From: Pedobacter glucosidilyticus DSM 23534
GTDB lineage: Bacteria; Bacteroidota; Bacteroidia; Sphingobacteriales; Sphingobacteriaceae
DNA length: 64,000 nucleotides
NCBI RefSeq assembly: GCF_000425145.1
Contig: NZ_KE384313.1
Span: forward strand, 124,001-188,000
Direction of reading: 5' to 3'
Shown piece after piece: positions 1 to 64,000 of this stretch (its first letter is position 1; every line of letters starts with the position of its first letter). Both the position numbers and the translations under genes were made by a program. Below the pieces are notes generated by a model, which was given only the letters and a program-made list of their open reading frames with translations, had not been told where the DNA came from and ran no database searches.

Positions 1-985
1 CCCAATATTGGTTACTTTGGGCGTTAAATTTTGCCGTCTTAGTTTTTGGGCTTTGATAAGTTAAATAGGTTTCAGCCCCGGTAATTAAAGTTGCATTGGC
101 ATAAGGTTGCATAAATTGTTGTAGGCGGTAAAATATACTTCCTTGTCTGATGTAATCTTCGTTTACATATTCTGGAATGGCTGTTTCTGGCCAAATGATA
201 AACTCGGTATTAACTTTGGCAGCTTTACCACTTAAAGCCATCAAAGTATCCAATTGCTGGTTGGTAGTATAACTTTCATATTTCGCATAAGGGTCTATAT
301 TGGGTTGTACCACTACTACATGTGCGGGGTTGTTTTCCTCTTCATAGTTTATATAGCTGAGGGTAGAAAAACCTATCGGGATAAGCACCCAGCAAGCTAA
401 ACCTACTAAAAGCTTGAATATATTTTTTTGCTGTTTTTCGCTATTTTTTAACTGTTTCCAGATGTTAAATAGTAGGATATTACTTCCTAAAATCCATAAA
501 GAGCCTCCGTATACACCTGTATACTCGTACCATTGGATAAACTGCGGACTGCTAGCAAAACCGTTTCCTAAAGTCATCCACGGGAAATTTAAATCCCAAC
601 TTTGGTGTAAATACTCGTAAGAAACCCAAAATCCTATGAGGGCTATATCAGCTAGAATGGGTTTGGTGATATTTTTAAGTTTATGATAGCAGAGAAAACT
701 CAAAGTCATGAGTAAAGCTCCTAATAAATAAGCCACAATAGAGCCTTCTGGCGATGCATTCCATATCCAATAAATGCTGGCTGTATTCCATAGTAAAAAG
801 CTTAATCCTGCGGTTAAAAATACTTTTCTCCCTTTTTGTTGCGCATCACTGTTGTGGATGTTTTCTATAGCTACTAATAGCGGGAAAAAGCCTATCAATA
901 ATAACAATGAAGTGTAAGGAATAGGTGGCCAAGCTATAAAAAGTATAAGGGCTGATATAAGTGCGTATTGGATATGCTTTTTCAT
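1..985 (-). CDS. lnt: Apolipoprotein N-acyltransferase, C-terminus cut by window edge
   Basis: Reading the minus strand from the ATG at 985 gives 328 codons without a stop, running off the left edge. Lnt transfers an acyl chain from phospholipid to the N-terminal cysteine of lipoproteins, the last step of lipoprotein maturation in the inner membrane. The N-terminal half is a series of hydrophobic segments. A nitrilase domain follows with WPETAIPEYV, whose Glu falls at residue 267, the position of the E. coli catalytic Glu. The catalytic Lys and Cys lie beyond the edge. The gene starts 7 bp after the stop of a ParE/RelE-like toxin gene, so the two are probably co-transcribed. Many lipoproteins in the window depend on this pathway. 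Confidence 0.93.
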   Translation of the reverse strand, partial: MKKHIQYALISALILFIAWPPIPYTSLLLLIGFFPLLVAIENIHNSDAQQKGRKVFLTAGLSFLLWNTASIYWIWNASPEGSIVAYLLGALLMTLSFLCYHKLKNITKPILADIALIGFWVSYEYLHQSWDLNFPWMTLGNGFASSPQFIQWYEYTGVYGGSLWILGSNILLFNIWKQLKNSEKQQKNIFKLLVGLACWVLIPIGFSTLSYINYEEENNPAHVVVVQPNIDPYAKYESYTTNQQLDTLMALSGKAAKVNTEFIIWPETAIPEYVNEDYIRQGSIFYRLQQFMQPYANATLITGAETYLTYQSPKTKTAKFNAQSNQYW

Positions 986-992
986 TTGATTT

Positions 993-1310
993 TTAGAGAA
1001 TATTTTTTGTTAAAAGGTCTAAAAGTTTTTGAGGGTTTTGTCTGTTGTCCCAAAAAGCAGTAATGATAATTTGTGTATCTGTAATTTTGTATAAGATACT
1101 ATAATGCCCCATGGCAGAAATTCGTGTTTCGGGATAATCCGTAGTCACAAATGCTTCTGGATTTTGAGCAATTATTTCAGATTTTTCTTTAATTTCTTGA
1201 ATAAGTTTTTGTGCAAATTTTACAGAATGGTTTCTTTTAATCCAGTAATTTAAAATAGCTCTTCTTTGCTTAACAGCAGTTTGAGTCCAAATTATAGACC
1301 TTTTAGCCAT
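993..1310 (-). CDS. ParE/RelE-superfamily toxin
   Basis: 105 residues, the usual size for this superfamily. Visible family features are an N-terminal W-T-x-x-A strand, a helical hairpin with YWIKRN, a conserved NP turn, a central D-x-P-x-x-R strand and the C-terminal strand FWDNRQNP. Members either cleave ribosome-bound mRNA (RelE/YoeB) or poison gyrase (ParE); the sequence alone does not decide which. The gene overlaps the upstream antitoxin gene by 19 bp, which is typical of translational coupling in type II modules. It is followed after 7 bp by lnt. Family confidence is high, target unknown. Confidence 0.85.
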   Translation of the reverse strand: MAKRSIIWTQTAVKQRRAILNYWIKRNHSVKFAQKLIQEIKEKSEIIAQNPEAFVTTDYPETRISAMGHYSILYKITDTQIIITAFWDNRQNPQKLLDLLTKNIL

Positions 1311-1534
1311 TCTAAATCTTCTTTATCAAGGTCATCCTGAGAAATAACCTGATTATTTTCAATATCTAAATCGCTTAATTTTAATAAAGCAATTTGTGCA
1401 TCAGACAAGTTTACTTTCATATCAGTTTTAGTATGCTGCTGTAACAACTTGTCAAGTGCATTTAAGTAGTCTTGATTGGATATTGTAAGCAACTTATCTA
1501 TAATATTATTCCTTAAAGTGTTGATATTACTCAT
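1292..1534 (-). CDS. Putative antitoxin partner of the ParE/RelE-like toxin
   Basis: 80 residues, acidic C-terminal half ending DKEDLEWLKGL, immediately upstream of and overlapping the toxin gene. The N-terminal 40 residues look helical (LLTISNQDYLNALDKLLQQ). The acidic tail resembles the disordered toxin-wrapping region of small Bacteroidota antitoxins. No classical DNA-binding motif is obvious by eye, so autoregulation is not shown. The call rests mainly on gene order, size and overlap. It starts 40 bp after the end of rsmI and is probably on the same transcript. Confidence 0.7.
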   Translation of the reverse strand: MSNINTLRNNIIDKLLTISNQDYLNALDKLLQQHTKTDMKVNLSDAQIALLKLSDLDIENNQVISQDDLDKEDLEWLKGL

Positions 1535-1574
1535 AGTTCTATAAATTTCGGCTTTTGTTTGTGTATAACAAAAA

Positions 1575-2282
1575 CTAATCTCTAAATTTTTCTTTTACAG
1601 GTTTACTCGCTGGTTTACCAGATAAACAAATCACAAACTCACCTTTAAGGGTATTTGTTTCAAAGTAGTTTTTTACTTCTGTTAAAGTACCTCTTTTGGT
1701 TTCTTCGTACATTTTGGTAAGCTCTCTAGAAACAGAAACTTCTCTGTCTTCGCCAAAAAACATGATAAATTCTTCTAAAGATTTTAACAAGCGGTGTGGA
1801 GATTCGTAAAAAATCATGGTCCTTTCTTCTAAAGCTAATTCTTTCAAACGTGTTTGCCTGCCTTTTTTTACGGGTAAAAATCCTTCAAATACAAATCTAT
1901 CATTGGGTAAGCCCGAGTTTACCAAAGCCGGTACAAAAGCTGTTGCACCTGGTAAACATTCTATTTCCAAATCGTTTTTTATGGCTTCGCGGGTAAGTAA
2001 ATAGCCCGGGTCTGAGATGGCTGGAGTACCAGCATCAGAAATTAAAGCAATATTTTGCCCTTCTTTTAAGAAACGGATGATCTCATTAACGGCCTTATGC
2101 TCATTATGTTGGTGATGAGAGAAAAGTTTTTTATCGATACCAAAATGTTTCAACATAGGAGAAGAGTTTCTGGTATCTTCTGCCAAAATAATATCTACCT
2201 CTTTTAAAACTTTAACAGCTCTAAAAGTCATATCATCAAGATTCCCTATGGGCGTGGGTACGAGGTATAGTTTTCCGTTCAT
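1575..2282 (-). CDS. rsmI: 16S rRNA (cytidine(1402)-2'-O)-methyltransferase RsmI
   Basis: 235 residues of the tetrapyrrole (corrin/porphyrin) methylase fold. RsmI uses SAM to methylate the 2'-hydroxyl of C1402 in the decoding centre of 16S rRNA. Diagnostic stretches are the N-terminal LVPTPIGNLDDMTFRA, the AEDTRNS segment, LISDAGTPAISDPG in the SAM pocket and the central LPGATAFVPALVNSGLP. E. coli RsmI is longer (about 286 residues); the shorter C-terminus is common in Bacteroidota. It is first in a minus-strand cluster with the toxin-antitoxin pair and lnt, and divergent from serS. A paralogue of the same fold lies at 51371-52084. Confidence 0.95.
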   Translation of the reverse strand: MNGKLYLVPTPIGNLDDMTFRAVKVLKEVDIILAEDTRNSSPMLKHFGIDKKLFSHHQHNEHKAVNEIIRFLKEGQNIALISDAGTPAISDPGYLLTREAIKNDLEIECLPGATAFVPALVNSGLPNDRFVFEGFLPVKKGRQTRLKELALEERTMIFYESPHRLLKSLEEFIMFFGEDREVSVSRELTKMYEETKRGTLTEVKNYFETNTLKGEFVICLSGKPASKPVKEKFRD

Positions 2283-2445
2283 GCTTTAGCTTAACCCTAA
2301 ACTGCTCTAAAAGAGAGGAAATTTTGGGTCTGTGTTTTATTTCCTAATTAACACTATCTGTTTTTATTTAATCTTACAAATGGTTTCTCTTTCTAAAGTG
2401 ATAAAAATATCTAGCCTCAAAAATCGTAAATCGTACATCCTTTTA

Positions 2446-2453
2446 TATCTTTG
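2446..2453 (+). promoter_or_regulatory. Bacteroidota -7 promoter element for serS
   Basis: TATCTTTG matches the Bacteroidota -7 consensus TAnnTTTG and ends 17 bp before the serS ATG, which would give a short leader. A -33 TTTG box at the right distance is not obvious. It lies in the 188 bp divergent gap shared with rsmI. Confidence 0.55.
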
Positions 2454-2470
2454 CAGAAAAAATAAAAATC

Positions 2471-3742
2471 ATGCTGCAAGTTAGTTATATCCGCGAAAAT
2501 AAAGAGCAGGTTCTAGAACGTTTAAGTGTAAGAAATTTTAGTCAGCCAGAGTTGGTTGATGAAATTATAAGTTTAGATGAGAAAAGACGCTCTACGCAAT
2601 CCAAAGGAGACGCTTTGCAGGCAGAAGCAAATGCAGCAGCCAAGCAAATTGGCGAGCTCATGAAACAAGGTAAAAAAGAAGATGCCGAAGCCATCAAAGC
2701 AAAAACATCGTCATCAAAAGAAGAGATAAAAAAACTATATGATGAGCTTGCTGTGATAGAGCAGGAATTACATCAAAAATTAGTTCAAATACCTAATTTA
2801 CCTCATTCATCTGTACCTAAAGGTAAAACTCCGGAAGAAAATGAAGTAGTTTTAACCTATGGTCAAATGCCAAATTTGGCAGATGATGCTTTACCACATT
2901 GGGAGTTAGCCGCAAAATACGATTTGATTGATTTTGAATTGGGGGTTAAAATCACGGGGGCTGGTTTCCCAGTTTATAAAGGTAAGGGCGCTAAACTACA
3001 AAGAGCCTTAATTAACTATTTTTTAGCTGAGGCTGAGAAATCTGGTTATGAAGAAATGATGTTACCACATTTGGTAAATGAAGCATCGGGTTTTGGTACT
3101 GGGCAATTGCCAGATAAAGAGGGGCAAATGTATCATGTAGGCTTAGATAATTTATATTTAATACCTACTGCCGAGGTACCTATCACTAATTTATACAGGG
3201 ATGTTATTTTAAAAGAAGACCAGCTACCTATTAAAAACTGTGGTTATACACCATGTTTTAGAAGAGAAGCGGGTTCTTATGGCGCTCATGTAAGAGGTTT
3301 AAACCGCTTACACCAATTTGATAAGGTAGAGATTGTACAAGTTGTACATCCTGACAAATCTTATGATGTGTTAGAGCAAATGAGCCTGCATGTACAAAGT
3401 TTATTACAAAGCTTAGGCTTACATTACCGTGTTTTAAGATTATGTGGTGGCGATATGGGCTTCACATCAGCCTTAACTTACGATATGGAAGTGTGGAGTG
3501 CTGCACAACAACGTTGGTTAGAAGTTTCTTCTGTTTCTAATTTTGAGACTTACCAAAGCAACCGCCTGAAATTAAGATTTAAAGGTAGCGAGGGTAAAAC
3601 GCAGTTAGCACATACTTTAAACGGAAGTGCTTTAGCTTTACCAAGAATTGTAGCTTCTATTTTAGAGAACTACCAAACGCCAGAAGGAATTAAAATTCCT
3701 GATGTTTTAGTTCCTTATACAGGGTTTGATATGATTAAGTAA
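2471..3742 (+). CDS. serS: Seryl-tRNA synthetase
   Basis: 423 residues, normal for bacterial SerRS. The enzyme charges tRNA-Ser (and tRNA-Sec where present) with serine. The N-terminal 100 residues form the long antiparallel coiled coil that holds the tRNA extra arm (repeated Lys/Glu/Ala heptads). The class II catalytic domain follows, with motif 2 in FRREAGSYG...RLHQFDKVE, a serine-pocket segment VSSVSNFETYQSNR, and motif 3 in NGSALALPRIVASILE. Start at the first ATG, 17 bp after a good -7 element. It is a single-gene unit between divergent rsmI and convergent DUF4112. Confidence 0.97.
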   Translation: MLQVSYIRENKEQVLERLSVRNFSQPELVDEIISLDEKRRSTQSKGDALQAEANAAAKQIGELMKQGKKEDAEAIKAKTSSSKEEIKKLYDELAVIEQELHQKLVQIPNLPHSSVPKGKTPEENEVVLTYGQMPNLADDALPHWELAAKYDLIDFELGVKITGAGFPVYKGKGAKLQRALINYFLAEAEKSGYEEMMLPHLVNEASGFGTGQLPDKEGQMYHVGLDNLYLIPTAEVPITNLYRDVILKEDQLPIKNCGYTPCFRREAGSYGAHVRGLNRLHQFDKVEIVQVVHPDKSYDVLEQMSLHVQSLLQSLGLHYRVLRLCGGDMGFTSALTYDMEVWSAAQQRWLEVSSVSNFETYQSNRLKLRFKGSEGKTQLAHTLNGSALALPRIVASILENYQTPEGIKIPDVLVPYTGFDMIK

Positions 3743-4040
3743 ACAAAAATTCAAAAGAAGTTTCTTCAGAATATCATGTTTTGTTAATATGGACAGGAGT
3801 TGAAACCATGTTATCCTTTAGCTCAGCTATTATTGTTGACGTTTTTTAAAAATGTTTTAAAGCTAGTCTTTGATACATAAGTCCTAGCCGGGTTGTGGCT
3901 TCTTTCTTTTCTTTGATGAAAAGAAAGAAAAGTCCGTCCGTCCTTCTTAAGAAAGTTTTGTTTAAATGTAAAAGAGAGTTCTTAAATATCCGATTTTTCA
4001 GGTCTTTCTACTTTATACTCTGTACTTTTCTACTTCTATG
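3743..4040. other. Tail-to-tail gap with polypurine/polypyrimidine hairpin
   Basis: 298 bp between the convergent serS and DUF4112 genes without a credible ORF on either strand. The only marked structure is the hairpin listed separately at 3900-3929, followed by a short tandem GTCC run. Confidence 0.6.
3900..3929. repeat. Perfect 12-bp inverted repeat, polypyrimidine/polypurine arms
   Basis: Left arm TTCTTTCTTTTC (3900-3911), 6 bp loop TTTGAT, right arm GAAAAGAAAGAA (3918-3929). The arms contain only pyrimidines or only purines, and there is no T run immediately after the stem, so it is not a textbook terminator. It could be a dispersed intergenic repeat; the number of genomic copies cannot be judged from one window. 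Confidence 0.6.
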
Positions 4041-4514
4041 TTACAACCAATTTTGCAAAAGTGCATACAAATAAGCAAACACATAGTATAAGGCAATAGC
4101 AATTAAGCCTAACACCACTACAGCAATAAGTATAAAACCGATGATGATACCTGTTATACTGCCTGTATGTTTACCTTCTGTATAGTGTTTTCTTAATAAT
4201 TTAATATTCCTACTGTTGGCTTTAAAGCCGAAATCAAAGAAAAAACCTAAAATAGGGATAGCACCTAAAACGGTATCTATCAAAACATTACCAAACATTT
4301 TAAGAGCCACTTTTTTGCTGGCTCCATTTTTCAGCATGGTAGCAATAAGGGCTAAGGAAACACTAAAACCTGCTAAATCTCCAAAATAGGGAATAAAATT
4401 TAGAATAGGGTCTAAACCAAAGCGATAGCCTTTAATACTAAACTGTTCATCCATTAGTTTAGAGATACGCTCTACCCATCTTAATTTATCATTTTTAAAC
4501 GGCTGCTGGTTCAT
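4041..4514 (-). CDS. DUF4112 family membrane protein
   Basis: 157 residues. The N-terminal part has LMDEQFSIKGYRFGLDPILNFIPYFGD, the conserved DUF4112 core in which a soluble helix runs into a glycine/proline-bearing membrane hairpin. A second hydrophobic stretch (roughly residues 82-96) and a strongly hydrophobic C-terminal segment (roughly 119-150) suggest an integral inner-membrane protein. Function is unknown for the family. It is last in a minus-strand operon after DUF389 (39 bp gap) and the kinase-like 348-residue protein. Confidence 0.85.
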   Translation of the reverse strand: MNQQPFKNDKLRWVERISKLMDEQFSIKGYRFGLDPILNFIPYFGDLAGFSVSLALIATMLKNGASKKVALKMFGNVLIDTVLGAIPILGFFFDFGFKANSRNIKLLRKHYTEGKHTGSITGIIIGFILIAVVVLGLIAIALYYVFAYLYALLQNWL

Positions 4515-4553
4515 CTTGTTATTTTAGCTCAACAAGCAATTTATATACCTTAT

Positions 4554-5870
4554 TTACCTGTTGATCATAATTAAAGTATCTTTATCAAGCCTCAACTTTA
4601 AAAAAGCATAAAGTTTCTTTACCTCCTGATTGCTTAAAGAAGTTTTTTTCTTCCAATTGATGATTACATGCGTTATTGTATCTGCGGTTTGCTGGCTTTG
4701 TTTTAAATTTACCATCTCTCCGATACTAATTTGATTGGCTTCTGGGTATAAAACGGCAAGTTCTTTAGAGATATCTGATGTAGAATCTGACTGGTTTTCA
4801 CTGCTGATTGGTGAAGTAGCTTTTAAATTGATGGCATTTAACATGCTTGCAGCCACTTCACGGCTCATGTCTGCAATTTCTTCTTTAGAAACATTTACTC
4901 TAGAAAGTTTTATTCTTAAATCATCAAAACCACTGGCTTTTAATAAACTATCATAACTGGCTATTTCTTGGTCAGAAACTGGTTTGCCAGCAATAACAAT
5001 CTGTACGTATTTTAAAGAGTCTCTATTTTCTATATTCCATTTTAATACTTCTGTTTCATCATTACTAATTTTATTGATGATGATATTTTGCACCTGCCTG
5101 TTCATCTTATTCTTAAGATATACTTCCCATAAGAAATAGCCACTTGGTATCACTACAAAAAGTAAGGCAAAAGACATAATTCTGCTTACTCTTTTACGGG
5201 TTTTGATATCCATATATTGCCTTAGTGGGAACTGCAAAAACTTAATAACCAAATAAGTTGATAAACTGATGAATATGGCGTTAATGATGAAAAGATAAAA
5301 AGCCCCGGCAAAAATCATCAACTGCCCGGTAGCAAGCCCAAAACCTGCCGAACAAAGTGGTGGCATTAGTGCTGTAGCAATAGCAACCCCTGGTATGGCA
5401 TTGGTTTTCTCTTTTCTTGACCCTGAAACTATACCCGCTACACCACCAAAAAATGCCACCATTACATCTAATAAAGTAGGCTGGGTACGGGCTAAAATTT
5501 CTGTAGTAGCATCGCCCAAAGGAGTAATAGTAAAATAGATATAAGCAGTGGTTAAACTGATAAATGTAGCCATACCAAGATTGCGTAAAGAGCGAGTAAG
5601 CATTTCTTTATCATTTATTCCAAATGCTAAACCAACACCTAAAATGGGCGACATTAGCGGCGAGATAAGCATAGCACCAATAATTACCGCAGCAGAATTT
5701 ACATCTAATCCTATAGAAGCAAGTACGGCAGAACATATCAGAATCCAGATATTATATCCTTTTAAATCTATATTCTCATTGATATTTTTAACAGTACCTT
5801 CTTGGTCTGTGGTTTCTTGTAAATGAAATATCTTTTGTACGTAGTTTTTAATAAGGTCTGCCAAATTCAT
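4554..5870 (-). CDS. DUF389 family (TIGR00341-like) membrane protein
   Basis: 438 residues. Roughly residues 35-245 hold six or so hydrophobic helices with the DUF389 signature GLDVNSAAVIIGAMLISPLMSPILGVG and GIVSGSRKEKTNAIPGVAIATALMPP (each quoted here only as a landmark). The C-terminal 180 residues are soluble and polar. The biochemical function of DUF389 proteins is not established; a transport or channel role is often guessed from the topology. It starts 6 bp after the 348-residue kinase-like gene and is followed by DUF4112, so the three are very likely one operon. Confidence 0.88.
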   Translation of the reverse strand: MNLADLIKNYVQKIFHLQETTDQEGTVKNINENIDLKGYNIWILICSAVLASIGLDVNSAAVIIGAMLISPLMSPILGVGLAFGINDKEMLTRSLRNLGMATFISLTTAYIYFTITPLGDATTEILARTQPTLLDVMVAFFGGVAGIVSGSRKEKTNAIPGVAIATALMPPLCSAGFGLATGQLMIFAGAFYLFIINAIFISLSTYLVIKFLQFPLRQYMDIKTRKRVSRIMSFALLFVVIPSGYFLWEVYLKNKMNRQVQNIIINKISNDETEVLKWNIENRDSLKYVQIVIAGKPVSDQEIASYDSLLKASGFDDLRIKLSRVNVSKEEIADMSREVAASMLNAINLKATSPISSENQSDSTSDISKELAVLYPEANQISIGEMVNLKQSQQTADTITHVIINWKKKTSLSNQEVKKLYAFLKLRLDKDTLIMINR

Positions 5871-5876
5871 AGTTAA

Positions 5877-6923
5877 TTATTTTAAAAACAAGCATGCATG
5901 CAAATGCTCTTTTACCAACATGCCCATGGTAGTCATTTTTTTAAACTTAGGCATTTTATGATATTTTGCGAGTTCTTCCCTCAAAGCTATTACTTTCTCT
6001 TCTGGGGCAATGATATCATGGCTCATCACACTAAAAATTTCTTTTAGCCTATAATGTGCCAATTTAACCCGATGGCTAATTAAGCTCCGCTCTTCTTGTT
6101 GATATTGTAGCATAGATTTCTCGTTCATGTGCTCCATTCCCATAAAAACAATATTGTTATTTTCTTTAAAATAATGAGGAAGATATAGTTTTAATCTGCT
6201 TTCATAAGACTGCTGGTCAAAATCTATAGCTCTGATACGGTATTGGTTGCCTTCAATATCCGGTGTAATATCAACTACAAAATTATAAGAGCGCATATCG
6301 CCTAAAAGCCTTACAAAACAACGCTCATTAAATTTAACAAACTCTTTGCTAATACGGGTTTGGTTAAAGCTACTATCGTTAAGATAGCTGTTTAAAAAAA
6401 CATCTCCAGGCAAACCAGGTATATGTTCCTCTATTAAAGTATGGTCATCTGTTAAATAATTGATTCGGTTTGGAGATAATATATGTTCTAATTCTAAGCC
6501 ATAAACCCTGCTGGCATCGGCAATTTTAACATAAAAATGGTCGTAATTATCATTTAACCTATTGATGATTCTTACCCTAAATGGTTTAGAATTACCAAAA
6601 GTGCAATAATCTATCCTAGAAACAGAAAGATGATCCATAACCTCCATACGACCAGATGTATGGAGCAGGGCGTAAATATATTTTAAACCAGGATAAAGTT
6701 CTTTCATCTCCGATTCATCATAATAAACCGTTTGCCATAAAGTATCTTGGTTATTTTTATCTAACAGCGGAGTAGAAAGATTAAAACGCAGCATATCTGC
6801 ATATACAACAGGAAGTTTAATTTCCCTATCATATTTTAGGAGGTATTGTTTTAAAGTTGGATTAACGGTATAAAGTATCTTCTTCTTAGAAGGTACATCA
6901 TTCCGCTCTTCAATAATATTCAT
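5877..6923 (-). CDS. Uncharacterised protein with kinase-like fold signatures
   Basis: 348 residues, no signal peptide, no named family recognised. Several landmarks occur in the order expected of a divergent protein-kinase-like fold: Lys133 in FYVKIAD, acidic residues at 144/146, a hinge-like EEHIPG (165-170), GDMRSYN with Asp209 and Asn214 spaced like a catalytic loop, and IDFDQ with Asp234/Asp236 like the metal-binding DFG/DFD. No glycine-rich loop is evident, so activity is uncertain; it may be an aminoglycoside-phosphotransferase/HipA-like relative or an inactive one. First gene of the operon with DUF389 and DUF4112 (6 bp gap). Kinase likeness is an inference from motif order. Confidence 0.6.
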   Translation of the reverse strand: MNIIEERNDVPSKKKILYTVNPTLKQYLLKYDREIKLPVVYADMLRFNLSTPLLDKNNQDTLWQTVYYDESEMKELYPGLKYIYALLHTSGRMEVMDHLSVSRIDYCTFGNSKPFRVRIINRLNDNYDHFYVKIADASRVYGLELEHILSPNRINYLTDDHTLIEEHIPGLPGDVFLNSYLNDSSFNQTRISKEFVKFNERCFVRLLGDMRSYNFVVDITPDIEGNQYRIRAIDFDQQSYESRLKLYLPHYFKENNNIVFMGMEHMNEKSMLQYQQEERSLISHRVKLAHYRLKEIFSVMSHDIIAPEEKVIALREELAKYHKMPKFKKMTTMGMLVKEHLHACLFLK

Positions 6924-6978
6924 ATCATGATGATGCTTTCTGTTGGTAATTTATCAATATTTAATGGCTCTTGAAAAT

Positions 6979-7007
6979 AAAAAAGCCTATCCTTTATTAA
7001 GAATAGG
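6979..7007 (-). terminator. Terminator after the Gfo/Idh/MocA operon
   Basis: On the minus strand a 7-bp stem (7007-7001 with 6992-6986, one G-T pair) is followed by CTTTTTTATTTT, a usable intrinsic terminator 54 bp past the oxidoreductase stop at 7061. Confidence 0.5.
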
Positions 7008-7060
7008 TTTGATTTGGCATCCATAAATATGCTGGCTATAATTAGGAGTTTAATTTCTAT

Positions 7061-8269
7061 TTATGAAGTAAACACATCATATTCTTTTTGCCAATATTGT
7101 ATTTTTCTGTTATACATAGCTTCATTAGCCAGATGCACACATATAGCCGTGGTGGCTCCTGTTAAAACATTTGATGGAGGATTTTTCTTAGTTACTATAC
7201 AATCAAAAAAATCTTTTAAGGCATACCAAGTTCCATCTTTACTTTTATCAGCTTCAATAGGGATTCCGCCATCTTTATTCCAAACAATTTTTGTGGCACC
7301 ACTAACACCATCAACGGTTTCTAATTCGGCTTTTGTTTCTTTTTCGGGATAAAAAACACCTTGGTTTACCAATAAAGAAACGCTTCCTTTAGTACCTTTT
7401 AATTTAAACAAATAACCGTCTTTAGCATTAGCGCAGGTAGCTCCGTAATTACCAATCATCCCATCTTTATCATACCTAAAAGTTGCTTGCACATTATCAA
7501 AAGTTTCACGTCCATCTTTATAATAATCTACACCTCCTGTTGCGTAAACTTCGGTTGGGTGCGTGTCAAAAGCCCAATTGATAAAATCAATTTGATGTGA
7601 AAGTAATTCGGCAGCTAAACCACCAGAATACTCTTTGTACATACGCCAGTTTATTTTTCTTTCTAAAGAAGGCTCGGGTACGGGTCTGCGCCAATTCCAG
7701 TTTCTATCCCACCTACAGTCTATCTGTGTTACTTTACCTAGATAGCCTTTATCAATCATTTCCTTTACTTTAAAGTATAGCGGCGTGTAACGGTATTGGT
7801 GGCCTACTTGCAAGGTTAAATGAGGATGCAACTGCTTAACTTTTACCAAATCTAAAGCTTGCGGGATATTGTAAGTCATGGCTTTTTCAAGATACACATG
7901 CTTCTCTGCTTTTAATGCTGCTAAAGCAATGTCATAGTGTGCATTAAGAGAAGTAGCAATAAGTACCGCTTGTACATCAGCTTCAGCTAAAAGCTTTTTA
8001 TAATCTTTGTAAGAAGTGATTTTTTCTCCACCTAATAACTTTTGCGTAGCTGCAAGTCTAAAATCTAAGGTATCGCAAATAGCAGTAACTTTAAATTGCT
8101 CTTTCAACTGCTGCATCACTTGAATAAGGCCATTTCCCCTATCCCCACAACCTATTACAGCAACCTTTAAAGGAGCATTTGCTGCAAAAGCATGTAATAG
8201 CTCTTGCTGCAAAAATAATCCTCCGGCTGTTATAAGACCTGTTTTTTTGATAAAATTTCTTCTTAGCAT
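7061..8269 (-). CDS. Tat-exported Gfo/Idh/MocA family oxidoreductase
   Basis: 402 residues. The N-terminus has LRRNFIKKTG followed by a hydrophobic stretch and AFA-ANA, a twin-arginine signal, so the folded, cofactor-loaded enzyme should be periplasmic. The Rossmann domain begins with VAVIGCGDRGNG; the EKAMTYN segment replaces the EKP motif common in the family. Such enzymes oxidise or reduce sugars or cyclitols with NAD(P), often tightly bound when exported. Last gene of the minus-strand operon DUF1080 - Gfo - Gfo, 38 bp after its paralogue. Substrate unknown; context suggests 3-keto-sugar chemistry on glycosides. Confidence 0.88.
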   Translation of the reverse strand: MLRRNFIKKTGLITAGGLFLQQELLHAFAANAPLKVAVIGCGDRGNGLIQVMQQLKEQFKVTAICDTLDFRLAATQKLLGGEKITSYKDYKKLLAEADVQAVLIATSLNAHYDIALAALKAEKHVYLEKAMTYNIPQALDLVKVKQLHPHLTLQVGHQYRYTPLYFKVKEMIDKGYLGKVTQIDCRWDRNWNWRRPVPEPSLERKINWRMYKEYSGGLAAELLSHQIDFINWAFDTHPTEVYATGGVDYYKDGRETFDNVQATFRYDKDGMIGNYGATCANAKDGYLFKLKGTKGSVSLLVNQGVFYPEKETKAELETVDGVSGATKIVWNKDGGIPIEADKSKDGTWYALKDFFDCIVTKKNPPSNVLTGATTAICVHLANEAMYNRKIQYWQKEYDVFTS

Positions 8270-8307
8270 TTCTAAGTATGATTAACGATAGCTATGAAAA
8301 AGTATTA

Positions 8308-9660
8308 TTAATATTTAAACACTTTTCCATTCACCATAACTTCTTGTGTTTTTTCATCAAACGTTGCTTTAGCACCTGTTCTTACGGCGGCATTGGTCAT
8401 AATTGTAGCAACAGAATGATAATATCCAGCTTCTACAGGTGCATTAGTTTCTTTTCTACTACGTATACACTCCATCCAATTACGCATGTGATTAGAAGTT
8501 AACCTATCTGCACCTGTATTGGCAGATGCAACTACCTTTTCTTCTTGGCTGGTTAAGCTTAGTTCTGGAAGCAGGTTAGGTTTTAGGCCCATGGCAGCAG
8601 CTTGTTTCTCTTGTAAACCACCTTTAGGGGATATTTTATTGGTATTTAAATTTAACTCGCCACCGTTAGCATAGTAAATCTCTGCTGGGCGCTCGTCTCC
8701 ATTGTGCATCCTAGAGCCAAATACCACTTGGAAACCTTTTTTCATGTCTTTATCGCCATAATCAAAAACTGCGGTTGTGGTATCCCAGTTTCTTCTGCCA
8801 TCTTTCCATTGGTAAATTCCACCATTAGCAACCACACTTCTTGGGTACATTAAGCCAGTAAACCAATGTACAGTGTCAATTTGGTGCGACATCCACTGCC
8901 CTGGCATGCCCGAAGAATATGGCCAGAATAAACGGTATTCTAAGTATTTTCTTGGATCCCATTCTTCAAATGGGCGATTCATTAAAAAGCGTTTCCAATC
9001 TGTATCTTCTTGTTTTAGTTTAGCCACTAAATCTGGTCGGCGCCATCTGCCAGGTTGGTTTACATTCCAGGTAAGTTCTACCATCGTGATATCGCCAAAT
9101 TTACCCTGTTGGATAAAATCTGCCGCAGCTTTATAATTAGCACCACTTCTTCTTTGAGAACCAATTTGGATAATTTGCTTAGAAGCTTTTATAGCTTTTA
9201 ATGCCGCTCTGTTATCTTCCATGGTTTCAGCAAAAGGCTTTTCGCAATAAACATCGCATTTAGCGTTAACAGCCTCTATAGCATGTAAAGCATGCTGAAA
9301 ATCTGCTGTACTTACAATGACAGCGTCCAAATCTTTCATGGCATACAATTCATCATTATTTCTACAGCCTTTTATATCATGGTTAAATTTTGATTTTAAA
9401 AGCTCTACCCCTAAATTTCTTCTATAGCTCCATAAATCAGAAACAGCTACCATATCAAAATTTAATTCCTGATGATGGTTTAAAAAGCATGGTAATAAGG
9501 TATCTCTAAAACGATCTGAAAAACCAACCGCACCTACACGTACCCTATCATTTGCACCTAAAATTCTACCATAACTTTTTGCACTGAAGCCCATAGCTCC
9601 AAAATATGTTCCAGCTGCTGCAATAGCAGACTGCTTTATAAATTTTCTACGTGAGTTCAT
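8308..9660 (-). CDS. Tat-exported Gfo/Idh/MocA family oxidoreductase, 450 residues
   Basis: The N-terminus SRRKFIKQSAIAAAG is a near-ideal twin-arginine signal. The nucleotide-binding domain follows (VRVGAVGFSDR), with the family lysine in CEKPFAETM. The second half carries WRRPDL and the MPGQWMSHQIDTVHWF segment typical of the longer Bacteroidota members of the family. It sits 22 bp downstream of the DUF1080 gene and 38 bp upstream of a second exported oxidoreductase. Pairing with DUF1080 resembles Bacteroidota loci that oxidise a glycoside to its 3-keto form and then eliminate the aglycone; the assignment here is inferred from family and neighbourhood. Confidence 0.9.
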   Translation of the reverse strand: MNSRRKFIKQSAIAAAGTYFGAMGFSAKSYGRILGANDRVRVGAVGFSDRFRDTLLPCFLNHHQELNFDMVAVSDLWSYRRNLGVELLKSKFNHDIKGCRNNDELYAMKDLDAVIVSTADFQHALHAIEAVNAKCDVYCEKPFAETMEDNRAALKAIKASKQIIQIGSQRRSGANYKAAADFIQQGKFGDITMVELTWNVNQPGRWRRPDLVAKLKQEDTDWKRFLMNRPFEEWDPRKYLEYRLFWPYSSGMPGQWMSHQIDTVHWFTGLMYPRSVVANGGIYQWKDGRRNWDTTTAVFDYGDKDMKKGFQVVFGSRMHNGDERPAEIYYANGGELNLNTNKISPKGGLQEKQAAAMGLKPNLLPELSLTSQEEKVVASANTGADRLTSNHMRNWMECIRSRKETNAPVEAGYYHSVATIMTNAAVRTGAKATFDEKTQEVMVNGKVFKY

Positions 9661-9682
9661 TTTATTTTAATGTCTTTAAGGT

Positions 9683-11035
9683 TTATAGTTGTTTAATTTT
9701 TAAGCTTCTGAAAGCTACAGCATCGCCATGGTCTTGCAGTAAAATTCTTCCTTTAGGAGCCATGCCAAAATTTTTCCAGTCTTTATACTTACTTTCTGAT
9801 ACCAATTTTAAGAACTCTGCCGAACCTCTGGTATAATTAAGGATATTATGGCCGTTTAACCAATATTCAACCCTATTATCAGGGTAAACCCTGATGATAC
9901 CTTTATTCCACTCTCCTATCGCTTTCTGCGCAGCAGGTATTTTTTTTGAAGTCATTAAATCATATAAAGATCCCAATGTACGGTTACCATCTTTACCTAA
10001 TTTTGCGTCAGGATGTGTAGCATCATCTAAAATTTGATACTCTGGACCAATAGCAGAACCTTTATTGCCTTCGCTTTCTGTAACGAAGTATTTTACACCA
10101 CTGTTAGCACCTTTAGAAAGTTTAAAATCAAACTGAAACTCAAAAGCACTGTACTCTTTTAAAGTAACAATATCACCACCGTTGGTAGACTCGCTTCCAT
10201 CTGCTTTTTTAACTCTTAACTCGTTATCAACAACTTCCCAGCCTTGGGTAGGGAATGTGGTTTTATAAGCGCCTCGCCATTGCGAAGTGCTTTTACCATC
10301 AAATAACAAACTGTAACCTTTAGCTTTTTCTTGCGGAGATAAATGATTGGGGATATAATTTGCGATGAAAATACCATCTGGCTTAGAAGGTTGTAAATTG
10401 GTAGTTTGTATTCTGATATTTCTCCATCTGATTTCTTTGCCCGGAGTCTCTTCTTTCCTGATAGAATGCACTTGTAGTGCAATAAAACCTGATGCGGTTT
10501 CTGCATCTATAACATGAGCCGTAGGGATACCATTTACCCAAGTTCTTATCGTATTACCTATAGCTTCTATACGATATTTATTCCATTCGCCCGGTTTAAA
10601 AGCTTTCTTACCTTCTGGGTTAAGTTCCAGATTATAAAGCCAACCCCTTCTGGCTTCATCATAAATACCACCACTCCAAGCTCTGCTAGAAGGGTCAATT
10701 TCCATTTGATAGCCATGAACTCTACCATCACGATAGTCTGCTTTACTTAAACTTCTAAACTGTACGCCAGAATTCATGCTGTTATCAACAAGAAGTTCTA
10801 GTTCCAAAATAAAATCGCCATAGTTTTTTTCGGTAGCCATAAAAGAGTTAGGTTCATTGGCAACTGTAGTACCTACAATCTCGCCGTTTCTAACTTCATA
10901 TTTGGCTTTTCCGTTAAGTTGTTTCCAGCCTTTAAAGTCTTTTCCGTTAAATAAAGACTCCCATTTACTCTGGGCAATCGTTTGCCCAAAAGCTGTAAAT
11001 GTTAATAACAATACAATGCTTGTTTTAAATTTCAT
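9683..11035 (-). CDS. Secreted double-DUF1080 (3-keto-disaccharide hydrolase-like) protein
   Basis: 450 residues with a signal peptide ending near residue 21 (FGQTIAQ). Two DUF1080 lectin-like beta-sandwich domains are visible: about residues 24-211 (SLFNGKDFKGWKQLNGK; NSGVQFRS) and about 222-450 (LLFDGKSTSQWRG; NSGVKYFV; GPEYQILDD). The repeated W-x-x-x and NSGV blocks identify both copies. DUF1080 proteins are known as 3-keto-disaccharide hydrolases acting on sugars first oxidised by Gfo/Idh/MocA enzymes. This is the first gene of the operon with two such exported oxidoreductases, which strongly suits that role. Divergent from the PIG-L gene. Confidence 0.87.
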   Translation of the reverse strand: MKFKTSIVLLLTFTAFGQTIAQSKWESLFNGKDFKGWKQLNGKAKYEVRNGEIVGTTVANEPNSFMATEKNYGDFILELELLVDNSMNSGVQFRSLSKADYRDGRVHGYQMEIDPSSRAWSGGIYDEARRGWLYNLELNPEGKKAFKPGEWNKYRIEAIGNTIRTWVNGIPTAHVIDAETASGFIALQVHSIRKEETPGKEIRWRNIRIQTTNLQPSKPDGIFIANYIPNHLSPQEKAKGYSLLFDGKSTSQWRGAYKTTFPTQGWEVVDNELRVKKADGSESTNGGDIVTLKEYSAFEFQFDFKLSKGANSGVKYFVTESEGNKGSAIGPEYQILDDATHPDAKLGKDGNRTLGSLYDLMTSKKIPAAQKAIGEWNKGIIRVYPDNRVEYWLNGHNILNYTRGSAEFLKLVSESKYKDWKNFGMAPKGRILLQDHGDAVAFRSLKIKQL

Positions 11036-11210
11036 TTTTGAATTGATAAATTGGTTAGCGAGCTCTAATCTAAAAAATTTAAATCTAAATATCTTTAAGA
11101 GGTCAAAACTTTCTTGAAATTTGATTATAAGTTTTGTAATTTTTTTGTGCTATAAGTTCATAAGCAAAAATTTATTATTTTACTTAGCCGAAGTTTAAAA
11201 GAAAGCACCC
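11036..11210. promoter_or_regulatory. Divergent promoter region of the carbohydrate locus
   Basis: 175 bp between the DUF1080 operon (minus) and the PIG-L/symporter operon (plus). AT-rich with poly-T and poly-A tracts. I could not fix a clear TAnnTTTG element or operator palindrome on either strand; the divergent layout alone suggests shared control. Confidence 0.4.
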
Positions 11211-13637
11211 ATGAAACTTAGAAACCTGCTCTTATATTTTTTAGCGCTTCCTTATTTTTCTTTTGCCCAAAACAATGCTTTACCCAATGCAGCAGAGCTC
11301 AAACTAGATTTAAAAAAATTAGATGTTCTAGGAAGTGTGCTTTACATTGCAGCTCATCCTGATGATGAAAACACACGTTTATTAAGCTACTTAGCTAAAG
11401 AAAAATTGGTAAGGACTGCTTATCTTTCTTTAACCAGAGGAGATGGCGGGCAAAATCTTATCGGTAATGAGCAATCTGAAGAATTAGGTTTGATAAGAAC
11501 GCAAGAACTATTAGCTGCCCGTAGAACGGATGGTGCTATCCAATTTTTTACCAGAGCAAATGATTTTGGTTTTTCTAAAACTGCCGATGAAACTTTTAAT
11601 ATCTGGAATAAGAAAGAAATATTAAGTGATGTGGTGTACATCATCAGGAAATTTAAACCCGATGTTATCATCACCCGTTTTCCTAATGATGCAAGAGCAG
11701 GGCATGGCCATCATCAAGCATCATCTATTTTAGCGCAAGAGGCTTTTAAAGCTGCTGCAGACCCAAAACAGTTTCCAGAACAGTTAAAAGAAGTAAGCGT
11801 ATGGCAAACTAAAAGAATTCTTTGGAACACTTATAATTTTGGCTCAGCTAATACAACCGCCAATGATCAACTAAAAATAGATGTTGGCTTATTTAACCAC
11901 TTGCTAGGAAAAGGCTATGGGGAAATTGCTGCCGAAAGTAGATCGATGCACAAAAGTCAAGGTTTCGGCTCTGCCAAACAAAGAGGCTCAAGTATAGAAT
12001 ATTTTAGCAGTTGGCAAGGTGAGCTTCCTCAAAAAGATTTATTTGAAGGGATAGATTTAAGCTGGAACAGACTTCAAATTAAAACTGATTTAGCTAAAGA
12101 TATTAAAAGCATACAAGAGAAATTTTACATAGAAAACCCAGGTTTAATTGTTGAGGATTTAATTAAACTTCATCAAAAAATAGCGGCTTTACCAGATAGC
12201 TTTTATAAAAATATCAAGTTAGAAGAAGTAAAAAAATTGATTCTGCATTGCAGTGGAACTTGGTTAGAAGCTCAAGCTAAACAAGCTTTTGCCGCACAAA
12301 ATACTGCTGTAGAGTTTAACATAAGTGCAGTTACGCAATATCCAAACGTAAAAATCACAGCTTTTAACCAAAAAACAGATGATTTGAATATCAATCAACT
12401 CTATAGTGCCAAAAATCAAACACAAATAAATAAAATTACGCAGCCTTATTGGTTGGTTAACCAGCATCCTATAGGGCAATATGTTTTAAATAAACAATCA
12501 GATATCCTACAACCTGATGGACCATTGGCGCATACCATTCAAGTTAAACTTGATTTTAATAATTACAGTTTAGATTATGAAATTCCTGTCATTTATAAAT
12601 ATACAGACCAGGTAAGGGGCGAAGTTTATCAACCTTTAGTAATAGCACCACCTGTAACCATTAATCCGGAGAATAAAGTATTGCTTTTCCCTAATCAAGG
12701 TGAAAAAGAAATTCGCGTAAGGTTAAAAGCATTTAAAGAAAACCTTAATGGCGAATTAATTCCTGAATTACCAAAGAATTGGAAAATAAGCCCTGCTAAG
12801 CATAGCTTCAATTTTAAAAATTCTGGAGAAGAGCTTAACCTTACGTTTACAATTACCCCAGCTACAACAGATGAAAGTGTTGTTTTAACATTTACAGCTC
12901 AAATAGCCAATGAGGCTTATCAAAAAGCCTTTCATGAAATTAAATATGAGCATATCCCTACCATAAGCTATTTCTCTGAGGCCGAAGTAAAACTCACCAA
13001 ACTTGATATTAAAACAACCGGAGATAAACTTATTGGCTACATCAACGGAGCTGGAGATTTAATTCCAGAATCGCTAAAGCAAATAGGTTATCAGGTAAAT
13101 ATCCTTACAGAAAAAGAAATGCTAACCGGAGATTTATCTGCTTACGATGCTATTATAACTGGAGTAAGAGCTTTTAATACCAATGAAAAATTACCATTTG
13201 CAAGACAAAACCTACTAAAATACATAGAAAATGGTGGTACTTTGTTGGTCCAGTACAATGTAAACAGACCATTGCTAAGTACCGAAATTGGTCCTTATCC
13301 ATTTAACATCACAAGAGATAGGGTTACTGAGGAAAATGCTAAAGTATTTTTCTTAAAGCCAGAGAGTAAAGTTTTAAATTACCCTAATAAATTAACTACT
13401 AAAGATTTTGATGGCTGGATACAAGAAAGAGGTTTGTATTTTGCAGATAATGCCGATAACCGATACGAACAACCCTTAGGCATGAATGATGCCGGAGAGC
13501 AACAATCATCAGGTGCACTTTTAGTAACACCTTATGGGAAAGGGAAATTTATTTATACCGGTTTATCATTTTTTAGAGAATTACCTGCTGGCGTTGCAGG
13601 CGCTTACCGTTTATTTGTAAACTTGATAAGTAAATAA
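11211..13637 (+). CDS. Secreted PIG-L family deacetylase fused to a C-terminal amidotransferase-like domain
   Basis: 808 residues with an N-terminal signal peptide (cleavage near AQNNA). Residues ~40-250 are a PIG-L/LmbE zinc deacetylase: AHPDDE with His49, Asp51 and Asp52, and the downstream AGHGHHQAS histidine cluster. A middle beta-sandwich-like part (about 470-600) resembles an NPCBM/NEW3-type module. The last ~200 residues (LIGYINGAGD..YDAIITGVRAFNTNEKL..GGTLLVQYN) resemble a class I glutamine-amidotransferase-like (ThuA/BatD-like) domain. The family removes N-acetyl groups from amino sugars or their conjugates. The stop codon overlaps the ATG of the next gene (TAATG), so expression is coupled to the membrane protein and symporter downstream. 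Confidence 0.87.
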   Translation: MKLRNLLLYFLALPYFSFAQNNALPNAAELKLDLKKLDVLGSVLYIAAHPDDENTRLLSYLAKEKLVRTAYLSLTRGDGGQNLIGNEQSEELGLIRTQELLAARRTDGAIQFFTRANDFGFSKTADETFNIWNKKEILSDVVYIIRKFKPDVIITRFPNDARAGHGHHQASSILAQEAFKAAADPKQFPEQLKEVSVWQTKRILWNTYNFGSANTTANDQLKIDVGLFNHLLGKGYGEIAAESRSMHKSQGFGSAKQRGSSIEYFSSWQGELPQKDLFEGIDLSWNRLQIKTDLAKDIKSIQEKFYIENPGLIVEDLIKLHQKIAALPDSFYKNIKLEEVKKLILHCSGTWLEAQAKQAFAAQNTAVEFNISAVTQYPNVKITAFNQKTDDLNINQLYSAKNQTQINKITQPYWLVNQHPIGQYVLNKQSDILQPDGPLAHTIQVKLDFNNYSLDYEIPVIYKYTDQVRGEVYQPLVIAPPVTINPENKVLLFPNQGEKEIRVRLKAFKENLNGELIPELPKNWKISPAKHSFNFKNSGEELNLTFTITPATTDESVVLTFTAQIANEAYQKAFHEIKYEHIPTISYFSEAEVKLTKLDIKTTGDKLIGYINGAGDLIPESLKQIGYQVNILTEKEMLTGDLSAYDAIITGVRAFNTNEKLPFARQNLLKYIENGGTLLVQYNVNRPLLSTEIGPYPFNITRDRVTEENAKVFFLKPESKVLNYPNKLTTKDFDGWIQERGLYFADNADNRYEQPLGMNDAGEQQSSGALLVTPYGKGKFIYTGLSFFRELPAGVAGAYRLFVNLISK

Positions 13638-13768
13638 TGGATAAAAAAGTAAAAGATACCGAGCTCCCACCCTTTATTAAATCGTGGGGTCAATTTTATC
13701 GTCTGCTGGTTTACTGGCTTATTATCCTTATTATAATTTTTTACCTCATTACCATTCGCTTCTCATGA
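13637..13768 (+). CDS. 43-residue single-pass membrane protein coupled to the symporter
   Basis: A short ORF, easily missed by gene callers: ATG at 13637 overlapping the PIG-L stop (TAATG), stop TGA at 13766-13768 overlapping the symporter start (ATGA). The product has a charged N-terminus (MDKKVKDTELPPF), then an aromatic patch and one transmembrane helix of roughly residues 23-40 (LLVYWLIILIIIFYLIT), ending RFS. Its size, topology and double translational coupling suggest a small accessory subunit of the sodium:solute symporter, comparable in principle to small subunits known for other SSS transporters. No family is recognised. A GTG-initiated longer symporter reading frame would overlap it and is less likely. 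Confidence 0.75.
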   Translation: MDKKVKDTELPPFIKSWGQFYRLLVYWLIILIIIFYLITIRFS

Positions 13769-15453
13769 GTTTAATAGATTGGTTTGTACTTGCCTTTACC
13801 ATTATTTTTATTGTAGTTTATGGCATCTGGAAAAGTAAAGCAAGTAAACATATAGACGGTTATTTACTTGGCGACCGTTCTTTACCTTGGTACCATGTGG
13901 GTTTATCGGTAATGGCCACACAAGCCAGCGCCATTACTTTTTTATCAGCACCAGGCTTGGCTTACACCGATGGAATGCGCTTTGTCCAATTTTATTTTGG
14001 CTTACCCTTAGCCATGATTGTGCTTTGCATCACCTTCATCCCTATTTTTCATAAGTTAAAGGTTTATACCGCTTATGAGTTTTTAGAACAAAGATTTGAT
14101 TTAAAAACCAGAGTTTTAACGGCTTTTTTATTTCTTATACAAAGAGGCTTATCTACCGGAATAACGATTTATGCTCCGTCTATCATCCTATCAACCATAT
14201 TAAATGTAGACCCTACTTATACCACTTTAATTATAGGTTCTGTAGTGATATTATATACCTTTTATGGTGGCACAAAAGCTGTTTCTTATACCCAGCTTTT
14301 ACAAATGAGTATCATATTTTCGGGCTTGTTTTTAGCCGGCTTTGTAGTGGTTGCACTGTTACCCGTTTCTGTAGATTTTACCGATGCTTTAGACATTGCA
14401 GGCAAAATGGGTAAAATGAATGTAATAGATTGGGAGTTTGATTTAAACAATAGATATACCGTTTGGACAGGATTAATAGGCGGCTTTTTTTTACAGCTGT
14501 CTTATTTTGGTACAGATCAATCTCAGGTTGGCCGCTATTTAACCGGAAGCTCTGTAGGGCAAAGTAGAATGGGCTTATTGATGAATGGCTTGCTAAAAGT
14601 ACCCATGCAGTTTTTAATTTTATTGATAGGGATATTGGTTTTCTGTTTTTATCAATACCAAAAACCACCTGTATTTTTTAATACCTATGAAATTAATAAA
14701 GTAGAAAAAAGTGCTTATGCTGATGAATTTAAACAAAAAGAACAAGCATTTGATGCCGCCTTTGAAGCTAAAAAACAAAAAGTTATAGCACTGGAAAACG
14801 CTATTAACCAGCAGAAAGATATAAGCTCTTTAAAAACAGATGTAGTATTAGCAAATAAAACCCTACAAGAAAAAAGAGAAGAAGCATTAGCTGTTATGAA
14901 AAAAAACGACCCTAATGCAGATACTGACGATACCAATTACGTTTTCCTAAGTTTTGTTACACAATATTTACCACAAGGTTTAATTGGTTTATTGGTAGCT
15001 ATTGTTTGCTTAGCTTCCATGGGTTCTACAGCTAGTGCCTTAAACTCATTGGCATCCACCACAAGCGTTGATATTTATAAAAGATTAATCAATAAGACAG
15101 GTAGCGATCTAAAATACCTCAACGTAAGTAAAGCCATAACCCTATTTTGGGGTATTTTAAGCCTAGCAATGGCTTTGTTTGCAGGTAAATTGGGTAATTT
15201 ATTAGAAGCTGTTAACATCCTAGGCTCTTTATTCTATGGAACCATCCTAGGAATTTTTCTAGTAGCTTTCTATTTTAAAAAGATTGGTGGTAAAGCTGTG
15301 TTTACAGCAGCACTCATTACAGAAGTATTTGTTTTTGCAGCCTATTATTTTGATGTTATGGCTTATTTATGGCTTAACCTTTTTGGCTGTGTATTGGTTA
15401 TTGCTTGGGGCTATGTATTCCAATATTTACAAAAAGAAAAATCAATAGTATAA
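13765..15453 (+). CDS. Sodium:solute symporter (SSS family)
   Basis: 562 residues from the ATG at 13765, which overlaps the preceding stop; a GTG at 13684 would add 27 residues that overlap the 43-residue gene and lack membrane features. The start fits the family pattern of a first helix right at the N-terminus (MSLIDWFVLAF). About 13 transmembrane helices are visible, with the SSS core GLSVMATQASAITFLSAPG and YGGTKAVSYTQLLQ. Roughly residues 300-392 form an unusual hydrophilic, Lys/Glu/Ala-rich coiled-coil-like insertion between helices. It probably imports the sugar released by the neighbouring enzymes with sodium; the substrate is not visible in the sequence. Confidence 0.92.
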   Translation: MSLIDWFVLAFTIIFIVVYGIWKSKASKHIDGYLLGDRSLPWYHVGLSVMATQASAITFLSAPGLAYTDGMRFVQFYFGLPLAMIVLCITFIPIFHKLKVYTAYEFLEQRFDLKTRVLTAFLFLIQRGLSTGITIYAPSIILSTILNVDPTYTTLIIGSVVILYTFYGGTKAVSYTQLLQMSIIFSGLFLAGFVVVALLPVSVDFTDALDIAGKMGKMNVIDWEFDLNNRYTVWTGLIGGFFLQLSYFGTDQSQVGRYLTGSSVGQSRMGLLMNGLLKVPMQFLILLIGILVFCFYQYQKPPVFFNTYEINKVEKSAYADEFKQKEQAFDAAFEAKKQKVIALENAINQQKDISSLKTDVVLANKTLQEKREEALAVMKKNDPNADTDDTNYVFLSFVTQYLPQGLIGLLVAIVCLASMGSTASALNSLASTTSVDIYKRLINKTGSDLKYLNVSKAITLFWGILSLAMALFAGKLGNLLEAVNILGSLFYGTILGIFLVAFYFKKIGGKAVFTAALITEVFVFAAYYFDVMAYLWLNLFGCVLVIAWGYVFQYLQKEKSIV

Positions 15454-15458
15454 AAAAA

Positions 15459-15485
15459 AGTCTCTCCAAATTTGCTGGAGAGACT
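15459..15485. terminator. Bidirectional terminator between symporter and gldJ
   Basis: Perfect 10-bp stem AGTCTCTCCA / TGGAGAGACT with a 7-nt loop, preceded by an A run and followed by a T run, so it can terminate transcription from both converging genes. Confidence 0.9.
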
Positions 15486-15490
15486 TTTTT

Positions 15491-17137
15491 TTATTTTCTA
15501 AATCCTACTCTGGATTTTGGCTGCTTAAATTGTGGTGTTGATTTAGGATTAATCTGAGGGTCTCCTACACTACTCATGGCGCATCTAAAACCAATTTCAG
15601 AACTTGCTTCACCTTGATCTAAATATCTTCTAGTACCAGGATTTAACCAATAAGCTCTATCATTCCAAGAACCGCCTTTGTAAACTTTTGAACGATCACT
15701 AATTAAAGTTATCTTCCCGTAAAGGTCTAAATTTTCATTATCAATATAACCTCTTTGGTCTGCATTAAATGTTGGTACTACAGAAGCCATTTTATCGTTT
15801 TTAGGTTCTGGAGTGCTTGGGCTAGGCTCGGTAGCATTACCGTATTTACTCTTGTGTATTTCGTAAGGGTCTTTTTTACCGGCAGTGGCTTTAACCTTTT
15901 TAGGTACATTGGTTTTACCTATCGTTTGTATTTGTCCTTTATCATCATAAGCATTGTTTTCAAACACATTACCACGATAAGGGTTAAAATCTTCTACTTC
16001 ATCAAAAGATAATTGGCGGTAAGTATCGCTTGTCCATTCGCTTACATTACCTGCCATGTTATATAATCCAAAATCATTTGGAGTGTATGCTTTTACTGGT
16101 GCTGTAATATCTGCACCATCATTTAAGTATCCAGCAACACCCATATTATCACCGCCGCCTCTTTTAAAGTTAGCATAAATTAAACCTCTGGTATCTTTAT
16201 TAGGAGAACGTACCCCTATACCATACCAAGGGTAAATTTTACCACTTTTTACAATGCTGTTATCGCCATCGCTTTTTAAGGCTAAAGCTGCGTATTCCCA
16301 CTCGGCTTCAGTTGGTAATCTATACCTGCCAGGTGTAAAAACGCCATCCTCTATCTTGGCAATTCTTCCAGTATTTGCCCCCTTTTTAGCACCACCTTGT
16401 GGTGCTGCATTCACTACATTGGGTTTAGGTGCACCTTTACCTAAATCATTATACTGGCCGTTTAAATAAAGGTCTAAATCAAAGGGCTGGGTATTTACAT
16501 TGTTTGTACCTGCTCCTTTACCGCCTTTTGCTGTTCCCATTTTAGCGGCCGAATAGGTACCCCAATCATTCATAATATTTTTATTACGAAGGATATTTTC
16601 GTTAACCACATTAGTTCTCCAATCACAATAAGCATTTGCTTGTTCCCAAGTAACACCCACAACTGGATAATCTTGGTAAGCTGGATGTCTTAAATAATTG
16701 TTTACATAAGGCTCGTTATAAGCCAATGGACTTCTCCAAACTAAAGTATCTGGCAAAGCTTCATAATACCATCTGGTATCTGCAGCTACTTCTTTTATCC
16801 AGTTTAAATATTCCAGCCAATCTAAATTTGCTACTTCGGTTTCATCCATGTAAAATGTAGCTACAGAAACTCTTCTTTTAGGAGATGCATAATCATAACC
16901 TATATCATCTATAGAAGAGCCCCCTAATACGAAAGTTCCTCCTTCTATATGCACTAAACCTGGACCTGGAGTTGGTTTAGCTTTTGGCATTACTTGTAGA
17001 GAACCTGGTCTTTTCTGATTGTATTGAGCCCCTGTTTTACCAGATATTTTTGACGGACCAGCATTCTTTTGGCAAGAACTTAACATCATCATCAAACCTA
17101 TGCAAGCCCAAAGAAAAGTAATGGTATTTTTTCTCAT
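15491..17137 (-). CDS. gldJ: Gliding motility / T9SS lipoprotein GldJ
   Basis: 548 residues with a lipoprotein signal (lipobox LSSC, Cys22). The rest is a formylglycine-generating-enzyme-like (SUMF1, FGE-sulfatase) domain: GGTFVLGG, DETEVANLDW, YPVVGVTWEQANAYCDWRT, RLPTEAEWEYAA, NMAGNVSEWTSD, and KGGSWNDRAYW...EIGFRCA at the end. Domain motifs are split by low-complexity inserts rich in Asn/Gly/Lys, as in GldJ/GldK. GldJ rather than GldK is chosen because it is divergent from porU-porV, the arrangement seen in Bacteroidota, and no gldL/M/N follow. GldJ forms part of the outer-membrane-linked ring supporting T9SS and gliding; catalytic FGE activity is not expected. Confidence 0.9.
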   Translation of the reverse strand: MRKNTITFLWACIGLMMMLSSCQKNAGPSKISGKTGAQYNQKRPGSLQVMPKAKPTPGPGLVHIEGGTFVLGGSSIDDIGYDYASPKRRVSVATFYMDETEVANLDWLEYLNWIKEVAADTRWYYEALPDTLVWRSPLAYNEPYVNNYLRHPAYQDYPVVGVTWEQANAYCDWRTNVVNENILRNKNIMNDWGTYSAAKMGTAKGGKGAGTNNVNTQPFDLDLYLNGQYNDLGKGAPKPNVVNAAPQGGAKKGANTGRIAKIEDGVFTPGRYRLPTEAEWEYAALALKSDGDNSIVKSGKIYPWYGIGVRSPNKDTRGLIYANFKRGGGDNMGVAGYLNDGADITAPVKAYTPNDFGLYNMAGNVSEWTSDTYRQLSFDEVEDFNPYRGNVFENNAYDDKGQIQTIGKTNVPKKVKATAGKKDPYEIHKSKYGNATEPSPSTPEPKNDKMASVVPTFNADQRGYIDNENLDLYGKITLISDRSKVYKGGSWNDRAYWLNPGTRRYLDQGEASSEIGFRCAMSSVGDPQINPKSTPQFKQPKSRVGFRK

Positions 17138-17272
17138 GCGATTTTTAAATTTTCAAAGCTTAAAAATAATAAATTATCTTAATCAAGATGATTAATTTTA
17201 TTGCATATTAAGTTTAAGCTTTTGTTTACCTATTTTTAGTTATTAAAACGAACTTTAAAACTTTAAGTTACA

Positions 17273-17280
17273 CAAATATA
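17273..17280 (-). promoter_or_regulatory. Candidate -7 element for gldJ
   Basis: On the minus strand TATATTTG matches TAnnTTTG, about 135 bp upstream of the gldJ start. It lies just 16 bp upstream of the porU start on the other strand, so the two divergent T9SS genes have tightly packed control regions. Confidence 0.4.
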
Positions 17281-17295
17281 AATATTTATTTAAGA

Positions 17296-20200
17296 TTGAA
17301 AATATCTGTATATCAAGAAGTTAAGATAATTTTGTTTTTGCTATTTGTACCTTTTTTAATAAAAGCACAAAACATCAGTATCAAAAAAACAATTGATTGG
17401 ACTCTTTTATCAACAAACAAAAACATTTCAAATGTTAAGGTTGATCCTGAATTTCCAAGATATTTACCAGAAAAATTTGGTCATTTACCCTTGGTCCATC
17501 TTAAAATACCTATTGCTTTAACTCAAGTTTCGGTACTTATTCATCCGCTGCAAACTCAAGTCTCTAACCAGTATAGCCAGCAACAAAGTCAAATTTCGCA
17601 AACAATATGGTTTCAATACCAGGTAGTTGAGGAACAGAAAAAAAGATGGTTGATTATTGATTTATTACCTTTTTATAAAAGTTCAAGCACTATCTACCAA
17701 TTATTAGCATATAACATTCAAGTAAGTGATAAGGCCACTGGACAAAAAAACAACTCATTTAGATTAAGTAATGCTTCTAATTCTGTTTTAGCCAATGGAA
17801 ATTGGTATAAAATAGGCTTAAAAAATGAAGGTATTTATAAGCTAGACTATAATTTTTTCAGAAATATGGGGATAGCTGTTGACCAGTTAAACCCACGCTT
17901 AATTAAAATTTTTGGTCAAGGTGGCAGAACCTTAGCTCAGGAAAATAATGCTGCCAGATACGATGATTTATTTGAAAACGCCATCAAAGTTATCGGTGAA
18001 GAGGACGGTAAATTTGACCCACAAGATTATGTCTTATTTTATGCAGAAGGAAATATTTTCTGGGAGTTTAACCCGCAAAATCAGAAATTTATTCATCACA
18101 GAAATCACTATTCTGACTCTTCTTTTTATTTCATCCAAACAGAGGGTGCAAATGGCAAACGTATAAATAAGCAATCCTACCTCAATCAAAACCCAAATTT
18201 CAACACATCTTCTTATACCGATTTACAGCTTCATGAACAAGAAAATTATACCGCTATCATGGATAATTTAAAATCAGGTAGAGTATGGTATGGCGAAGAT
18301 TTCGAATTTAACAATAACCAAAATTTTAGTTTTAATTTGGATGGAATAAAAATTACAGATTCTGTTTACATAGAAGCCGATATGGCTATAAGGGCAGGTC
18401 AAAACTCAGCAGCAGAACTAAAAATTAATAACCAAACCCTTTTTAATTTAAACGCTAGTGCAGTACCCTTAAGTTTTGACACTGATTATGCTGCGCCTGC
18501 ACATCAATCCCTTTCTTTTTTACCAAATACCAATAATTTTTTGGTTGGTATAAGCTATAATAAGCCCAATTCCTTGGCTAATGCTTGGTTAAATTATATC
18601 AGATTTAGTTGTAAAAAAGATTTAAGAGTAAACAATTGGCTTAGGTTTAGGGATATTTCATCAAGTGGGTCTAACAACATAACACAATTTAACTTTACTG
18701 GCAACTTAACAGGTAAAGAAATTTGGGATATTACCAACCCTTTACTACCTATTGCAATTGATTACTCAACCAATTCTTTTATTTATCCTACACCTAACTT
18801 AAAAGAATTTTTACTTTTTGATATGCAGCAGGTACAAGAACCTAAATTCATCAAAAAAGTAGCTAACCAAAATCTACATGCTTTAAATCCGGTTGATATG
18901 GTTATCGTATCGCCACCAGAATTTTTATCAGAAGCTAAAAGATTGGCCGATTTTAGACTTAAAGAGCAAAATATCAGAACACATATTGTAACACCAGAAC
19001 AAATTTATAATGAGTTTTCATCCGGAGCCAGAGATGCCAGTGCAATAAGAGATTTTATGAGAATGCTTTATAAAAGAGCTGGTATAAATAATTTACCTAA
19101 ATATTTACTGCTGTTTGGTAGTGGAAGTTTTGATAACAGGAATATCCAATTCAAGAACAATAATTTTATTGTAACTTATCAATCAAGAAATTCACTATCG
19201 CCAACACAAAGCTATACTTCTGATGATTATTTTGCTTTACTAGATGATGATGAAGGCAATTTTCCAGAAAATTTTGTTGATGCCGCTGGAATGTTAGATA
19301 TAAGTGTTGGTAGATTACCCATAACATCCTTAAAAGAAGCTAAAGATATAGTAGATAAACTGATTTATTATACACAAACTGCTCAACTAGGCAGTTGGAG
19401 AAACCAAATCAGCATCATAGCTGATGATGAAGATGCTAATACCCATCTTAATCAAGCAGAAGCCAATGCAAATATCCTACAGCAGCAAAAACCCAATTTT
19501 AACATCCAAAAAATATATTTTGATGCCTATCAACAAGAAAGTACTGTATCTGGAAACCGTTACCCTGATGTAAAAAAAGCAATTGATGATAACCTAAATA
19601 ATGGGGTAATGCTGATGAATTATACCGGACACGGCGGAGAAGGAGGTCTAGCTGCAGAAAGAATACTTACTGTAGATGACATTAACAATTGGAAAAACAC
19701 TCATTTACCCATCATTTTTACAGCAACTTGCTCTTTTAGCAGGTGGGATGATCCTTTAATACGCTCTGCCGGTGAGCTCGCCTTAAAAAAAGAAAAACAC
19801 GGTGTAATAGCTTTATTTACAACCACCAGAATTGTATTTGCATCTTACAACTTTGATTTAAACCAAAGTTTTCTAAATGCTCTTTGCCAAATGGCCAATC
19901 AAAATAGAAGTATAAGTTTTGGCGAAGTTTTTACCATGGCAAAAAACAATAATATAGGCGGTTTAAATATCAATGCTAGAAATTTTACCCTTTTAGGAGA
20001 CCCTTCAACATTATTTCCTATCCCCTACAATAAAGTAAATACTTTAAGCGTTAACGAAAAATTAGTAACTCATCCTGATACCCTAAAAGCATTGGCAAAA
20101 GTTAAAATTACAGGACAAATACTTGCCCCAAATCAAACTTTATTAAGTTCTTTTAATGGTACTGTTTATCCTGTAATTTATGATAAAGCTACAGTTACTA

Positions 20201-21117
20201 CTACACTAGGTCAAGATGCAGGTACCTTCGGTAGCATTCCACAAGCTTTTAATCATCAAACCAATATCATTTACAAAGGTAAAGCCAGCGTTAAAAACGG
20301 GCAATTTAGTTTCGAGTTTGTAGTACCTAAAGACATTAACCTACAATATGGTGAAGGAAAAATAAGCTATTATGCTGATAACCAAGAAATAGACGCCAGC
20401 GGAAACTTAAGCAATATTATTGTTGGTGGCATAGCCAATAACGCTAATACCGATAGCGAAGGACCAACCATAGAACTTTTCTTAAATGATGAAAAATTTG
20501 TTTCGGGAGGTATCACCAATACTTCACCTTTTTTATTGGTTAACTTGTTAGATGAAAACGGTATCAATACTACAGGTATTGGTATAGGGCATGATATTGT
20601 AGCTACTTTAACTGCTCAAAATGAAAGTACCAACATCATTTTAAACAATTGGTACCAAGCAAAAACAGACGATTATCAGGCTGGTACCATTAAATATCCT
20701 TTAGGAGATTTAAAACCCGGTATGTACACCTTAAAATTAAAAGCATGGGATACTTTTAACAATTCATCAGAGCAAACGATAGATTTTGAAGTAAAGAATT
20801 CTGAAAAATTGGAAATCGCACATGTATTTAATTACCCAAACCCTTTTACAACCAAAACCAGTTTCCAGTTCGAACATAATCAACCCAACCAGGATTTGGA
20901 TGTGCAGGTAAATATTTATACTATTGCAGGTAAGCTGATTAAAACTATTAACCAACCGATTATAAGTTCTGGAACTAGGGTAGATCATATATTTTGGGAT
21001 GCTAAGGATAATTTTGGAGATAAATTAGCAAGAGGGGTGTATATTTATGAGCTGAAAGTACGCTCAAATACAAATGGCGAAATTGTAAAAAAAACAGAAA
21101 AATTAGTTATCCTATAA
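17296..21117 (+). CDS. porU: Type IX secretion system sortase PorU
   Basis: 1273 residues, gingipain-like (peptidase C25) family. PorU sits on the outer membrane, removes the C-terminal sorting domain of T9SS cargo and joins it to lipopolysaccharide. The signal peptide occupies about residues 1-25 (ending IKAQ). The catalytic dyad is visible as His779 in NYTGHGG and Cys812 in TATCSFSRWDDP. The C-terminal ~90 residues (FNYPNPFTTKTSFQFEH..ARGVYIYELKV) form a FlgD/sorting-domain-like fold. The only in-frame start that keeps the signal peptide is TTG at 17296; no in-frame ATG lies just upstream. porV follows after 32 bp; gldJ is divergent. Confidence 0.95.
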   Translation: MKISVYQEVKIILFLLFVPFLIKAQNISIKKTIDWTLLSTNKNISNVKVDPEFPRYLPEKFGHLPLVHLKIPIALTQVSVLIHPLQTQVSNQYSQQQSQISQTIWFQYQVVEEQKKRWLIIDLLPFYKSSSTIYQLLAYNIQVSDKATGQKNNSFRLSNASNSVLANGNWYKIGLKNEGIYKLDYNFFRNMGIAVDQLNPRLIKIFGQGGRTLAQENNAARYDDLFENAIKVIGEEDGKFDPQDYVLFYAEGNIFWEFNPQNQKFIHHRNHYSDSSFYFIQTEGANGKRINKQSYLNQNPNFNTSSYTDLQLHEQENYTAIMDNLKSGRVWYGEDFEFNNNQNFSFNLDGIKITDSVYIEADMAIRAGQNSAAELKINNQTLFNLNASAVPLSFDTDYAAPAHQSLSFLPNTNNFLVGISYNKPNSLANAWLNYIRFSCKKDLRVNNWLRFRDISSSGSNNITQFNFTGNLTGKEIWDITNPLLPIAIDYSTNSFIYPTPNLKEFLLFDMQQVQEPKFIKKVANQNLHALNPVDMVIVSPPEFLSEAKRLADFRLKEQNIRTHIVTPEQIYNEFSSGARDASAIRDFMRMLYKRAGINNLPKYLLLFGSGSFDNRNIQFKNNNFIVTYQSRNSLSPTQSYTSDDYFALLDDDEGNFPENFVDAAGMLDISVGRLPITSLKEAKDIVDKLIYYTQTAQLGSWRNQISIIADDEDANTHLNQAEANANILQQQKPNFNIQKIYFDAYQQESTVSGNRYPDVKKAIDDNLNNGVMLMNYTGHGGEGGLAAERILTVDDINNWKNTHLPIIFTATCSFSRWDDPLIRSAGELALKKEKHGVIALFTTTRIVFASYNFDLNQSFLNALCQMANQNRSISFGEVFTMAKNNNIGGLNINARNFTLLGDPSTLFPIPYNKVNTLSVNEKLVTHPDTLKALAKVKITGQILAPNQTLLSSFNGTVYPVIYDKATVTTTLGQDAGTFGSIPQAFNHQTNIIYKGKASVKNGQFSFEFVVPKDINLQYGEGKISYYADNQEIDASGNLSNIIVGGIANNANTDSEGPTIELFLNDEKFVSGGITNTSPFLLVNLLDENGINTTGIGIGHDIVATLTAQNESTNIILNNWYQAKTDDYQAGTIKYPLGDLKPGMYTLKLKAWDTFNNSSEQTIDFEVKNSEKLEIAHVFNYPNPFTTKTSFQFEHNQPNQDLDVQVNIYTIAGKLIKTINQPIISSGTRVDHIFWDAKDNFGDKLARGVYIYELKVRSNTNGEIVKKTEKLVIL

Positions 21118-21149
21118 TGAATTTAAACAAGAAATTTTAGCTTTATAAC

Positions 21150-22298
21150 ATGAAAATTAACAAATACTTTTTACTCATCATAACCAGCATCATAGCAAAA
21201 TTTGGATATGCACAATCTGGCGGTACACCACCACCAGATGCAGTTGACGGTAGAATAGGTAATATCATCACCACAGCTGTACCTTTTCTACTGGTATCTC
21301 CTGACGCCAGAGCCGGAGCTATGGGAGAAACCGGTGTAGCCACACTGCCTGATGTAAACGCTACCCATTGGAACCCCTCAAAACTGGCATTTTTATCAGA
21401 TAAATATGGCTTTTCTGCATCTTATAGCCCTTGGCTACAAAATATAGCTCCAGATATTAATATGGCTTATTTAAATGGTTATTACCGTTTAGATGAAAGA
21501 AACGTGATAGGTGGCTCCTTAAGATATTTTTCTTATGGAGATATACAACTTACTGATGCAACAGGCTCAAATATAGCTCTTTACAATCCTAATGAATTAG
21601 CTTTAGATGCTAGTTTAGCCCGTTCTTTTGGCGAAAACTTCTCATTAGGTACAGCTTTACGATTTGTATTCTCAAACATCTCTAACAACGGTATTGTAGA
21701 TGGTAGCCAAAACAGAGCAGCAACCGGCGTTGCGGCAGATATTTCTGCCTATTATAAAGGCAACAGAAAACCTATGTTTGGCAAAGAAGCTACCTTAGCA
21801 GCCGGACTTAACATTTCTAACATTGGTACAAAAATGAGCTATTCTGATAATGCTCCTAGAATTTTTATGCCAACCAACTTACGTTTAGGTGGTGCATCAA
21901 CCATACATTTAGATGAGTATAGCGATTTTACCCTTTCTCTAGACATCAATAAACTTTTAGTGCCCTCAGAACCTAACAGCACCAAATCTGTACCGGCAGG
22001 TATTTTTGGTTCTTTTAACGATGCACCAGGCGGTTTTTCAGAAGAATTGCAAGAAATTATTTACTCAACCGGTTTAGAATATTGGTATAATAAACAATTT
22101 GCATTAAGAGCAGGTTATTTTTACGAAAACCCAAATAAAGGAAACAGAAGTTATCTTACTTTAGGAGCCGGTTTAAAATATAATATTGTAAATATTGATT
22201 TCTCTTATGTTTTAGCAAATCAACAAAGATCTCCATTAGCTAACACCCTTAGGTTTTCATTATCATTAAACTTTGGAGAGGCAGGAGCAGCTAAATAA
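21150..22298 (+). CDS. porV: Type IX secretion system outer-membrane protein PorV
   Basis: 382 residues, signal peptide ending GYAQ, then an outer-membrane beta barrel of the FadL-like PorV/PorQ family. Landmarks are FLLVSPDARAGAMGETGVAT near the N-terminus, WNPSKLAFL, and the terminal barrel strand RFSLSLNFGE. PorV shuttles cargo from the SprA translocon to PorU in the attachment complex. It follows porU by 32 bp and overlaps ispF by one base (TAATG), so the housekeeping gene ispF is probably on the T9SS transcript. Confidence 0.95.
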   Translation: MKINKYFLLIITSIIAKFGYAQSGGTPPPDAVDGRIGNIITTAVPFLLVSPDARAGAMGETGVATLPDVNATHWNPSKLAFLSDKYGFSASYSPWLQNIAPDINMAYLNGYYRLDERNVIGGSLRYFSYGDIQLTDATGSNIALYNPNELALDASLARSFGENFSLGTALRFVFSNISNNGIVDGSQNRAATGVAADISAYYKGNRKPMFGKEATLAAGLNISNIGTKMSYSDNAPRIFMPTNLRLGGASTIHLDEYSDFTLSLDINKLLVPSEPNSTKSVPAGIFGSFNDAPGGFSEELQEIIYSTGLEYWYNKQFALRAGYFYENPNKGNRSYLTLGAGLKYNIVNIDFSYVLANQQRSPLANTLRFSLSLNFGEAGAAK

Positions 22299-22777
22299 TG
22301 AAAATAAAAGTAGGTTTTGGTTTTGATGTTCACCAGTTAAAAGATCAACATCCTTTTATATTAGGCGGAGTAAAATTAGAACATCATAAAGGCGCTTTTG
22401 GCCATTCTGATGCTGATGTTTTAACGCATGCAATATGCGATGCCCTTTTAGGTGCTGCAAACCTTCGTGATATTGGTCATCATTTTAAAAATACCGACGA
22501 AAGATGGAAAGGTATCAGTAGTTTAATTCTGCTAACAGAATGCGTTAAATTATTAGCTGAAAAAGGTTTTACTGTTGGTAATGTGGATGCAATGCTTTGT
22601 TTAGAAGCACCAAAAATCAATCCTCATGTACCTGCGATGAAAAAAAATATAGCACAAGCCATGGGTTGCGATGAAGAAGATATCTCTATTAAAGCTACCA
22701 CCAATGAAACCATGGGCTTCATCGGAAGAGAAGAAGGTGTTGTAGCTTATGCAGTTTGTTTAATCGAGAAAAAATAA
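22298..22777 (+). CDS. ispF: 2-C-methyl-D-erythritol 2,4-cyclodiphosphate synthase
   Basis: 159 residues, the usual length. IspF cyclises CDP-methylerythritol 2-phosphate, releasing CMP, in the non-mevalonate isoprenoid pathway. Zinc ligands are visible in GFDVHQL (Asp10, His12) and the [19 protein letters not shown] block contains the signature with the conserved Ser-Asp-Ala-Asp; the ATTNE(T)MGFIGR block near the C-terminus binds the cytidine. The start overlaps the porV stop. The downstream UPF0145 gene is 58 bp away. Confidence 0.97.
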
Positions 22778-22835
22778 TACAGCTTTTGTAACAAAAAGTC
22801 TTGATAAGCGTCTCATCTATATAAAATTTAAAAAC

Positions 22836-23159
22836 ATGATTGTAACAACAACATCACACATAGACGGAAAAAAAGTAGTTAAATACATTGGTATAGTTAG
22901 TGGCGAGGCCATTATAGGCGCAAATATTGTGAAAGACTTTTTTGCAGGTATCAGAGATATCGTTGGCGGTAGATCTGGTTCTTACGAAGAAGGATTAAGA
23001 GAAGCTAAAAACATCGCCTTAGCAGAAATGCAAGATTATGCAGCCAAACTTGGCGCAAATGCTATACTAGGTGTAGATTTAGATTACGAAACTATGGGTG
23101 CTTCTGGCAGTATGCTGATGGTTTCTGCTAGTGGTACAGCGGTAATTATAGAGGATTAA
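22836..23159 (+). CDS. UPF0145/YbjQ family protein
   Basis: 107 residues, the usual size for YbjQ-type proteins. It shows the family blocks [31 protein letters not shown] and the later [13 protein letters not shown] (landmarks only). The family forms pentameric rings of unknown function and is often annotated as heavy-metal-binding domain protein without strong proof. No signal peptide, so cytosolic. It ends a plus-strand run porU-porV-ispF-UPF0145 and faces a repeat-rich gap. Confidence 0.88.
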
Positions 23160-23620
23160 ATACTCTAAAACTTCTTTCTCAAAAGCGGCTATTTAAAATC
23201 ATTTTTTGTACCATGTCGAGGTAGTTCGATTGTCTAGCCTAAGCATAAACAACCGTTTACACCCAATTCCGCCTTGGCGGTTGCGGTATTTACAAGACTA
23301 GCCTTAGCAAAAACTTTAGAAGCAAACGGCGCAGCGGAGAGTTTATTCAATTAGCTTATTGTTTTTAAAGGCTTTCATGTGTTCGCTTTGCTCGGGTTTG
23401 GGTACTTTTTGCGGAAACATGCGAAGCATTCATGAAGGCCAAAGGATAAAATAAAATACTTTGAATAAAAGTACCTTGACATGGCCGGTCAAGAGGCCGG
23501 AAAGCCTTGTGCATTAATGCCTGATTTTTAAATATTTATAAATAATGTTATTGGTAGCGGATTTGAATATATTAAATAAAATTTCGACTGTGGTAAAATA
23601 AGACTTTTTTAAGATAGCCT
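23160..23620. repeat. Repeat-rich, locally GC-rich gap with nested inverted repeats
   Basis: 461 bp without a credible ORF between convergent UPF0145 and the FeoB-associated gene. It is visibly richer in GC than flanking gaps. It holds a CCGCC-TT-GGCGG palindrome, two near-direct copies of CTAGCCTAAGC-like sequence, a larger imperfect inverted repeat (23370-23386 with 23421-23440, arms GGCTTTCATG and CATGAAGGCC) and paired GGCCGG words near 23484-23500. It resembles a decayed mobile or dispersed intergenic element rather than a gene remnant. Confidence 0.5.
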
Positions 23621-23773
23621 CTATTTTTCCACATCTATCTTAGAAAAATCAACCCCACATTTACAGCTGCTACCACAACTTGTCTTGGTATTAAAACTTC
23701 TATAAACAAGCCTAACAACATAAATAACTGCAATTAAAAACAGTGCAAAAACCAATATCGTTTGTGTATCCAT
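23621..23773 (-). CDS. FeoB-associated Cys-rich membrane protein
   Basis: A 50-residue ORF, short enough to be missed by gene callers: ATG at 23773 on the minus strand, stop TAG at 23621. One N-terminal transmembrane helix (about residues 5-22, ILVFALFLIAVIYVV) is followed by a short cytosolic tail with the cysteine motif CGSSCKCG. This is the architecture of the small FeoB-associated family (PF12669), which usually accompanies the ferrous iron transporter FeoB. No feoA or feoB is present in the window, so the gene is an orphan here. Confidence 0.75.
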   Translation of the reverse strand: MDTQTILVFALFLIAVIYVVRLVYRSFNTKTSCGSSCKCGVDFSKIDVEK

Positions 23774-23861
23774 AACAAGCTCAAAGTTAAGGTTTTGTTA
23801 AGTTTTAATCGTCATCTAATTTTCACGATAGCTTAGTGCTTAAATTACCGATTTAAAATCA

Positions 23862-23869
23862 TACCTTTG
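23862..23869 (+). promoter_or_regulatory. -7 promoter element for typA
   Basis: TACCTTTG fits TAnnTTTG exactly. Transcription would begin a few bases downstream, so translation cannot start at the TTG at 23867; the ATG at 23897 is the proper start. Confidence 0.65.
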
Positions 23870-23896
23870 CAAAAAATTTTTTTAAGCATTTTTTGC

Positions 23897-25708
23897 ATGC
23901 AAAACATTAGAAATATAGCGATTATCGCTCACGTTGACCACGGAAAAACTACCTTGGTTGACAAAATTTTACATTCTTGTTCTATCTTTAGAGATAACGA
24001 ATCAACCGGAGAATTAATTTTAGATAATAACGATTTAGAGCGTGAACGTGGTATTACCATCGTTTCAAAAAACGTTTCTGTTCAGTATAAAGACGTTAAA
24101 ATTAATATCATTGACACGCCTGGTCACGCGGATTTTGGTGGTGAAGTAGAGCGTGTTCTTAAAATGGCCGATGGCGTTTTATTACTTTGCGATGCTTTTG
24201 AAGGTGCTATGCCTCAAACACGTTTCGTAACCCAAAAGGCTTTAGCATTAGGTTTAAAACCTATTGTTGTTGTAAACAAAGTTGATAAAGAAAACTGCCG
24301 CCCTGAAGAGGTTTACGAGCAAATTTTTGAGTTATTTTTTAACCTTGAGGCTACAGAAGAGCAATTAGACTTCCCTGTTATTTATGGTTCTTCTAAACAA
24401 GGTTGGATGAATACCGACTGGAAAGTACAAACAGACAATATTTTCCCTTTAATGGATGCTATTTTAGCAAATATTCCTCCGGCACCAGTACAAGAAGGTA
24501 CTTTACAAATGCAAATTACCTCTTTAGATTATTCTTCTTTCGTAGGTCGTATTGCCATTGGTAGGGTAGCTCGCGGTACCATCAAAGAAAATATGCCTGT
24601 TTCTTTAGTTAAACGCGATGGTAAAGTTGTAAAATCAAGAATAAAAGAATTATACACTTTTGAAGGATTAGGAAAAGTTAAAGTTTCTTCTGTTTCTTCT
24701 GGTGATATTTGCGCTGTTGTAGGTATTGATGGTTTTGATATTGGTGATACCATTGCCGATTTCGAAAATCCAGAGCAATTAGAAGTAATCAGCATTGATG
24801 AGCCAACAATGAACATGTTGTTTACCATCAATAACTCGCCTTTCTTTGGTAAAGAAGGTAAATTTGTTACTTCGCAACGTTTAAGAGAGCGTTTACACAA
24901 AGAATTAGAGAAAAACTTGGCGCTACGTGTAGTAGAAACTGATTTACCAGATGCTTATTTAGTTTATGGTCGTGGTATTCTCCATTTATCAGTTTTGATA
25001 GAAACGATGCGTCGTGAAGGTTATGAATTACAAGTAGGCCAGCCACAAGTTATCGTAAAAGAAATTGATGGCGTTAAATGCGAGCCTATCGAGATTTTAA
25101 TTGTAGATGTACCGGGTGATGTTGCAGGTAAAGTTATCGAGCTGGTTACACAACGTAAAGGCGAGCTTTTAATCATGGAACCTAAAGGCGATTTACAACA
25201 CTTAGAGTTTGAAATTCCTTCAAGAGGTATCATTGGTTTACGTAACAACGTTTTAACTGCAACAGCTGGCGAAGCTATCATGGCACACCGTTTCAAAGCT
25301 TACGAGCCTTGGAAAGGACAAATCCCTGGACGTTCTAACGGTGTATTAATCTCTATGGATAAAGGTTTAACAACTGCTTATGCTATTGATAAATTACAAG
25401 ATAGAGGCCGTTTCTTTGTTGATCCAGGTGTTGATATTTATGAAGGACAAATTTTAGGTGAGCACATCCGTGACAACGATTTAGTTATCAATGTAACCAA
25501 AGGTAAGCAGTTAACAAACATGAGAGCCTCTGGAAGTGATGATAACGTAAGAATTGCTCCTGCTATTAAATTCTCTTTAGAAGAGTGTATGGAATATATC
25601 CAAGCAGATGAGTATATCGAAGTTACACCACAAAATATCCGTTTACGTAAAATCTATTTAACAGAGAATGAGCGTAAAATAAATGCGAAGAAGTTCGTGA
25701 ATCAATAA
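23897..25708 (+). CDS. typA: Translational GTPase TypA/BipA
   Basis: 603 residues starting MQNIRNIAIIAHVDHGKTT. The start is set at 23897 because a -7 promoter element lies at 23862-23869 and the family begins with this motif. TypA is a ribosome-associated GTPase related to EF-G, needed for ribosome assembly and growth under stress or cold. G1 (AHVDHGKTT), the RGITI switch, G3 (DTPGHADF) and G4 (NKVDKE) are all present, followed by domain II, two EF-G-like domains and the BipA-specific C-terminal domain (SDDNVRIAPAIKFSLEE). A strong terminator follows at 25724. Confidence 0.97.
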   Translation: MQNIRNIAIIAHVDHGKTTLVDKILHSCSIFRDNESTGELILDNNDLERERGITIVSKNVSVQYKDVKINIIDTPGHADFGGEVERVLKMADGVLLLCDAFEGAMPQTRFVTQKALALGLKPIVVVNKVDKENCRPEEVYEQIFELFFNLEATEEQLDFPVIYGSSKQGWMNTDWKVQTDNIFPLMDAILANIPPAPVQEGTLQMQITSLDYSSFVGRIAIGRVARGTIKENMPVSLVKRDGKVVKSRIKELYTFEGLGKVKVSSVSSGDICAVVGIDGFDIGDTIADFENPEQLEVISIDEPTMNMLFTINNSPFFGKEGKFVTSQRLRERLHKELEKNLALRVVETDLPDAYLVYGRGILHLSVLIETMRREGYELQVGQPQVIVKEIDGVKCEPIEILIVDVPGDVAGKVIELVTQRKGELLIMEPKGDLQHLEFEIPSRGIIGLRNNVLTATAGEAIMAHRFKAYEPWKGQIPGRSNGVLISMDKGLTTAYAIDKLQDRGRFFVDPGVDIYEGQILGEHIRDNDLVINVTKGKQLTNMRASGSDDNVRIAPAIKFSLEECMEYIQADEYIEVTPQNIRLRKIYLTENERKINAKKFVNQ

Positions 25709-25723
25709 TCTTCTTCCATGTAT

Positions 25724-25760
25724 AAAAAAGGGTTATCTGAAAAACAGATAACCCTTTTTT
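25724..25760 (+). terminator. Rho-independent terminator after typA
   Basis: 16-bp perfect stem including the A/T flanks (25724-25739 with 25745-25760), 5-nt A loop, core GGGTTATCTG/CAGATAACCC and a T run. Confidence 0.9.
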
Positions 25761-25818
25761 GCTTTATAAAGGTTTCTTTTATTAAAATTCAGTATCTTGA
25801 AAATGAAACCTAAAAATT

Positions 25819-26496
25819 ATGAAACTAGCTTTTGCAATACAAAGGAAGATACGTTTGGCTATAGCACTGGCCATTTTGATGTTTTTTAGTATCATCTTTA
25901 GTTTAATTGAATCCTATAACATCAATAAAATAGCCAAATCATTTAATTCTATTTACGAAGACAGGCTAATTCCAGCTGTTGATTTATACACGATAGCCAA
26001 CCACATACAAAACAAAAGACAACAATTATTTAGTTTCTTATTTAGAGATAATGTTAGCCAACAAGCTGTAACGAAATATTTGAAAGCAACAGATGCTAAA
26101 TTAGATACCTTAATTAACAAGTATGAAAACACCTTTTTGGTAAAAACAGAAACCAATTACCTAGCTCACTTAAAAAAAAACTTACAAGACTTTAGAAAGG
26201 AAGAGCAAGCTTTAATTATTACTTCTTTAACAGATAAAGAAAAAGCAAAAAGCATCTACTTAAACCGCACTATTTTTGTTTATGATGAACTCAACAAAGA
26301 CTTAATGCAGCTTACACAGGTACAAACACAGGTAGGTAAAGAGCTCATGGCCGAGTCTAGAAAAAGCCAAGCCAGTTCCTCTTTCATCACCAAATTACAA
26401 CTCTTTATTGCCATAATTTTAGGCTTAATTATCATGATACTTGTTCTTACCGACAAGCAGGTACTATTAAAGAGAGAAAAGTTTAATCTTAACTGA
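25819..26496 (+). CDS. Orphan four-helix-bundle (MCP-type) sensor domain membrane protein
   Basis: 225 residues. A transmembrane helix at about 12-32, a ~160-residue helical periplasmic region, and a second transmembrane helix at about 190-211 match the 4HB_MCP ligand-binding module of chemoreceptors. Typical features are the LIPAVDLYTIANHIQNKR first helix and the long later helices. After the second membrane pass only ~14 residues remain (QVLLKREKFNLN), so there is no HAMP, methyl-accepting or kinase domain. Its partner and role are unknown. It is flanked by terminators and is probably monocistronic. Confidence 0.75.
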   Translation: MKLAFAIQRKIRLAIALAILMFFSIIFSLIESYNINKIAKSFNSIYEDRLIPAVDLYTIANHIQNKRQQLFSFLFRDNVSQQAVTKYLKATDAKLDTLINKYENTFLVKTETNYLAHLKKNLQDFRKEEQALIITSLTDKEKAKSIYLNRTIFVYDELNKDLMQLTQVQTQVGKELMAESRKSQASSSFITKLQLFIAIILGLIIMILVLTDKQVLLKREKFNLN

Positions 26497-26664
26497 CTCT
26501 AGCAGATTTTAAAACTTAATTTCTTTATCAATTTCCTTCTGCACAGCTAATAAATACTTTATGTTATACGAAATAAAAGATATATGAGTAAGCAGGATTC
26601 TATAATCTCATTAGGGTTACCTACTTACTATAATGAGTATAAATAGAAACTAAATTTACTATTT

Positions 26665-27453
26665 ATGAAAAACATTATTCTTTATGTAACACTATCAACA
26701 CTAACCTTAATAGGTTGTAATAAATCAACAGAACAAAGTGAATATTCTACTAGCGAGGTTTCTATTTCACCACCTGTTAAAGATCTTCAAAATGATAATA
26801 CCAACAAATTTGACAATAGCCAGAAGATAATAAAAAGTGCCACTATAAACATTGAAACAGATAGTATTAAAGCTTTGTATCAAAAAATATCTAATGATAT
26901 CTTAAAATTTAACGGCTATATAGAATATGAAAATCAAACTGGCACCTTGAATAATTTGACACAAACCATCAATTGTAAAATTCCAGAAAAAAGATTTGAT
27001 GAGTTTGTTAATAAATTAAGCTTTACCCAAGGACAAATTACTCTTAAAGAAATTAAAAGAACAGACATAACAAAAGAATACAAAGAAACAGCTTTAAAAA
27101 TTGACTCTTATAAAGCTTTAGAAATGAGGTACATCGAGCTCTTAGCAAAAGCCTCAAAAGTTTCCGAAATGATAGAAATTGAAGCTAAACTAAATGAGAT
27201 TAAATCCAGTATACAAAATGAAAGTAATCATTTCAACTATTTAAATAAACAGCTTAAATACAGCACTATAGAAATTACCCTAATTTCCAACTCGATTTCC
27301 AATTCACCAAAATTCAGTACGGAAATTTTTAATGCCTTAAAAGGAGGTTTTTCAATTTTAAAGTCTATAATTTTAGGTTTAATCACACTCTGGCCGATAT
27401 GGTTGTGTGTAGCTTTGGGAATCGTTGTTTTTAAGAAATATATTAAAAAGTAA
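26665..27453 (+). CDS. DUF4349 lipoprotein
   Basis: 262 residues. Lipoprotein signal with lipobox LIGC. The DUF4349 core is recognisable: IIKSATINIETDSIKALYQKI, the GYIEYE motif, CKIPEKRFDEFVNKL, then a coiled coil (about 140-190, ALEMRYIELLAKASKVSEMI) and the terminal STIEITLIS strand. The C-terminal 30 residues form a transmembrane helix with a positive tail (KKYIKK). The family function is unknown; members are anchored in the membrane at both ends. An M48 protease lipoprotein gene follows after 40 bp. Confidence 0.85.
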   Translation: MKNIILYVTLSTLTLIGCNKSTEQSEYSTSEVSISPPVKDLQNDNTNKFDNSQKIIKSATINIETDSIKALYQKISNDILKFNGYIEYENQTGTLNNLTQTINCKIPEKRFDEFVNKLSFTQGQITLKEIKRTDITKEYKETALKIDSYKALEMRYIELLAKASKVSEMIEIEAKLNEIKSSIQNESNHFNYLNKQLKYSTIEITLISNSISNSPKFSTEIFNALKGGFSILKSIILGLITLWPIWLCVALGIVVFKKYIKK

Positions 27454-27493
27454 AAGATAAAATGGCATCAATTATGAGATCCCTTAGAAAAAT

Positions 27494-28936
27494 ATGATTA
27501 TCGTTTTGAAAAAATACTATTTATTAAGCCTTACTATTCTACTTCTAATCAACGCCTGCTCAGAAAACCCTGTAACAGGCAGAAAACAGCTCGTATTAAT
27601 GTCTACAGAGCAAGAAATTGCTTTAGGTCAAGAGACTGACCCTCAAATTATTGCTCAGTATGGTTTGTATGAGGATAAAAATCTGCAAGAATTTATCACT
27701 ACAAAAGGCAATGAAATGGCTGCTATCTCTCATCGACCAGAATTGAAATATGAGTTTAAAATTGTTGATTCTGATATCATTAATGCTTTTGCTGTACCTG
27801 GTGGCTATGTATATTTTACCAGAGGTATCATGGCTCATTTTAACAATGAAGCCGAATTTGCCGGAGTTTTAGGTCATGAGATAGGACATATTGCCGCTCG
27901 CCACTCGGTAGAACAACAACGTAACGCTATATTGGGTCAGCTTGGTTTATTAGCAGGGATGATTATAGCACCAGATTTAGCAAAATTTGGCAATGAAGCT
28001 TCGCAAGGTCTAGGCTTACTTTTTTTAAAATTTGGTAGAGATGCAGAACGTGAATCAGACGAGTTGGGTGTGGAATATGCGTCAAAAATTGGCTATGATG
28101 CCAAAGAAATGGCTTCTTTTTTTAAAACTTTAGAAAGAAAATCAGCCAAAGAAAATCAAATGTTACCTGATTTTTTATCTACTCACCCAAATCCGGGAGA
28201 TAGATATCTTGTTGTAGGTGAACTAGCCGAAGCGTGGAAAGAAAAATTAGCCACCAATCAATTTAAAATTAACCGTAACAGTTACCTCAAAAAAATTGAT
28301 GGTTTAATTTATGGCCCAGACCCACGACAAGGCTTCAAAGAAGCTAACATGTTTTACCATCCTGTTTTAAAGTTTCAATTTCCTACGCCTGCAAAATGGA
28401 ATTTGCAAAATACACCACAAATGGTACAAATGGCGCCAGAAGATGGTGGTGCTTTACTAAGTATGCAACTGGCAGAAGAAAAAGAATTACAAACTGCCGC
28501 AGATAATTTTATTGAAAAAAATCAATTAAATGTGGTAACAACTTCTGAAACCACTATAAATAATTTATCTGCTATAACTGTATCTGGCAAGCAACAACAA
28601 GAAAACCAAGAAGAAATTCAGATATTGAGCTATTTTATCAAATATCAAACCCAAGTTTATGTCATTACCGGTATTGCGTCTGCTACCAATTTTAACGATT
28701 ATAAAAGTGCTTTTTTAAATACGATGACAGGTTTTAAACCTTTATCACAGCCCGATAAATTGAACAAGAAAGCAGAACGCATTCGTATCAAAACGGTATC
28801 ACAAAACGTTAATTTACAACAAGCTCTCAAAGCTTTTAATGTAGCGGCTAACAGGCTGGAAGAACATGCTATTTTAAACGGTATGGAATTAACTGATAAA
28901 GTTGAAAAAGGAATGCTGATTAAAGTTATACAATAA
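27494..28936 (+). CDS. M48 family metalloprotease lipoprotein
   Basis: 480 residues, lipobox LINAC (Cys22) followed by ENPVTGRKQLVLMS, the signature of periplasmic BepA/LoiP-like M48 proteases. The zinc site is HEIGH (His128, Glu129, His132) with the downstream glutamate in GRDAERESDELG (about residue 187). After the protease domain (to ~265) comes a C-terminal extension of ~200 residues ending in a PGMxLKVxQ-like motif, unlike the TPR of BepA. Likely acts in outer-membrane protein quality control. Terminator at 28958 follows, convergent with nrdJ. Confidence 0.9.
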   Translation: MIIVLKKYYLLSLTILLLINACSENPVTGRKQLVLMSTEQEIALGQETDPQIIAQYGLYEDKNLQEFITTKGNEMAAISHRPELKYEFKIVDSDIINAFAVPGGYVYFTRGIMAHFNNEAEFAGVLGHEIGHIAARHSVEQQRNAILGQLGLLAGMIIAPDLAKFGNEASQGLGLLFLKFGRDAERESDELGVEYASKIGYDAKEMASFFKTLERKSAKENQMLPDFLSTHPNPGDRYLVVGELAEAWKEKLATNQFKINRNSYLKKIDGLIYGPDPRQGFKEANMFYHPVLKFQFPTPAKWNLQNTPQMVQMAPEDGGALLSMQLAEEKELQTAADNFIEKNQLNVVTTSETTINNLSAITVSGKQQQENQEEIQILSYFIKYQTQVYVITGIASATNFNDYKSAFLNTMTGFKPLSQPDKLNKKAERIRIKTVSQNVNLQQALKAFNVAANRLEEHAILNGMELTDKVEKGMLIKVIQ

Positions 28937-28957
28937 AATCACCAATAATATCTAAAA

Positions 28958-28991
28958 AAAAGCCCTGCAAATGATGATTTGCAGGGCTTTT
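28958..28991. terminator. Bidirectional terminator between M48 protease and nrdJ
   Basis: 15-bp perfect stem (28958-28972 with 28977-28991), tetraloop GATG, core GCCCTGCAAAT/ATTTGCAGGGC, flanked by A and T runs. Confidence 0.92.
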
Positions 28992-29011
28992 AAATTTATT
29001 CAATTTTTAAA

Positions 29012-32000
29012 TTAAGAACATCCCATAGAAGTTCCGCAATTTAAACATTTGTAACAAGTACCAGATCTAATGGTAGTATGTCCACAGCTGCTGCAAGCAG
29101 GAGCATCAGACTGTGCACCCATAGAAATATCTAATGACAAACCTTTCTTAGCTGTTGAAGCAACAGTTTCTTGAACTGGTTTTGGCGTATAAACGTTTGT
29201 AGCATCAGTATTTACATCTGTATCTTCTAATTGTGGATTTCCTGTTATAGCTTTTTGCTCTGTAATAACATGAACTAAATCTGTACGGTTTAAATATTCA
29301 TAACCTAACATTCTAAACATGTAATCAATAATGGATGTAGCAGATTTAATATTCTCATGGCCACTTACCATACCTGCAGGCTCAAATCTTGTGAAAGTAA
29401 ATTTCTCTACATACTCTTCTAAAGGCACACCATATTGTAAACCTACCGATACGGCTATAGCAAAACAGTTCATCAAAGAACGGAAAGTTGCCCCCTCTTT
29501 GTGCATATCCACAAATATTTCTCCTAAAGTACCATCAGTATATTCTCCGGTACGTACGAAAACGGTTTGTCCATCGATGCTAGCTTTTTGGGTAAAGCCT
29601 CTTCTTTTTGCAGGCATTACTTTCTTCTGTACAACCCTTGAGAGTTGTCTCATGAAGCTGGTATCTTCAGAACGTTGTAAAATGGCATTTGCTGCTTCTA
29701 ATACCTGTTCTGGCGTTAAGTCACTTAATTTTAATTCTGCAGCTTTACCTAAAACTTCTTCTACTGTATCCAGTTTATCTTCTTTAGCATCAGATTTTGT
29801 TGATAAAGGCTGTGATAATTTACAACCATCACGGTAAAGTGCATTTGCTTTTAACCCTAAAGCCCAAGATAACTCGTAACAATCTTTAATCTCATCTACC
29901 TGAGCTTCGTTAGGTAAATTAATCGTTTTAGAAATTGCTCCAGACAAGAAAGGTTGTGCCGCAGCCATCATTTTAATATGACCATGTGCATGGATATATC
30001 TCACACCTTTAGCACCATTTTTATTTGCGCAGTCAAATACTGGGTAATGCTCTTCTTTTAAGTAAGGAGCTCCCTCAATAGTCATGGTACCACAAATATA
30101 TTCGTTAGCTTCTGCAATTTGTTGACGGCTGAAGCCTAAAGATCTTAATACATTAAAATCAGGAGCATTATATTGCTCAGCTTTAAAGCCAAGGCGTTGT
30201 AAACAATCCTCACCTAAAGTCCAAACGTTAAATGCAAAGCTAATTTCAAAAGCAGAGATGATAGCTTTATCTAATTTCTCTAAATCAGCATCAGTAAATC
30301 CTTTTGCCTTTAATGAATCAGGATTAATATGCGGCGCTCCTTTAATGGTAGCAGCACCTTTAGCATAATTTACAATAGCTTCAATTTCTGCTTCGCTATA
30401 TTTTAAGTTTCTTAAAGCAGCAGGAACCGCTTGGTTGATGATTTTGAAATAACCACCACCAGATAATTTTTTAAATTTCACTAAAGCAAAGTCAGGCTCA
30501 ATACCAGTAGTATCGCAATCCATAACTAAACCAATAGTTCCCGTTGGTGCAATTACAGTAGTTTGTGCGTTACGGTAACCGTATTTCTCACCCATTTCTA
30601 CTGCTTTATCCCAAGCATTGCAAGCTGCTGATAATAAATAATCAGGACATACTTTTTGATCAATTCCTGGAGGCGCAATTTCTAAGCCTTCGTAAGCATC
30701 TGTAGCATTGTAAGCGGCATAACGGTGGTTACGCATCACTCTTAACATACTATCTTTGTTTTCTTTGTATCTACTAAAAGTACCTAATTCTCTTGCCATC
30801 TCCGCGGATGTTGCATAAGCAGTACCTGTCATAATTGCTGTAATAGCACCACCCATAGCTCTTGCTTTATCGCTATCATAAGGGATACCAGCTACCATTA
30901 ACATAGAGCCTAAGTTAGCATATCCTAATCCTAAAGTTCTGTAATCATAAGATAACTGCGCTACTTCTTTAGATGGGAATTGAGCCATCAAAACAGAAAT
31001 TTCTAATACAGTTGTCCAGATACGACAAGCATGCTCAAAACCTTTTACATCAAAAACTAAAGTCTTTAAATCAAAGAAATGACGTAAGTTGATAGAAGCT
31101 AGGTTACAAGCTGTATTGTCTAAGAACATGTACTCAGAACATGGGTTAGAAGCATTGATACGACCACCAGCAGGGCAAGTATGCCATTCGTTAATGGTAG
31201 TATCATACTGTACACCAGGGTCTGCACAAGCCCAAGCTGCAAAAGCGATATCATCCCATAATTTCTTTGCGTCGATGGTTTTCATCACTCTGCCATCAGA
31301 ACGGGCAGTTAAATTCCAACCTGTACCGTTTTCAAGTGCTCTAAAGAACTCGTTAGGAATACGTACCGAGTTATTAGAGTTTTGTCCGGCAACGGTTCTG
31401 TAAGCCTCTCCTTCGTAATCTGAAGAGTAACCCGCAGCTATTAAAGCAGCAACTTTTTTCTCTTCTTCTACTTTCCAATTTACAAAGCCTTCAATTTCTG
31501 GGTGGTCTAAGTCTAAGCAAACCATTTTAGCCGCTCTTCTGGTTGTACCACCAGATTTGATAGCGCCAGCTGCTCTGTCACCTATTTTTAAGAAAGACAT
31601 TAAACCTGATGAGTAACCTCCGCCAGATAATTTTTCGTTCTCGCCTCTTATTTTAGAGAAGTTGGTACCCACACCAGAACCATATTTAAAAATACGAGCC
31701 TCACGAACCCATAAGTCCATGATACCACCTTCGTTTACCAAATCATCTTCTACAGATAAAATAAAACAAGCATGTGGTTGTGGACGCTCATAAGCTGAGG
31801 TTGATTTTTCTAATTTTTCTGTTTTTGGATCTACATAATAGTGACCTTGAGGACCACCTGTAATACCATAAGAACTATGTAAACCGGTATTAAACCATTG
31901 TGGCGAGTTTGGTGCAGCTAATTGCCCAACAATGGTGTAAACAATTTCATCATAAAATATTTGCGCATCTTTAGCAGAAGCGAAATAACCATAGCGCTCT

Positions 32001-32326
32001 CCCCAAACCTTCCAGCAATTTGCCATACGATGCGCTACTTGCTTAATGCTTTTTTCTGATCCTAAAGAACCATCAGCTTGTGGTACACCTGCTTTTCTAA
32101 AATATTTTTGAGCTAAGATATCAGTTGCTACTTGAGACCAAGTATTTGGCACCTCAACATCATTCATTTCAAAAACTGCGTCACCAGAAGGGTTTCTGAT
32201 TACCGATGACCTTTTATCATACGTAAAAAGATCATAGACATCTTTTCCCTCGACTGTAAAGTAACGATCAAATTTCAACCCTTTCCCGGTAGGCGTAGCC
32301 GCCTTGTTTGATGATGATTTTCCCAT
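29012..32326 (-). CDS. nrdJ: Class II (adenosylcobalamin-dependent) ribonucleotide reductase
   Basis: 1104 residues. Converts ribonucleotides to deoxyribonucleotides with an adenosylcobalamin-generated thiyl radical, so it needs no oxygen and no small subunit. The thiyl cysteine is Cys396 in NPCSE; the redox pair is Cys187 (PHACFIL) and Cys407 (NTACNLAS). The C-terminus is a zinc-ribbon-like cysteine cluster ([17 protein letters not shown]) for re-reduction, typical of the long NrdJ type. Roughly the last 250 residues before it hold the TSCPD-like domain ([18 protein letters not shown]). It is a single gene with its own promoter and palindrome upstream. Confidence 0.96.
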
Positions 32327-32387
32327 AACTGATATTTTAATTTTTCTTATTCTGATTATTTGCTAAAAAAACTACAGGAGTTTTTAT

Positions 32388-32395
32388 CAAATTTA
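32388..32395 (-). promoter_or_regulatory. -7 promoter element for nrdJ
   Basis: On the minus strand TAAATTTG matches TAnnTTTG exactly, 61 bp upstream of the nrdJ start codon. Confidence 0.5.
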
Positions 32396-32424
32396 ATTTC
32401 TACTTAGACATAAACAGATTTGAG

Positions 32425-32511
32425 TTTTCCACAGGTAGATTTATAAAATTTGCCTGTGAGTTGTTTTTATCATAAAAACACTGATAATAAGATATTTACA
32501 AGTGTGGAAAA
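32425..32511. promoter_or_regulatory. Candidate nrdJ operator: palindrome and two inverted TTTTCCACA boxes
   Basis: TTTTCCACA at 32425-32433 (plus) and its reverse complement at 32503-32511 each differ by one base from the DnaA-box consensus TTATCCACA. The left one overlaps an imperfect palindrome at 32430-32458 (CACAGG...CCTGTG, 11 of 13 arm bases paired). The elements lie about 40-125 bp upstream of the predicted transcript start of nrdJ. DnaA or nucleotide-responsive control is only a hypothesis. Confidence 0.35.
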
Positions 32512-32607
32512 CTAAAAATTTTCTTTTTTACACCATATTTTCATAAAAAATGATATGTAAAAAACATAAGTGTATTTGGTACATGATTTATGTCATATTT
32601 AAATAAA

Positions 32608-32633
32608 AAAACCCAACTTTTGAGCTGGGTTTT
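32608..32633. terminator. Terminator after the T9SS beta-helix gene, diverged copy of the pyk terminator
   Basis: Stem AAAACCCAAC/GCTGGGTTTT with one mismatch and A/T flanks. Together with the following 40 bp it aligns without gaps to the pyk terminator region at 36521-36590 with roughly 80 percent identity. Confidence 0.75.
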
Positions 32634-32652
32634 GTATGTAAAAAACGTTTAG

Positions 32653-32675
32653 TTATCAATCAATAACATTCACTT
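32653..32675 (-). repeat. Diverged copy (C) of the pyk 3' end
   Basis: 22 of 23 bases match the end of pyk, including an exact 17-bp stretch (32659-32675) that spans the last five pyk codons and part of the stop. It sits directly downstream of the beta-helix gene, followed by a terminator homologous to the pyk one. See the exact copy at 35925-36002 and the parent at 36567-36644. Confidence 0.8.
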
Positions 32676-32682
32676 ATAAAAG

Positions 32683-34671
32683 CTACTCTTTTAGCACTTT
32701 ACTAAAAAAATTCTCTCCCTTTCCTTGTAAACTTAGGTAATATATTCCACTAGCGTATTTGGTCAAAGAAACTCGCATTTCATTTTGTATAGGCGATACA
32801 GCTATGGTTTCTAATATTTGCCCGCTTTTACTAATAAGTTTTAAAACCTGATAATCTCCTTGATTAAAATTTAATATTACCTCGTTAGTAGTTGGGTTTG
32901 GATAAACTTTTACTTCAGTTGTTAACAACTCAAAACTTATAGACTTTATCCCTAAAAGGTTTATTTCGCCATTTAAATCTATCTGCTCTAATCGATAATA
33001 ATTTATCCCGTTACTTGGTTTATCATCTTCATACACGTAATTATTTTGTTGAAAATTTTTAGCATTGATTTTACCTAATTCCTTAAACGCTATCCCGTCA
33101 TTAGAACGTGAAACTATATACGTTTTAGCATCAATCTCAGATACTGTTTGCCAAGCCAATAAAACACTATTCAACTCTTTTTTGAGTGTAAAATTTACTA
33201 AGGTAACAGGCAATGTCCCTTGTGACTCATAAGCCCCAATATCAATTTGATTATCAACCCGGTTATTTCCTAATAAATCTATATTACCAAATGCCACCAA
33301 ATTATACAAGCTACTATTACCAGCATTAACTGCGCTACTGTTTGGTTCAACCTTAAAATCTTTAGTATTGATATTTAAAAATTGTGGATCAGTATTGATT
33401 AAATTAACAGGAGGTGTTGTAAAAGCCAGCTGATTGGTGCCGTTTAAAATACTATTATTCAAAGTTGAGGATAAAGGAGCTGTATTCACATTAGTAATAG
33501 CATTTTGAATAGGATTATCTGTCCAAATAATACTATTATTTAGGGCGATACTTTTAGCAGAGTTAACCTCAATTAATGTCCCGTTAGTGTTATATAAGGT
33601 TGAGTTAATAATGTTCAAATCTGATTCTTTATTGTAAACAGCGGCTCTATCGTTATCGTAAAACAAAGAATTAATGATGGTAGATTTAGCTCCTAACAAT
33701 AACCCTACAGCACTCCCATTACCAGTAGATGCAAAGCCAGCAGTTGTACTATTATCTTTGAATATACATCGGTTAATAATTAATTCGCCTAGTTTATACC
33801 CACAAATTGCTCCGCCAGTTGCCCCATTTGTACCTCCTTGAAAAAAATTATTTACTGAATTTCCTTCGAAATAGCTATTATAAATATTCGCCTTATATTC
33901 ACCAGTATTTACCCCATCATAATAGAAAAAAAGTGCTCCGCCTTGGTAATTACACCTATTATTTATAAAACTACAATTTTGTATTTCTATTGATTCTGAT
34001 CCGAGATTAAAGGCCAATACTGCAATTGCCCCTCCTCCTGCTGTTGAAAAATTATCTATAAATTTACAATTGTTTATGGTAGGTGTATTATTAAGGTTTA
34101 AATCATCAGCCGCAATAAATAAAGCGCCTCCCCAATATCTAGGATAAATATTATTATAAACAAATCCTGAATTTGCATTACCTCCTGTGATGGTAAATCC
34201 ATCAACAACTAAAGAATTATTTAAACTCTGCCCAACTGGGGTAACTATAGACAACACATGATAAGAATTATCTGTAGCACTTGTATTATCACCCAAATTT
34301 CCACTCAGTATGGTTTCGTTATTACTAATATTTCTTTGAGAAAGGGCGGTTTCTGTACCAGCAAATCCCCCATAAAGTTTGATATTTTTTTTAATCAAAA
34401 AAGTCTTATCTCTATCATTAGATGCTGGATTTGAAAAGTCAGAAGCATCTCTTATCGCTATAAGACTACTTGGTAGGTATGTACCAGAAGCAACCCAAAT
34501 CTCATCATTTTCAATAGAGAGGTCTATCATGGCTTGCAAATCTGAAGAGGCGTTTACCCAGCTGCTACCATCGGCAGTACCAGAAGCAACGGATTTTACA
34601 TACCTAATGGTTTGTGCAGATATTTTGGTAAAAGATAGGCAAACGATAAATAGCGTAAATATTTTTTTCAT
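32683..34671 (-). CDS. Secreted right-handed beta-helix protein with T9SS sorting domain
   Basis: 662 residues. Signal peptide ends near residue 19 (TKISAQ). The middle (about 40-480) shows repeated Asn-rich beta-strand turns (NCKFIDN, NCSFINNRC, NSYFEGN, RCIFKDN, NSLFYDND) typical of parallel beta-helix polymorphic outer membrane or pectate-lyase-like proteins; the end of this region has NTDPQF and IDIGAYE, the choice-of-anchor-Q signature. The last ~80 residues (VKVYPNPTTNEV..GIYYLSLQGKG) are a type A T9SS sorting domain. It should be exported by the T9SS and anchored to the surface. Divergent from an AraC regulator and inside the pyk-repeat block. Confidence 0.88.
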   Translation of the reverse strand: MKKIFTLFIVCLSFTKISAQTIRYVKSVASGTADGSSWVNASSDLQAMIDLSIENDEIWVASGTYLPSSLIAIRDASDFSNPASNDRDKTFLIKKNIKLYGGFAGTETALSQRNISNNETILSGNLGDNTSATDNSYHVLSIVTPVGQSLNNSLVVDGFTITGGNANSGFVYNNIYPRYWGGALFIAADDLNLNNTPTINNCKFIDNFSTAGGGAIAVLAFNLGSESIEIQNCSFINNRCNYQGGALFFYYDGVNTGEYKANIYNSYFEGNSVNNFFQGGTNGATGGAICGYKLGELIINRCIFKDNSTTAGFASTGNGSAVGLLLGAKSTIINSLFYDNDRAAVYNKESDLNIINSTLYNTNGTLIEVNSAKSIALNNSIIWTDNPIQNAITNVNTAPLSSTLNNSILNGTNQLAFTTPPVNLINTDPQFLNINTKDFKVEPNSSAVNAGNSSLYNLVAFGNIDLLGNNRVDNQIDIGAYESQGTLPVTLVNFTLKKELNSVLLAWQTVSEIDAKTYIVSRSNDGIAFKELGKINAKNFQQNNYVYEDDKPSNGINYYRLEQIDLNGEINLLGIKSISFELLTTEVKVYPNPTTNEVILNFNQGDYQVLKLISKSGQILETIAVSPIQNEMRVSLTKYASGIYYLSLQGKGENFFSKVLKE

Positions 34672-34726
34672 ATTTAGTTGAATTTGATTTGCTCAAAATT
34701 ATAGCGCACACAGTCGAAATGTTTAC

Positions 34727-34761
34727 CCAAAACGCATTTTGATTTATCCAAAACGCATTTT
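34727..34761. promoter_or_regulatory. Tandem operator: two 14-bp repeats spaced 21 bp
   Basis: CCAAAACGCATTTT occurs at 34727-34740 and again, identical, at 34748-34761. The 21 bp period equals two helical turns, the classical layout for an AraC-family dimer. The repeats lie in the divergent gap between the AraC gene (start 34817) and the T9SS beta-helix gene (start 34671), so the regulator probably controls both. Confidence 0.65.
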
Positions 34762-34816
34762 TTTGAAATTTTCCTATATATTTAAAACAAAAACCTTCCG
34801 GAAATTTTAATTAAAT

Positions 34817-35794
34817 ATGGAAACGCCAATACTCGTAGAAGAATTAAAAGATTACCCTTTTGATGAGGTAACCAGATTAAATTGTGAGGATGATATGCTC
34901 AAATTTAAGGCTCCTGTTTTAGGCGAAAGTCATACTGCATTAATTCCATTAACTTCTGGAGTTTTATTAGCTTATTATGCTGGAAAACCTGAAGAAACTT
35001 ATCAAATGAGATACAGTCAGTATTTTCAGGATAAAATTTTAATCAGTTTAATGCTTTCTGGAGACTCAACTCATCATCTACAGGGTAATTTAGAAGTAAA
35101 CCTTAAAAAAAATCAATCTTTTATTTATGCTATTAAAGAAGATGGTAAACTATCCGTAGTAGAGTATAAAAAATCAAAGCGTTTTGAAGTAGCTTCGCTA
35201 ATATTCGATCAAGAAGCCTTTAATATATGTTTAGATAAATTCTTTGATAAAACTCAAAAAAAAGAAAAAGAAGCTTGTTTAAAAGCATTCTTTTCTGGTA
35301 AACAACCTGGCGAATTGTTTGATATTACCAATGAAGTAAACCTTATTATCAAACAAATTTTAAATTGTAGGCTTATTAAAAATTTTAGAAGAGTTTATTT
35401 GGAGTGTAAAGCCTACGAATTAATGGCTTACTATTTCCAGTCTATCTCTTGTATAAATAATTCTGAAATATACTTCTCTGCAGATGATATAAAGAAACTT
35501 CAAGGAATTAAAAGCGATTTAAGCACTTATGATTTAGAAGATATTTCTGTAGAAAACTTATGCAAAAAGTATGGGATAAATAGATTTAAACTTACATCAG
35601 GTTTTCAAAGTCTATTTAACGTATCTATCATAAAATTTTATCGTAAACAAGTTTTACAAAGAGCATTTAATGATATCAAAGAAAATAGAATAAGTATAAC
35701 TGAAGCCGCTTTGAAATATGGGTATAACACCCCGCAATCCTTTTCAAGAGCCTTTTTCAAAGAATTTCAAATCAGACCAAGTGCAATTTCTTAG
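34817..35794 (+). CDS. AraC family transcriptional regulator
   Basis: 325 residues. The C-terminal ~100 residues form the double helix-turn-helix: ISVENLCKKYGINRFKLTSGF for the first and ITEAALKYGYNTPQSFSRAF-KEF for the second, ending with the RPSAI that replaces the usual GxxPsxxR. The N-terminal ~200 residues look like a beta-rich effector domain that I cannot match to a named ligand family. It is divergent from the T9SS beta-helix gene with a two-copy operator between them. Effector unknown. Confidence 0.88.
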   Translation: METPILVEELKDYPFDEVTRLNCEDDMLKFKAPVLGESHTALIPLTSGVLLAYYAGKPEETYQMRYSQYFQDKILISLMLSGDSTHHLQGNLEVNLKKNQSFIYAIKEDGKLSVVEYKKSKRFEVASLIFDQEAFNICLDKFFDKTQKKEKEACLKAFFSGKQPGELFDITNEVNLIIKQILNCRLIKNFRRVYLECKAYELMAYYFQSISCINNSEIYFSADDIKKLQGIKSDLSTYDLEDISVENLCKKYGINRFKLTSGFQSLFNVSIIKFYRKQVLQRAFNDIKENRISITEAALKYGYNTPQSFSRAFFKEFQIRPSAIS

Positions 35795-35870
35795 TCTAAA
35801 CTTAAGTCAGAAGAAAAAAAAGATTTTAGCTTAAATTTTGATAAAACTATCACAACGTACTAACATAAAA

Positions 35871-35912
35871 AAAGAGGCTATCTCAAATATTAATTTTTGA
35901 AATAGCCTCTTT
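35871..35912. terminator. Bidirectional terminator between AraC gene and the 36 kb lipoprotein gene
   Basis: 17-bp stem with one mismatch (35871-35887 with 35896-35912), core GAGGCTAT/ATAGCCTC, flanked by A and T runs. It lies 13 bp from the exact pyk 3'-end copy B. Unlike the terminators beside copies A and C it is unrelated in sequence to them. Confidence 0.85.
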
Positions 35913-35924
35913 CTATTTTATCGG

Positions 35925-36002
35925 TTATTAATCAATAACATTCACTTTAATCATATTCGTTTTTCCTTTTTTCTCAATCGGGATAGACGCTGTGTTGATG
36001 AT
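35925..36002 (-). repeat. Exact 78-bp copy (B) of the pyk 3' end
   Basis: Identical over 78 bp to 36567-36644. Read on the minus strand it spells the last 24 pyk codons, ending KVNVID, plus two stop codons. It begins 18 bp past the end of the lipoprotein gene at 36021. Both copies have the same orientation, so they are direct repeats 642 bp apart enclosing the lipoprotein gene and the pyk terminator. Confidence 0.95.
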
Positions 36003-36020
36003 AAAGTAGTATAATTTATT

Positions 36021-36419
36021 TCAAAGCGCCTCAGAATCTTCTATAATTACGCAGTTAGCATCAACTAGATCTATATCTAGTGAATATTCAGGCAAAGAAC
36101 CACAAATTGTTGGTAAAATTTGGTCGTCAGGTGTTTTTATTACATCGTTAACCTTCAAATAGATTATTTTGCCTACAGTATAATCACTTGGTAAACTCCT
36201 GACTGCATAAGACTTTTGATATTTTATACCTTCGTCCCCAATCCATTTAGAATTTGGTAAACTGGGACTCCCTTTCATAACTTGGATAACCCCACCGCAA
36301 CCAGTAGATTTATTAAGTACTTTTGCTTGGTAGCAATTGTCTTTAAAGTTATCAGACTTCTCACAACTAGACAATATTATTGTGTAAAACACAGCGAAAT
36401 AGGCAATTAGATTTTTCAT
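36021..36419 (-). CDS. Small lipoprotein of unknown function
   Basis: 132 residues. Lipoprotein signal with lipobox LSSC (Cys19). The mature part contains four cysteines and short beta-rich stretches (CYQAKVLNKSTGCGGVIQVM, KIIYLKVND); no family recognised. It lies between two direct copies of the pyk 3' end and could be a recently inserted passenger gene. Similar small lipoproteins of unknown role occur at 43629-44622. Confidence 0.7.
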   Translation of the reverse strand: MKNLIAYFAVFYTIILSSCEKSDNFKDNCYQAKVLNKSTGCGGVIQVMKGSPSLPNSKWIGDEGIKYQKSYAVRSLPSDYTVGKIIYLKVNDVIKTPDDQILPTICGSLPEYSLDIDLVDANCVIIEDSEAL

Positions 36420-36520
36420 AAAGTATAGACTTTTTTAAGTTTTGGAAATAACAAAATCAGATACACTTTTAGAAGCTTATTTTAGCTCCTTTTTAAAAAT
36501 AACCATAATATTTTAAACAA

Positions 36521-36548
36521 AAAAACCCAGCTTTTCAGCTGGGTTTTT
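36521..36548. terminator. Rho-independent terminator of pyk
   Basis: 12-bp perfect stem (36521-36532 with 36537-36548), tetraloop TTTC, core CCCAGCT/AGCTGGG with A/T flanks, 22 bp after the pyk stop. A diverged copy stands at 32608-32633. Confidence 0.92.
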
Positions 36549-36566
36549 CTTTATATAAACGCTAAT

Positions 36567-36644
36567 TTATTAATCAATAACATTCACTTTAATCATATTC
36601 GTTTTTCCTTTTTTCTCAATCGGGATAGACGCTGTGTTGATGAT
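36567..36644 (-). repeat. Parent copy (A) of the 78-bp repeat: pyk 3' end
   Basis: The functional pyk C-terminus and stop codon; exact match to 35925-36002 and partial match to 32653-32675. The three copies share orientation. Confidence 0.95.
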
Positions 36645-38000
36645 GATATCGCCAGACTCAATTAACTTCTCTGCTTTTAAGATTTTGTTAACCTCGCTAA
36701 TGGTGGTATCGGTACTATCAAACTTATCATAGTAAAAACCTCTTACTCCCCAAAGTAAACTTAGGGTATTTAACAAATTACGGTTTGATGTAAAAATATA
36801 AGTACCTGCTTTTGGTCTGTGACTACAGATTTGGAAAGCTGTATATCCAGAAGATGTCATCGCAACAATACCTTCTGCATTGGTTTTATCTGCTAAAAAT
36901 ACGGCAGAACTACAAACCGCATCAGCCATATAAGTTGGACAGCTCTCGTCTAATTCTTTGTTTTTGTAATACGGATAAGAAGTATTTTCAACATGGTTGA
37001 TGATTTTGCTCATCGTCTCAATAACGATTAATGGAAACTCACCTACAGAAGTCTCACCGCTCAACATCACTGCATCTGCACCGTCTAACACAGAGTTTGC
37101 AACATCATTCACTTCAGCTCTGGTAGGACGCGGAGTAGTAATCATACTCTCTAACATCTGCGTAGCTACAATTACAGGTTTTGATGCTTTATTACATTTC
37201 TGAGCAATCATTTTCTGTAAAACCGGAACTTCCTCCATTGGCATTTCAACACCCAAATCTCCACGGGCAACCATTACACCATCTGTAACCTCAATAATAG
37301 CGTCTATATTATCTATAGCTTCTGGCTTTTCTATTTTAGCAATAACCCTAGAAGTTTTACCACTTCTGCTAATGATACGCTTTAAATCTATAATATCTTC
37401 TGCTTTTCTTACGAAAGATAAACCTATCCACTCTACATCATTTGCCAATGCAAAATCAAGGTTTACCAAATCTTCTTCAGTTAAAGAAGGGATAGAAACT
37501 TTTGTATTTGGAAGATTTACCCCTTTTCTGCTGGTTAAAATACCACCGTGTAATACTTCGCAAATAACGGTATCTTTTCTGTTGGTTTCTACCACACGCA
37601 TTTGCAATTTACCATCATCTAATAAGATAATTTCTCCTGCTTTTACATCCTGAGGAAAGGTTTCATAAGTGATATAAATTTGATTATCATCACCTATACA
37701 CTCATTGGTTGTAATTTTAATTTGTGTACCGTTAATCAGGTTAATACCACCATCTTTTACCAAACCAATTCTAATCTTTGGACCTTGTAAATCTGCCAAA
37801 ATACCAACATTGGTTTTATATTTTTGATTGATTTCTCTGATAATATCAATCACTTTTTGATGATCTTCTGCTTTGCCATGAGAGAAATTTAATCTACAAA
37901 CATCAACTCCGGCTTTTATTAAGGATAATAAAACGTCTTTATTTGAAGTAGCCGGGCCTAAAGTAGCTACGATTTTGGTCCTTTTTTGAACAATTTTCAT
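36570..38000 (-). CDS. pyk: Pyruvate kinase
   Basis: 476 residues, the usual length. Catalyses phosphoenolpyruvate plus ADP to pyruvate plus ATP, the last step of glycolysis. The barrel starts KIVATLGPAT; the active-site lysine lies in AKIEKPEAI, the Mg-binding loop in VARGDLGVEMP, and the SGETSVGEFP segment follows. The C-terminal domain ends IKVNVID. The last 24 codons are duplicated exactly at 35925-36002 and, diverged, at 32653-32675. The gene itself is intact. A downstream terminator is present. Confidence 0.97.
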   Translation of the reverse strand: MKIVQKRTKIVATLGPATSNKDVLLSLIKAGVDVCRLNFSHGKAEDHQKVIDIIREINQKYKTNVGILADLQGPKIRIGLVKDGGINLINGTQIKITTNECIGDDNQIYITYETFPQDVKAGEIILLDDGKLQMRVVETNRKDTVICEVLHGGILTSRKGVNLPNTKVSIPSLTEEDLVNLDFALANDVEWIGLSFVRKAEDIIDLKRIISRSGKTSRVIAKIEKPEAIDNIDAIIEVTDGVMVARGDLGVEMPMEEVPVLQKMIAQKCNKASKPVIVATQMLESMITTPRPTRAEVNDVANSVLDGADAVMLSGETSVGEFPLIVIETMSKIINHVENTSYPYYKNKELDESCPTYMADAVCSSAVFLADKTNAEGIVAMTSSGYTAFQICSHRPKAGTYIFTSNRNLLNTLSLLWGVRGFYYDKFDSTDTTISEVNKILKAEKLIESGDIIINTASIPIEKKGKTNMIKVNVID

Positions 38001-38187
38001 TTGCTTTTTTTAATTTTTATTAATGATGAAGCATTCATGATATAAAACTATATCCTTCTGGAATAATTAGCAAAATCATGATGATTTCATATATTTTCCT
38101 GATCTTTTGGTTTAACTATTTTTTGAATCTACAAAAAGATTCTAATTCAAAAGTAGTGTATTTTTTACACCAACTCAAATTCATCTG

Positions 38188-38604
38188 CTAAAAAATAAGA
38201 TTTTCCTTTGATTTTAGCTTCCTAGGATTCACTTCTACAGCTACCTGAATGTCTTCTATTCGCTTCAATCCTTCCAGAAAAAAACTCAAATCTTCATCAT
38301 CAATAAACTCTTTAATCAATACAAAATAATCGGTTTCTTTAAGTTCTGGCACCAAATATCCCCCTAAACCTTTATTAGCAATAAGGTAATATGCTGGTGC
38401 AAACTCATCCACATGATACAAGTAACGAGAATAATACTTCGTGTCTAAACCAGTGTAGGTAATCTCTAAATCTTCTATTTTTTCGAACTCAAATTGTAAG
38501 TTTTTATTGATGTGATAGCATAGTCTATAGTCCTTAAGCGGAGACGTTATAGAGATTAAGATGAAATCAAAATCAAGTTCTAGCTTTAAAAATTTCTTAT
38601 TCAA
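38188..38604 (-). CDS. IPExxxVDY family protein
   Basis: 138 residues, cytosolic, acidic. It has the family's N-terminal MNKKFLKLELDFDFILI, the SPLKDYRLCYHIN segment, and VPELKETDYFVLIK, a variant of the IPExxxVDY signature that names the family. These proteins are found in Bacteroidota next to pyk and acpP-fabF-rnc, exactly as here; their function is unknown. It is divergent from acpP (145 bp gap) and upstream of pyk in the same direction (187 bp gap). Confidence 0.85.
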   Translation of the reverse strand: MNKKFLKLELDFDFILISITSPLKDYRLCYHINKNLQFEFEKIEDLEITYTGLDTKYYSRYLYHVDEFAPAYYLIANKGLGGYLVPELKETDYFVLIKEFIDDEDLSFFLEGLKRIEDIQVAVEVNPRKLKSKENLIF

Positions 38605-38707
38605 TATAATTAAGTTTAATTTAGCACTGGAAACCTTAAATAAAACGGCTTGCTTTTTGTCAAAATTAGAGGAAAAACAAAAAGGTTTGATATTTAATAG
38701 AATTTAT

Positions 38708-38715
38708 TTTTCTTT
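38708..38715 (+). promoter_or_regulatory. Candidate -7 element for acpP
   Basis: TTTCTTTG differs by one base from TAnnTTTG and lies 34 bp upstream of the acpP ATG. Confidence 0.35.
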
Positions 38716-38749
38716 GCACAGAATTAATTAACCATTAAAATAGAGTATT

Positions 38750-38986
38750 ATGTCTGATATCGCTTCAAGAGTAAAAGCAATCATCGTTGAAAAATTAGGT
38801 GTTGACGAGAATGAGGTAACACCAGAGGCATCTTTCACCAACGATCTTGGTGCTGACTCGTTAGACACCGTTGAACTAATCATGGAATTTGAAAAAGAGT
38901 TTAACGTGGCTATCCCAGACGATCAGGCTGAAACCATCAGTACTGTTGGCCAGGCTATCGCTTACTTGGAAAAAAATGTAAAGTAA
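38750..38986 (+). CDS. acpP: Acyl carrier protein
   Basis: 78 residues, acidic four-helix protein that carries the growing acyl chain in fatty acid synthesis. The phosphopantetheine attachment serine is Ser37 in the [10 protein letters not shown] motif. fabF follows after 20 bp, the standard arrangement in bacteria, and rnc after that. Confidence 0.98.
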
Positions 38987-39006
38987 TTTAACTCTTAACC
39001 TAATAG

Positions 39007-40260
39007 ATGGAGCTAAAGAGAGTTGTTGTAACAGGACTAGGTGCGCTTACCCCGATTGGTAATACCGTTGAAGAATATTGGAACGGTTTAATCAACGGAG
39101 TAAGCGGTGCCGCTCCTATTACTCGTTTTGACACAGAGAAGTTCAAGACAAAATTTGCTTGTGAGCTGAAGAATTTTGTCGCTGAAAATTATCTCGACAA
39201 GAAAGAAGCCCGCAAATTAGATCCGTTTGTACAGTACGCATTAGTCTCTACTGACGAAGCTGTAAAAGACGCTGGATTAGATTTTGAAAAACTAAATACC
39301 AACAGAATTGGAGTAATCTGGGGTGCTGGTATTGGTGGTTTAAAAACTTTTTTAGACGAAATTACTGATTTTGCAAAAGGCGACGGAACACCAAGATTAA
39401 ATCCTTTTTTTATCCCTAAAATGATTATTGATATCGCCGCAGGGCATATCTCTATCAAATACGGTTTAAGAGGTCCTAACTTCGCATGCGTTTCTGCATG
39501 TGCTTCTTCTACCAATGCTTTAATAGATGCTTTTAACTACATCAGGTTAAATAAAGCAGATATTATTGTTTCTGGCGGTTCTGAAGCTATCATTAATGAA
39601 GCTGGTATAGGCGGATTTAATGCCATGCATGCACTTTCTACCAGAAATGACGACCCACAAACTGCTTCTCGTCCGTTTGATTTAGACAGAGAAGGTTTTG
39701 TTGCCGGTGAAGGTTCTGGAACTATCATTTTAGAAAGTTTAGAACATGCAAAAGCAAGAGGTGCCAAAATTTATGCTGAAATAGTTGGTGGCGGCATGAG
39801 CGCCGATGCAAACCACATTACTGCACCACACCCTGAAGGGCTTGGCGCAAAATTAGTGATGCAAGGTGCATTAGACGATGCTGGCTTAACCACTGCAGAT
39901 ATTGATTATATTAATGTTCACGGAACATCAACCCCACTAGGTGATATTAGCGAAACAAAAGCTATTGGAAGTCTTTTTGGTGAAGATGCTTATAAACTGA
40001 ATATTAGTTCAACAAAATCTATGACTGGCCACTTATTAGGTGCTGCCGGAGCGGTGGAGTCTATAGCTTCTATTTTAGCCATTAAGCATGGCATAGTACC
40101 TCCAACAATTAATCATTTTACAGATGATCCTGCTTTTGATCCTAAGCTGAATTTTACCTTCAATAAAGCTCAGAAAAGAGAAGTAAGAGCTGCTTTAAGT
40201 AATACTTTTGGCTTTGGTGGACATAACGCATCGGTAATCTTTAAAAAGTACGAGGATTAG
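39007..40260 (+). CDS. fabF: 3-oxoacyl-[acyl-carrier-protein] synthase II
   Basis: 417 residues. Condenses malonyl-ACP with acyl-ACP, the elongating step of fatty acid synthesis. The active-site cysteine is in ACVSACASSTNAL, the two histidines in NVHGTSTPLGD and MTGHLLGAAGAVE, and the C-terminal FGFGGHNA loop gates the pocket. It lies in the conserved acpP-fabF-rnc operon. Confidence 0.98.
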   Translation: MELKRVVVTGLGALTPIGNTVEEYWNGLINGVSGAAPITRFDTEKFKTKFACELKNFVAENYLDKKEARKLDPFVQYALVSTDEAVKDAGLDFEKLNTNRIGVIWGAGIGGLKTFLDEITDFAKGDGTPRLNPFFIPKMIIDIAAGHISIKYGLRGPNFACVSACASSTNALIDAFNYIRLNKADIIVSGGSEAIINEAGIGGFNAMHALSTRNDDPQTASRPFDLDREGFVAGEGSGTIILESLEHAKARGAKIYAEIVGGGMSADANHITAPHPEGLGAKLVMQGALDDAGLTTADIDYINVHGTSTPLGDISETKAIGSLFGEDAYKLNISSTKSMTGHLLGAAGAVESIASILAIKHGIVPPTINHFTDDPAFDPKLNFTFNKAQKREVRAALSNTFGFGGHNASVIFKKYED

Positions 40261-40324
40261 TTATTTAAAACTGTTGCGTTTCTGTAAATCTATACATTCA
40301 TGAATACGTACAGCGCTTAAATAA

Positions 40325-41053
40325 ATGCCCTTATCAAGAATTTATAAATTACATCTTTCTCCTGACCGTAAATACGTTAAGGCGCTAAAGAATTTATTAG
40401 GATTTGTGCCCGGAAACCTTTCTTTATACAAGATGGCTTTCAGGCACAGATCTATTGCTTTAGGTATCAAACGTGGCGGAAAAAACAGTAATGAAAGATT
40501 AGAATTTTTAGGCGATGCCATTTTAGGAGCCGTTGTTGCTGAAGTACTTTTTAAAATGTACCCTTACAAAGAAGAAGGCTTTCTTACAGAAATGCGCTCT
40601 AAAATTGTAAGCAGGGTAAATTTAAACCAATTGGGTAAAAAATTAGGCTTTAACGAGCTGATAGAATTTGACCCTACTACCGTAAACATTACCTCAAAAC
40701 AAAGTTCTTTATTAGGCGATGCCTTTGAAGCTTTAGTTGGAGCCGTTTATTTAGATAAAGGTTATAATTTCACCAAAGATTTTCTTATCCAAAGGATTAT
40801 CAAGCCTCATATTGATATCCACACTTTAGAACAAACCGAAACTAATTTCAAAAGTAAATTGATAGAGTGGTGCCAAAGACACTCTAAGGACATTGTTTTT
40901 GAACTTATACCCAACCAAGAGGGAGATAATGCAAAACTTTTCTCTATACAAGTGCTTATTGATAACGAACCTATGGCTACTGGTATAGATTTTAATAAGA
41001 AAAGTGCCGAAAAATTAGCTGCCGAAAAAACTTGCGAACTATTAGCTATCTAA
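40325..41053 (+). CDS. rnc: Ribonuclease III
   Basis: 242 residues. Cleaves double-stranded RNA, including rRNA precursors. The catalytic signature NERLEFLGDAILGAVV and the downstream SLLGDAFEALVGAVYLDKG carry the metal-binding acidic residues. A double-stranded RNA-binding domain occupies the last ~70 residues (NFKSKLIEWCQRH, KKSAEKLAAEKTCELL). 64 bp after fabF in the same operon. Confidence 0.96.
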   Translation: MPLSRIYKLHLSPDRKYVKALKNLLGFVPGNLSLYKMAFRHRSIALGIKRGGKNSNERLEFLGDAILGAVVAEVLFKMYPYKEEGFLTEMRSKIVSRVNLNQLGKKLGFNELIEFDPTTVNITSKQSSLLGDAFEALVGAVYLDKGYNFTKDFLIQRIIKPHIDIHTLEQTETNFKSKLIEWCQRHSKDIVFELIPNQEGDNAKLFSIQVLIDNEPMATGIDFNKKSAEKLAAEKTCELLAI

Positions 41054-41123
41054 GCTTCTTGTTATTTCATCTCTCTTTGATGTCATAAACTGTTTTAATT
41101 TTTAAGTTCCTGTTTAATCTTGT

Positions 41124-41131
41124 TATTTTTG
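41124..41131 (+). promoter_or_regulatory. -7 promoter element for metA
   Basis: TATTTTTG matches TAnnTTTG, 31 bp upstream of the metA ATG. No SAM riboswitch or other structured leader fits in this short distance. Confidence 0.5.
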
Positions 41132-41162
41132 CCGCTCAATAAGCAGAAAAGCGAAATAGTAT

Positions 41163-42107
41163 ATGCCCGTAAAGATTCCAAATAATCTGCCAGCAATAGA
41201 AATCCTGAAAAAGGAAAATATATTTGTGATTAATGATTTAAGAGCCAATACACAGGATATCCGTCCTATGCGTGTACTCATTCTTAACTTAATGCCTATA
41301 AAAATTACTGCCGAAACAGATTTTGTTAGGTTACTTTCTAACAATGCCTTACAAGTAGAAGTAACTTTCTTAAGGCTAGATTCGCATAAATCTAAAAATA
41401 CATCAGAACAACATCTTGAACTGTTTTATAAAGTTTTTACCGATATCAAGGAAAACTTTTATGATGGGATGATCATTACAGGTGCGCCAGTAGAGATGCT
41501 TAAATTCGAAGAAGTAACCTATTGGAAAGAAATTACCACCATATTTGATTGGGCCAGAAAACATGTAACCTCAACTTTATATATCTGTTGGGCATCGCAA
41601 GCGGCACTCTACCATTTTTACGGTGTAGAGAAAATTGCATTAGATAAAAAACTATTTGGCGTTTATAAACATCGGGCAACAGAAAAAACCAACCCTTTGT
41701 TTAGAGGTTTTGACGATGAATTTTTTATCCCTCACAGTCGCCATACCACCATGCGAAAAGAGGATATTGCCAATAAAGAAGGGGTTAGCATCCTATCTGA
41801 ATCTGCAGATGCTGGTGTAGCTATCATTTCTTCCAGAGGCGGACGCGAGTTTTACCTCACCGGACATTCTGAATATGCGCCTTTAACCTTGCATGAAGAA
41901 TATAAAAGAGATGTTAAAAAAGGTTTGGAAATAGCCATGCCAGAAAATTATTATGTGGCCAATAACCCTAAAAACCCACCTTTAGTATGCTGGACCAGCC
42001 ATGCCAATTTACTTTTCAATAATTGGTTAAACTATTTTGTGTACCAAGAAACACCTTATGATTTAAAAGATGTAGAACATTTGGGTGATATTAAAGTGAA
42101 TAGTTAG
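41163..42107 (+). CDS. metA: Homoserine O-acyltransferase of the MetA family, predicted acetyl-specific
   Basis: 314 residues, close to E. coli MetA (309). Activates homoserine for methionine synthesis. The catalytic cysteine is Cys142 in YICWASQ, and His235 and Glu237 in TGHSEY complete the site, at the same numbers as in E. coli. Position 111 is Glu (GAPVEML), the residue reported to favour acetyl-CoA over succinyl-CoA, where Gly is found in succinyl enzymes. It therefore probably is a homoserine O-acetyltransferase despite the usual annotation as succinyltransferase. Own -7 element 31 bp upstream. Followed by a palindromic repeat. Confidence 0.93.
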   Translation: MPVKIPNNLPAIEILKKENIFVINDLRANTQDIRPMRVLILNLMPIKITAETDFVRLLSNNALQVEVTFLRLDSHKSKNTSEQHLELFYKVFTDIKENFYDGMIITGAPVEMLKFEEVTYWKEITTIFDWARKHVTSTLYICWASQAALYHFYGVEKIALDKKLFGVYKHRATEKTNPLFRGFDDEFFIPHSRHTTMRKEDIANKEGVSILSESADAGVAIISSRGGREFYLTGHSEYAPLTLHEEYKRDVKKGLEIAMPENYYVANNPKNPPLVCWTSHANLLFNNWLNYFVYQETPYDLKDVEHLGDIKVNS

Positions 42108-42136
42108 GAAGGTATTTATAACCCATTTAAGTAAAA

Positions 42137-42275
42137 CAGGAAACTATCTCAAAAATCATATTTGTCACAGGGAGCGGAGTCGAAGGAAATGTCATCCTGA
42201 GCGGAGTCGAAGGATAAGAAAAGGCTTCGAATCCGCTCAGCCTGACACAAAGTGGTAATTTGATACGGCCTCCTG
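42137..42275. repeat. 139-bp palindromic element between metA and a convergent gene
   Basis: The ends are inverted copies beginning CAGGA and containing TATC. Inside are direct repeats of GGAGTCGAAGG (42164-42186 and 42191-42213, 27 bp period) and an inverted partner at 42225-42246, so the whole forms a long hairpin. The GAGCGGAGTCGAAGG word recurs in a second smaller palindrome at 60323-60366, marking a dispersed family. Confidence 0.75.
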
Positions 42276-42293
42276 TTTGGATATAACAATCTC

Positions 42294-43627
42294 TTAATGT
42301 TTGATGATGATTTGCTTTTTGACAACTTCTTTACCTTCTTTTATATGTAAGAAATAACGACCACTTGGAAAGTTTTTGATATCCCATTCCAATTTAGTTT
42401 CTCCTGCCTTCATCATATCTTTTTTAACTTCCTTACCCTTATCATCAAAAAGAAGTAGGTGTTTTTCTTCTGATGCTGTTTTTGATAGTTTAAAAGCTTG
42501 CATTCCTTCTGTACTTGAATAAGTTATGGTAAGGGTTTCTTCAACAGGGTTTGGATAAACATTTAAATTATTGCTTTCCCAATCGCTTGTACAATAAACA
42601 GATTCTATCTCTGTTTCTACCCAAGCTGATGTACCACAAGCATTTGTGGCTCTTAATTGAAAAACATAATAACCAGGTGGAACATAACCAAAAACATCAA
42701 ATCCAGGATAAGCATTATTGTTGGAAGCATATACATTTAAAGATGGATATGCTAATAGCCTTGCTTCATATGTAGAACTAAGATCATTAGATTCTACAGT
42801 AAAAGAATTACCCGAATTATTTGAACACCAATAAGGGTTTTGATTATCTAAATTTGTAAAACTAGGCATTCCTAAAGTGGGTGCTCCTGTATTAATCATC
42901 TTAGACAAATTAAAACTTCCACATGCCGTACTAACAGTTGCCGTTATGTACCTGTTCCATCTATAGATTTGCTTACACTTACAGGGTTTGCCGTAGTAGA
43001 ACCAGAAATGCTAATGCTACCTGTAGCACTCCATGTTACGGTTGCACCGTTAGGCAAGTTTGGAATTTGGTAAGTGGCAGTGGTGCAGAATTGGGAAGGA
43101 CCTTGGATTGAAGGCTTTTTGATATAATATTTTAAATTGGAAGAGTTATAAGGAGTATAATTACTTGCATGTTCCATTACTGGAAATGCTCCCCATTTTG
43201 ATTTAAATATTCCCAAGTTATTAGTAGTTATAGCACTATGATTATCAGATGAATACGAAACCTTTGCCCCAACTTGATCATTACAAATTTCAATATAACT
43301 CTCATCATTCCAATAAATATCTTCTGCTGTAGCAGTATAATATCCTAACCAAACATTACTGCCCCCCTCTGTAATGTGCCAAGCATAAGCATGACAATTA
43401 TAAGTATTAGAAGAACTCGTTTGAGCTGATGCATTTGGATAAGTAACCGCTATTTGATAATTGAGTGATGCAATCTGCGATGAAGAAAATTCAGGTAACA
43501 TGTAAGTATCTGGAACTATTGATCCGTTTGGAGTTGTAATTGAGATACTGGTTTGAGCCAATAATGAACTATTTAAATTAGAACTTATTATCAAAAGTAT
43601 TATTAATCTTAAGTTTGTTAATCTCAT
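42294..43627 (-). pseudogene. T9SS-sorted secreted protein interrupted by a frameshift
   Basis: Two reading frames that together give one protein of about 444 residues. The start is placed at 43627, 1 bp after the upstream stop; a longer in-frame start at 43654 would overlap the preceding lipoprotein gene. Signal peptide ends SSLLAQ. Frame one ends at a TAA at 42944-42946 after SKSIDGTGT; continuing one base back, from 42947, gives ITATVSTACGSFNLSKM and joins the second frame. So one base is missing there. The N-terminal domain has NCHAYAW and SDNHSAI, suggestive of a papain/amidase-like fold; the C-terminus (LNVYPNPVEET..KKQIIIKH) is a T9SS type A sorting domain. A sequencing error is possible. 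Confidence 0.75.
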
Positions 43628-43628
43628 A

Positions 43629-44000
43629 TTATTTACTCCACAATAATTTACCATTAGTTTTATTGACTTCGAAATTAGCCCAGAGATTTTGTTCAGAATT
43701 GGCTGATATTAAAATTATACCTGAACAATTATATAAGAGCCTATTACAATTACCTGTAGATGATGCTAGATTTTCAAAATAAAAAACTTTCTCCCCCATA
43801 TAATCATACATGGTAAGTTTAGCTCCTGAATAAATTTGACTACATATCCCTTTGCCTGCTACAAGTTCCTGAGCCCAATTAAGTTGACTAAATGAAGAAA
43901 CTCCACATGCGTTAAAATTATCGCTTTCTATAAAAGAGCTATTTGTATCTTCACAGCTCATCAATATTATAGACAGTAGAATCATAATGTAATTTTTCAT
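43629..44000 (-). CDS. Small lipoprotein of unknown function
   Basis: 123 residues, lipobox LMSC (Cys16). The mature part has CGVSSFSQLNWAQELVAG and a YMGEKVFYFENLASS strand region with paired cysteines (CSQ, CNR, CSG), like a small beta-rich domain. No family assigned with confidence. The stop is 1 bp before the start of the frameshifted T9SS cargo gene, so the two were probably co-transcribed; a protective or accessory role for that exported protein is a guess. Confidence 0.7.
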   Translation of the reverse strand: MKNYIMILLSIILMSCEDTNSSFIESDNFNACGVSSFSQLNWAQELVAGKGICSQIYSGAKLTMYDYMGEKVFYFENLASSTGNCNRLLYNCSGIILISANSEQNLWANFEVNKTNGKLLWSK

Positions 44001-44157
44001 ATTGTAAAATATTAATAGTTAGATGTTAATTGAATTTAGTTAAAGCTCTTTTTAGATAATACGTTGATTATAAGAAAAAAACACGGCTGATAACAATTAC
44101 GGAGTCAAGTTAATGCTTATAGTATTTTGATAATTTAGCATTAAATCTAATTAGATA

Positions 44158-44622
44158 TTATTCGCTTAAATAAACATCAAACACAACCTCATCGGCGTTA
44201 ACTTTATCTATGATAATACCAAAATAAAAATTACCTAACGCAGTATAACCTCCATTCTTTATAGCAACTTTATAAATGTAGTTATTACTTCCACATTCTT
44301 TCTGCCATGTTTGGCTGATTAAACTGCCTGCTATCCCTCCAATTCTTTTTTTTCCAAGAAGAAGCGTATACTTATTATAATCTATATGAAATCGCTCTTT
44401 ATCTCCTTCTGAAATAAATACTTTCTCATCAAATTCAGTTTCAGAGTTAATAACTAGATACTTATCCTCATCATCACTATTAACAATTCCTAAAGAAGGA
44501 TAATTTCCAAAATCAATGGTTTCAAAATCAAGAAAGCCACAATCTGTCTCTTGTTTTTCACATCCAGAGAAATATAAAGTAGCTATAATTAAAGAAAATA
44601 AAAGGAGTCTTGAGTTTTTCAT
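44158..44622 (-). CDS. Small lipoprotein, possibly PrcB-like
   Basis: 154 residues, lipobox FSGC (Cys21). The mature protein has YLVINSETEFDEKVF, HIDYNKYTLLLGKKRIGG and a terminal NADEVVFDVYLSE. That succession (indented 'end value' strand, D-x-x-K-x-x-L strand, closing strand VFDV) resembles the PrcB_C domain of protease-complex lipoproteins, but I am not certain. It lies 157 bp upstream of another lipoprotein gene in the same direction. Confidence 0.6.
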   Translation of the reverse strand: MKNSRLLLFSLIIATLYFSGCEKQETDCGFLDFETIDFGNYPSLGIVNSDDEDKYLVINSETEFDEKVFISEGDKERFHIDYNKYTLLLGKKRIGGIAGSLISQTWQKECGSNNYIYKVAIKNGGYTALGNFYFGIIIDKVNADEVVFDVYLSE

Positions 44623-44739
44623 AAAGTAAAGATTTTAATTAATTACGAATCTTATGGGTTAGCTGCTACAATGAAATGATTTTAATATAAAATTTAAATA
44701 AACATGACTCAATTACAATCCTATAAATAGGATAACAAG

Positions 44740-45435
44740 CTACTTTTTATGCTCCTTAAGATATTTCTGATAAGAATCCTTAATATATTTAATCACATCA
44801 TAATCATTCCAATAGGTTACTTGGTTAGGTTTAGGTCTGTATAAGAACATAAACTCTGCTACATCCTCATCTTTTATAGGAATATGTTTCATAATCAGCC
44901 ATTTATTAAACTTCCTATCTACAGCACTTTCGGCATTTTCTCTGCTGATGTATTGTACAAATCTTTGTGCATTATTAGCATCTTTACTTAAAAGCTCATG
45001 TATAGCTGTTAGAGGATGAAAAATAGAAAACAACAAAGGCGGACTACCATTAAAATAAACACCTTTACTTCTAAAATCGTCTAAAACCTCTTTTTGGTCG
45101 GCTTTTTTTGAAGGCTGCGTTACCACCACCTCATCTAATTTGATAACACCTTTTAAATACACTACCAAATTTTGCTTAGCGCTGATGTTTTTACTAAACT
45201 CCTGAAAACCTTCTTTCTGAATTAAAATCGTATCGCCTATTTGTGCTGGAATAGAGAAAACACCCCATTCATCACTTTTTATATTGACTTTTGTTCTTTG
45301 GTTGATGATATTCACATAAGGTAATCTTTGCTTATTTAAATCGCTAAAAACAAGACCTTTAAGAATAAACTGCTCTTGCCCATAAGACCTCGGCAAAAAC
45401 GTAAAGCATAAGTAGAAAAACAGCAGATACCTCAT
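44740..45435 (-). CDS. Secreted protein with CarboxypepD_reg-like domain
   Basis: 231 residues. Signal peptide ends SYGQ. Residues ~22-105 form a carboxypeptidase regulatory-like (CarboxypepD_reg-like) beta-sandwich: LKGLVFSDLNKQRLPYVNIIN, GVFSIPAQIGDTILIQKEGF, ending LDEVVVT, the usual junction before a TonB plug. Here it is followed not by a barrel but by ~120 polar, helical residues. Comparable short secreted proteins are common in Bacteroidota; role unknown. Divergent from yicC. Confidence 0.75.
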   Translation of the reverse strand: MRYLLFFYLCFTFLPRSYGQEQFILKGLVFSDLNKQRLPYVNIINQRTKVNIKSDEWGVFSIPAQIGDTILIQKEGFQEFSKNISAKQNLVVYLKGVIKLDEVVVTQPSKKADQKEVLDDFRSKGVYFNGSPPLLFSIFHPLTAIHELLSKDANNAQRFVQYISRENAESAVDRKFNKWLIMKHIPIKDEDVAEFMFLYRPKPNQVTYWNDYDVIKYIKDSYQKYLKEHKK

Positions 45436-45537
45436 AGACCTTAAATTTAAGATTAACTTCTTTAAGCACCCTATATTTTAGCTTTTTTAACATTTGTAGG
45501 ATATAGAAAAGCCACATCCATTTAATAGATTAATTTT

Positions 45538-45545
45538 TATCTTTG
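45538..45545 (+). promoter_or_regulatory. -7 promoter element overlapping the yicC start
   Basis: TATCTTTG ends only 3 bp before the yicC ATG at 45549. Transcription from it would begin at or next to the start codon, giving a leaderless or nearly leaderless mRNA. It also rules out the TTG at 45543 as start. Confidence 0.6.
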
Positions 45546-45548
45546 CAA

Positions 45549-46424
45549 ATGTTAAAATCAATGACTGGTTACGGATCGGCAACTAAAGATCTGGACAGCG
45601 GAAAATACACCGTAGAAATTAAGTCTCTCAATAGTAAGTTCCTAGAGCTTAACCTGAAACTCCCTAAAGCCTATTCTGAAAAAGAATTTTTCCTAAGAAA
45701 TGAGTGCAATAAGCAAATAGAAAGAGGTAAAGTAATGCTTTCTATCAATATAGAAAGTAATAATACTGGCGCTAAAGCAGCTACCATCAACCAAGATTTA
45801 TTGAAATATTATTATCAAGAACTTAAAAATACCGCTTTAGAACTAGGTGAAAATACCGATAACTTATTAAGCCTAGCTATTAACTTACCCGAAGTGGTAA
45901 AATATGATGAGAATGCTGTTTCTGAAGAAGAATGGAACCAGGTTTTAGCCACTTTTAATATGGCTCTAGAGAATTTCAAAAAATTTAGAGCAGACGAAGG
46001 TGAAGTTTTAGAAAAAGATTTGATTTTACGTATCGAAAATATTTTAACGCTTTTACAAAAAGTTGAGGTGGATGAACCTAACCGCGTACCCGTTTTTAAA
46101 GAAAGATTAAACACTTATTTAGCAGATGCGGTTGGTAAAGAAAACATCGATAACAACAGGTTAGAGCAAGAAATCATCTATTATATAGATAAGTTTGACA
46201 TCACAGAAGAAAAAGTAAGATTAAGAAGCCACTGCGATTATTTTATCAAAACTTTAAAAGATAAAGATGCTAATGGTAAAAAATTAGGTTTTATCTCGCA
46301 AGAAATAGGCAGAGAAATTAATACCATGGGCTCTAAAGCTAATGATGCTAATATCCAAAGAAACGTGGTGAGCATGAAAGAAGAATTAGAGAAAATTAAA
46401 GAACAACTGTTAAACGTATTATAA
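45549..46424 (+). CDS. YicC/YloC family endoribonuclease
   Basis: 291 residues from ATG at 45549 (MLKSMTGYGSA, the family N-terminus). The N-terminal domain has TVEIKSLNSKFLELNLKLP; the C-terminal DUF1732 domain contains NRLEQEIIYYIDKFDITEE, RLRSHCDYFIKTL and KLGFISQEIGREINTMGSKAND, which carries the acidic residues of this RNase family. E. coli YicC is an endoribonuclease involved in RNA turnover. It is first in a run with gmk and nadD. Confidence 0.93.
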   Translation: MLKSMTGYGSATKDLDSGKYTVEIKSLNSKFLELNLKLPKAYSEKEFFLRNECNKQIERGKVMLSINIESNNTGAKAATINQDLLKYYYQELKNTALELGENTDNLLSLAINLPEVVKYDENAVSEEEWNQVLATFNMALENFKKFRADEGEVLEKDLILRIENILTLLQKVEVDEPNRVPVFKERLNTYLADAVGKENIDNNRLEQEIIYYIDKFDITEEKVRLRSHCDYFIKTLKDKDANGKKLGFISQEIGREINTMGSKANDANIQRNVVSMKEELEKIKEQLLNVL

Positions 46425-46490
46425 GGCACAAAGCTTTAAGCTTAAGGCACAAAGCTTTAAGCATTTAGCTTTAAGCATTTAGCTTAAAAA
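46422..46490 (+). repeat. Tandem AAGCTTTAAGC-type repeats between yicC and gmk
   Basis: A 20-bp unit starting TAAGGCACAAAGC and ending TTTAAGC occurs twice, exactly, at 46422-46441 and 46443-46462 (21 bp period), followed by two ATTTAGCTT-type partial units up to the gmk start at 46491. The units are rich in AGCTT palindromes. They fill the whole yicC-gmk gap including the place where a ribosome-binding site would stand. Confidence 0.85.
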
Positions 46491-47063
46491 ATGAAACAAG
46501 GCAAACTCATTATATTTTCGGCACCATCTGGAGCAGGTAAAACCACTATCGTTCATCATTTACTGAATAAATTTCCGGATAAAATTTCCTTTTCTATATC
46601 GGCAACTACCCGGCAATTAAGAGGCGATGAGGTAAATAATAGAGATTATTATTTCATCAGTAATGAAGAGTTTTTACACCGTGTGGCTAAGCATGAGTTT
46701 GTAGAATTTGAAGAGGTATATACCGGAACTTTTTATGGCACTTTAAAAAGCGAAATCCAAAGAATTTGGGATGAGGATAAGCATGTAATTTTTGATATTG
46801 ATGTTGAAGGTGGTTTAAGATTAAAGAAAAAGTTTGGTGATGATGCTTTAGCTATTTTTGTACAGCCACCATCTTTAGAAGTTTTAATAGAAAGATTAAC
46901 GGGCAGAGGTACAGACTCTGAAGAAAAACTTGCAGAACGTATAAAGAAAGCAGAAAAAGAGCTTGACTACGCCTCTAAATTTGATGTGATTCTAAAAAAT
47001 CACGACTTAGATACTGCTTGTAAAGAAGCAGAAGAGTTAATTGCTAACTTTATAAACAGTTAA
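46491..47063 (+). CDS. gmk: Guanylate kinase
   Basis: 190 residues. Phosphorylates GMP to GDP with ATP. P-loop SAPSGAGKTTI at residues ~8-18, the GMP-binding SATTRQLRGDEVNNRDYYFIS segment, and the lid RLTGRGTDSEEKLAERI. Follows yicC in most Bacteroidota; nadD comes 7 bp later. Confidence 0.97.
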   Translation: MKQGKLIIFSAPSGAGKTTIVHHLLNKFPDKISFSISATTRQLRGDEVNNRDYYFISNEEFLHRVAKHEFVEFEEVYTGTFYGTLKSEIQRIWDEDKHVIFDIDVEGGLRLKKKFGDDALAIFVQPPSLEVLIERLTGRGTDSEEKLAERIKKAEKELDYASKFDVILKNHDLDTACKEAEELIANFINS

Positions 47064-47070
47064 ATTAACA

Positions 47071-47643
47071 ATGAAAATTGGTTTATTTTTTGGCTCTTAT
47101 AACCCTATCCATACCGGGCATTTGGTTATCGCCAATTATATGGCCAACCATACCTCTTTAGATAAAGTTTGGCTAGTAGTTTCTCCTCATAATCCTTTAA
47201 AAGATAAAAAAGACCTTATTCAGGTTTATGATAGGCTTGAGATGGCTAAAATAGCTACCGAAAAAAGCGAGAACATCAGCGTAAGCGATATTGAACTTAA
47301 ACTACCGCAACCATCTTATACCATAGATACGCTCACGCATTTAAAAGACCTTTACCCAGAACATGATTTTGTGTTGATTATGGGTGCAGATAATCTGAAA
47401 AGCCTTAAGAAATGGAAAAATTATGAGCTTATTCTTAGAGATTATCATATTTATGTTTATCCAAGACCGGGTTATGTTGATGAAGAATTTAGCTATCATC
47501 CATCAGTAACCACTACCCAAACTCCTTTAATGGAAATCTCCTCTACTTTTATTAGAAAAGCCATTAAAGAGCATAAAAATGTACAGTATTTCTTACCAGA
47601 AGAAGTATTAGAGTTTATAGAGAGTAAAAGTTTATATAAATAA
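47071..47643 (+). CDS. nadD: Nicotinate-nucleotide adenylyltransferase
   Basis: 190 residues. Makes nicotinic acid adenine dinucleotide from nicotinate mononucleotide and ATP. Nucleotidyltransferase motif GSYNPIHTGHLVIA near the N-terminus and the SSTFIRKAI motif near the C-terminus are both intact; MGADNLKSLKKW is the middle landmark. 7 bp after gmk. The following toxin-antitoxin pair begins 38 bp later. Confidence 0.96.
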   Translation: MKIGLFFGSYNPIHTGHLVIANYMANHTSLDKVWLVVSPHNPLKDKKDLIQVYDRLEMAKIATEKSENISVSDIELKLPQPSYTIDTLTHLKDLYPEHDFVLIMGADNLKSLKKWKNYELILRDYHIYVYPRPGYVDEEFSYHPSVTTTQTPLMEISSTFIRKAIKEHKNVQYFLPEEVLEFIESKSLYK

Positions 47644-47681
47644 TCTACCCCTGTTATGAAAGATTATTTTTATATTTAATT

Positions 47682-47879
47682 ATGGAAATAACAAAAGATG
47701 CTATGCAGCATATTGTTAATCATATGCTACCTAAAACAGATGTTGCCATTGTTATTGATAAAATATTGTTAATGGCTAAGTTAGATAATGCTTTCCAAGA
47801 ACTTGAAGAAGGAAAAGGTATATCTGATGAAAAACTAGAAGAAGAAATGAATGAATGGTTCAAAGAAAACTACGATTAA
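47682..47879 (+). CDS. Putative antitoxin partner of the second ParE/RelE-like toxin
   Basis: 65 residues, acidic (ELEEGKGISDEKLEEEMNEWFKENYD at the C-terminus). It overlaps the next gene by 25 bp. The C-terminal acidic helix fits a toxin-wrapping antitoxin tail; the N-terminus has no clear DNA-binding motif. Called by gene order, size and overlap. Confidence 0.7.
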   Translation: MEITKDAMQHIVNHMLPKTDVAIVIDKILLMAKLDNAFQELEEGKGISDEKLEEEMNEWFKENYD

Positions 47880-48172
47880 AAATTCTACCAACTGCTATTT
47901 CGGATCTTAAAGAAATAGCTTCATACATCGCCATCAATTCTCCAAAATATGCTAAAATTGAAGTCGACCGTATCATTGCCTTTCTTAGAAAAATTCCAAC
48001 TCATCCACTAAAAGGAAAGAGTTTTTTCTATAAAAATATAGAAGCTCATCAGCTTATATTTAAGCATTATCTAATTGTTTATAAAATTGATGATGGTTTT
48101 ATTGTAATACTTACCATTCATCATTCTGCAAGATTAATTTCTAATCATCCAAATCTTGATGACAATGCTTAA
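47855..48172 (+). CDS. ParE/RelE-superfamily toxin
   Basis: 105 residues. Family order is visible: LRLKILPTAISDLKEIASYIAINSPKYA (N-terminal strand and helical hairpin), LKGKSF turn, the QLIFKHYLIVYKIDDG strands and the ILTIHHSARLI strand. It lies between nadD and miaE with the antitoxin gene overlapping its start, and miaE begins 25 bp after its stop. Target (mRNA or gyrase) not decided by sequence. Confidence 0.82.
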   Translation: MVQRKLRLKILPTAISDLKEIASYIAINSPKYAKIEVDRIIAFLRKIPTHPLKGKSFFYKNIEAHQLIFKHYLIVYKIDDGFIVILTIHHSARLISNHPNLDDNA

Positions 48173-48197
48173 ATTTACAGCTTAAGTCATAAAAACC

Positions 48198-48791
48198 ATG
48201 TTTAAATTACAATTACCAACAGACCCATTTTGGGTAAAAAATGTGGTAGAAAGTAATATCGAAGAAATTCTAACAGACCACGCCTATTGCGAACAAAAGG
48301 CAGCTACCAACGCCATAACCCTCATTATCCAAAACCCAAATGTGCCAGAATTGGTACAAGAAATGGCAGAATTGGTGAAAGAAGAAATGGACCATTTTAA
48401 GCGTGTGCATGATATCATCATTAAAAGAGGTTATACTTTTGGCAAAGAGCGTAAAGACAATTACGTTAACGAGCTTATGAAATTCTTGAAAAAGGGAGGA
48501 GGCGAAAACCAAAGAACAGAAAACATGGTTGACCGTCTTCTGCTTGCCGCGATGATAGAAGCTAGAAGCTGCGAACGCTTTAAAGTGCTATCAGAACATG
48601 TTGCAGACAAAGAGCTAGCGGCTTTTTATCATGAGTTGATGATTTCTGAAGCTACACACTATACGCTTTTCATCGGTCTAGCCAGAAAATACGGAGATGG
48701 TATTGATGTAGATAAACGCTGGCAAGAATGGTTAGATTACGAGGGCGTTATCATCAGAAGCTACGGAAAAAGCGAAACCATACATGGTTAA
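48198..48791 (+). CDS. miaE: tRNA 2-methylthio-N6-isopentenyladenosine hydroxylase MiaE
   Basis: 197 residues of the ferritin-like diiron fold. MiaE hydroxylates the isopentenyl group of ms2i6A37 in tRNA using oxygen. Iron ligands appear as ExxH/ExxxE patterns: EEMDHFKRVH, EARSCERF and EATHYTLF. The usual length is about 200-260 residues. It follows the toxin gene by 25 bp and precedes a Gfo/Idh/MocA gene by 11 bp. Confidence 0.92.
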   Translation: MFKLQLPTDPFWVKNVVESNIEEILTDHAYCEQKAATNAITLIIQNPNVPELVQEMAELVKEEMDHFKRVHDIIIKRGYTFGKERKDNYVNELMKFLKKGGGENQRTENMVDRLLLAAMIEARSCERFKVLSEHVADKELAAFYHELMISEATHYTLFIGLARKYGDGIDVDKRWQEWLDYEGVIIRSYGKSETIHG

Positions 48792-48802
48792 CATCCTAAA
48801 AA

Positions 48803-49801
48803 ATGAAAAAAATTAAATGGGGAATTTTAAGTACGGCAAAAATTGCTACCGATAGGGTTTTACCCGCACTTGTAGACTGCAAGTTTACACAAGTTGATGC
48901 AATTTGCTCTAGAGATTTAGCACAAGCACAAAAAGTAGCTCGTCTTTTAAATATTGAAAAAGCGTATGGCAGCTATGAAGAGCTATTAAATGATAAAGAT
49001 ATTGATGCTATTTACATCCCTTTACCCAATCATTTACATGTAGAATGGAGCATAAAATGCTTAGCAGCGGGCAAACATGTTTTGTGCGAAAAACCCATCG
49101 GATTATCGAGTAAAGAAGCCCAAATTCTTTTAGAAGCTGCTAAGAAATATCCTCATCTAAAAATCATGGAAGGCTTTATGTATAGGTTTCATCCGCAATG
49201 GATACATGCAAAAGAGCTGGTAAACCAAAAGTGGATAGGCAATTTGAAAGTTATCCAATCTTTTTTCTCTTATTATAATGTAGACCCACAGAACATTCGC
49301 AATCAAGCAGAAATTGGTGGTGGTGGGCTAATGGATATCGGCTGTTATTGTATCTCGCTTTCACGATTTTTATTTGATGCAGAGCCTTTACAGGTTGTAG
49401 CTGCCATAAATTACGACCCTGTACTAAAAACCGATGTCATATCAACCGGAATAATGCAATTTGAAAACGGAGTGTCAAGTTTTACTTGTTCTACCCAATT
49501 GGTACCCTACCAAAGGGTAAATATCATTGGGGATTTAGGTCGCATAGAAATAGAAATTCCTTTTAATGCCAAACCTTTAAAACCCGCTAAAATAAGCCTT
49601 TTTAAGGCAGATGAACAAAAAGACATTTTCTTTGACATCACCAACCAATATGCTTTACAGTTTGATGCTTTTTCTAAAGCCATTTTAGAAGATAAAAATG
49701 TATCAACGCCTTTAGAAGATGCGGTAAATAACATGAAAGTAATAGAAGCTATGTTTGCTAGTGATAAAGATAAATGTTGGAAAAATATGAATAAAGCGTA
49801 A
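48803..49801 (+). CDS. Cytosolic Gfo/Idh/MocA family oxidoreductase
   Basis: 332 residues, no signal peptide, unlike the two exported paralogues at 7061-9660. Rossmann start KIKWGILSTAKIATDRVLPAL, the NADP loop region AICSRDLAQAQKVA, the family lysine in CEKPIG, and GGGGLMDIGCYCIS with the usual His/Asp region. Probably NAD(P)-dependent sugar or dihydrodiol dehydrogenase; substrate unknown. End of the yicC-gmk-nadD-TA-miaE run. Confidence 0.85.
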   Translation: MKKIKWGILSTAKIATDRVLPALVDCKFTQVDAICSRDLAQAQKVARLLNIEKAYGSYEELLNDKDIDAIYIPLPNHLHVEWSIKCLAAGKHVLCEKPIGLSSKEAQILLEAAKKYPHLKIMEGFMYRFHPQWIHAKELVNQKWIGNLKVIQSFFSYYNVDPQNIRNQAEIGGGGLMDIGCYCISLSRFLFDAEPLQVVAAINYDPVLKTDVISTGIMQFENGVSSFTCSTQLVPYQRVNIIGDLGRIEIEIPFNAKPLKPAKISLFKADEQKDIFFDITNQYALQFDAFSKAILEDKNVSTPLEDAVNNMKVIEAMFASDKDKCWKNMNKA

Positions 49802-50342
49802 GAAATGGCAACCTGTTTTCATGATGAATCAAGTATGATAACTCATACACCTTAAGAATTATCAATCACCATGTTACGTTCCAAATAGATATAAATTTCC
49901 TGTAATTTTGAGCTCAAAAAGCTAGAATATCTCCTGATTTATCAGTTTTTTATTAATCACTTAAGAAAAAATAAATATCTGATTTTTCAAAGTACTGATT
50001 ATCAAACACATTATTTTTTAACTTTTTAGTGAAGATTTAACAAGTCTTATATATAATTTATATATTCAAACAAAAATTTAACGCCTCACTTTATTAGCTT
50101 TAGTAAATTCGTTTAATATTGAATAAAATTCAATTATTGAACTTAATTTGTGCTACAATTATAGTGTTATCACTCAAACCAACTGTATTTATTGATTTGA
50201 TTACTGATATTTTAAACTTACCATATAACATCAGAACTATAAGATTAACGTAGGATTAACGTAAGATAAACGTAGGATAAACGTAAGAGCAGACTATCTT
50301 ACCTATCTTCTCTTATTAAAGAATCCTATTAATCCATTGCCC
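49802..50342. other. AT-rich tail-to-tail gap holding an 11-bp tandem repeat
   Basis: 541 bp between convergent genes. No ORF longer than a few dozen codons looks coding, and no RNA gene or clear terminator was found. The only distinct structure is the 4 x 11 bp tandem repeat listed separately at 50241-50284. Confidence 0.55.
50241..50284 (+). repeat. Four tandem 11-bp repeats (AAGATTAACGT type)
   Basis: AAGATTAACGT, AGGATTAACGT, AAGATAAACGT and AGGATAAACGT follow one another directly at 50241-50284. Differences are two alternating positions only. The 11 bp period is close to one helical turn, so the core GATWAACGT recurs on one DNA face. Confidence 0.85.
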
Positions 50343-51371
50343 TTAAGCACCAAAACTATTTATTTCTTCATGGTTGATTTTCATACCCAAAACATTCTTA
50401 AGGTAATTATCTATCACCTCAACATCAATGGTGTCGTGTATTAGGCCTAAATATAAATCTGGCCTTACAATAAAGGTCCGCTTTGTATCAGGCTTTATGC
50501 CCATAAATTCAAATAAGGGGTTGTTTTTCTCACTCGGTGGTAAATAATAAAGTTTTACCGGATAATTTAACTGCATCCACCGGGAAACAGTAAATAAATT
50601 TGGCTGTGATAAATAACCGAAAAGGATAACCGAAAAATACTGATAATTCGTCCACTGATGTAGTTGGATCTCTACCTGAGCTTTTTCATCATAAAAATTA
50701 AAATTAGGAAAAAGTTCCCCGGCCTCTAGACTCCTATCTTGACTTAAATGAAGGTTTATTTTTGCGTCTATCAACTGATAAGCTTTTGCCTTAGGCGGAT
50801 GTATTTTATCTAATAATCTTTTAAAAAGTGGCTGTTTGTAGGCTTTTAAATTCCACTGCTCTTGCAATAAAGCTTTTTCATGTACTTCGGTTACAAGTGT
50901 TCTCTGCTTTAAAGTTTTATTTAATACCCCACTAATTCGCCAGCCTAACAATAAGATACTCCTAAAACTTAAATCAAGGTTGTTATTTAAAAGCAAAGCC
51001 TGTGCATGGTAAATAAAAGCATCATCTTTAGCTTTATTTTGGGAGTATATTGCTGGCAGCAAGTTTTTTTCTATTTCCTTTTCAGATGATTTCCAAACAA
51101 CGGGGCATACCCTACTTGCCAATAGCTTTAAGCTTTGTTCTAAAAAGCTTGGAACCGTAATAAGCTCAGCGTTATTTTTTATCTGATAACCAAATTGCGC
51201 TAAAAAGTGCCCTATATAGTTATCAAAAACCAAGTTTTCCGGAAAATCATCAGGCTTCTCTTGCTCTGCCCATATACAAACCGATACACCATTATAACTT
51301 AAAGCGGTTGCCAAAAACAAAGCTGGTAAATTAATGCCGTAAATGCTTACATCGGTGTCGGGTTTCAACAT
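50343..51371 (-). CDS. Degenerate FAD-monooxygenase-like protein
   Basis: 342 residues, shorter than group A flavoprotein monooxygenases (about 400-600). The N-terminal VSIYGINLPALFLATALSYNGVSVCIW follows the Rossmann pattern of FAD-binding but has Asn/Leu/Ala where the dinucleotide GxGxxG should be. The FHYHAQALLLNNNLDLSFRSILLLGWRI-like segment (near residues 121-145) matches the helix that in those enzymes follows the GD motif, while that motif is absent. The last ~120 residues, with ELFPNFNFYD and TFIVRPDLYLGLI, resemble the thioredoxin-like C-terminal domain of phenol-hydroxylase-type enzymes. Probably a non-catalytic or altered relative. Its ATG overlaps the stop of the RsmI paralogue (TAATG). 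Confidence 0.55.
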   Translation of the reverse strand: MLKPDTDVSIYGINLPALFLATALSYNGVSVCIWAEQEKPDDFPENLVFDNYIGHFLAQFGYQIKNNAELITVPSFLEQSLKLLASRVCPVVWKSSEKEIEKNLLPAIYSQNKAKDDAFIYHAQALLLNNNLDLSFRSILLLGWRISGVLNKTLKQRTLVTEVHEKALLQEQWNLKAYKQPLFKRLLDKIHPPKAKAYQLIDAKINLHLSQDRSLEAGELFPNFNFYDEKAQVEIQLHQWTNYQYFSVILFGYLSQPNLFTVSRWMQLNYPVKLYYLPPSEKNNPLFEFMGIKPDTKRTFIVRPDLYLGLIHDTIDVEVIDNYLKNVLGMKINHEEINSFGA

Positions 51372-52084
51372 TATTTGCTTCTGTATAATAAAAATATGGT
51401 AGGCTTTTTATGTAAATCAGGTGCCTCTTTCCGCCAATCGCCAATAGATTTGGTCTTTACAAACTCATCCTCAGCAGTTAAATTACTTGCTATACATAAC
51501 AATGTATCTGGCCTACATGTTCTTAAAATCTCTTCTAACATGGGGTTATTTCTAAAAGGCGTTTCAATAAAAAGCTGTGTTTGTTTAAAACGCTCTGCAA
51601 AGCCTTCCAAATCTTTAATCTTTTTAGCTCTGGCCATTTTATCAATAGGTAAATATCCTTGGAAAGCAAAACTTTGTCCGTTAAAGCCTGATGCCATCAG
51701 GGCTAATAATAAAGAGCTTGGGCCTACCAAGGGTACAACGTTTATATTTCTTTTATGCGCTTCGGCAATAATTTCTGCCCCAGGGTCTGCAATACCTGGG
51801 CAACCAGCTTCACTCATTAAACCTACATTTTTACCTTGTTCTAAACCTTTGAAATAAGGTTTTAAGCTGCCTTCACGGTTATGTTTTCCGTAATCATGAA
51901 TAATTAAATCACTCTGTGGCGTTTTCAAGCCCGCTTCTTTCAAACATCTTCTCGCTGTTTTTTCATTTTCTACGATATATTCATCAATAGCATTTATGGT
52001 ATCAACCAAAAAAGGTGTTAAAGACTTTGCAACAGCATTTTCTGCCATTACAACCGGAATAAGATATAAGGTACCTTTTGTCAT
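51371..52084 (-). CDS. RsmI-like tetrapyrrole-methylase family protein (paralogue of RsmI)
   Basis: 237 residues. Has the same fold as the RsmI at 1575-2282: GTLYLIPVVMAENA instead of LVPTPIGNLDD, ENEKTARRCLKEAG, VGLMSEAGCPGIADPGAEII in the SAM pocket and VVPLVGPSSLLLALMASG. Substrate-side residues differ from true RsmI, so another methylation target is likely; it is commonly annotated just as SAM-dependent methyltransferase in Bacteroidota. Translationally coupled with the flavoprotein-like gene downstream. Confidence 0.85.
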   Translation of the reverse strand: MTKGTLYLIPVVMAENAVAKSLTPFLVDTINAIDEYIVENEKTARRCLKEAGLKTPQSDLIIHDYGKHNREGSLKPYFKGLEQGKNVGLMSEAGCPGIADPGAEIIAEAHKRNINVVPLVGPSSLLLALMASGFNGQSFAFQGYLPIDKMARAKKIKDLEGFAERFKQTQLFIETPFRNNPMLEEILRTCRPDTLLCIASNLTAEDEFVKTKSIGDWRKEAPDLHKKPTIFLLYRSK

Positions 52085-52319
52085 ACCACAAATTACGTGA
52101 TTTTACCAAAGGAAATAAGTAATAAAAAAATCTAATTTTCTTGACACCTTTTCATTCCTCTATTCGTCTTACTATTAAAGCGGTTGTTTAGTAACCGTTA
52201 AATAACCAAATTATTTATAAATATCTGAAGCTTGTCAAATTATCAAGACTCTTGTATAAAAAGCTTTATAGATAACGTTTTATAAATAGTTCCGTAAAAA
52301 ATGGAAAGGAAAATGTACC

Positions 52320-53585
52320 ATGAACAGATTAAAAAAATCTTTATCAGTTTTGGGGATAAGCATCTTATTCCTAATCGTAAATGCTAACACCAGCCAAGCA
52401 CAAAGTAGAAGTGTTAGTTTACAAACCTTTTATGATGAGCTTTCTTATCATGGAGATTGGATAAATAACCAAGAATATGGCTACGTTTGGCGACCAAATG
52501 TTGGTAACGATTTCAGACCTTATTATACCAATGGAAGATGGGTAATGACAGAATATGGCAATACCTGGGTTTCTGATTATGAATGGGGTTGGGCCCCTTT
52601 CCATTATGGACGTTGGTTTTACGATAGCTATGACGGATGGATTTGGTTACCCGATACAGAATGGGGACCAGCCTGGGTAGAATGGAGAACAGGTGGCGGA
52701 TATTATGGATGGGCACCCCTTGGACCAAGAATATCTGTTAATATCAATATTGGCAGAAGATATTATCCAGACCACTATTGGGTTTTTATACCTCAAAGAT
52801 GTATTTATTACCCTTCATATTATAGATACTGGGAACCAAGAAGAAACGTAGTTATTATCAGGAATACAACCATTATAAATAATGTTTATGTAAACAGAAA
52901 TGTTAGGTATAACAGCGGCCCCAGAGTTGAGGATGTAAGAAGAGCTACCAGACAAAATGTTACCGTGTATAAAATTAATGACAGTAACAGACCAGGCTCT
53001 GCAAGAGTAGAAAGAGGTACAGTAAATGTTTATCGCCCTCAGGTAGAAACAAGAAAAGATGCTGCACCAAGAGCTATTGCTAATAACACCTCAAGACCAT
53101 CAAGAACAGAAATAGGCACAAGACCTTCTTCTAATGATAATAGGGTTGCGGATAGAAATGAAAACAATGCCAGACCAGAACGGTTAGAAAGACCTAGCTC
53201 TCCTGCCAGACCAGAAACAAATAACTCAACACCCTCTAGACCGGATTATAATAGCAGACCAGAGCGTGTAGAAAGACCTAGTTCTTCTGATAGGCCAGAA
53301 ACAAGTAATTCCGCACCTTCCAGACCGGATTACAATAGCAGACCAGAACGGGTAGAAAGAGAAAGACCCTCTTCTACACCAACAGAAAGCAGAAGTTATC
53401 CTTCTGGGGATAATAGTAGAAGATCTTCTGGTTCAGAAAGAACTCCATCTGCTCCTCAAAGAGTAGAAAGACCATCTGCGCCACGTTCTTCTCCTTCAAG
53501 ACCATCAAGTGGCAGTACTGAGAGAGGAAATAGCAGTAGAAGTAGTTCAGAAAACAGCTCAAGATCTGGAAGACCAAGTAGGTAA
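52320..53585 (+). CDS. Secreted DUF6600-type protein with Arg/Pro/Ser repeat tail
   Basis: 421 residues, signal peptide to about residue 27 (TSQAQ). Residues ~35-175 are rich in Trp, Tyr and Gly (YHGDWINNQEYGYVWRP, GWAPFHYGRW, WLPDTEWGPAWVEWR), the DUF6600 pattern. The C-terminal half is low complexity: a 28-residue unit starting RPERLERPSS and ending RPDYNS occurs twice and a third time in part (nucleotides 53172-53375). The tail is strongly basic. Function unknown; cell-envelope or surface location is likely from the signal. Confidence 0.8.
   Translation: MNRLKKSLSVLGISILFLIVNANTSQAQSRSVSLQTFYDELSYHGDWINNQEYGYVWRPNVGNDFRPYYTNGRWVMTEYGNTWVSDYEWGWAPFHYGRWFYDSYDGWIWLPDTEWGPAWVEWRTGGGYYGWAPLGPRISVNINIGRRYYPDHYWVFIPQRCIYYPSYYRYWEPRRNVVIIRNTTIINNVYVNRNVRYNSGPRVEDVRRATRQNVTVYKINDSNRPGSARVERGTVNVYRPQVETRKDAAPRAIANNTSRPSRTEIGTRPSSNDNRVADRNENNARPERLERPSSPARPETNNSTPSRPDYNSRPERVERPSSSDRPETSNSAPSRPDYNSRPERVERERPSSTPTESRSYPSGDNSRRSSGSERTPSAPQRVERPSAPRSSPSRPSSGSTERGNSSRSSSENSSRSGRPSR
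53172..53375 (+). repeat. 84-bp coding tandem repeat in the DUF6600 gene
   Basis: Units begin at 53172 and 53256 (84 bp apart, 28 codons), with a partial third unit from 53340. They encode Arg-Pro-Glu-Arg and Arg-Pro-Asp-Tyr-Asn-Ser blocks. Length variation between strains is likely at such repeats. Confidence 0.85.
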
Positions 53586-53604
53586 ATACCTTATAATTTT
53601 ATAG

Positions 53605-53636
53605 AATGGCTGTCTTTTTTAAAAAAGACAGCCATT
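53605..53636. terminator. Terminator after the DUF6600 gene
   Basis: A 32-bp perfect palindrome: AATGGCTGTCTTTTTT and its reverse complement side by side, followed by a T run. Because the arms meet without a spacer, the loop must come from the A/T centre. Confidence 0.85.
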
Positions 53637-53676
53637 TTTTTATGGCATCATTACAGTATTTATTATCTTTCGGGAT

Positions 53677-54492
53677 ATGACCGATTTTCTGCCTCTATTT
53701 GACCCTTTAAACCAAGCTTTGATTGATTTTCTTAAACAATTAAATGAAAAAGATTGGCAAAGAGCTACCGTTTGTAAGGGTTGGACAGTAAAAGATATTG
53801 TAGCACACCTCCTTGATACTAGCATAAGAAGATTATCATTAGGACGAGATGATTACCAACATGTACAACAAGAATTTGCTACTTATGAAGACCTTATTGC
53901 TCATATCAATAACTTAAATAAAGAATGGGTTACAGCATCCAAAAGGCTTAGTCCAAAAATTCTGATAGAACTAACAAGCAAATATCAAGACGAATTAATA
54001 GCTTATTTTAAGACATTAGACCCTTTTGATATGGCCCTTTTCCCAGTAACCTGGGCCGGAAAATCACACTCAGAAAATTGGTTTGATATTGCCAGAGAAT
54101 ACTCTGAAAGATGGCTTCATCAACAACAAATACGCTTTGCTTTTAATAATCAAGAGCTTTTAGACCCAAAATTCTATTCTCCATATTTAGAAATTATTAT
54201 GGAAGCTCTACCATACACCTATCAAAAAATTAAGGCAGAAATGGGCAAAACAGTAGCTCTGGAAGTTGTAGGACCTGCTGGAAAACGCTGGACCATTACA
54301 AAAGATAAAAAGTTCTGGATTTTTGATGATGAAAATAAAGAAGCCGATGCCTTAATCTATATAGACCAACAAATAGCATGGCTTTTATTCTCTAAAGGCA
54401 TTAGGGTAGAAGAAGCTGGGCAGTTTTATCAAATTCATGGCGAATGCCATTTAGCACTTCCAGTATTAAATATGCTCACCGTACTAGCATAA
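53677..54492 (+). CDS. MDMPI/DinB-like metal-binding enzyme
   Basis: 271 residues. The N-terminal ~150 residues have the MDMPI (mycothiol-dependent maleylpyruvate isomerase) pattern: WQRATVCKGWTVKDIVAHLLDT with the first metal-binding His, and EYSERWLHQQQIRFA with the second. A C-terminal sterol-carrier-like part (about 180-271, TVALEVVGPAGKRWTI) follows, the arrangement found in that family. Mycothiol itself is not made by Bacteroidota, so another thiol or another activity is likely. Terminator follows. Confidence 0.8.
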   Translation: MTDFLPLFDPLNQALIDFLKQLNEKDWQRATVCKGWTVKDIVAHLLDTSIRRLSLGRDDYQHVQQEFATYEDLIAHINNLNKEWVTASKRLSPKILIELTSKYQDELIAYFKTLDPFDMALFPVTWAGKSHSENWFDIAREYSERWLHQQQIRFAFNNQELLDPKFYSPYLEIIMEALPYTYQKIKAEMGKTVALEVVGPAGKRWTITKDKKFWIFDDENKEADALIYIDQQIAWLLFSKGIRVEEAGQFYQIHGECHLALPVLNMLTVLA

Positions 54493-54523
54493 AAAAAGCA
54501 TCTGCTTTAGGCAGATGCTTTTT
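54493..54523. terminator. Bidirectional terminator between MDMPI-like gene and OmpA lipoprotein
   Basis: 13-bp perfect stem (54493-54505 with 54511-54523), loop TTTAG, core GCATCTGC/GCAGATGC, A and T flanks. Confidence 0.92.
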
Positions 54524-54551
54524 AGTATATAAATAAATTTCTAGTTATTAT

Positions 54552-55238
54552 TTAGTTGTTAGAAGATGCTTTTGCCTCAGCTTTCATAGCTTCATTTGCA
54601 ACAATTACAATTTCTACACGTCTGTTTTGAGATCTTCCTTCTTCTGTATCATTAGAAGCAATGGGCTCATTTTTACCTTTTCCGCTTGATTTTAAACGAC
54701 CAGTACTTACACCTTTAGAAACTGCATAAGATCTAACAGCATTTGCTCTTTCTAAAGATAATTTATCGTTAACAGCATCAGAACCAATAGCATCAGTATG
54801 ACCAATAATCATGATATCTGTATCAGGATATTTGTTTAAAGAAGCTGCTAAGTTATCTATGTTTTGTTTAGCTGCGGCTGATAAGGTTGATTTTCCAAAC
54901 TCAAATAACAAACCAGAATCAAATTTTACAATAATTCCTTCTCCTGCCGGAATAACCTCTGCACCTGGTATAGATTGCTCTAACTCTTTGGCTTGTCTAT
55001 CCATTTTTCTGCCAATAAAAGCACCTGCAGTACCACCTAACGCACCACCAATAATAGCACCAACAGCTGTATTACCAGCTTTGTTACCAATTAAAGCACC
55101 AATAGTACCACCGGCAGCTGCACCAATACCAGCACCTTTTTGTGTATTAGTTAAAGAATCACATCCAGGTAAAATAGTAGTTGCGCCAATAGCAAAAGCC
55201 AATCCTAAAACAGATATTTTTAATCTTGAAGTTTTCAT
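54552..55238 (-). CDS. OmpA family lipoprotein
   Basis: 228 residues from the ATG at 55238. A longer reading frame to 55286 is rejected because a -7 promoter element lies at 55284-55291 and because the lipoprotein signal (lipobox LPGC, MKTSRLK start) begins here. The next ~60 residues are a glycine-zipper region (GAGIGAAAGGTIGALIG, AGAFIGRKMDRQ). The C-terminal OmpA domain binds peptidoglycan (GHTDAIGSDAVNDKLSLERA..SQNRRVEI). Role: linking the outer membrane to the cell wall. Confidence 0.93.
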   Translation of the reverse strand: MKTSRLKISVLGLAFAIGATTILPGCDSLTNTQKGAGIGAAAGGTIGALIGNKAGNTAVGAIIGGALGGTAGAFIGRKMDRQAKELEQSIPGAEVIPAGEGIIVKFDSGLLFEFGKSTLSAAAKQNIDNLAASLNKYPDTDIMIIGHTDAIGSDAVNDKLSLERANAVRSYAVSKGVSTGRLKSSGKGKNEPIASNDTEEGRSQNRRVEIVIVANEAMKAEAKASSNN

Positions 55239-55283
55239 ATTATTTATTTTGATATTTATAGTTCTATTAGTCAAAGCGAATGC

Positions 55284-55291
55284 CAAAAATA
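55284..55291 (-). promoter_or_regulatory. -7 promoter element for the OmpA lipoprotein gene
   Basis: On the minus strand TATTTTTG fits TAnnTTTG, 46 bp upstream of the start at 55238. Confidence 0.5.
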
Positions 55292-55304
55292 AAAAATTAA
55301 TTTG

Positions 55305-56123
55305 ATGGTAAGTATTTTAGGTTGCGGATGGTTGGGAATGCCTTTAGGTAAAGCCCTTATCGGTTCTGGTAAATTGGTAAAAGGGTCTACAACTAAGCCA
55401 CATAAGCTTGAAGAAATTAGCAGACAATCAATTGTATCATTTTTGATACAATTGGACGATTTGTCTAATGAAGCTGAGTTGATGGAATTTTTGGATAATG
55501 AGATATTAATTATTAACGTTCCCCCTGGCAGAAATTATATAAATGCAGATGATTATCCACATAAATTAGCTAGATTGAACACCCACATTAACCAAAGCAA
55601 TATCCAAAAAATCATTTTTGTTTCCTCTACTTCTGTTTATGAAGAAAATAATGATGTCGTATTTGAGGACAGTTCTATCAGCAAAAACCCATCGGCACAA
55701 CGCCTATTTCTGGCAGAAGAAGTATTCAGAAATAATCCTAATATCCAAACTACGGTAATAAGAATGGCTGGTTTGATTGGGCCAAACCGCCACCCCGGAA
55801 GATTTTTTGGTGGTAAAACTCAAATCCCTGATGGTTTAATACCTGTCAACTTGATTCATTTAGATGATTGTATCGGGATTATCGAAGAAGTTATCAAGCG
55901 AGATTATTGGGGACAAACCATCCATGCGGCGGCGCCAAGTCATCCAACAAAAAAAGAGTTCTACAGTTTAGCCTCAACTATTTACAATAACTCCAAAGCA
56001 GATTTTGTAGAAGAGAAAGGAAAGTTTAAAATCATTAACCCAGATAAATTGGTCAAAGATTTAAAATATCAATTTAAACATCCTGATTTAATGGCGTGGC
56101 TTCTTCAAAGTCATCAAAATTAA
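55305..56123 (+). CDS. NAD(P)-binding SDR-family (YeeZ/YfcH-like) protein
   Basis: 272 residues from ATG at 55305 (MVSILGCGWLGMPLG), preferred over the TTG three bases upstream. Atypical SDR: GCGWLGMPLG replaces the GxxGxxG signature at the N-terminus, and the VFVSSTSVYEE segment has the Ser/Tyr region of extended SDRs. It ends HPDLMAWLL. Family members are sugar-nucleotide epimerase-like but uncharacterised. Overlaps the DUF2452 gene on the other strand by 50 bp (56074-56123). Confidence 0.82.
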   Translation: MVSILGCGWLGMPLGKALIGSGKLVKGSTTKPHKLEEISRQSIVSFLIQLDDLSNEAELMEFLDNEILIINVPPGRNYINADDYPHKLARLNTHINQSNIQKIIFVSSTSVYEENNDVVFEDSSISKNPSAQRLFLAEEVFRNNPNIQTTVIRMAGLIGPNRHPGRFFGGKTQIPDGLIPVNLIHLDDCIGIIEEVIKRDYWGQTIHAAAPSHPTKKEFYSLASTIYNNSKADFVEEKGKFKIINPDKLVKDLKYQFKHPDLMAWLLQSHQN

Positions 56124-56568
56124 GAGATGATTTATCTAAAACCTCCCAAGTATGGTCTGCTAAAAGTTTAACTGTAGAAATAAACTTCTTAAAGGTTTTA
56201 GATCTGCCCCATTCTGCTGGCGCTATCATACTTACCAAAAAGGTATTGTCTTCTTTCTGATAAAGATGGTATAATTGCCCAATAACAGGCTTAAACTTCA
56301 TTTCGGCAGTATAAATCAATTCTGATATTTTTAGGCGTTCCTCAATATCTTTAACCTGCTGCATAATCAATTCTGCCTGTTTACGTAACATGGTTATTTG
56401 CTGATTGGCCTGCATGTGCATAGACTCAACAGCATTTGCTCTTAACTTATTTTTATCAATAGGTTTAATTACCGGAGAGCTAACCGTTAAAGGTACCGGA
56501 GAAAATTTGGCTTCACCCGTATAATAAAGAGATTTTTCTTTGCTTTGTGAAGTGTTATCCTGCTCCAT
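56074..56568 (-). CDS. DUF2452 family protein
   Basis: 164 residues, cytosolic. Has the DUF2452 pattern: KPIDKNKLRANAVESMHMQANQQI, a coiled-coil-like helix (LRKQAELIMQQVKDIEERLKISE), IYTAEMKFKPVIGQLYHLYQ and PAEWG. Function unknown. The 3' end overlaps the SDR gene on the opposite strand by 50 bp, the one junction in the window where convergent genes overlap. Confidence 0.82.
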   Translation of the reverse strand: MEQDNTSQSKEKSLYYTGEAKFSPVPLTVSSPVIKPIDKNKLRANAVESMHMQANQQITMLRKQAELIMQQVKDIEERLKISELIYTAEMKFKPVIGQLYHLYQKEDNTFLVSMIAPAEWGRSKTFKKFISTVKLLADHTWEVLDKSSLNFDDFEEATPLNQDV

Positions 56569-56614
56569 GTTATCTAATACTTGCTAGCAATAACTTATCT
56601 CTGCAAAAAAAGTT

Positions 56615-57802
56615 TTAATAAACTCTGCAAAATAAGCCTTTCAAATATTCGCCTTCGCTAAAAGAAATCCTTACGGGATGATCTTCTGGTTGGCAAAACT
56701 GATGGATAATTTGAACCTCTTTGCCCGCATCTAACGCTGCCCAAGCAATTACTTGCTTAAAAGTTTCTATATCCATAGCTCCAGAACAGCTAAAAGTAGC
56801 TAATAAACCGCCTTTTTCAAGAACCTGCATCCCTAAACGATTTAAATCTTTATAAGCTCTGGCTGCCCTATCTAAAGAAGAGCGAGAAGGTGCGTATTTG
56901 GGTGGGTCTAGCACAACAATATCAAAAGTTTGACCTTCTTCTTTTAATATCCTCAGGTATTTATTTACATCAGACTGTACAGCAATAGCTTTACTTTCAT
57001 CAAACTGGTTAAGTTGGATATTCTTTTTTAAAGTTTCTACAGCCAAAGCAGAACTATCTACAGCAGTAACAGCAGCTGCCTTATTTAATAAAGCATTTAA
57101 GGTAAAACCTCCGCTATAGCTAAAACAATCTAAAACATTTTTTCCTGTGGCATAAGAAGCTACTATTTTTCTATTATCGCGTTGGTCGCAATAAAAACCA
57201 GATTTTTGTCCCTCTAAAATATTGATCAGGTATTTAACACCATTCTCTTTAACTTCTACAAAATCGGGTGGTAAGGCTCCCCAAAGTAAAGTACCATGTT
57301 GAGTTTGCAAGCCATCATGCGCTCTGGCAGAAGCATCACTTTTATCAATAATACCTTTAACATTTAACAATGTTGATAAAGTATTCACGATGGTTTCTTT
57401 TACTTGCTCTATGCCACTGGTAAGGATTTGCAAGGCCAGATAATCTCCAAACCTATCTACTATAAGACCAGGTAAATAATCAGCCTCGCTAAAAATTAAC
57501 CTACATGTGGTAGTATCATCATTTTGCAAATGCTCACGAGCTTTAATGGCAGCTTCAATTTTAGTTTTCCACCACTGCTCATCTATGGTAGCGTTTTCAT
57601 CCCAATCTAATAATCTTACGGCAACTCTAGACTGGTCGTTATAATATCCATAAGCTAAAAAATCAGCATCAGCATCTAAAACCTTAACCACATCGCCATT
57701 TTGTGGTTTGCCTTTAACCTGTGCCAATGCGCCAGAAAATACCCAAGGATGTCTTTGTAAAACAGCTTTTTCTTTAGTCTTTTTTAGAATAATATCTACC
57801 AT
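56615..57802 (-). CDS. RlmI/RlmK-type class I rRNA methyltransferase
   Basis: 395 residues from the ATG at 57802; a TTG three codons upstream is not needed. N-terminal PUA domain (KKTKEKAVLQRHPWVFSGAL), then a linker with the EEYL-type domain and a SAM-binding domain: NVLDCFSYSGGFTLNAL (motif I), AVDSSALAVE, and VVLDPPKYAP (motif IV, DPPK). This matches E. coli RlmI, which methylates C1962 of 23S rRNA; the target in this organism is inferred. Ends SEGEYLKGLFCRVY. Confidence 0.9.
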   Translation of the reverse strand: MVDIILKKTKEKAVLQRHPWVFSGALAQVKGKPQNGDVVKVLDADADFLAYGYYNDQSRVAVRLLDWDENATIDEQWWKTKIEAAIKAREHLQNDDTTTCRLIFSEADYLPGLIVDRFGDYLALQILTSGIEQVKETIVNTLSTLLNVKGIIDKSDASARAHDGLQTQHGTLLWGALPPDFVEVKENGVKYLINILEGQKSGFYCDQRDNRKIVASYATGKNVLDCFSYSGGFTLNALLNKAAAVTAVDSSALAVETLKKNIQLNQFDESKAIAVQSDVNKYLRILKEEGQTFDIVVLDPPKYAPSRSSLDRAARAYKDLNRLGMQVLEKGGLLATFSCSGAMDIETFKQVIAWAALDAGKEVQIIHQFCQPEDHPVRISFSEGEYLKGLFCRVY

Positions 57803-57926
57803 AGTGCGCAAAAATACTTAAAGAGATTGATAATGCTTTAAATTAGGGAACATTACATTTTACAGATAAAATAGAACTTATGAGGAACTACTTTTGTTAA
57901 AGAACAGAGAAATAAATTGATAAGAG

Positions 57927-59087
57927 ATGTTAAATTTTGAGTTTAAAAATCCTACCAAAATACTTTTTGGCAAAGGACAAATAGCCAACCTAAGTAAAGA
58001 AATACCCGCAAATGCTAAAATTTTAATGGTTTATGGCGGTGGAAGCATCAAAAGCAATGGGGTATACCAACAAGTTAACCAAGCTTTGGAAGGTTTTGAT
58101 GTGATAGAATTTGGTGGTGTACCTGCAAATCCGGAATACGCGGTATTGCTCGAAGCTTTAGCCATCATAAAAAAAGAAAACATCAATTATATTTTAGCCG
58201 TTGGCGGAGGCTCTGTAATAGATGGTGTTAAATTTCTGGCATCAGCCGCTTTATATGAAGGCGATGAACCTTGGGATATTTTAGCCAAGGGCATCAGAAC
58301 AGAAGTTGCTTTACCATTTGGTACGGTTTTAACTTTACCTGCTACAGGCTCTGAAATGAACTCAGGCTCGGTTATATCCAGAGCAGAAACAAAAGAAAAA
58401 CTAGCGATGGGAGGCCCAGGCTTGTTTCCTGCTTTTTCTATTTTAGACCCCGAGGTTATTAAATCTATCCCGCAAAGGCAAATTGCGAACGGCATAACCG
58501 ATGCCTATACGCATGTTTTAGAGCAATATATGACTTACCCTATTGGCGCATGCTTGCAAGATAGATTTGCTGAAAGTATTATGCAAACTTTAATAGAAGT
58601 GGCTCCAAAAGTGATGGCCAACCCCGCTGATTATACCGCTGCGGCGGATTTTATGTGGTGCTGTACCATGGCTTTAAATGGTTTAATCCAAAAAGGTGTA
58701 CCAACAGACTGGGCGGTACATGCCATGGGGCATGAACTTACCGCTTTATACGGAATAGACCACGCCAGAACTTTAGCTATTATAGCGCCTAGCCATTACC
58801 GCTACCATTTAGCACAGAAAAAAGAGAAATTAGCCCAATATGCAGAACGCGTTTGGGGTATTAAAGAAGGCTCTGTGGAAGAAAAAGCCAATCAAGCGAT
58901 AGTTAAAACTGAAGAATTTTTCCATTCTTTAGGAATAAAAACTAAATTATCAGAGTATACTGAAGCCTATGAAGGAACTGCAGAAAGCATTGAGGAAAGA
59001 TTTAATACGAGAGGCTGGAAAGCCCTAGGCGAACATAAAGCTATTACGCCGGCAGATGTTGCCAAAATTGTAAGCATGAGTTATTAA
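57927..59087 (+). CDS. Iron-containing alcohol dehydrogenase (YqhD/BDH type)
   Basis: 386 residues. NADP-binding segment GGGSVIDGVKFLASAALY, metal ligands in DAYTHVLEQY (Asp, His) and HAMGHELTALYGIDHARTLA (two His), and the N-terminal FGKGQ. The FEFKNPTKILFGKG start and the pattern of a long aromatic-rich middle are those of the YqhD-like butanol/aldehyde dehydrogenases. anmK follows after 1 bp, so translation is probably coupled. Confidence 0.92.
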   Translation: MLNFEFKNPTKILFGKGQIANLSKEIPANAKILMVYGGGSIKSNGVYQQVNQALEGFDVIEFGGVPANPEYAVLLEALAIIKKENINYILAVGGGSVIDGVKFLASAALYEGDEPWDILAKGIRTEVALPFGTVLTLPATGSEMNSGSVISRAETKEKLAMGGPGLFPAFSILDPEVIKSIPQRQIANGITDAYTHVLEQYMTYPIGACLQDRFAESIMQTLIEVAPKVMANPADYTAAADFMWCCTMALNGLIQKGVPTDWAVHAMGHELTALYGIDHARTLAIIAPSHYRYHLAQKKEKLAQYAERVWGIKEGSVEEKANQAIVKTEEFFHSLGIKTKLSEYTEAYEGTAESIEERFNTRGWKALGEHKAITPADVAKIVSMSY

Positions 59088-59088
59088 G

Positions 59089-60294
59089 ATGAATAAAAAT
59101 TTAGAGAAGCTTTTCAAAATTGCTCAAAAAGAAGAGAGAATTATTCTCGGCCTCATGTCTGGAACGTCTTTAGACGGTTTAGACATGGCTTTATGCAAAT
59201 TTAAAGGTGCTGGCTTAAGTACCTCAGTAGAAATCTTGCATTTTGAAACTTGCCCTTATGAAAACTCTTTCAAAGAAGCTATTAAACAAGTTTTCTCTAA
59301 AAAAACGGTCGACTTAGAATTACTATGCTTGTTAAATGCGCAAATAGCTAGGCAACATGCTGAAATTATAAACCAAACTTTAAAAAAATGGGGTTATACT
59401 TCAAATGATGTAGATGCTATTGCCAGTCATGGTCAAACGGTTTACCACGCACCAAAAATTAAGCATCAGCTTAACAATTATCCTGATGCTACTTTACAAA
59501 TAGGTGATGGCGACCATTTAGCTCATCTCACAGGCATCATCACACTAAGTGATTTCAGACAGAAAAATATTGCAGCAGGTGGAGAGGGTGCTCCGCTTGC
59601 CGTTTATGGCGATTATTTACTTTTTGCACATCAAGAAATAGATAGGATTTTATTGAATATTGGCGGCATAGCAAATTTTACTTATTTACCAGCGAAAAGA
59701 AAGGCAGAAAATATTTTCTCTACAGATGTTGGTCCTGGAAATACAATTTTAGATCATTTCATGATGCAAAAATTTAATTTGTATTTTGATGAGGATGCTA
59801 AATACGCTAAAAAAGGCAATTTAAATCATAATTTATTAGAGGCTTTATTGGCTGATGATTTTTTTACCCAACCAGTTCCAAAAAGCACCGGACCAGAACA
59901 TTTTAATTTAGCATATTTAAATGAGGCGCAACAAAAAAGTAATACCAGCCATTTAAAAGAAGAAGATGTTTTGGCAACTTTATGCGAATTTACTGCTTTA
60001 GGTATTGCTAAGGCTATTCAGGAAAACATCAGCGTAAGCGGAGAAATAGAAATTTTGATGAGTGGCGGTGGTATACATAACCCACTTTTGGTAGAGCGTT
60101 TAAAGCATCATTTGCCTCGTCTTACTTTTATAAGCATGCAAGAGGTTTTGGGTATTAACCCAGATGCTAAAGAAGCTTTACTGTTTGCTCTATTAGCTAA
60201 TGAAACTTTATATGGCAAGCCTGATGGATATAACTTTCCCAATCAAGAAAAATTACCTAAAATTAGTATGGGAAAACTAAGTTTTCCAGAATAA
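59089..60294 (+). CDS. anmK: Anhydro-N-acetylmuramic acid kinase
   Basis: 401 residues. Phosphorylates and opens 1,6-anhydro-MurNAc during cell-wall recycling. ATP-binding GLMSGTSLDGLDMALC near the N-terminus, GDGDHLAHLTG, and NIGGIANFTYLP (ATPase clamp phosphate loop), with MSGGGIHNPLL near the end. 1 bp after the alcohol dehydrogenase gene. A palindrome lies downstream. Confidence 0.95.
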   Translation: MNKNLEKLFKIAQKEERIILGLMSGTSLDGLDMALCKFKGAGLSTSVEILHFETCPYENSFKEAIKQVFSKKTVDLELLCLLNAQIARQHAEIINQTLKKWGYTSNDVDAIASHGQTVYHAPKIKHQLNNYPDATLQIGDGDHLAHLTGIITLSDFRQKNIAAGGEGAPLAVYGDYLLFAHQEIDRILLNIGGIANFTYLPAKRKAENIFSTDVGPGNTILDHFMMQKFNLYFDEDAKYAKKGNLNHNLLEALLADDFFTQPVPKSTGPEHFNLAYLNEAQQKSNTSHLKEEDVLATLCEFTALGIAKAIQENISVSGEIEILMSGGGIHNPLLVERLKHHLPRLTFISMQEVLGINPDAKEALLFALLANETLYGKPDGYNFPNQEKLPKISMGKLSFPE

Positions 60295-60322
60295 ACATAG
60301 GTTTTCTCAACTTAGTATTTCG

Positions 60323-60366
60323 TGTCAGGATGAGCGGAGTCAAAGCCTTTTCCGCTCGGCCTGACA
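60323..60366. repeat. 44-bp palindrome sharing the GAGCGGAGTC word with the 42137 element
   Basis: Arms 60323-60338 (TGTCAGGATGAGCGGA) and 60351-60366 with two mismatches. It lies between convergent anmK and a beta-barrel gene, like its larger relative at 42137-42275. Confidence 0.75.
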
Positions 60367-60400
60367 TGAAATTGTAGCTTTTGACACTTAATCTTTATGC

Positions 60401-60988
60401 TTAAAAAATCTTAAAGCCTAAGCTTAGGTGTAATAAACTTTGTTTTAATCCATCATTTTTGTTGATGTCTTGTAAACTGGTCTCATATCTTAAATCAACA
60501 GACAAGTTACCAACATCAACACCGGCACCGGCTTGTACGTTGGTTACAAAATCTCTGTATCGGTAAAAATCCGGATCAATAGCTTGCGAAAAAGCATCAT
60601 CATCCGTATTTAAATTAAATTGAAAAGCAGGACCGGCCATCAACCTAAAGTTTAGTTTATCGCCCCCTATTTTAGCACCTAATAATAAAGGGACGTCTAA
60701 AGTTGTAAATCTGGCTTCGCCACTTTGTACCACGGTGTTTCCTACGGTCTGAAATTTAAAATCGGCACCTTTAGAGCCAATATAAAGCTCGGGTTGCAAG
60801 TAGAAGTTACCACCAATTCTAGACCATAAACCTAGTTGATAACCCAAAATTCCAGATTCATCAATCTCCTGATCTTCTGCTTTAATGGTGGAATAATTTA
60901 GACCTCCTTTTATTCCTAAATTAAACTGAGCGAAAGAGTCACTTGCGCATAGCAGGGCAAATAAACTCAAGAATAGTATTTTTTTCAT
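60401..60988 (-). CDS. Outer-membrane beta-barrel (PorT/OMP_b-brl_2-type) protein
   Basis: 195 residues, signal peptide ending SFAQ. Alternating strands typical of a small eight-strand barrel: FNLGIKGGLNYSTIKAED at the start, FYLQPELYIGSKG, TTLDVPLLLGAKIG, and the final LLHLSLGFKIF with terminal Phe. Role unknown. Confidence 0.85.
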   Translation of the reverse strand: MKKILFLSLFALLCASDSFAQFNLGIKGGLNYSTIKAEDQEIDESGILGYQLGLWSRIGGNFYLQPELYIGSKGADFKFQTVGNTVVQSGEARFTTLDVPLLLGAKIGGDKLNFRLMAGPAFQFNLNTDDDAFSQAIDPDFYRYRDFVTNVQAGAGVDVGNLSVDLRYETSLQDINKNDGLKQSLLHLSLGFKIF

Positions 60989-61095
60989 TTTCGTTTTTTT
61001 AATTTGTTTTAAGCCCTAACACAAATTGGACCAAATTATTGTTTGTATTTCTAAATAATGATGGGAAAATCCCTTTACAATTAAGTACATTATTC

Positions 61096-61103
61096 TATTT
61101 TTG
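61096..61103 (+). promoter_or_regulatory. -7 promoter element for the CsbD-like gene
   Basis: TATTTTTG fits TAnnTTTG and ends 16 bp before the start at 61120, ruling out a longer frame beginning at 61039. Confidence 0.55.
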
Positions 61104-61119
61104 TATCAAATATAAAACC

Positions 61120-61335
61120 ATGGCAGAGATTACAATAGCTATAAAAGATTGGGATAGGCTAAAAATAAAGCTAAAAAGAAAATACAATCATTTAACAGAT
61201 GATGACCTGGTTTTTGCACCTGGCAAAGAGGATGACCTCATCAATCATCTGCAAGAAAGACTACATAGAAATAGAGAATATGTGGTTTTTACACTTAAAA
61301 AAGGTTTAATCAATATAGATAATAACAGACTTTAA
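61120..61335 (+). CDS. CsbD-like small stress protein
   Basis: 71 residues from ATG at 61120 (MAEITIAIKDWDRLKIKLK), preferred because a -7 promoter element lies 16 bp upstream. The KLKRKYNHLTDDDLVFAPGKEDDLINHLQERL pattern follows the CsbD-like layout (K-x-K, L-T-D-D-D-L, G-K). Cytosolic, charged. General-stress role in other bacteria; not proven here. Confidence 0.7.
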   Translation: MAEITIAIKDWDRLKIKLKRKYNHLTDDDLVFAPGKEDDLINHLQERLHRNREYVVFTLKKGLINIDNNRL

Positions 61336-61336
61336 C

Positions 61337-61373
61337 AAAAAAGAGGTTTGATTAAAAATCAAACCTCTTTTTT
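61337..61373. terminator. Bidirectional terminator between CsbD-like gene and TonB-type barrel gene
   Basis: 17-bp perfect stem (61337-61353 with 61357-61373), loop AAA, core GAGGTTTGATT/AATCAAACCTC, flanked by A and T runs. Confidence 0.93.
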
Positions 61374-61390
61374 GTTTATAAAATCACCTG

Positions 61391-64000
61391 TTAATTATTT
61401 GATCCTCTCCATCTTCTCTGACCTTCTCCCATATCTTCCAGATTATTTTTTCCGGCAAACTTATTAATACGCATAGTAAATGTAAGCATGAAATACTGTG
61501 CTAAACGGTTGCTTTCTCTTTCCACTCTAATATTGGAATTAACGGTATTACTAACACCAACATTTTCATCTAATAAGTCAAATGCTGATAATCTTAACGC
61601 ACCTGTTTTACCTTTAAAGAATTGCTTTTCTAAATAAGCATTGATGATAAACGGATTTACGCTAACACTATTAAAGCCACTGTTTAGGTTTTTATCAGCT
61701 TGTGTACCAAATAAAAAAGTTTTGGTAAAATAAATCTTGCTATCAAAACTAAAACTCCAGGTGTTCACTTTTGCATTAGCTCGCTCGTTCAAAGTATTAT
61801 CGTTAACATTATAGCTAAAACTTGCTGCTGGTACAATTTCTAACCAATCCTGAGGTTGTATTTGCAATTGTAAACGCTGACTAAGCACTGTATTTCTTGC
61901 GATATTTCTTTCGCTATTGATAAATGAGACCTGATTATTATAGTTTGCAGACCCTCTAAAACCTAAAGTATATTTTTTCTCGCTAAATGCTTTGGAGAAG
62001 AAATAAAAGCCATTTACTGCATAAAAACCATTGGTATTTAAATATTGGGTTTCTTGTAGAGCCCCAATAGCAGAATTTTGTATCCTGATGGTATTGGTAA
62101 CTATCTTATCCTGAGTGAAATTATAAGATATATTAGTAAAGAATGTCCTACCAGACTCTGCATTAAAATTATTGAACCTGATATTAAAATTGTTATTAAA
62201 CTCGGCCTCCAAATTTGGATTACCCCTTACCGGAAACTGAGGATTCGAATTATCTGTTACGGGCTGCAATTGGTTATAACTAGGTTGGTTACTTCTGCCG
62301 TTATAGTTTACTGTAAGTTCTTTTGTTTTAGAAAATTTATAGTTGAATCTACCTGAAGGGAAAATATTTACAACTTTTGTTTTTGTTGTGGTACCTAAAG
62401 TTATAGCGTTACCCGTTAAAACTGATGGTTGCACCCCCATACCTACAGAGTAGTTGTATTTAGCTTCTCTTACCCGATAATTTAATCCAAACCTATTGGT
62501 AACAAACTGAAATTCGTATTCGTTACTTAAATTTTCATCAATAATAGGTGTTGTATTTTGTGTTTGGGTAGAAAATACTGTCCTATTATTTTTTATATTG
62601 TTGTAATTATATTCATAGTTGAACTCTAAACCTGCTGTTTTAGATAAAGGCTCGTTATAAGAAAAACCCAATTTTATGTTATCATTCCCATTATCATTCT
62701 CTATAAGTTGTCGCTGATATTCTAAATCATTAGGATTAGCCGCCAAAAAGTTAAAATTCTCAGTTTCTTGGTTTCTTAAGTTTGAATTGGTACTAAAATC
62801 TGCATTAAGGGCTAAATTTCTTTGCGGTTTCCTAAACTTATGATTAAACAAAATAGCAGTACTAAAATTAGGGGATCTTGAATCGCTAAAATCATTGATA
62901 CGACCGTTAGAGAAAAGATTATCATCGTTACTTATAGAAAATGTTGATATTTCTACCGCATCTCCTGTAGCATAGCTAAATCTAGGTGTAATTTTTAAAT
63001 AGTTTAAAGAGTCGATTTTGTATTCGATATTAAAATCAAACCGATGGCTGAGGTTACCATTATCGGCATTACTAAAATCAAGATTTTGCACTACTGCACT
63101 GGTATCTAATATTTGTTGGAAAGATCTGTTGAAGGTATTATTATCTCTGGAAGCAATACTATAGCTGCCATAAGCGGTTACTTTCTTACTCCATTCATCA
63201 CGATAGTTTAAGCCTAATGACCTGATATTGGTTAAACCATCGGCATTATCACCGCCAAAACCACCACGACCGCCTCTGCCGCCACCGCCACCAGTACCTT
63301 GGGTTAAGCTAAAAATATTTGCATTGGTATTATTCAAATTCGCTAGCGCTGATATTTGTCTGGCATTATTAAAATGAGCAGCAAAAACTGATGCTTGGTA
63401 ACGTTCTAGATTGCCTGCCCCAACAGTTCCTCTGGTGATATAACCTTTATTTCTATCAGGTCTTATGGTAAAATTTAAAATTCTTTCTGGTTCGCCATCT
63501 CTTACACCTGTTAGGTTGGCTCTATCGCCATAATCATCAATAATTTGTACGTTTTCTAATAAATCTACCGGGAGCTGCTGTGTTGCCGTTTTAACATCGC
63601 CACCAAAAAAATCTTTCCCGTTTACACGTACTCTGGTAATCGCTTTACCTTGTGCGGTTACATTACCCTCCCGATCAACCTCTACACCCGGTAATTTCTT
63701 TAATAAATCTTCTGCTAAAGCATTTTCTTTAAGTTTATATCTGTCTGCTTTGTATTGTAAAGTGTCTTCCTTTACCAATACATCTGGTGTGCCATCTATT
63801 ACTACTTCATTTAGTTGCCTGCTATCAGGAATAAGTATAATACTACCTACTGATAAAGGTTGCTGTCCTTTCTGACGTTCTAAACTATAACTTTTGGTTA
63901 TCGATTTAAAGCCTAAAGAAGAAATAGAGAGTGTAAAAACAGGAGATTTTATATTTTTAAAAGTAAAATTGCCATCTATATCTGAGCTAGTTAAAACCGT
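61391..64000 (-). CDS. Outer-membrane CarboxypepD_reg/TonB-dependent-receptor-like barrel protein, N-terminus outside window
   Basis: At least 869 residues; the frame stays open to position 64000, so the start lies outside. The visible N-terminus (DIDGNFTFKNIKSPVFTLSI, ending LNEVVIDG) is the end of a carboxypeptidase regulatory-like domain. A plug-like segment (LKKLPGVEVDREGNVTAQGK, VRVNGKDFFGGD) and a long outer-membrane barrel follow, of the OMP_b-brl_3 type. A glycine-rich loop (GTGGGGGRGGRGGFGG) lies early in the barrel. The C-terminus (RWRGSNN) is polar. SusC-like receptors usually pair with a SusD gene; none is adjacent here. Confidence 0.85.
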   Translation of the reverse strand, partial: TVLTSSDIDGNFTFKNIKSPVFTLSISSLGFKSITKSYSLERQKGQQPLSVGSIILIPDSRQLNEVVIDGTPDVLVKEDTLQYKADRYKLKENALAEDLLKKLPGVEVDREGNVTAQGKAITRVRVNGKDFFGGDVKTATQQLPVDLLENVQIIDDYGDRANLTGVRDGEPERILNFTIRPDRNKGYITRGTVGAGNLERYQASVFAAHFNNARQISALANLNNTNANIFSLTQGTGGGGGRGGRGGFGGDNADGLTNIRSLGLNYRDEWSKKVTAYGSYSIASRDNNTFNRSFQQILDTSAVVQNLDFSNADNGNLSHRFDFNIEYKIDSLNYLKITPRFSYATGDAVEISTFSISNDDNLFSNGRINDFSDSRSPNFSTAILFNHKFRKPQRNLALNADFSTNSNLRNQETENFNFLAANPNDLEYQRQLIENDNGNDNIKLGFSYNEPLSKTAGLEFNYEYNYNNIKNNRTVFSTQTQNTTPIIDENLSNEYEFQFVTNRFGLNYRVREAKYNYSVGMGVQPSVLTGNAITLGTTTKTKVVNIFPSGRFNYKFSKTKELTVNYNGRSNQPSYNQLQPVTDNSNPQFPVRGNPNLEAEFNNNFNIRFNNFNAESGRTFFTNISYNFTQDKIVTNTIRIQNSAIGALQETQYLNTNGFYAVNGFYFFSKAFSEKKYTLGFRGSANYNNQVSFINSERNIARNTVLSQRLQLQIQPQDWLEIVPAASFSYNVNDNTLNERANAKVNTWSFSFDSKIYFTKTFLFGTQADKNLNSGFNSVSVNPFIINAYLEKQFFKGKTGALRLSAFDLLDENVGVSNTVNSNIRVERESNRLAQYFMLTFTMRINKFAGKNNLEDMGEGQRRWRGSNN

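Follow-up and report, generated by a model that had tools for sequence, protein, structure and literature searches.

A double-DUF1080 protein and a Tat-marked oxidoreductase as a putative exported 3-keto glycoside-cleavage module in Pedobacter glucosidilyticus

Three leftward genes in a 64,000-nucleotide stretch of the genome of Pedobacter glucosidilyticus DSM 23534 (the window) would, in our main reading, encode an exported module that cleaves glycosides through 3-keto intermediates, and the rightward genes beside them, for a PIG-L-type deacetylase and an SSS symporter, would be an unrelated pair that meets the module here by chance. We give this reading a probability of roughly 0.57. The protein families, the export motifs, the pairing of the two core genes and the independence of the PIG-L/SSS pair, on which it stands, are observed directly.

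Locus layout and gene families

The locus consists of the following features (window coordinates).

7061..8269, minus strand: GfoA, second Tat-marked Gfo/Idh/MocA protein, optional member (402 aa; PF01408, 64.1 bits)
8308..9660, minus strand: GfoB, Tat-marked Gfo/Idh/MocA protein, conserved partner of the double-DUF1080 protein (450 aa; PF01408, 45.3 bits)
9683..11035, minus strand: double-DUF1080 protein with a Sec-like leader (450 aa; PF06439, 290.5 bits, two stretches)
11036..11210, no strand: intergenic region between the divergent halves (175 bp)
11211..13637, plus strand: PIG-L-type deacetylase, secreted, judged outside the module (808 aa; PF02585, 70 bits)
13765..15453 (open reading frame from GTG 13684), plus strand: SSS sodium:solute symporter, judged outside the module (TIGR00813, 214.9 bits)

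All five genes of the original prediction are open reading frames where it had placed them, and their families hold. In profile searches GfoA and GfoB matched GFO_IDH_MocA (PF01408 cut-off 24 bits), the double-DUF1080 protein matched 3keto-disac_hyd twice (PF06439 curated cut-off 26.8 bits) and the symporter exceeded the TIGR00813 cut-off of 184 bits and also matched the SSF family. We moved the symporter start from GTG 13684 to ATG 13765, probably the true start, because orthologous open reading frames begin there (10/13 start at this residue; the remaining 3/13 carry the motif internally).

Both oxidoreductases are predicted to be exported through the Tat system, as proposed originally: the twin arginines R4 and R5 and F7 of GfoB are invariant in 44/44 aligned sequences including that of the window, R3, R4 and F6 of GfoA are invariant in 8/8 (window and contig C7 paralogue included), and TatC is encoded in the genome. 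The N-termini of the double-DUF1080 and PIG-L proteins are, by eye on the sequence, hydrophobic, Sec-like leaders. Among nine proteins scanned around the locus (4554 to 21117) we found no SusC/D, and hence no SusC/SusD pair of a Bacteroidota polysaccharide utilisation locus, and no glycoside hydrolase family match; the window locus also contains no TIM-barrel gene. The description of the locus as free of SusCD and glycoside hydrolases is thus accurate for the proteins scanned here, but it does not characterise the module in general: of the related loci described below (best 80 of 399), 8/80 have SusD-like open reading frames within 10 kb, recognised by eye and without a profile, and 5/80 have a GH3 gene, which Pfam confirmed for one representative.

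The double-DUF1080 protein and GfoB form a conserved pair

We compared 80 double-DUF1080 loci, the best of 399 confirmed relatives, of which 56/80 are longer than 20 kb. The GfoB gene of the window starts 22 bp downstream of the double-DUF1080 gene. By tblastn, 53 of these best 80 of 399 hits have a GfoB orthologue downstream in the same orientation, and in 47/80 no more than 150 bp separate the two genes; no orthologue was detected by tblastn in the other 27 of the best 80, in 5 of which the sequence stops no more than 3 kb past the DUF1080 gene. By record label, the module is present in several Bacteroidota families (Sphingobacteriaceae, Chitinophagaceae, Leadbetterellaceae, Spirosomataceae and others). 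We conclude that the pairing of the double-DUF1080 protein with GfoB is a genuine module.

The double-DUF1080 protein matches PDB entry 4jqt across residues 24-450 (508.9 bits). In the PDB sequence search its C-terminal half matched 3hbk, 8rr2, 8tda, 8v31 and 9fbe, among which 8rr2 is named 3-keto-disaccharide hydrolase domain-containing, and a domain comparison identified the C-terminal domain (approximately 239-450) as the one resembling single-domain 3-keto-glycoside hydrolases. Placed by family, the protein is probably a 3-keto glycoside cleaver.

GfoB was aligned across the window and 43 of 51 GfoB open reading frames; 3 of the 53 tblastn loci are absent from those 51, and one locus may differ, ends having been set differently. 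K141 (the EKP lysine), H259 (the SHQID histidine) and D75 are invariant in 44/44, and the first two correspond to the EKP-type catalytic lysine and histidine of Gfo/Idh/MocA proteins, at positions that we take from inositol dehydrogenase. The glycine-rich loop GxGxxG/A, which we take to be the dinucleotide loop of canonical NAD(P)-dependent Gfo/Idh/MocA dehydrogenases, is replaced in all 44 by G-[FY]-[SA]-[DN]-R-[FHA] (such as G-F-S-D-R-F), with glycine at the second place in 0/44 and, at the third, glycine in 0/44 and alanine in 2/44. Since the second and third loop glycines are absent throughout, cofactor binding by GfoB is not assured.

The structural model of GfoB (pLDDT 82.5) has Gfo/Idh/MocA proteins as its top solved folds, and homology and fold together lead us to file GfoB in this family as a putative dehydrogenase only. 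Foldseek placed 8tdi, the P2B11 glucuronide-3-dehydrogenase, first (E 3.2e-18, 17-18% identity), with 1,5-anhydrofructose reductase scoring almost as well (6.4e-18); a second aligner gave 8tdi Z 30.3 and rank 29 among the 50 matches listed, whose scores lie close together (Z 29.1 to 32.9). We therefore dropped glucuronide oxidation as a substrate assignment from fold, and the 8tdi match carries no substrate evidence; the literature matches listed for P2B11 concern unrelated topics by title. Among the PDB sequence matches listed for the Gfo proteins under strict table limits, none is named GH109.

GfoA is an addition to the module

GfoA was detected in 6/80 loci, all labelled Pedobacter (best 80 of 399), beyond which a 129-aa piece lies at the end of contig L053. 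A paralogue encoded on contig C7 shares 43% identity with it. Its loop is canonical (GCGDRG; G40, C41, G42, R44 and G45 invariant in 8/8), and E128, the catalytic lysine K129 and the catalytic histidine H225 are likewise invariant in 8/8. We conclude that GfoA is an add-on to the module and not part of its core.

This bears on the original suggestion that two exported oxidoreductases could let a sugar be oxidised and reduced again without crossing the membrane. Such a cycle fits published chemistry, but a design with two enzymes is not supported, because the conserved unit has one (GfoB in 53/80 and GfoA in 6/80 of the best 80 of 399) and because the single Gfo/Idh/MocA enzyme D3dgpA is described as carrying out both glycoside oxidation and re-reduction of the 3-oxo sugar by a ping-pong mechanism with bound NAD (PMC11239390). 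A second partner may nevertheless matter in some hosts, since for glucosinolate use by B. fragilis BT2157 and BT2158 were, according to a review, insufficient and BT2156 or BT2159 was needed as well; the same source gives BT2158 with BT2156 or BT2157 as sufficient in vitro (PMC12385236).

The deacetylase and symporter form an independent pair

PIG-L lies within 5 kb of SSS in 87/95 family genomes that hold both genes. Counting full-length double-DUF1080 genes (12 half-length matches left out), we found PIG-L within 100 kb of one in 4/81 genomes, all of them closest kin, and the pair is linked to DUF1080/Gfo genes in 2/80 loci (best 80 of 399). Among the genomes searched, the divergent halves adjoin only in that of the window and the three closest to it, so the five genes do not make up one locus as first proposed. 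On its far side SSS has GldJ as a neighbour in just these four genomes, as judged from the 12 GldJ rows of the same genus that were used, and one recent rearrangement fits this restricted adjacency. We conclude that PIG-L and SSS are very probably an independent, common deacetylase-symporter pair and bystanders to the module. Because the pair travels separately, the deacetylation and sodium-driven uptake steps of the original prediction were dropped from our model.

It is extremely unlikely, in our view, that the five genes form one pathway in which PIG-L deacetylates an N-acetylated glycoside and SSS imports the product. The halves do adjoin, and the 175-bp region between them is alike in the window and the two closest loci. 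PIG-L also retains AHPDDE (A48-E53) and GHG-x-H (G164, H165, G166, H168) in 15/15 aligned sequences, AHPDDE with a distal histidine presumably being the zinc motif of PIG-L de-N-acetylases, and those PIG-L proteins that have been characterised remove N-acetyl groups from sugars. Against this stand the association of PIG-L with SSS as a unit of its own, its proximity to double-DUF1080 in one close group of genomes and the matching distribution of GldJ. The PIG-L model (full length, pLDDT 76.1, pTM 0.63) gave no usable substrate: diacetylchitobiose deacetylase and MshB matched part of it, with low scores and mixed with unrelated beta-rich proteins. No relevant title on PIG-L with sodium symporters appeared among the literature matches listed.

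Proposed mechanism and alternatives

We infer the chemistry, redox closure and substrate of the module as follows. GfoB would be exported folded via Tat with its cofactor and would oxidise a glycoside at C3, after which the double-DUF1080 protein would cut the resulting 3-keto glycoside in two steps, elimination followed by hydration. The freed 3-keto sugar would be re-reduced by the same bound cofactor, in GfoB or, where present, GfoA, so that the net reaction would be hydrolysis without an outside electron acceptor. Oxidation to the 3-keto form and cleavage outside the cytosol, retained here from the original prediction, appears to be the best reading of DUF1080 with an exported Gfo/Idh/MocA protein. 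Among the literature matches listed, we found no assay of this double-DUF1080/GfoB subfamily.

The altered loop of GfoB, found in every aligned sequence, suggests an alternative in which GfoB is not a working dehydrogenase and serves as a sugar-binding or isomerising partner, the oxidant being, say, GfoA, which has a canonical loop, or the GMC enzyme encoded on contig C16 of the same genome. We consider this unlikely, as K141, H259 and D75 are invariant in all 44 sequences and, with GfoA in 6/80 and GMC relatives in 3/80 loci (best 80 of 399), an oxidant would be missing from the neighbourhood of most loci. Contig C16 (locus L166) brings together a GMC oxidoreductase, gluconate 2-dehydrogenase subunit 3, cytochrome c and a single DUF1080, along with two Gfo and three TIM-barrel genes. 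The module could accordingly act on 3-keto glycosides supplied by that system, with electrons passing to respiration and GfoB serving as a reductase only, and three related loci do encode, within 10 kb, proteins related to GMC and subunit 3 of the electron-exporting type. The C16 locus, however, has its own DUF1080 and Gfo genes, and 77 of the best 80 of 399 double-DUF1080 loci contain no GMC relative in the flank examined, which makes such a supply very unlikely.

Oxidoreductive sulfoquinovosidases carry out all four steps (oxidation, elimination, hydration, reduction) within a single active site. GfoB or GfoA alone might similarly be an NAD-dependent glycosidase, with DUF1080 as an accessory, perhaps sugar-binding, protein. 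The folds closest to the GfoB model include two NAD-dependent glycoside hydrolases, 8qc8 and 8qc2 (Z 31.9). DUF1080 also resembles binding modules: the CBM66-like domain of a levanase can be superposed on part of 4jqt (PMC6560043), and in Thermogutta the annotations CBM66 and DUF1080 coincide in part (PMC5673643). The near ties among the 50 listed folds select no function, however, and the tight pairing of DUF1080 with GfoB in 47 of the best 80 of 399 loci argues for a shared reaction; we regard a lone glycosidase as quite unlikely and retain the two-protein module as the preferred reading.

Gene neighbourhoods suggest uronosides as possible substrates in some clades

UxuA or UxaC, of glucuronate catabolism, is encoded within 10 kb in 22/80 loci (best 80 of 399). 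This label changes at least 7 times on well-supported branches of a quick tree (8 changes on the tree without the 19/80 loci with short flanks, 10 with all 80), and it is nearly absent from the window's half of the midpoint-rooted tree (2/22); the two UxuA genes of the window genome are both on other contigs. In 50 of the 80 genomes we observed 16 UxuA loci compared with 0.33 expected by chance, an estimate from hand-chosen genomes that include all 16 UxuA loci, with rounded sizes, fragments counted as copies and kinship uncorrected. In a control of 14 PIG-L loci with approximately 8 kb on each side, UxuA and UxaC were found in 1/14 (L182), a sample too small alone to separate 22/80 from background. 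The proximity of glucuronate-catabolism genes to 22/80 loci suggests that uronosides are one substrate class of the module, likely in clades beside uxuA/uxaC and hardly in the window's own clade. No title among the literature matches listed reports a link of DUF1080 with uxu genes; in Thermogutta, DUF1080 is tied to growth on xanthan, a glucuronate-containing polymer (PMC5673643).

Comparison with known systems

Among the closest known systems is the 3-keto glycoside pathway of Bacteroides BT2156-BT2160 and Alistipes AL, reportedly described by Nasseri et al. in Nature in 2024. Like the window, it has exported Gfo/Idh/MocA dehydrogenases and DUF1080, with two Gfo genes adjoining; BT2158 is described as a periplasmic glycoside 3-dehydrogenase (PMC11300592). 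Counting against the main reading, strains that lack BT2157 or BT2158 are reported to grow without a defect on raffinose-family sugars (PMC11501099). In the comparison with Bacteroides DUF1080/Gfo loci that was proposed originally, the profile scores differ: against NF058561 (BT_2158 glycoside 3-dehydrogenase, cut-off 750 bits) GfoA scores 80.3 and GfoB 91.1, and against NF058563 (BT_2159 disaccharide 3-dehydrogenase, cut-off 650) they score 37.2 and 27. A protein of the C16 locus, at 480.0 bits, is also below the NF058561 cut-off. The window further differs in its tandem DUF1080 and in having no TIM-barrel gene at the locus.

In the Caulobacter LacABC/DUF1080 pathway for 3-ketolactose, DUF1080 is likewise a proposed periplasmic 3-keto-glycoside hydrolase, and a putative lactose dehydrogenase is reported in a Pedobacter, the genus of the window, although 0/10 DUF1080 genes of Pedobacter GW460-11-11-14-LB5 are reported to have a lactose phenotype (PMC9007349). 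That pathway oxidises by membrane-bound LacABC, whereas the window locus has no GMC, subunit-3 and cytochrome c system, such genes lying on C16. The architecture of the window protein is shared by 4jqt (BT3469 of B. thetaiotaomicron; PMC6560043), which is named a putative glycosyl hydrolase or hypothetical protein and is given no function in the literature excerpts that mention it. DgpA-type C-/O-glycoside 3-oxidoreductases (7xr9, 9m3d) are, like GfoB, Gfo/Idh/MocA proteins and are among its nearest folds and profile matches; their redox-neutral cycle with bound NAD (PMC11239390) resembles what we propose for GfoB. They differ in that the glycine loop of GfoB is altered and in that the available text describes no DUF1080 pairing for DgpA.

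Implications

That glycosides can be cleaved oxidatively, and not by classical glycosidases alone, has been recognised only recently. Assigned by family, the activity of the module is probably of the published BT2157/BT2158 kind and to that extent known already; at the level of sequence it departs from BT2157/BT2158 in that DUF1080 is tandem, GfoB falls far short of the BT_2158 cut-off and the dinucleotide loop is altered. A bolder proposal, which we hold tentatively and as rather doubtful, is that the double-DUF1080 protein and GfoB together make up an exported system, widespread in Bacteroidota and needing no further protein, which cuts glycosides, uronosides included, through 3-keto intermediates with no outside electron acceptor, its rebuilt G-F-S-D-R-F loop holding the cofactor in an unusual way, perhaps permanently. 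A pairing of a tandem DUF1080 protein with one exported oxidoreductase, seen in several Bacteroidota families and in some clades beside glucuronate genes, would widen the substrates of 3-keto chemistry to uronosides and provide a compact two-protein system for tests. The analysis also corrects a tempting misreading of the locus, in which the adjoining deacetylase and symporter, a separate and common pair, are taken for part of the pathway.

The double-DUF1080 protein and GfoB form a conserved module

An open reading frame (ORF) check of the window recovered all five genes that the original prediction had joined into one exported locus for oxidative glycoside cleavage, deacetylation and uptake, at the positions it had assigned:

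7061-8269, minus strand: GfoA, Pfam GFO_IDH_MocA
8308-9660, minus strand: GfoB, Pfam GFO_IDH_MocA
9683-11035, minus strand: double-DUF1080 protein, Pfam 3keto-disac_hyd in two stretches (290.5 bits)
11211-13637, plus strand: PIG-L protein, Pfam PIG-L
13684-15453 as listed, starting with GTG, plus strand: SSS symporter, Pfam SSF

The first 27 residues of the listed SSS ORF are probably not translated, because 10 of 13 orthologous ORFs begin at the equivalent of an ATG at 13765. The source is a Pedobacter close to P. glucosidilyticus; L036, a locus from a metagenome-assembled genome of that name, encodes a double-DUF1080 protein with 98-99% identity to the window's. The predicted Tat signals held up, the twin arginines being invariant in all aligned sequences, window included (GfoB, 44/44; GfoA, 8/8), and TatC is encoded in the window genome. 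As predicted, neither SusC/D nor a glycoside hydrolase was found among the flanking genes scanned with Pfam and NCBIfam. One flank holds a DUF389 protein and, adjoining its gene, a 348-residue protein (5877-6923, minus strand) with no Pfam or NCBIfam family match at E 0.001; the other, next to SSS (15491-21117), holds a GldJ-like lipoprotein (409 bits, below the cut-off of 458) and the PorU sortase of type IX secretion.

We compared the best 80 of 399 loci with relatives of the double-DUF1080 protein, defining GfoB orthologues by at least 55% identity over at least 380 residues. GfoB lies downstream on the same strand in 53 of these 80 loci, and in 47 no more than 150 bp separate the two genes. 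GfoA orthologues occur in six of the 80 (L036-L039, L046 and L072), all titled Pedobacter, and a further 129-residue piece lies at the end of contig L053. Among the 27 loci without GfoB, five (L061, L071, L074, L075 and L108) end less than 3 kb downstream of the double-DUF1080 gene. Eight, mainly from Flavihumibacter and its kin (L055, L056, L057, L061, L063, L064, L065 and L075; L061 and L075 are also contig-end loci), have a different Gfo protein upstream, 53-57% identical to the product of 8873-10273 in L167, a region of contig C7 of the window genome; this is a partner swap. A DUF6807-like protein, confirmed for one representative, is encoded near the double-DUF1080 gene in 10 of the best 80 of 399 loci (L038, L040, L041, L044, L045, L051, L072, L088, L109 and L110), directly upstream in the Pedobacter loci.

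We conclude that the module is a conserved variant of a known oxidative glycoside-cleavage strategy; we found no assay of it in the literature. In published systems, exported Gfo/Idh/MocA and DUF1080 proteins oxidize C3 and then cleave the resulting 3-keto glycoside. PMC11300592 presents BT2158 as a periplasmic glycoside 3-dehydrogenase and reports that deletion mutants fail to grow on trehalose, leucrose or palatinose, and PMC9007349 proposes a Caulobacter DUF1080 protein as a 3'-ketolactose hydrolase and cites BT2157 as a 3-ketotrehalose hydrolase. D3dgpA is reported to keep its cofactor bound, with near-equimolar NAD(H) in the purified enzyme, and to be re-oxidized by a 3-oxo sugar (PMC11239390). 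By analogy, one oxidoreductase and one DUF1080 protein of the window could carry out net hydrolysis in the periplasm, which would explain why GfoB is the usual sole partner and GfoA an extra. Against this, B. fragilis BT2157 and BT2158 are reported to be insufficient for glucosinolates (PMC12385236), and deletion of BT2157 or BT2158 to leave growth on raffinose-family sugars unaffected (PMC11501099), which indicates that partners and substrates vary.

The mature double-DUF1080 protein matches PDB 4jqt, named only as a putative glycosyl hydrolase, over its whole length (508.9 bits). The single-domain entries 3hbk, 8rr2, 8tda, 8v31 and 9fbe match its C-terminal half, whose E-x-Q-x-x-D and Q-x-H positions are shared by the genome's own single-domain DUF1080 protein; the N-terminal half conserves a different set of residues. 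Part of 4jqt is reported to superpose on a CBM66-like domain (PMC6560043), so the role of one half may be limited to sugar binding.

In all 44 aligned GfoB sequences the lysine of EKP, the histidine of SHQID and D75 are kept, as fits a working NAD enzyme. In place of the usual glycine-rich loop, however, they have G-[FY]-[SA]-[DN]-R-[FHA], which a profile alignment sets opposite G-C-G-G-I-A of DgpA; GfoA retains GCGDRG. Neither protein reaches the NCBIfam thresholds for BT_2158 (GfoB 91.1 and GfoA 80.3 bits versus 750) or BT_2159 (27 and 37.2 versus 650). A GfoB structure model (pLDDT 82.5) is about equally like many Gfo/Idh/MocA enzymes, with Z scores of 32.9 for DgpA1, 32.8 for 1,5-anhydrofructose reductase, 32.4 for WlbA and 31.9 for NAD-dependent glycoside hydrolases. 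We rejected a substrate assignment from this fold: Foldseek ranked glucuronide-3-dehydrogenase first, but its Z score was 30.3.

The deacetylase-symporter pair very probably lies outside the module

The five-gene observation holds, but the predicted pathway is only half right: oxidative glycoside cleavage survives, and membership of PIG-L and SSS very probably does not. We searched 121 genomes of the same family for orthologues of PIG-L, SSS, the double-DUF1080 protein and GldJ. PIG-L and SSS lie within 5 kb of each other in 87 of the 95 genomes having both (not in the other 8), on the same strand in 87/87, whereas only 4 of 81 genomes with PIG-L and a full-length double-DUF1080 match have these two within 100 kb of each other. 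They comprise the window genome and three others whose double-DUF1080 protein is 96-99% identical to the window's; among 12 same-genus GldJ rows, these four genomes are also the only ones with GldJ no more than 1 kb from SSS. Among the best 80 of 399 double-DUF1080 loci, PIG-L with a close SSS orthologue is present in two (L036 and L037), and a more remote SSS protein (26-27% identity) occurs in four others. In L036 and L037 the 175-bp divergent intergenic region resembles the window's, which is uninformative because the genes are equally alike at that distance. On these gene orders, a single recent rearrangement would account for the adjacency more readily than a shared pathway. Very probably, the deacetylase-symporter pair stands outside the cleavage module. 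A third ORF family (281 residues in the members seen), presumably DUF2911, lies near PIG-L/SSS in 7 of 14 loci (L174, L175, L177, L179, L180, L181 and L183).

Neighbouring genes point to uronosides

Within 10 kb on either side, UxuA occurs in 16, UxaC in 15 and either in 22 of the best 80 of 399 double-DUF1080 loci; GfoB is present in 13 of the 22. Pfam and NCBIfam confirmed one representative UxuA as a mannonate dehydratase and one UxaC as a glucuronate isomerase, and an accompanying short-chain dehydrogenase (SDR) fragment scored best, below the model cut-off, as D-mannonate oxidoreductase. UxuA follows GfoB in L089, L090 and L093 and precedes the DUF1080 gene in L086, L097 and L099; in L103 a run of SDR, UxuA and UxaC lies upstream. 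Chance would place UxuA near the double-DUF1080 gene in 0.33 loci, versus 16 seen (50 chosen genomes), and a small control gave UxuA/UxaC in 1 of 14 PIG-L loci. On a quick, midpoint-rooted tree of double-DUF1080 proteins the linkage appears clustered but repeated, since it changes at least 7 times on well-supported branches and 10 times in all, versus 19.5 in shuffles. This is a pointer to uronosides as a substrate class of the module. We do not assign them to the window, because 20 of the 22 loci fall in the tree half away from it and both UxuA genes of its genome are on other contigs.

The module is separate from a second 3-keto glycoside system

In L167 (3271-13056), on contig C7 of the window genome, nagA (301.7 bits) is followed by a gene read by eye as a LacI-like regulator and by several genes for Gfo-like proteins with twin-arginine N termini. 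One of these proteins shares 43% identity with GfoA. This neighbourhood is a hint that amino sugars may be substrates of GfoA-like enzymes.

A complete GMC-type locus for 3-keto glycosides lies on contig C16 of the window genome (L166, 3796-13943). It encodes a GMC oxidoreductase, gluconate 2-dehydrogenase subunit 3, a single-domain DUF1080 protein, cytochrome c, an MFS transporter, three xylose-isomerase-like TIM barrels and two Gfo proteins, one of which scores 480 bits against BT_2158 without reaching the cut-off. Relatives of its GMC oxidoreductase and subunit 3 lie near the double-DUF1080 gene in 3 of the best 80 of 399 loci (L077, L091 and L113). As C16 already supplies a known system of the GMC version, we conclude that the window module represents a second, separate one.
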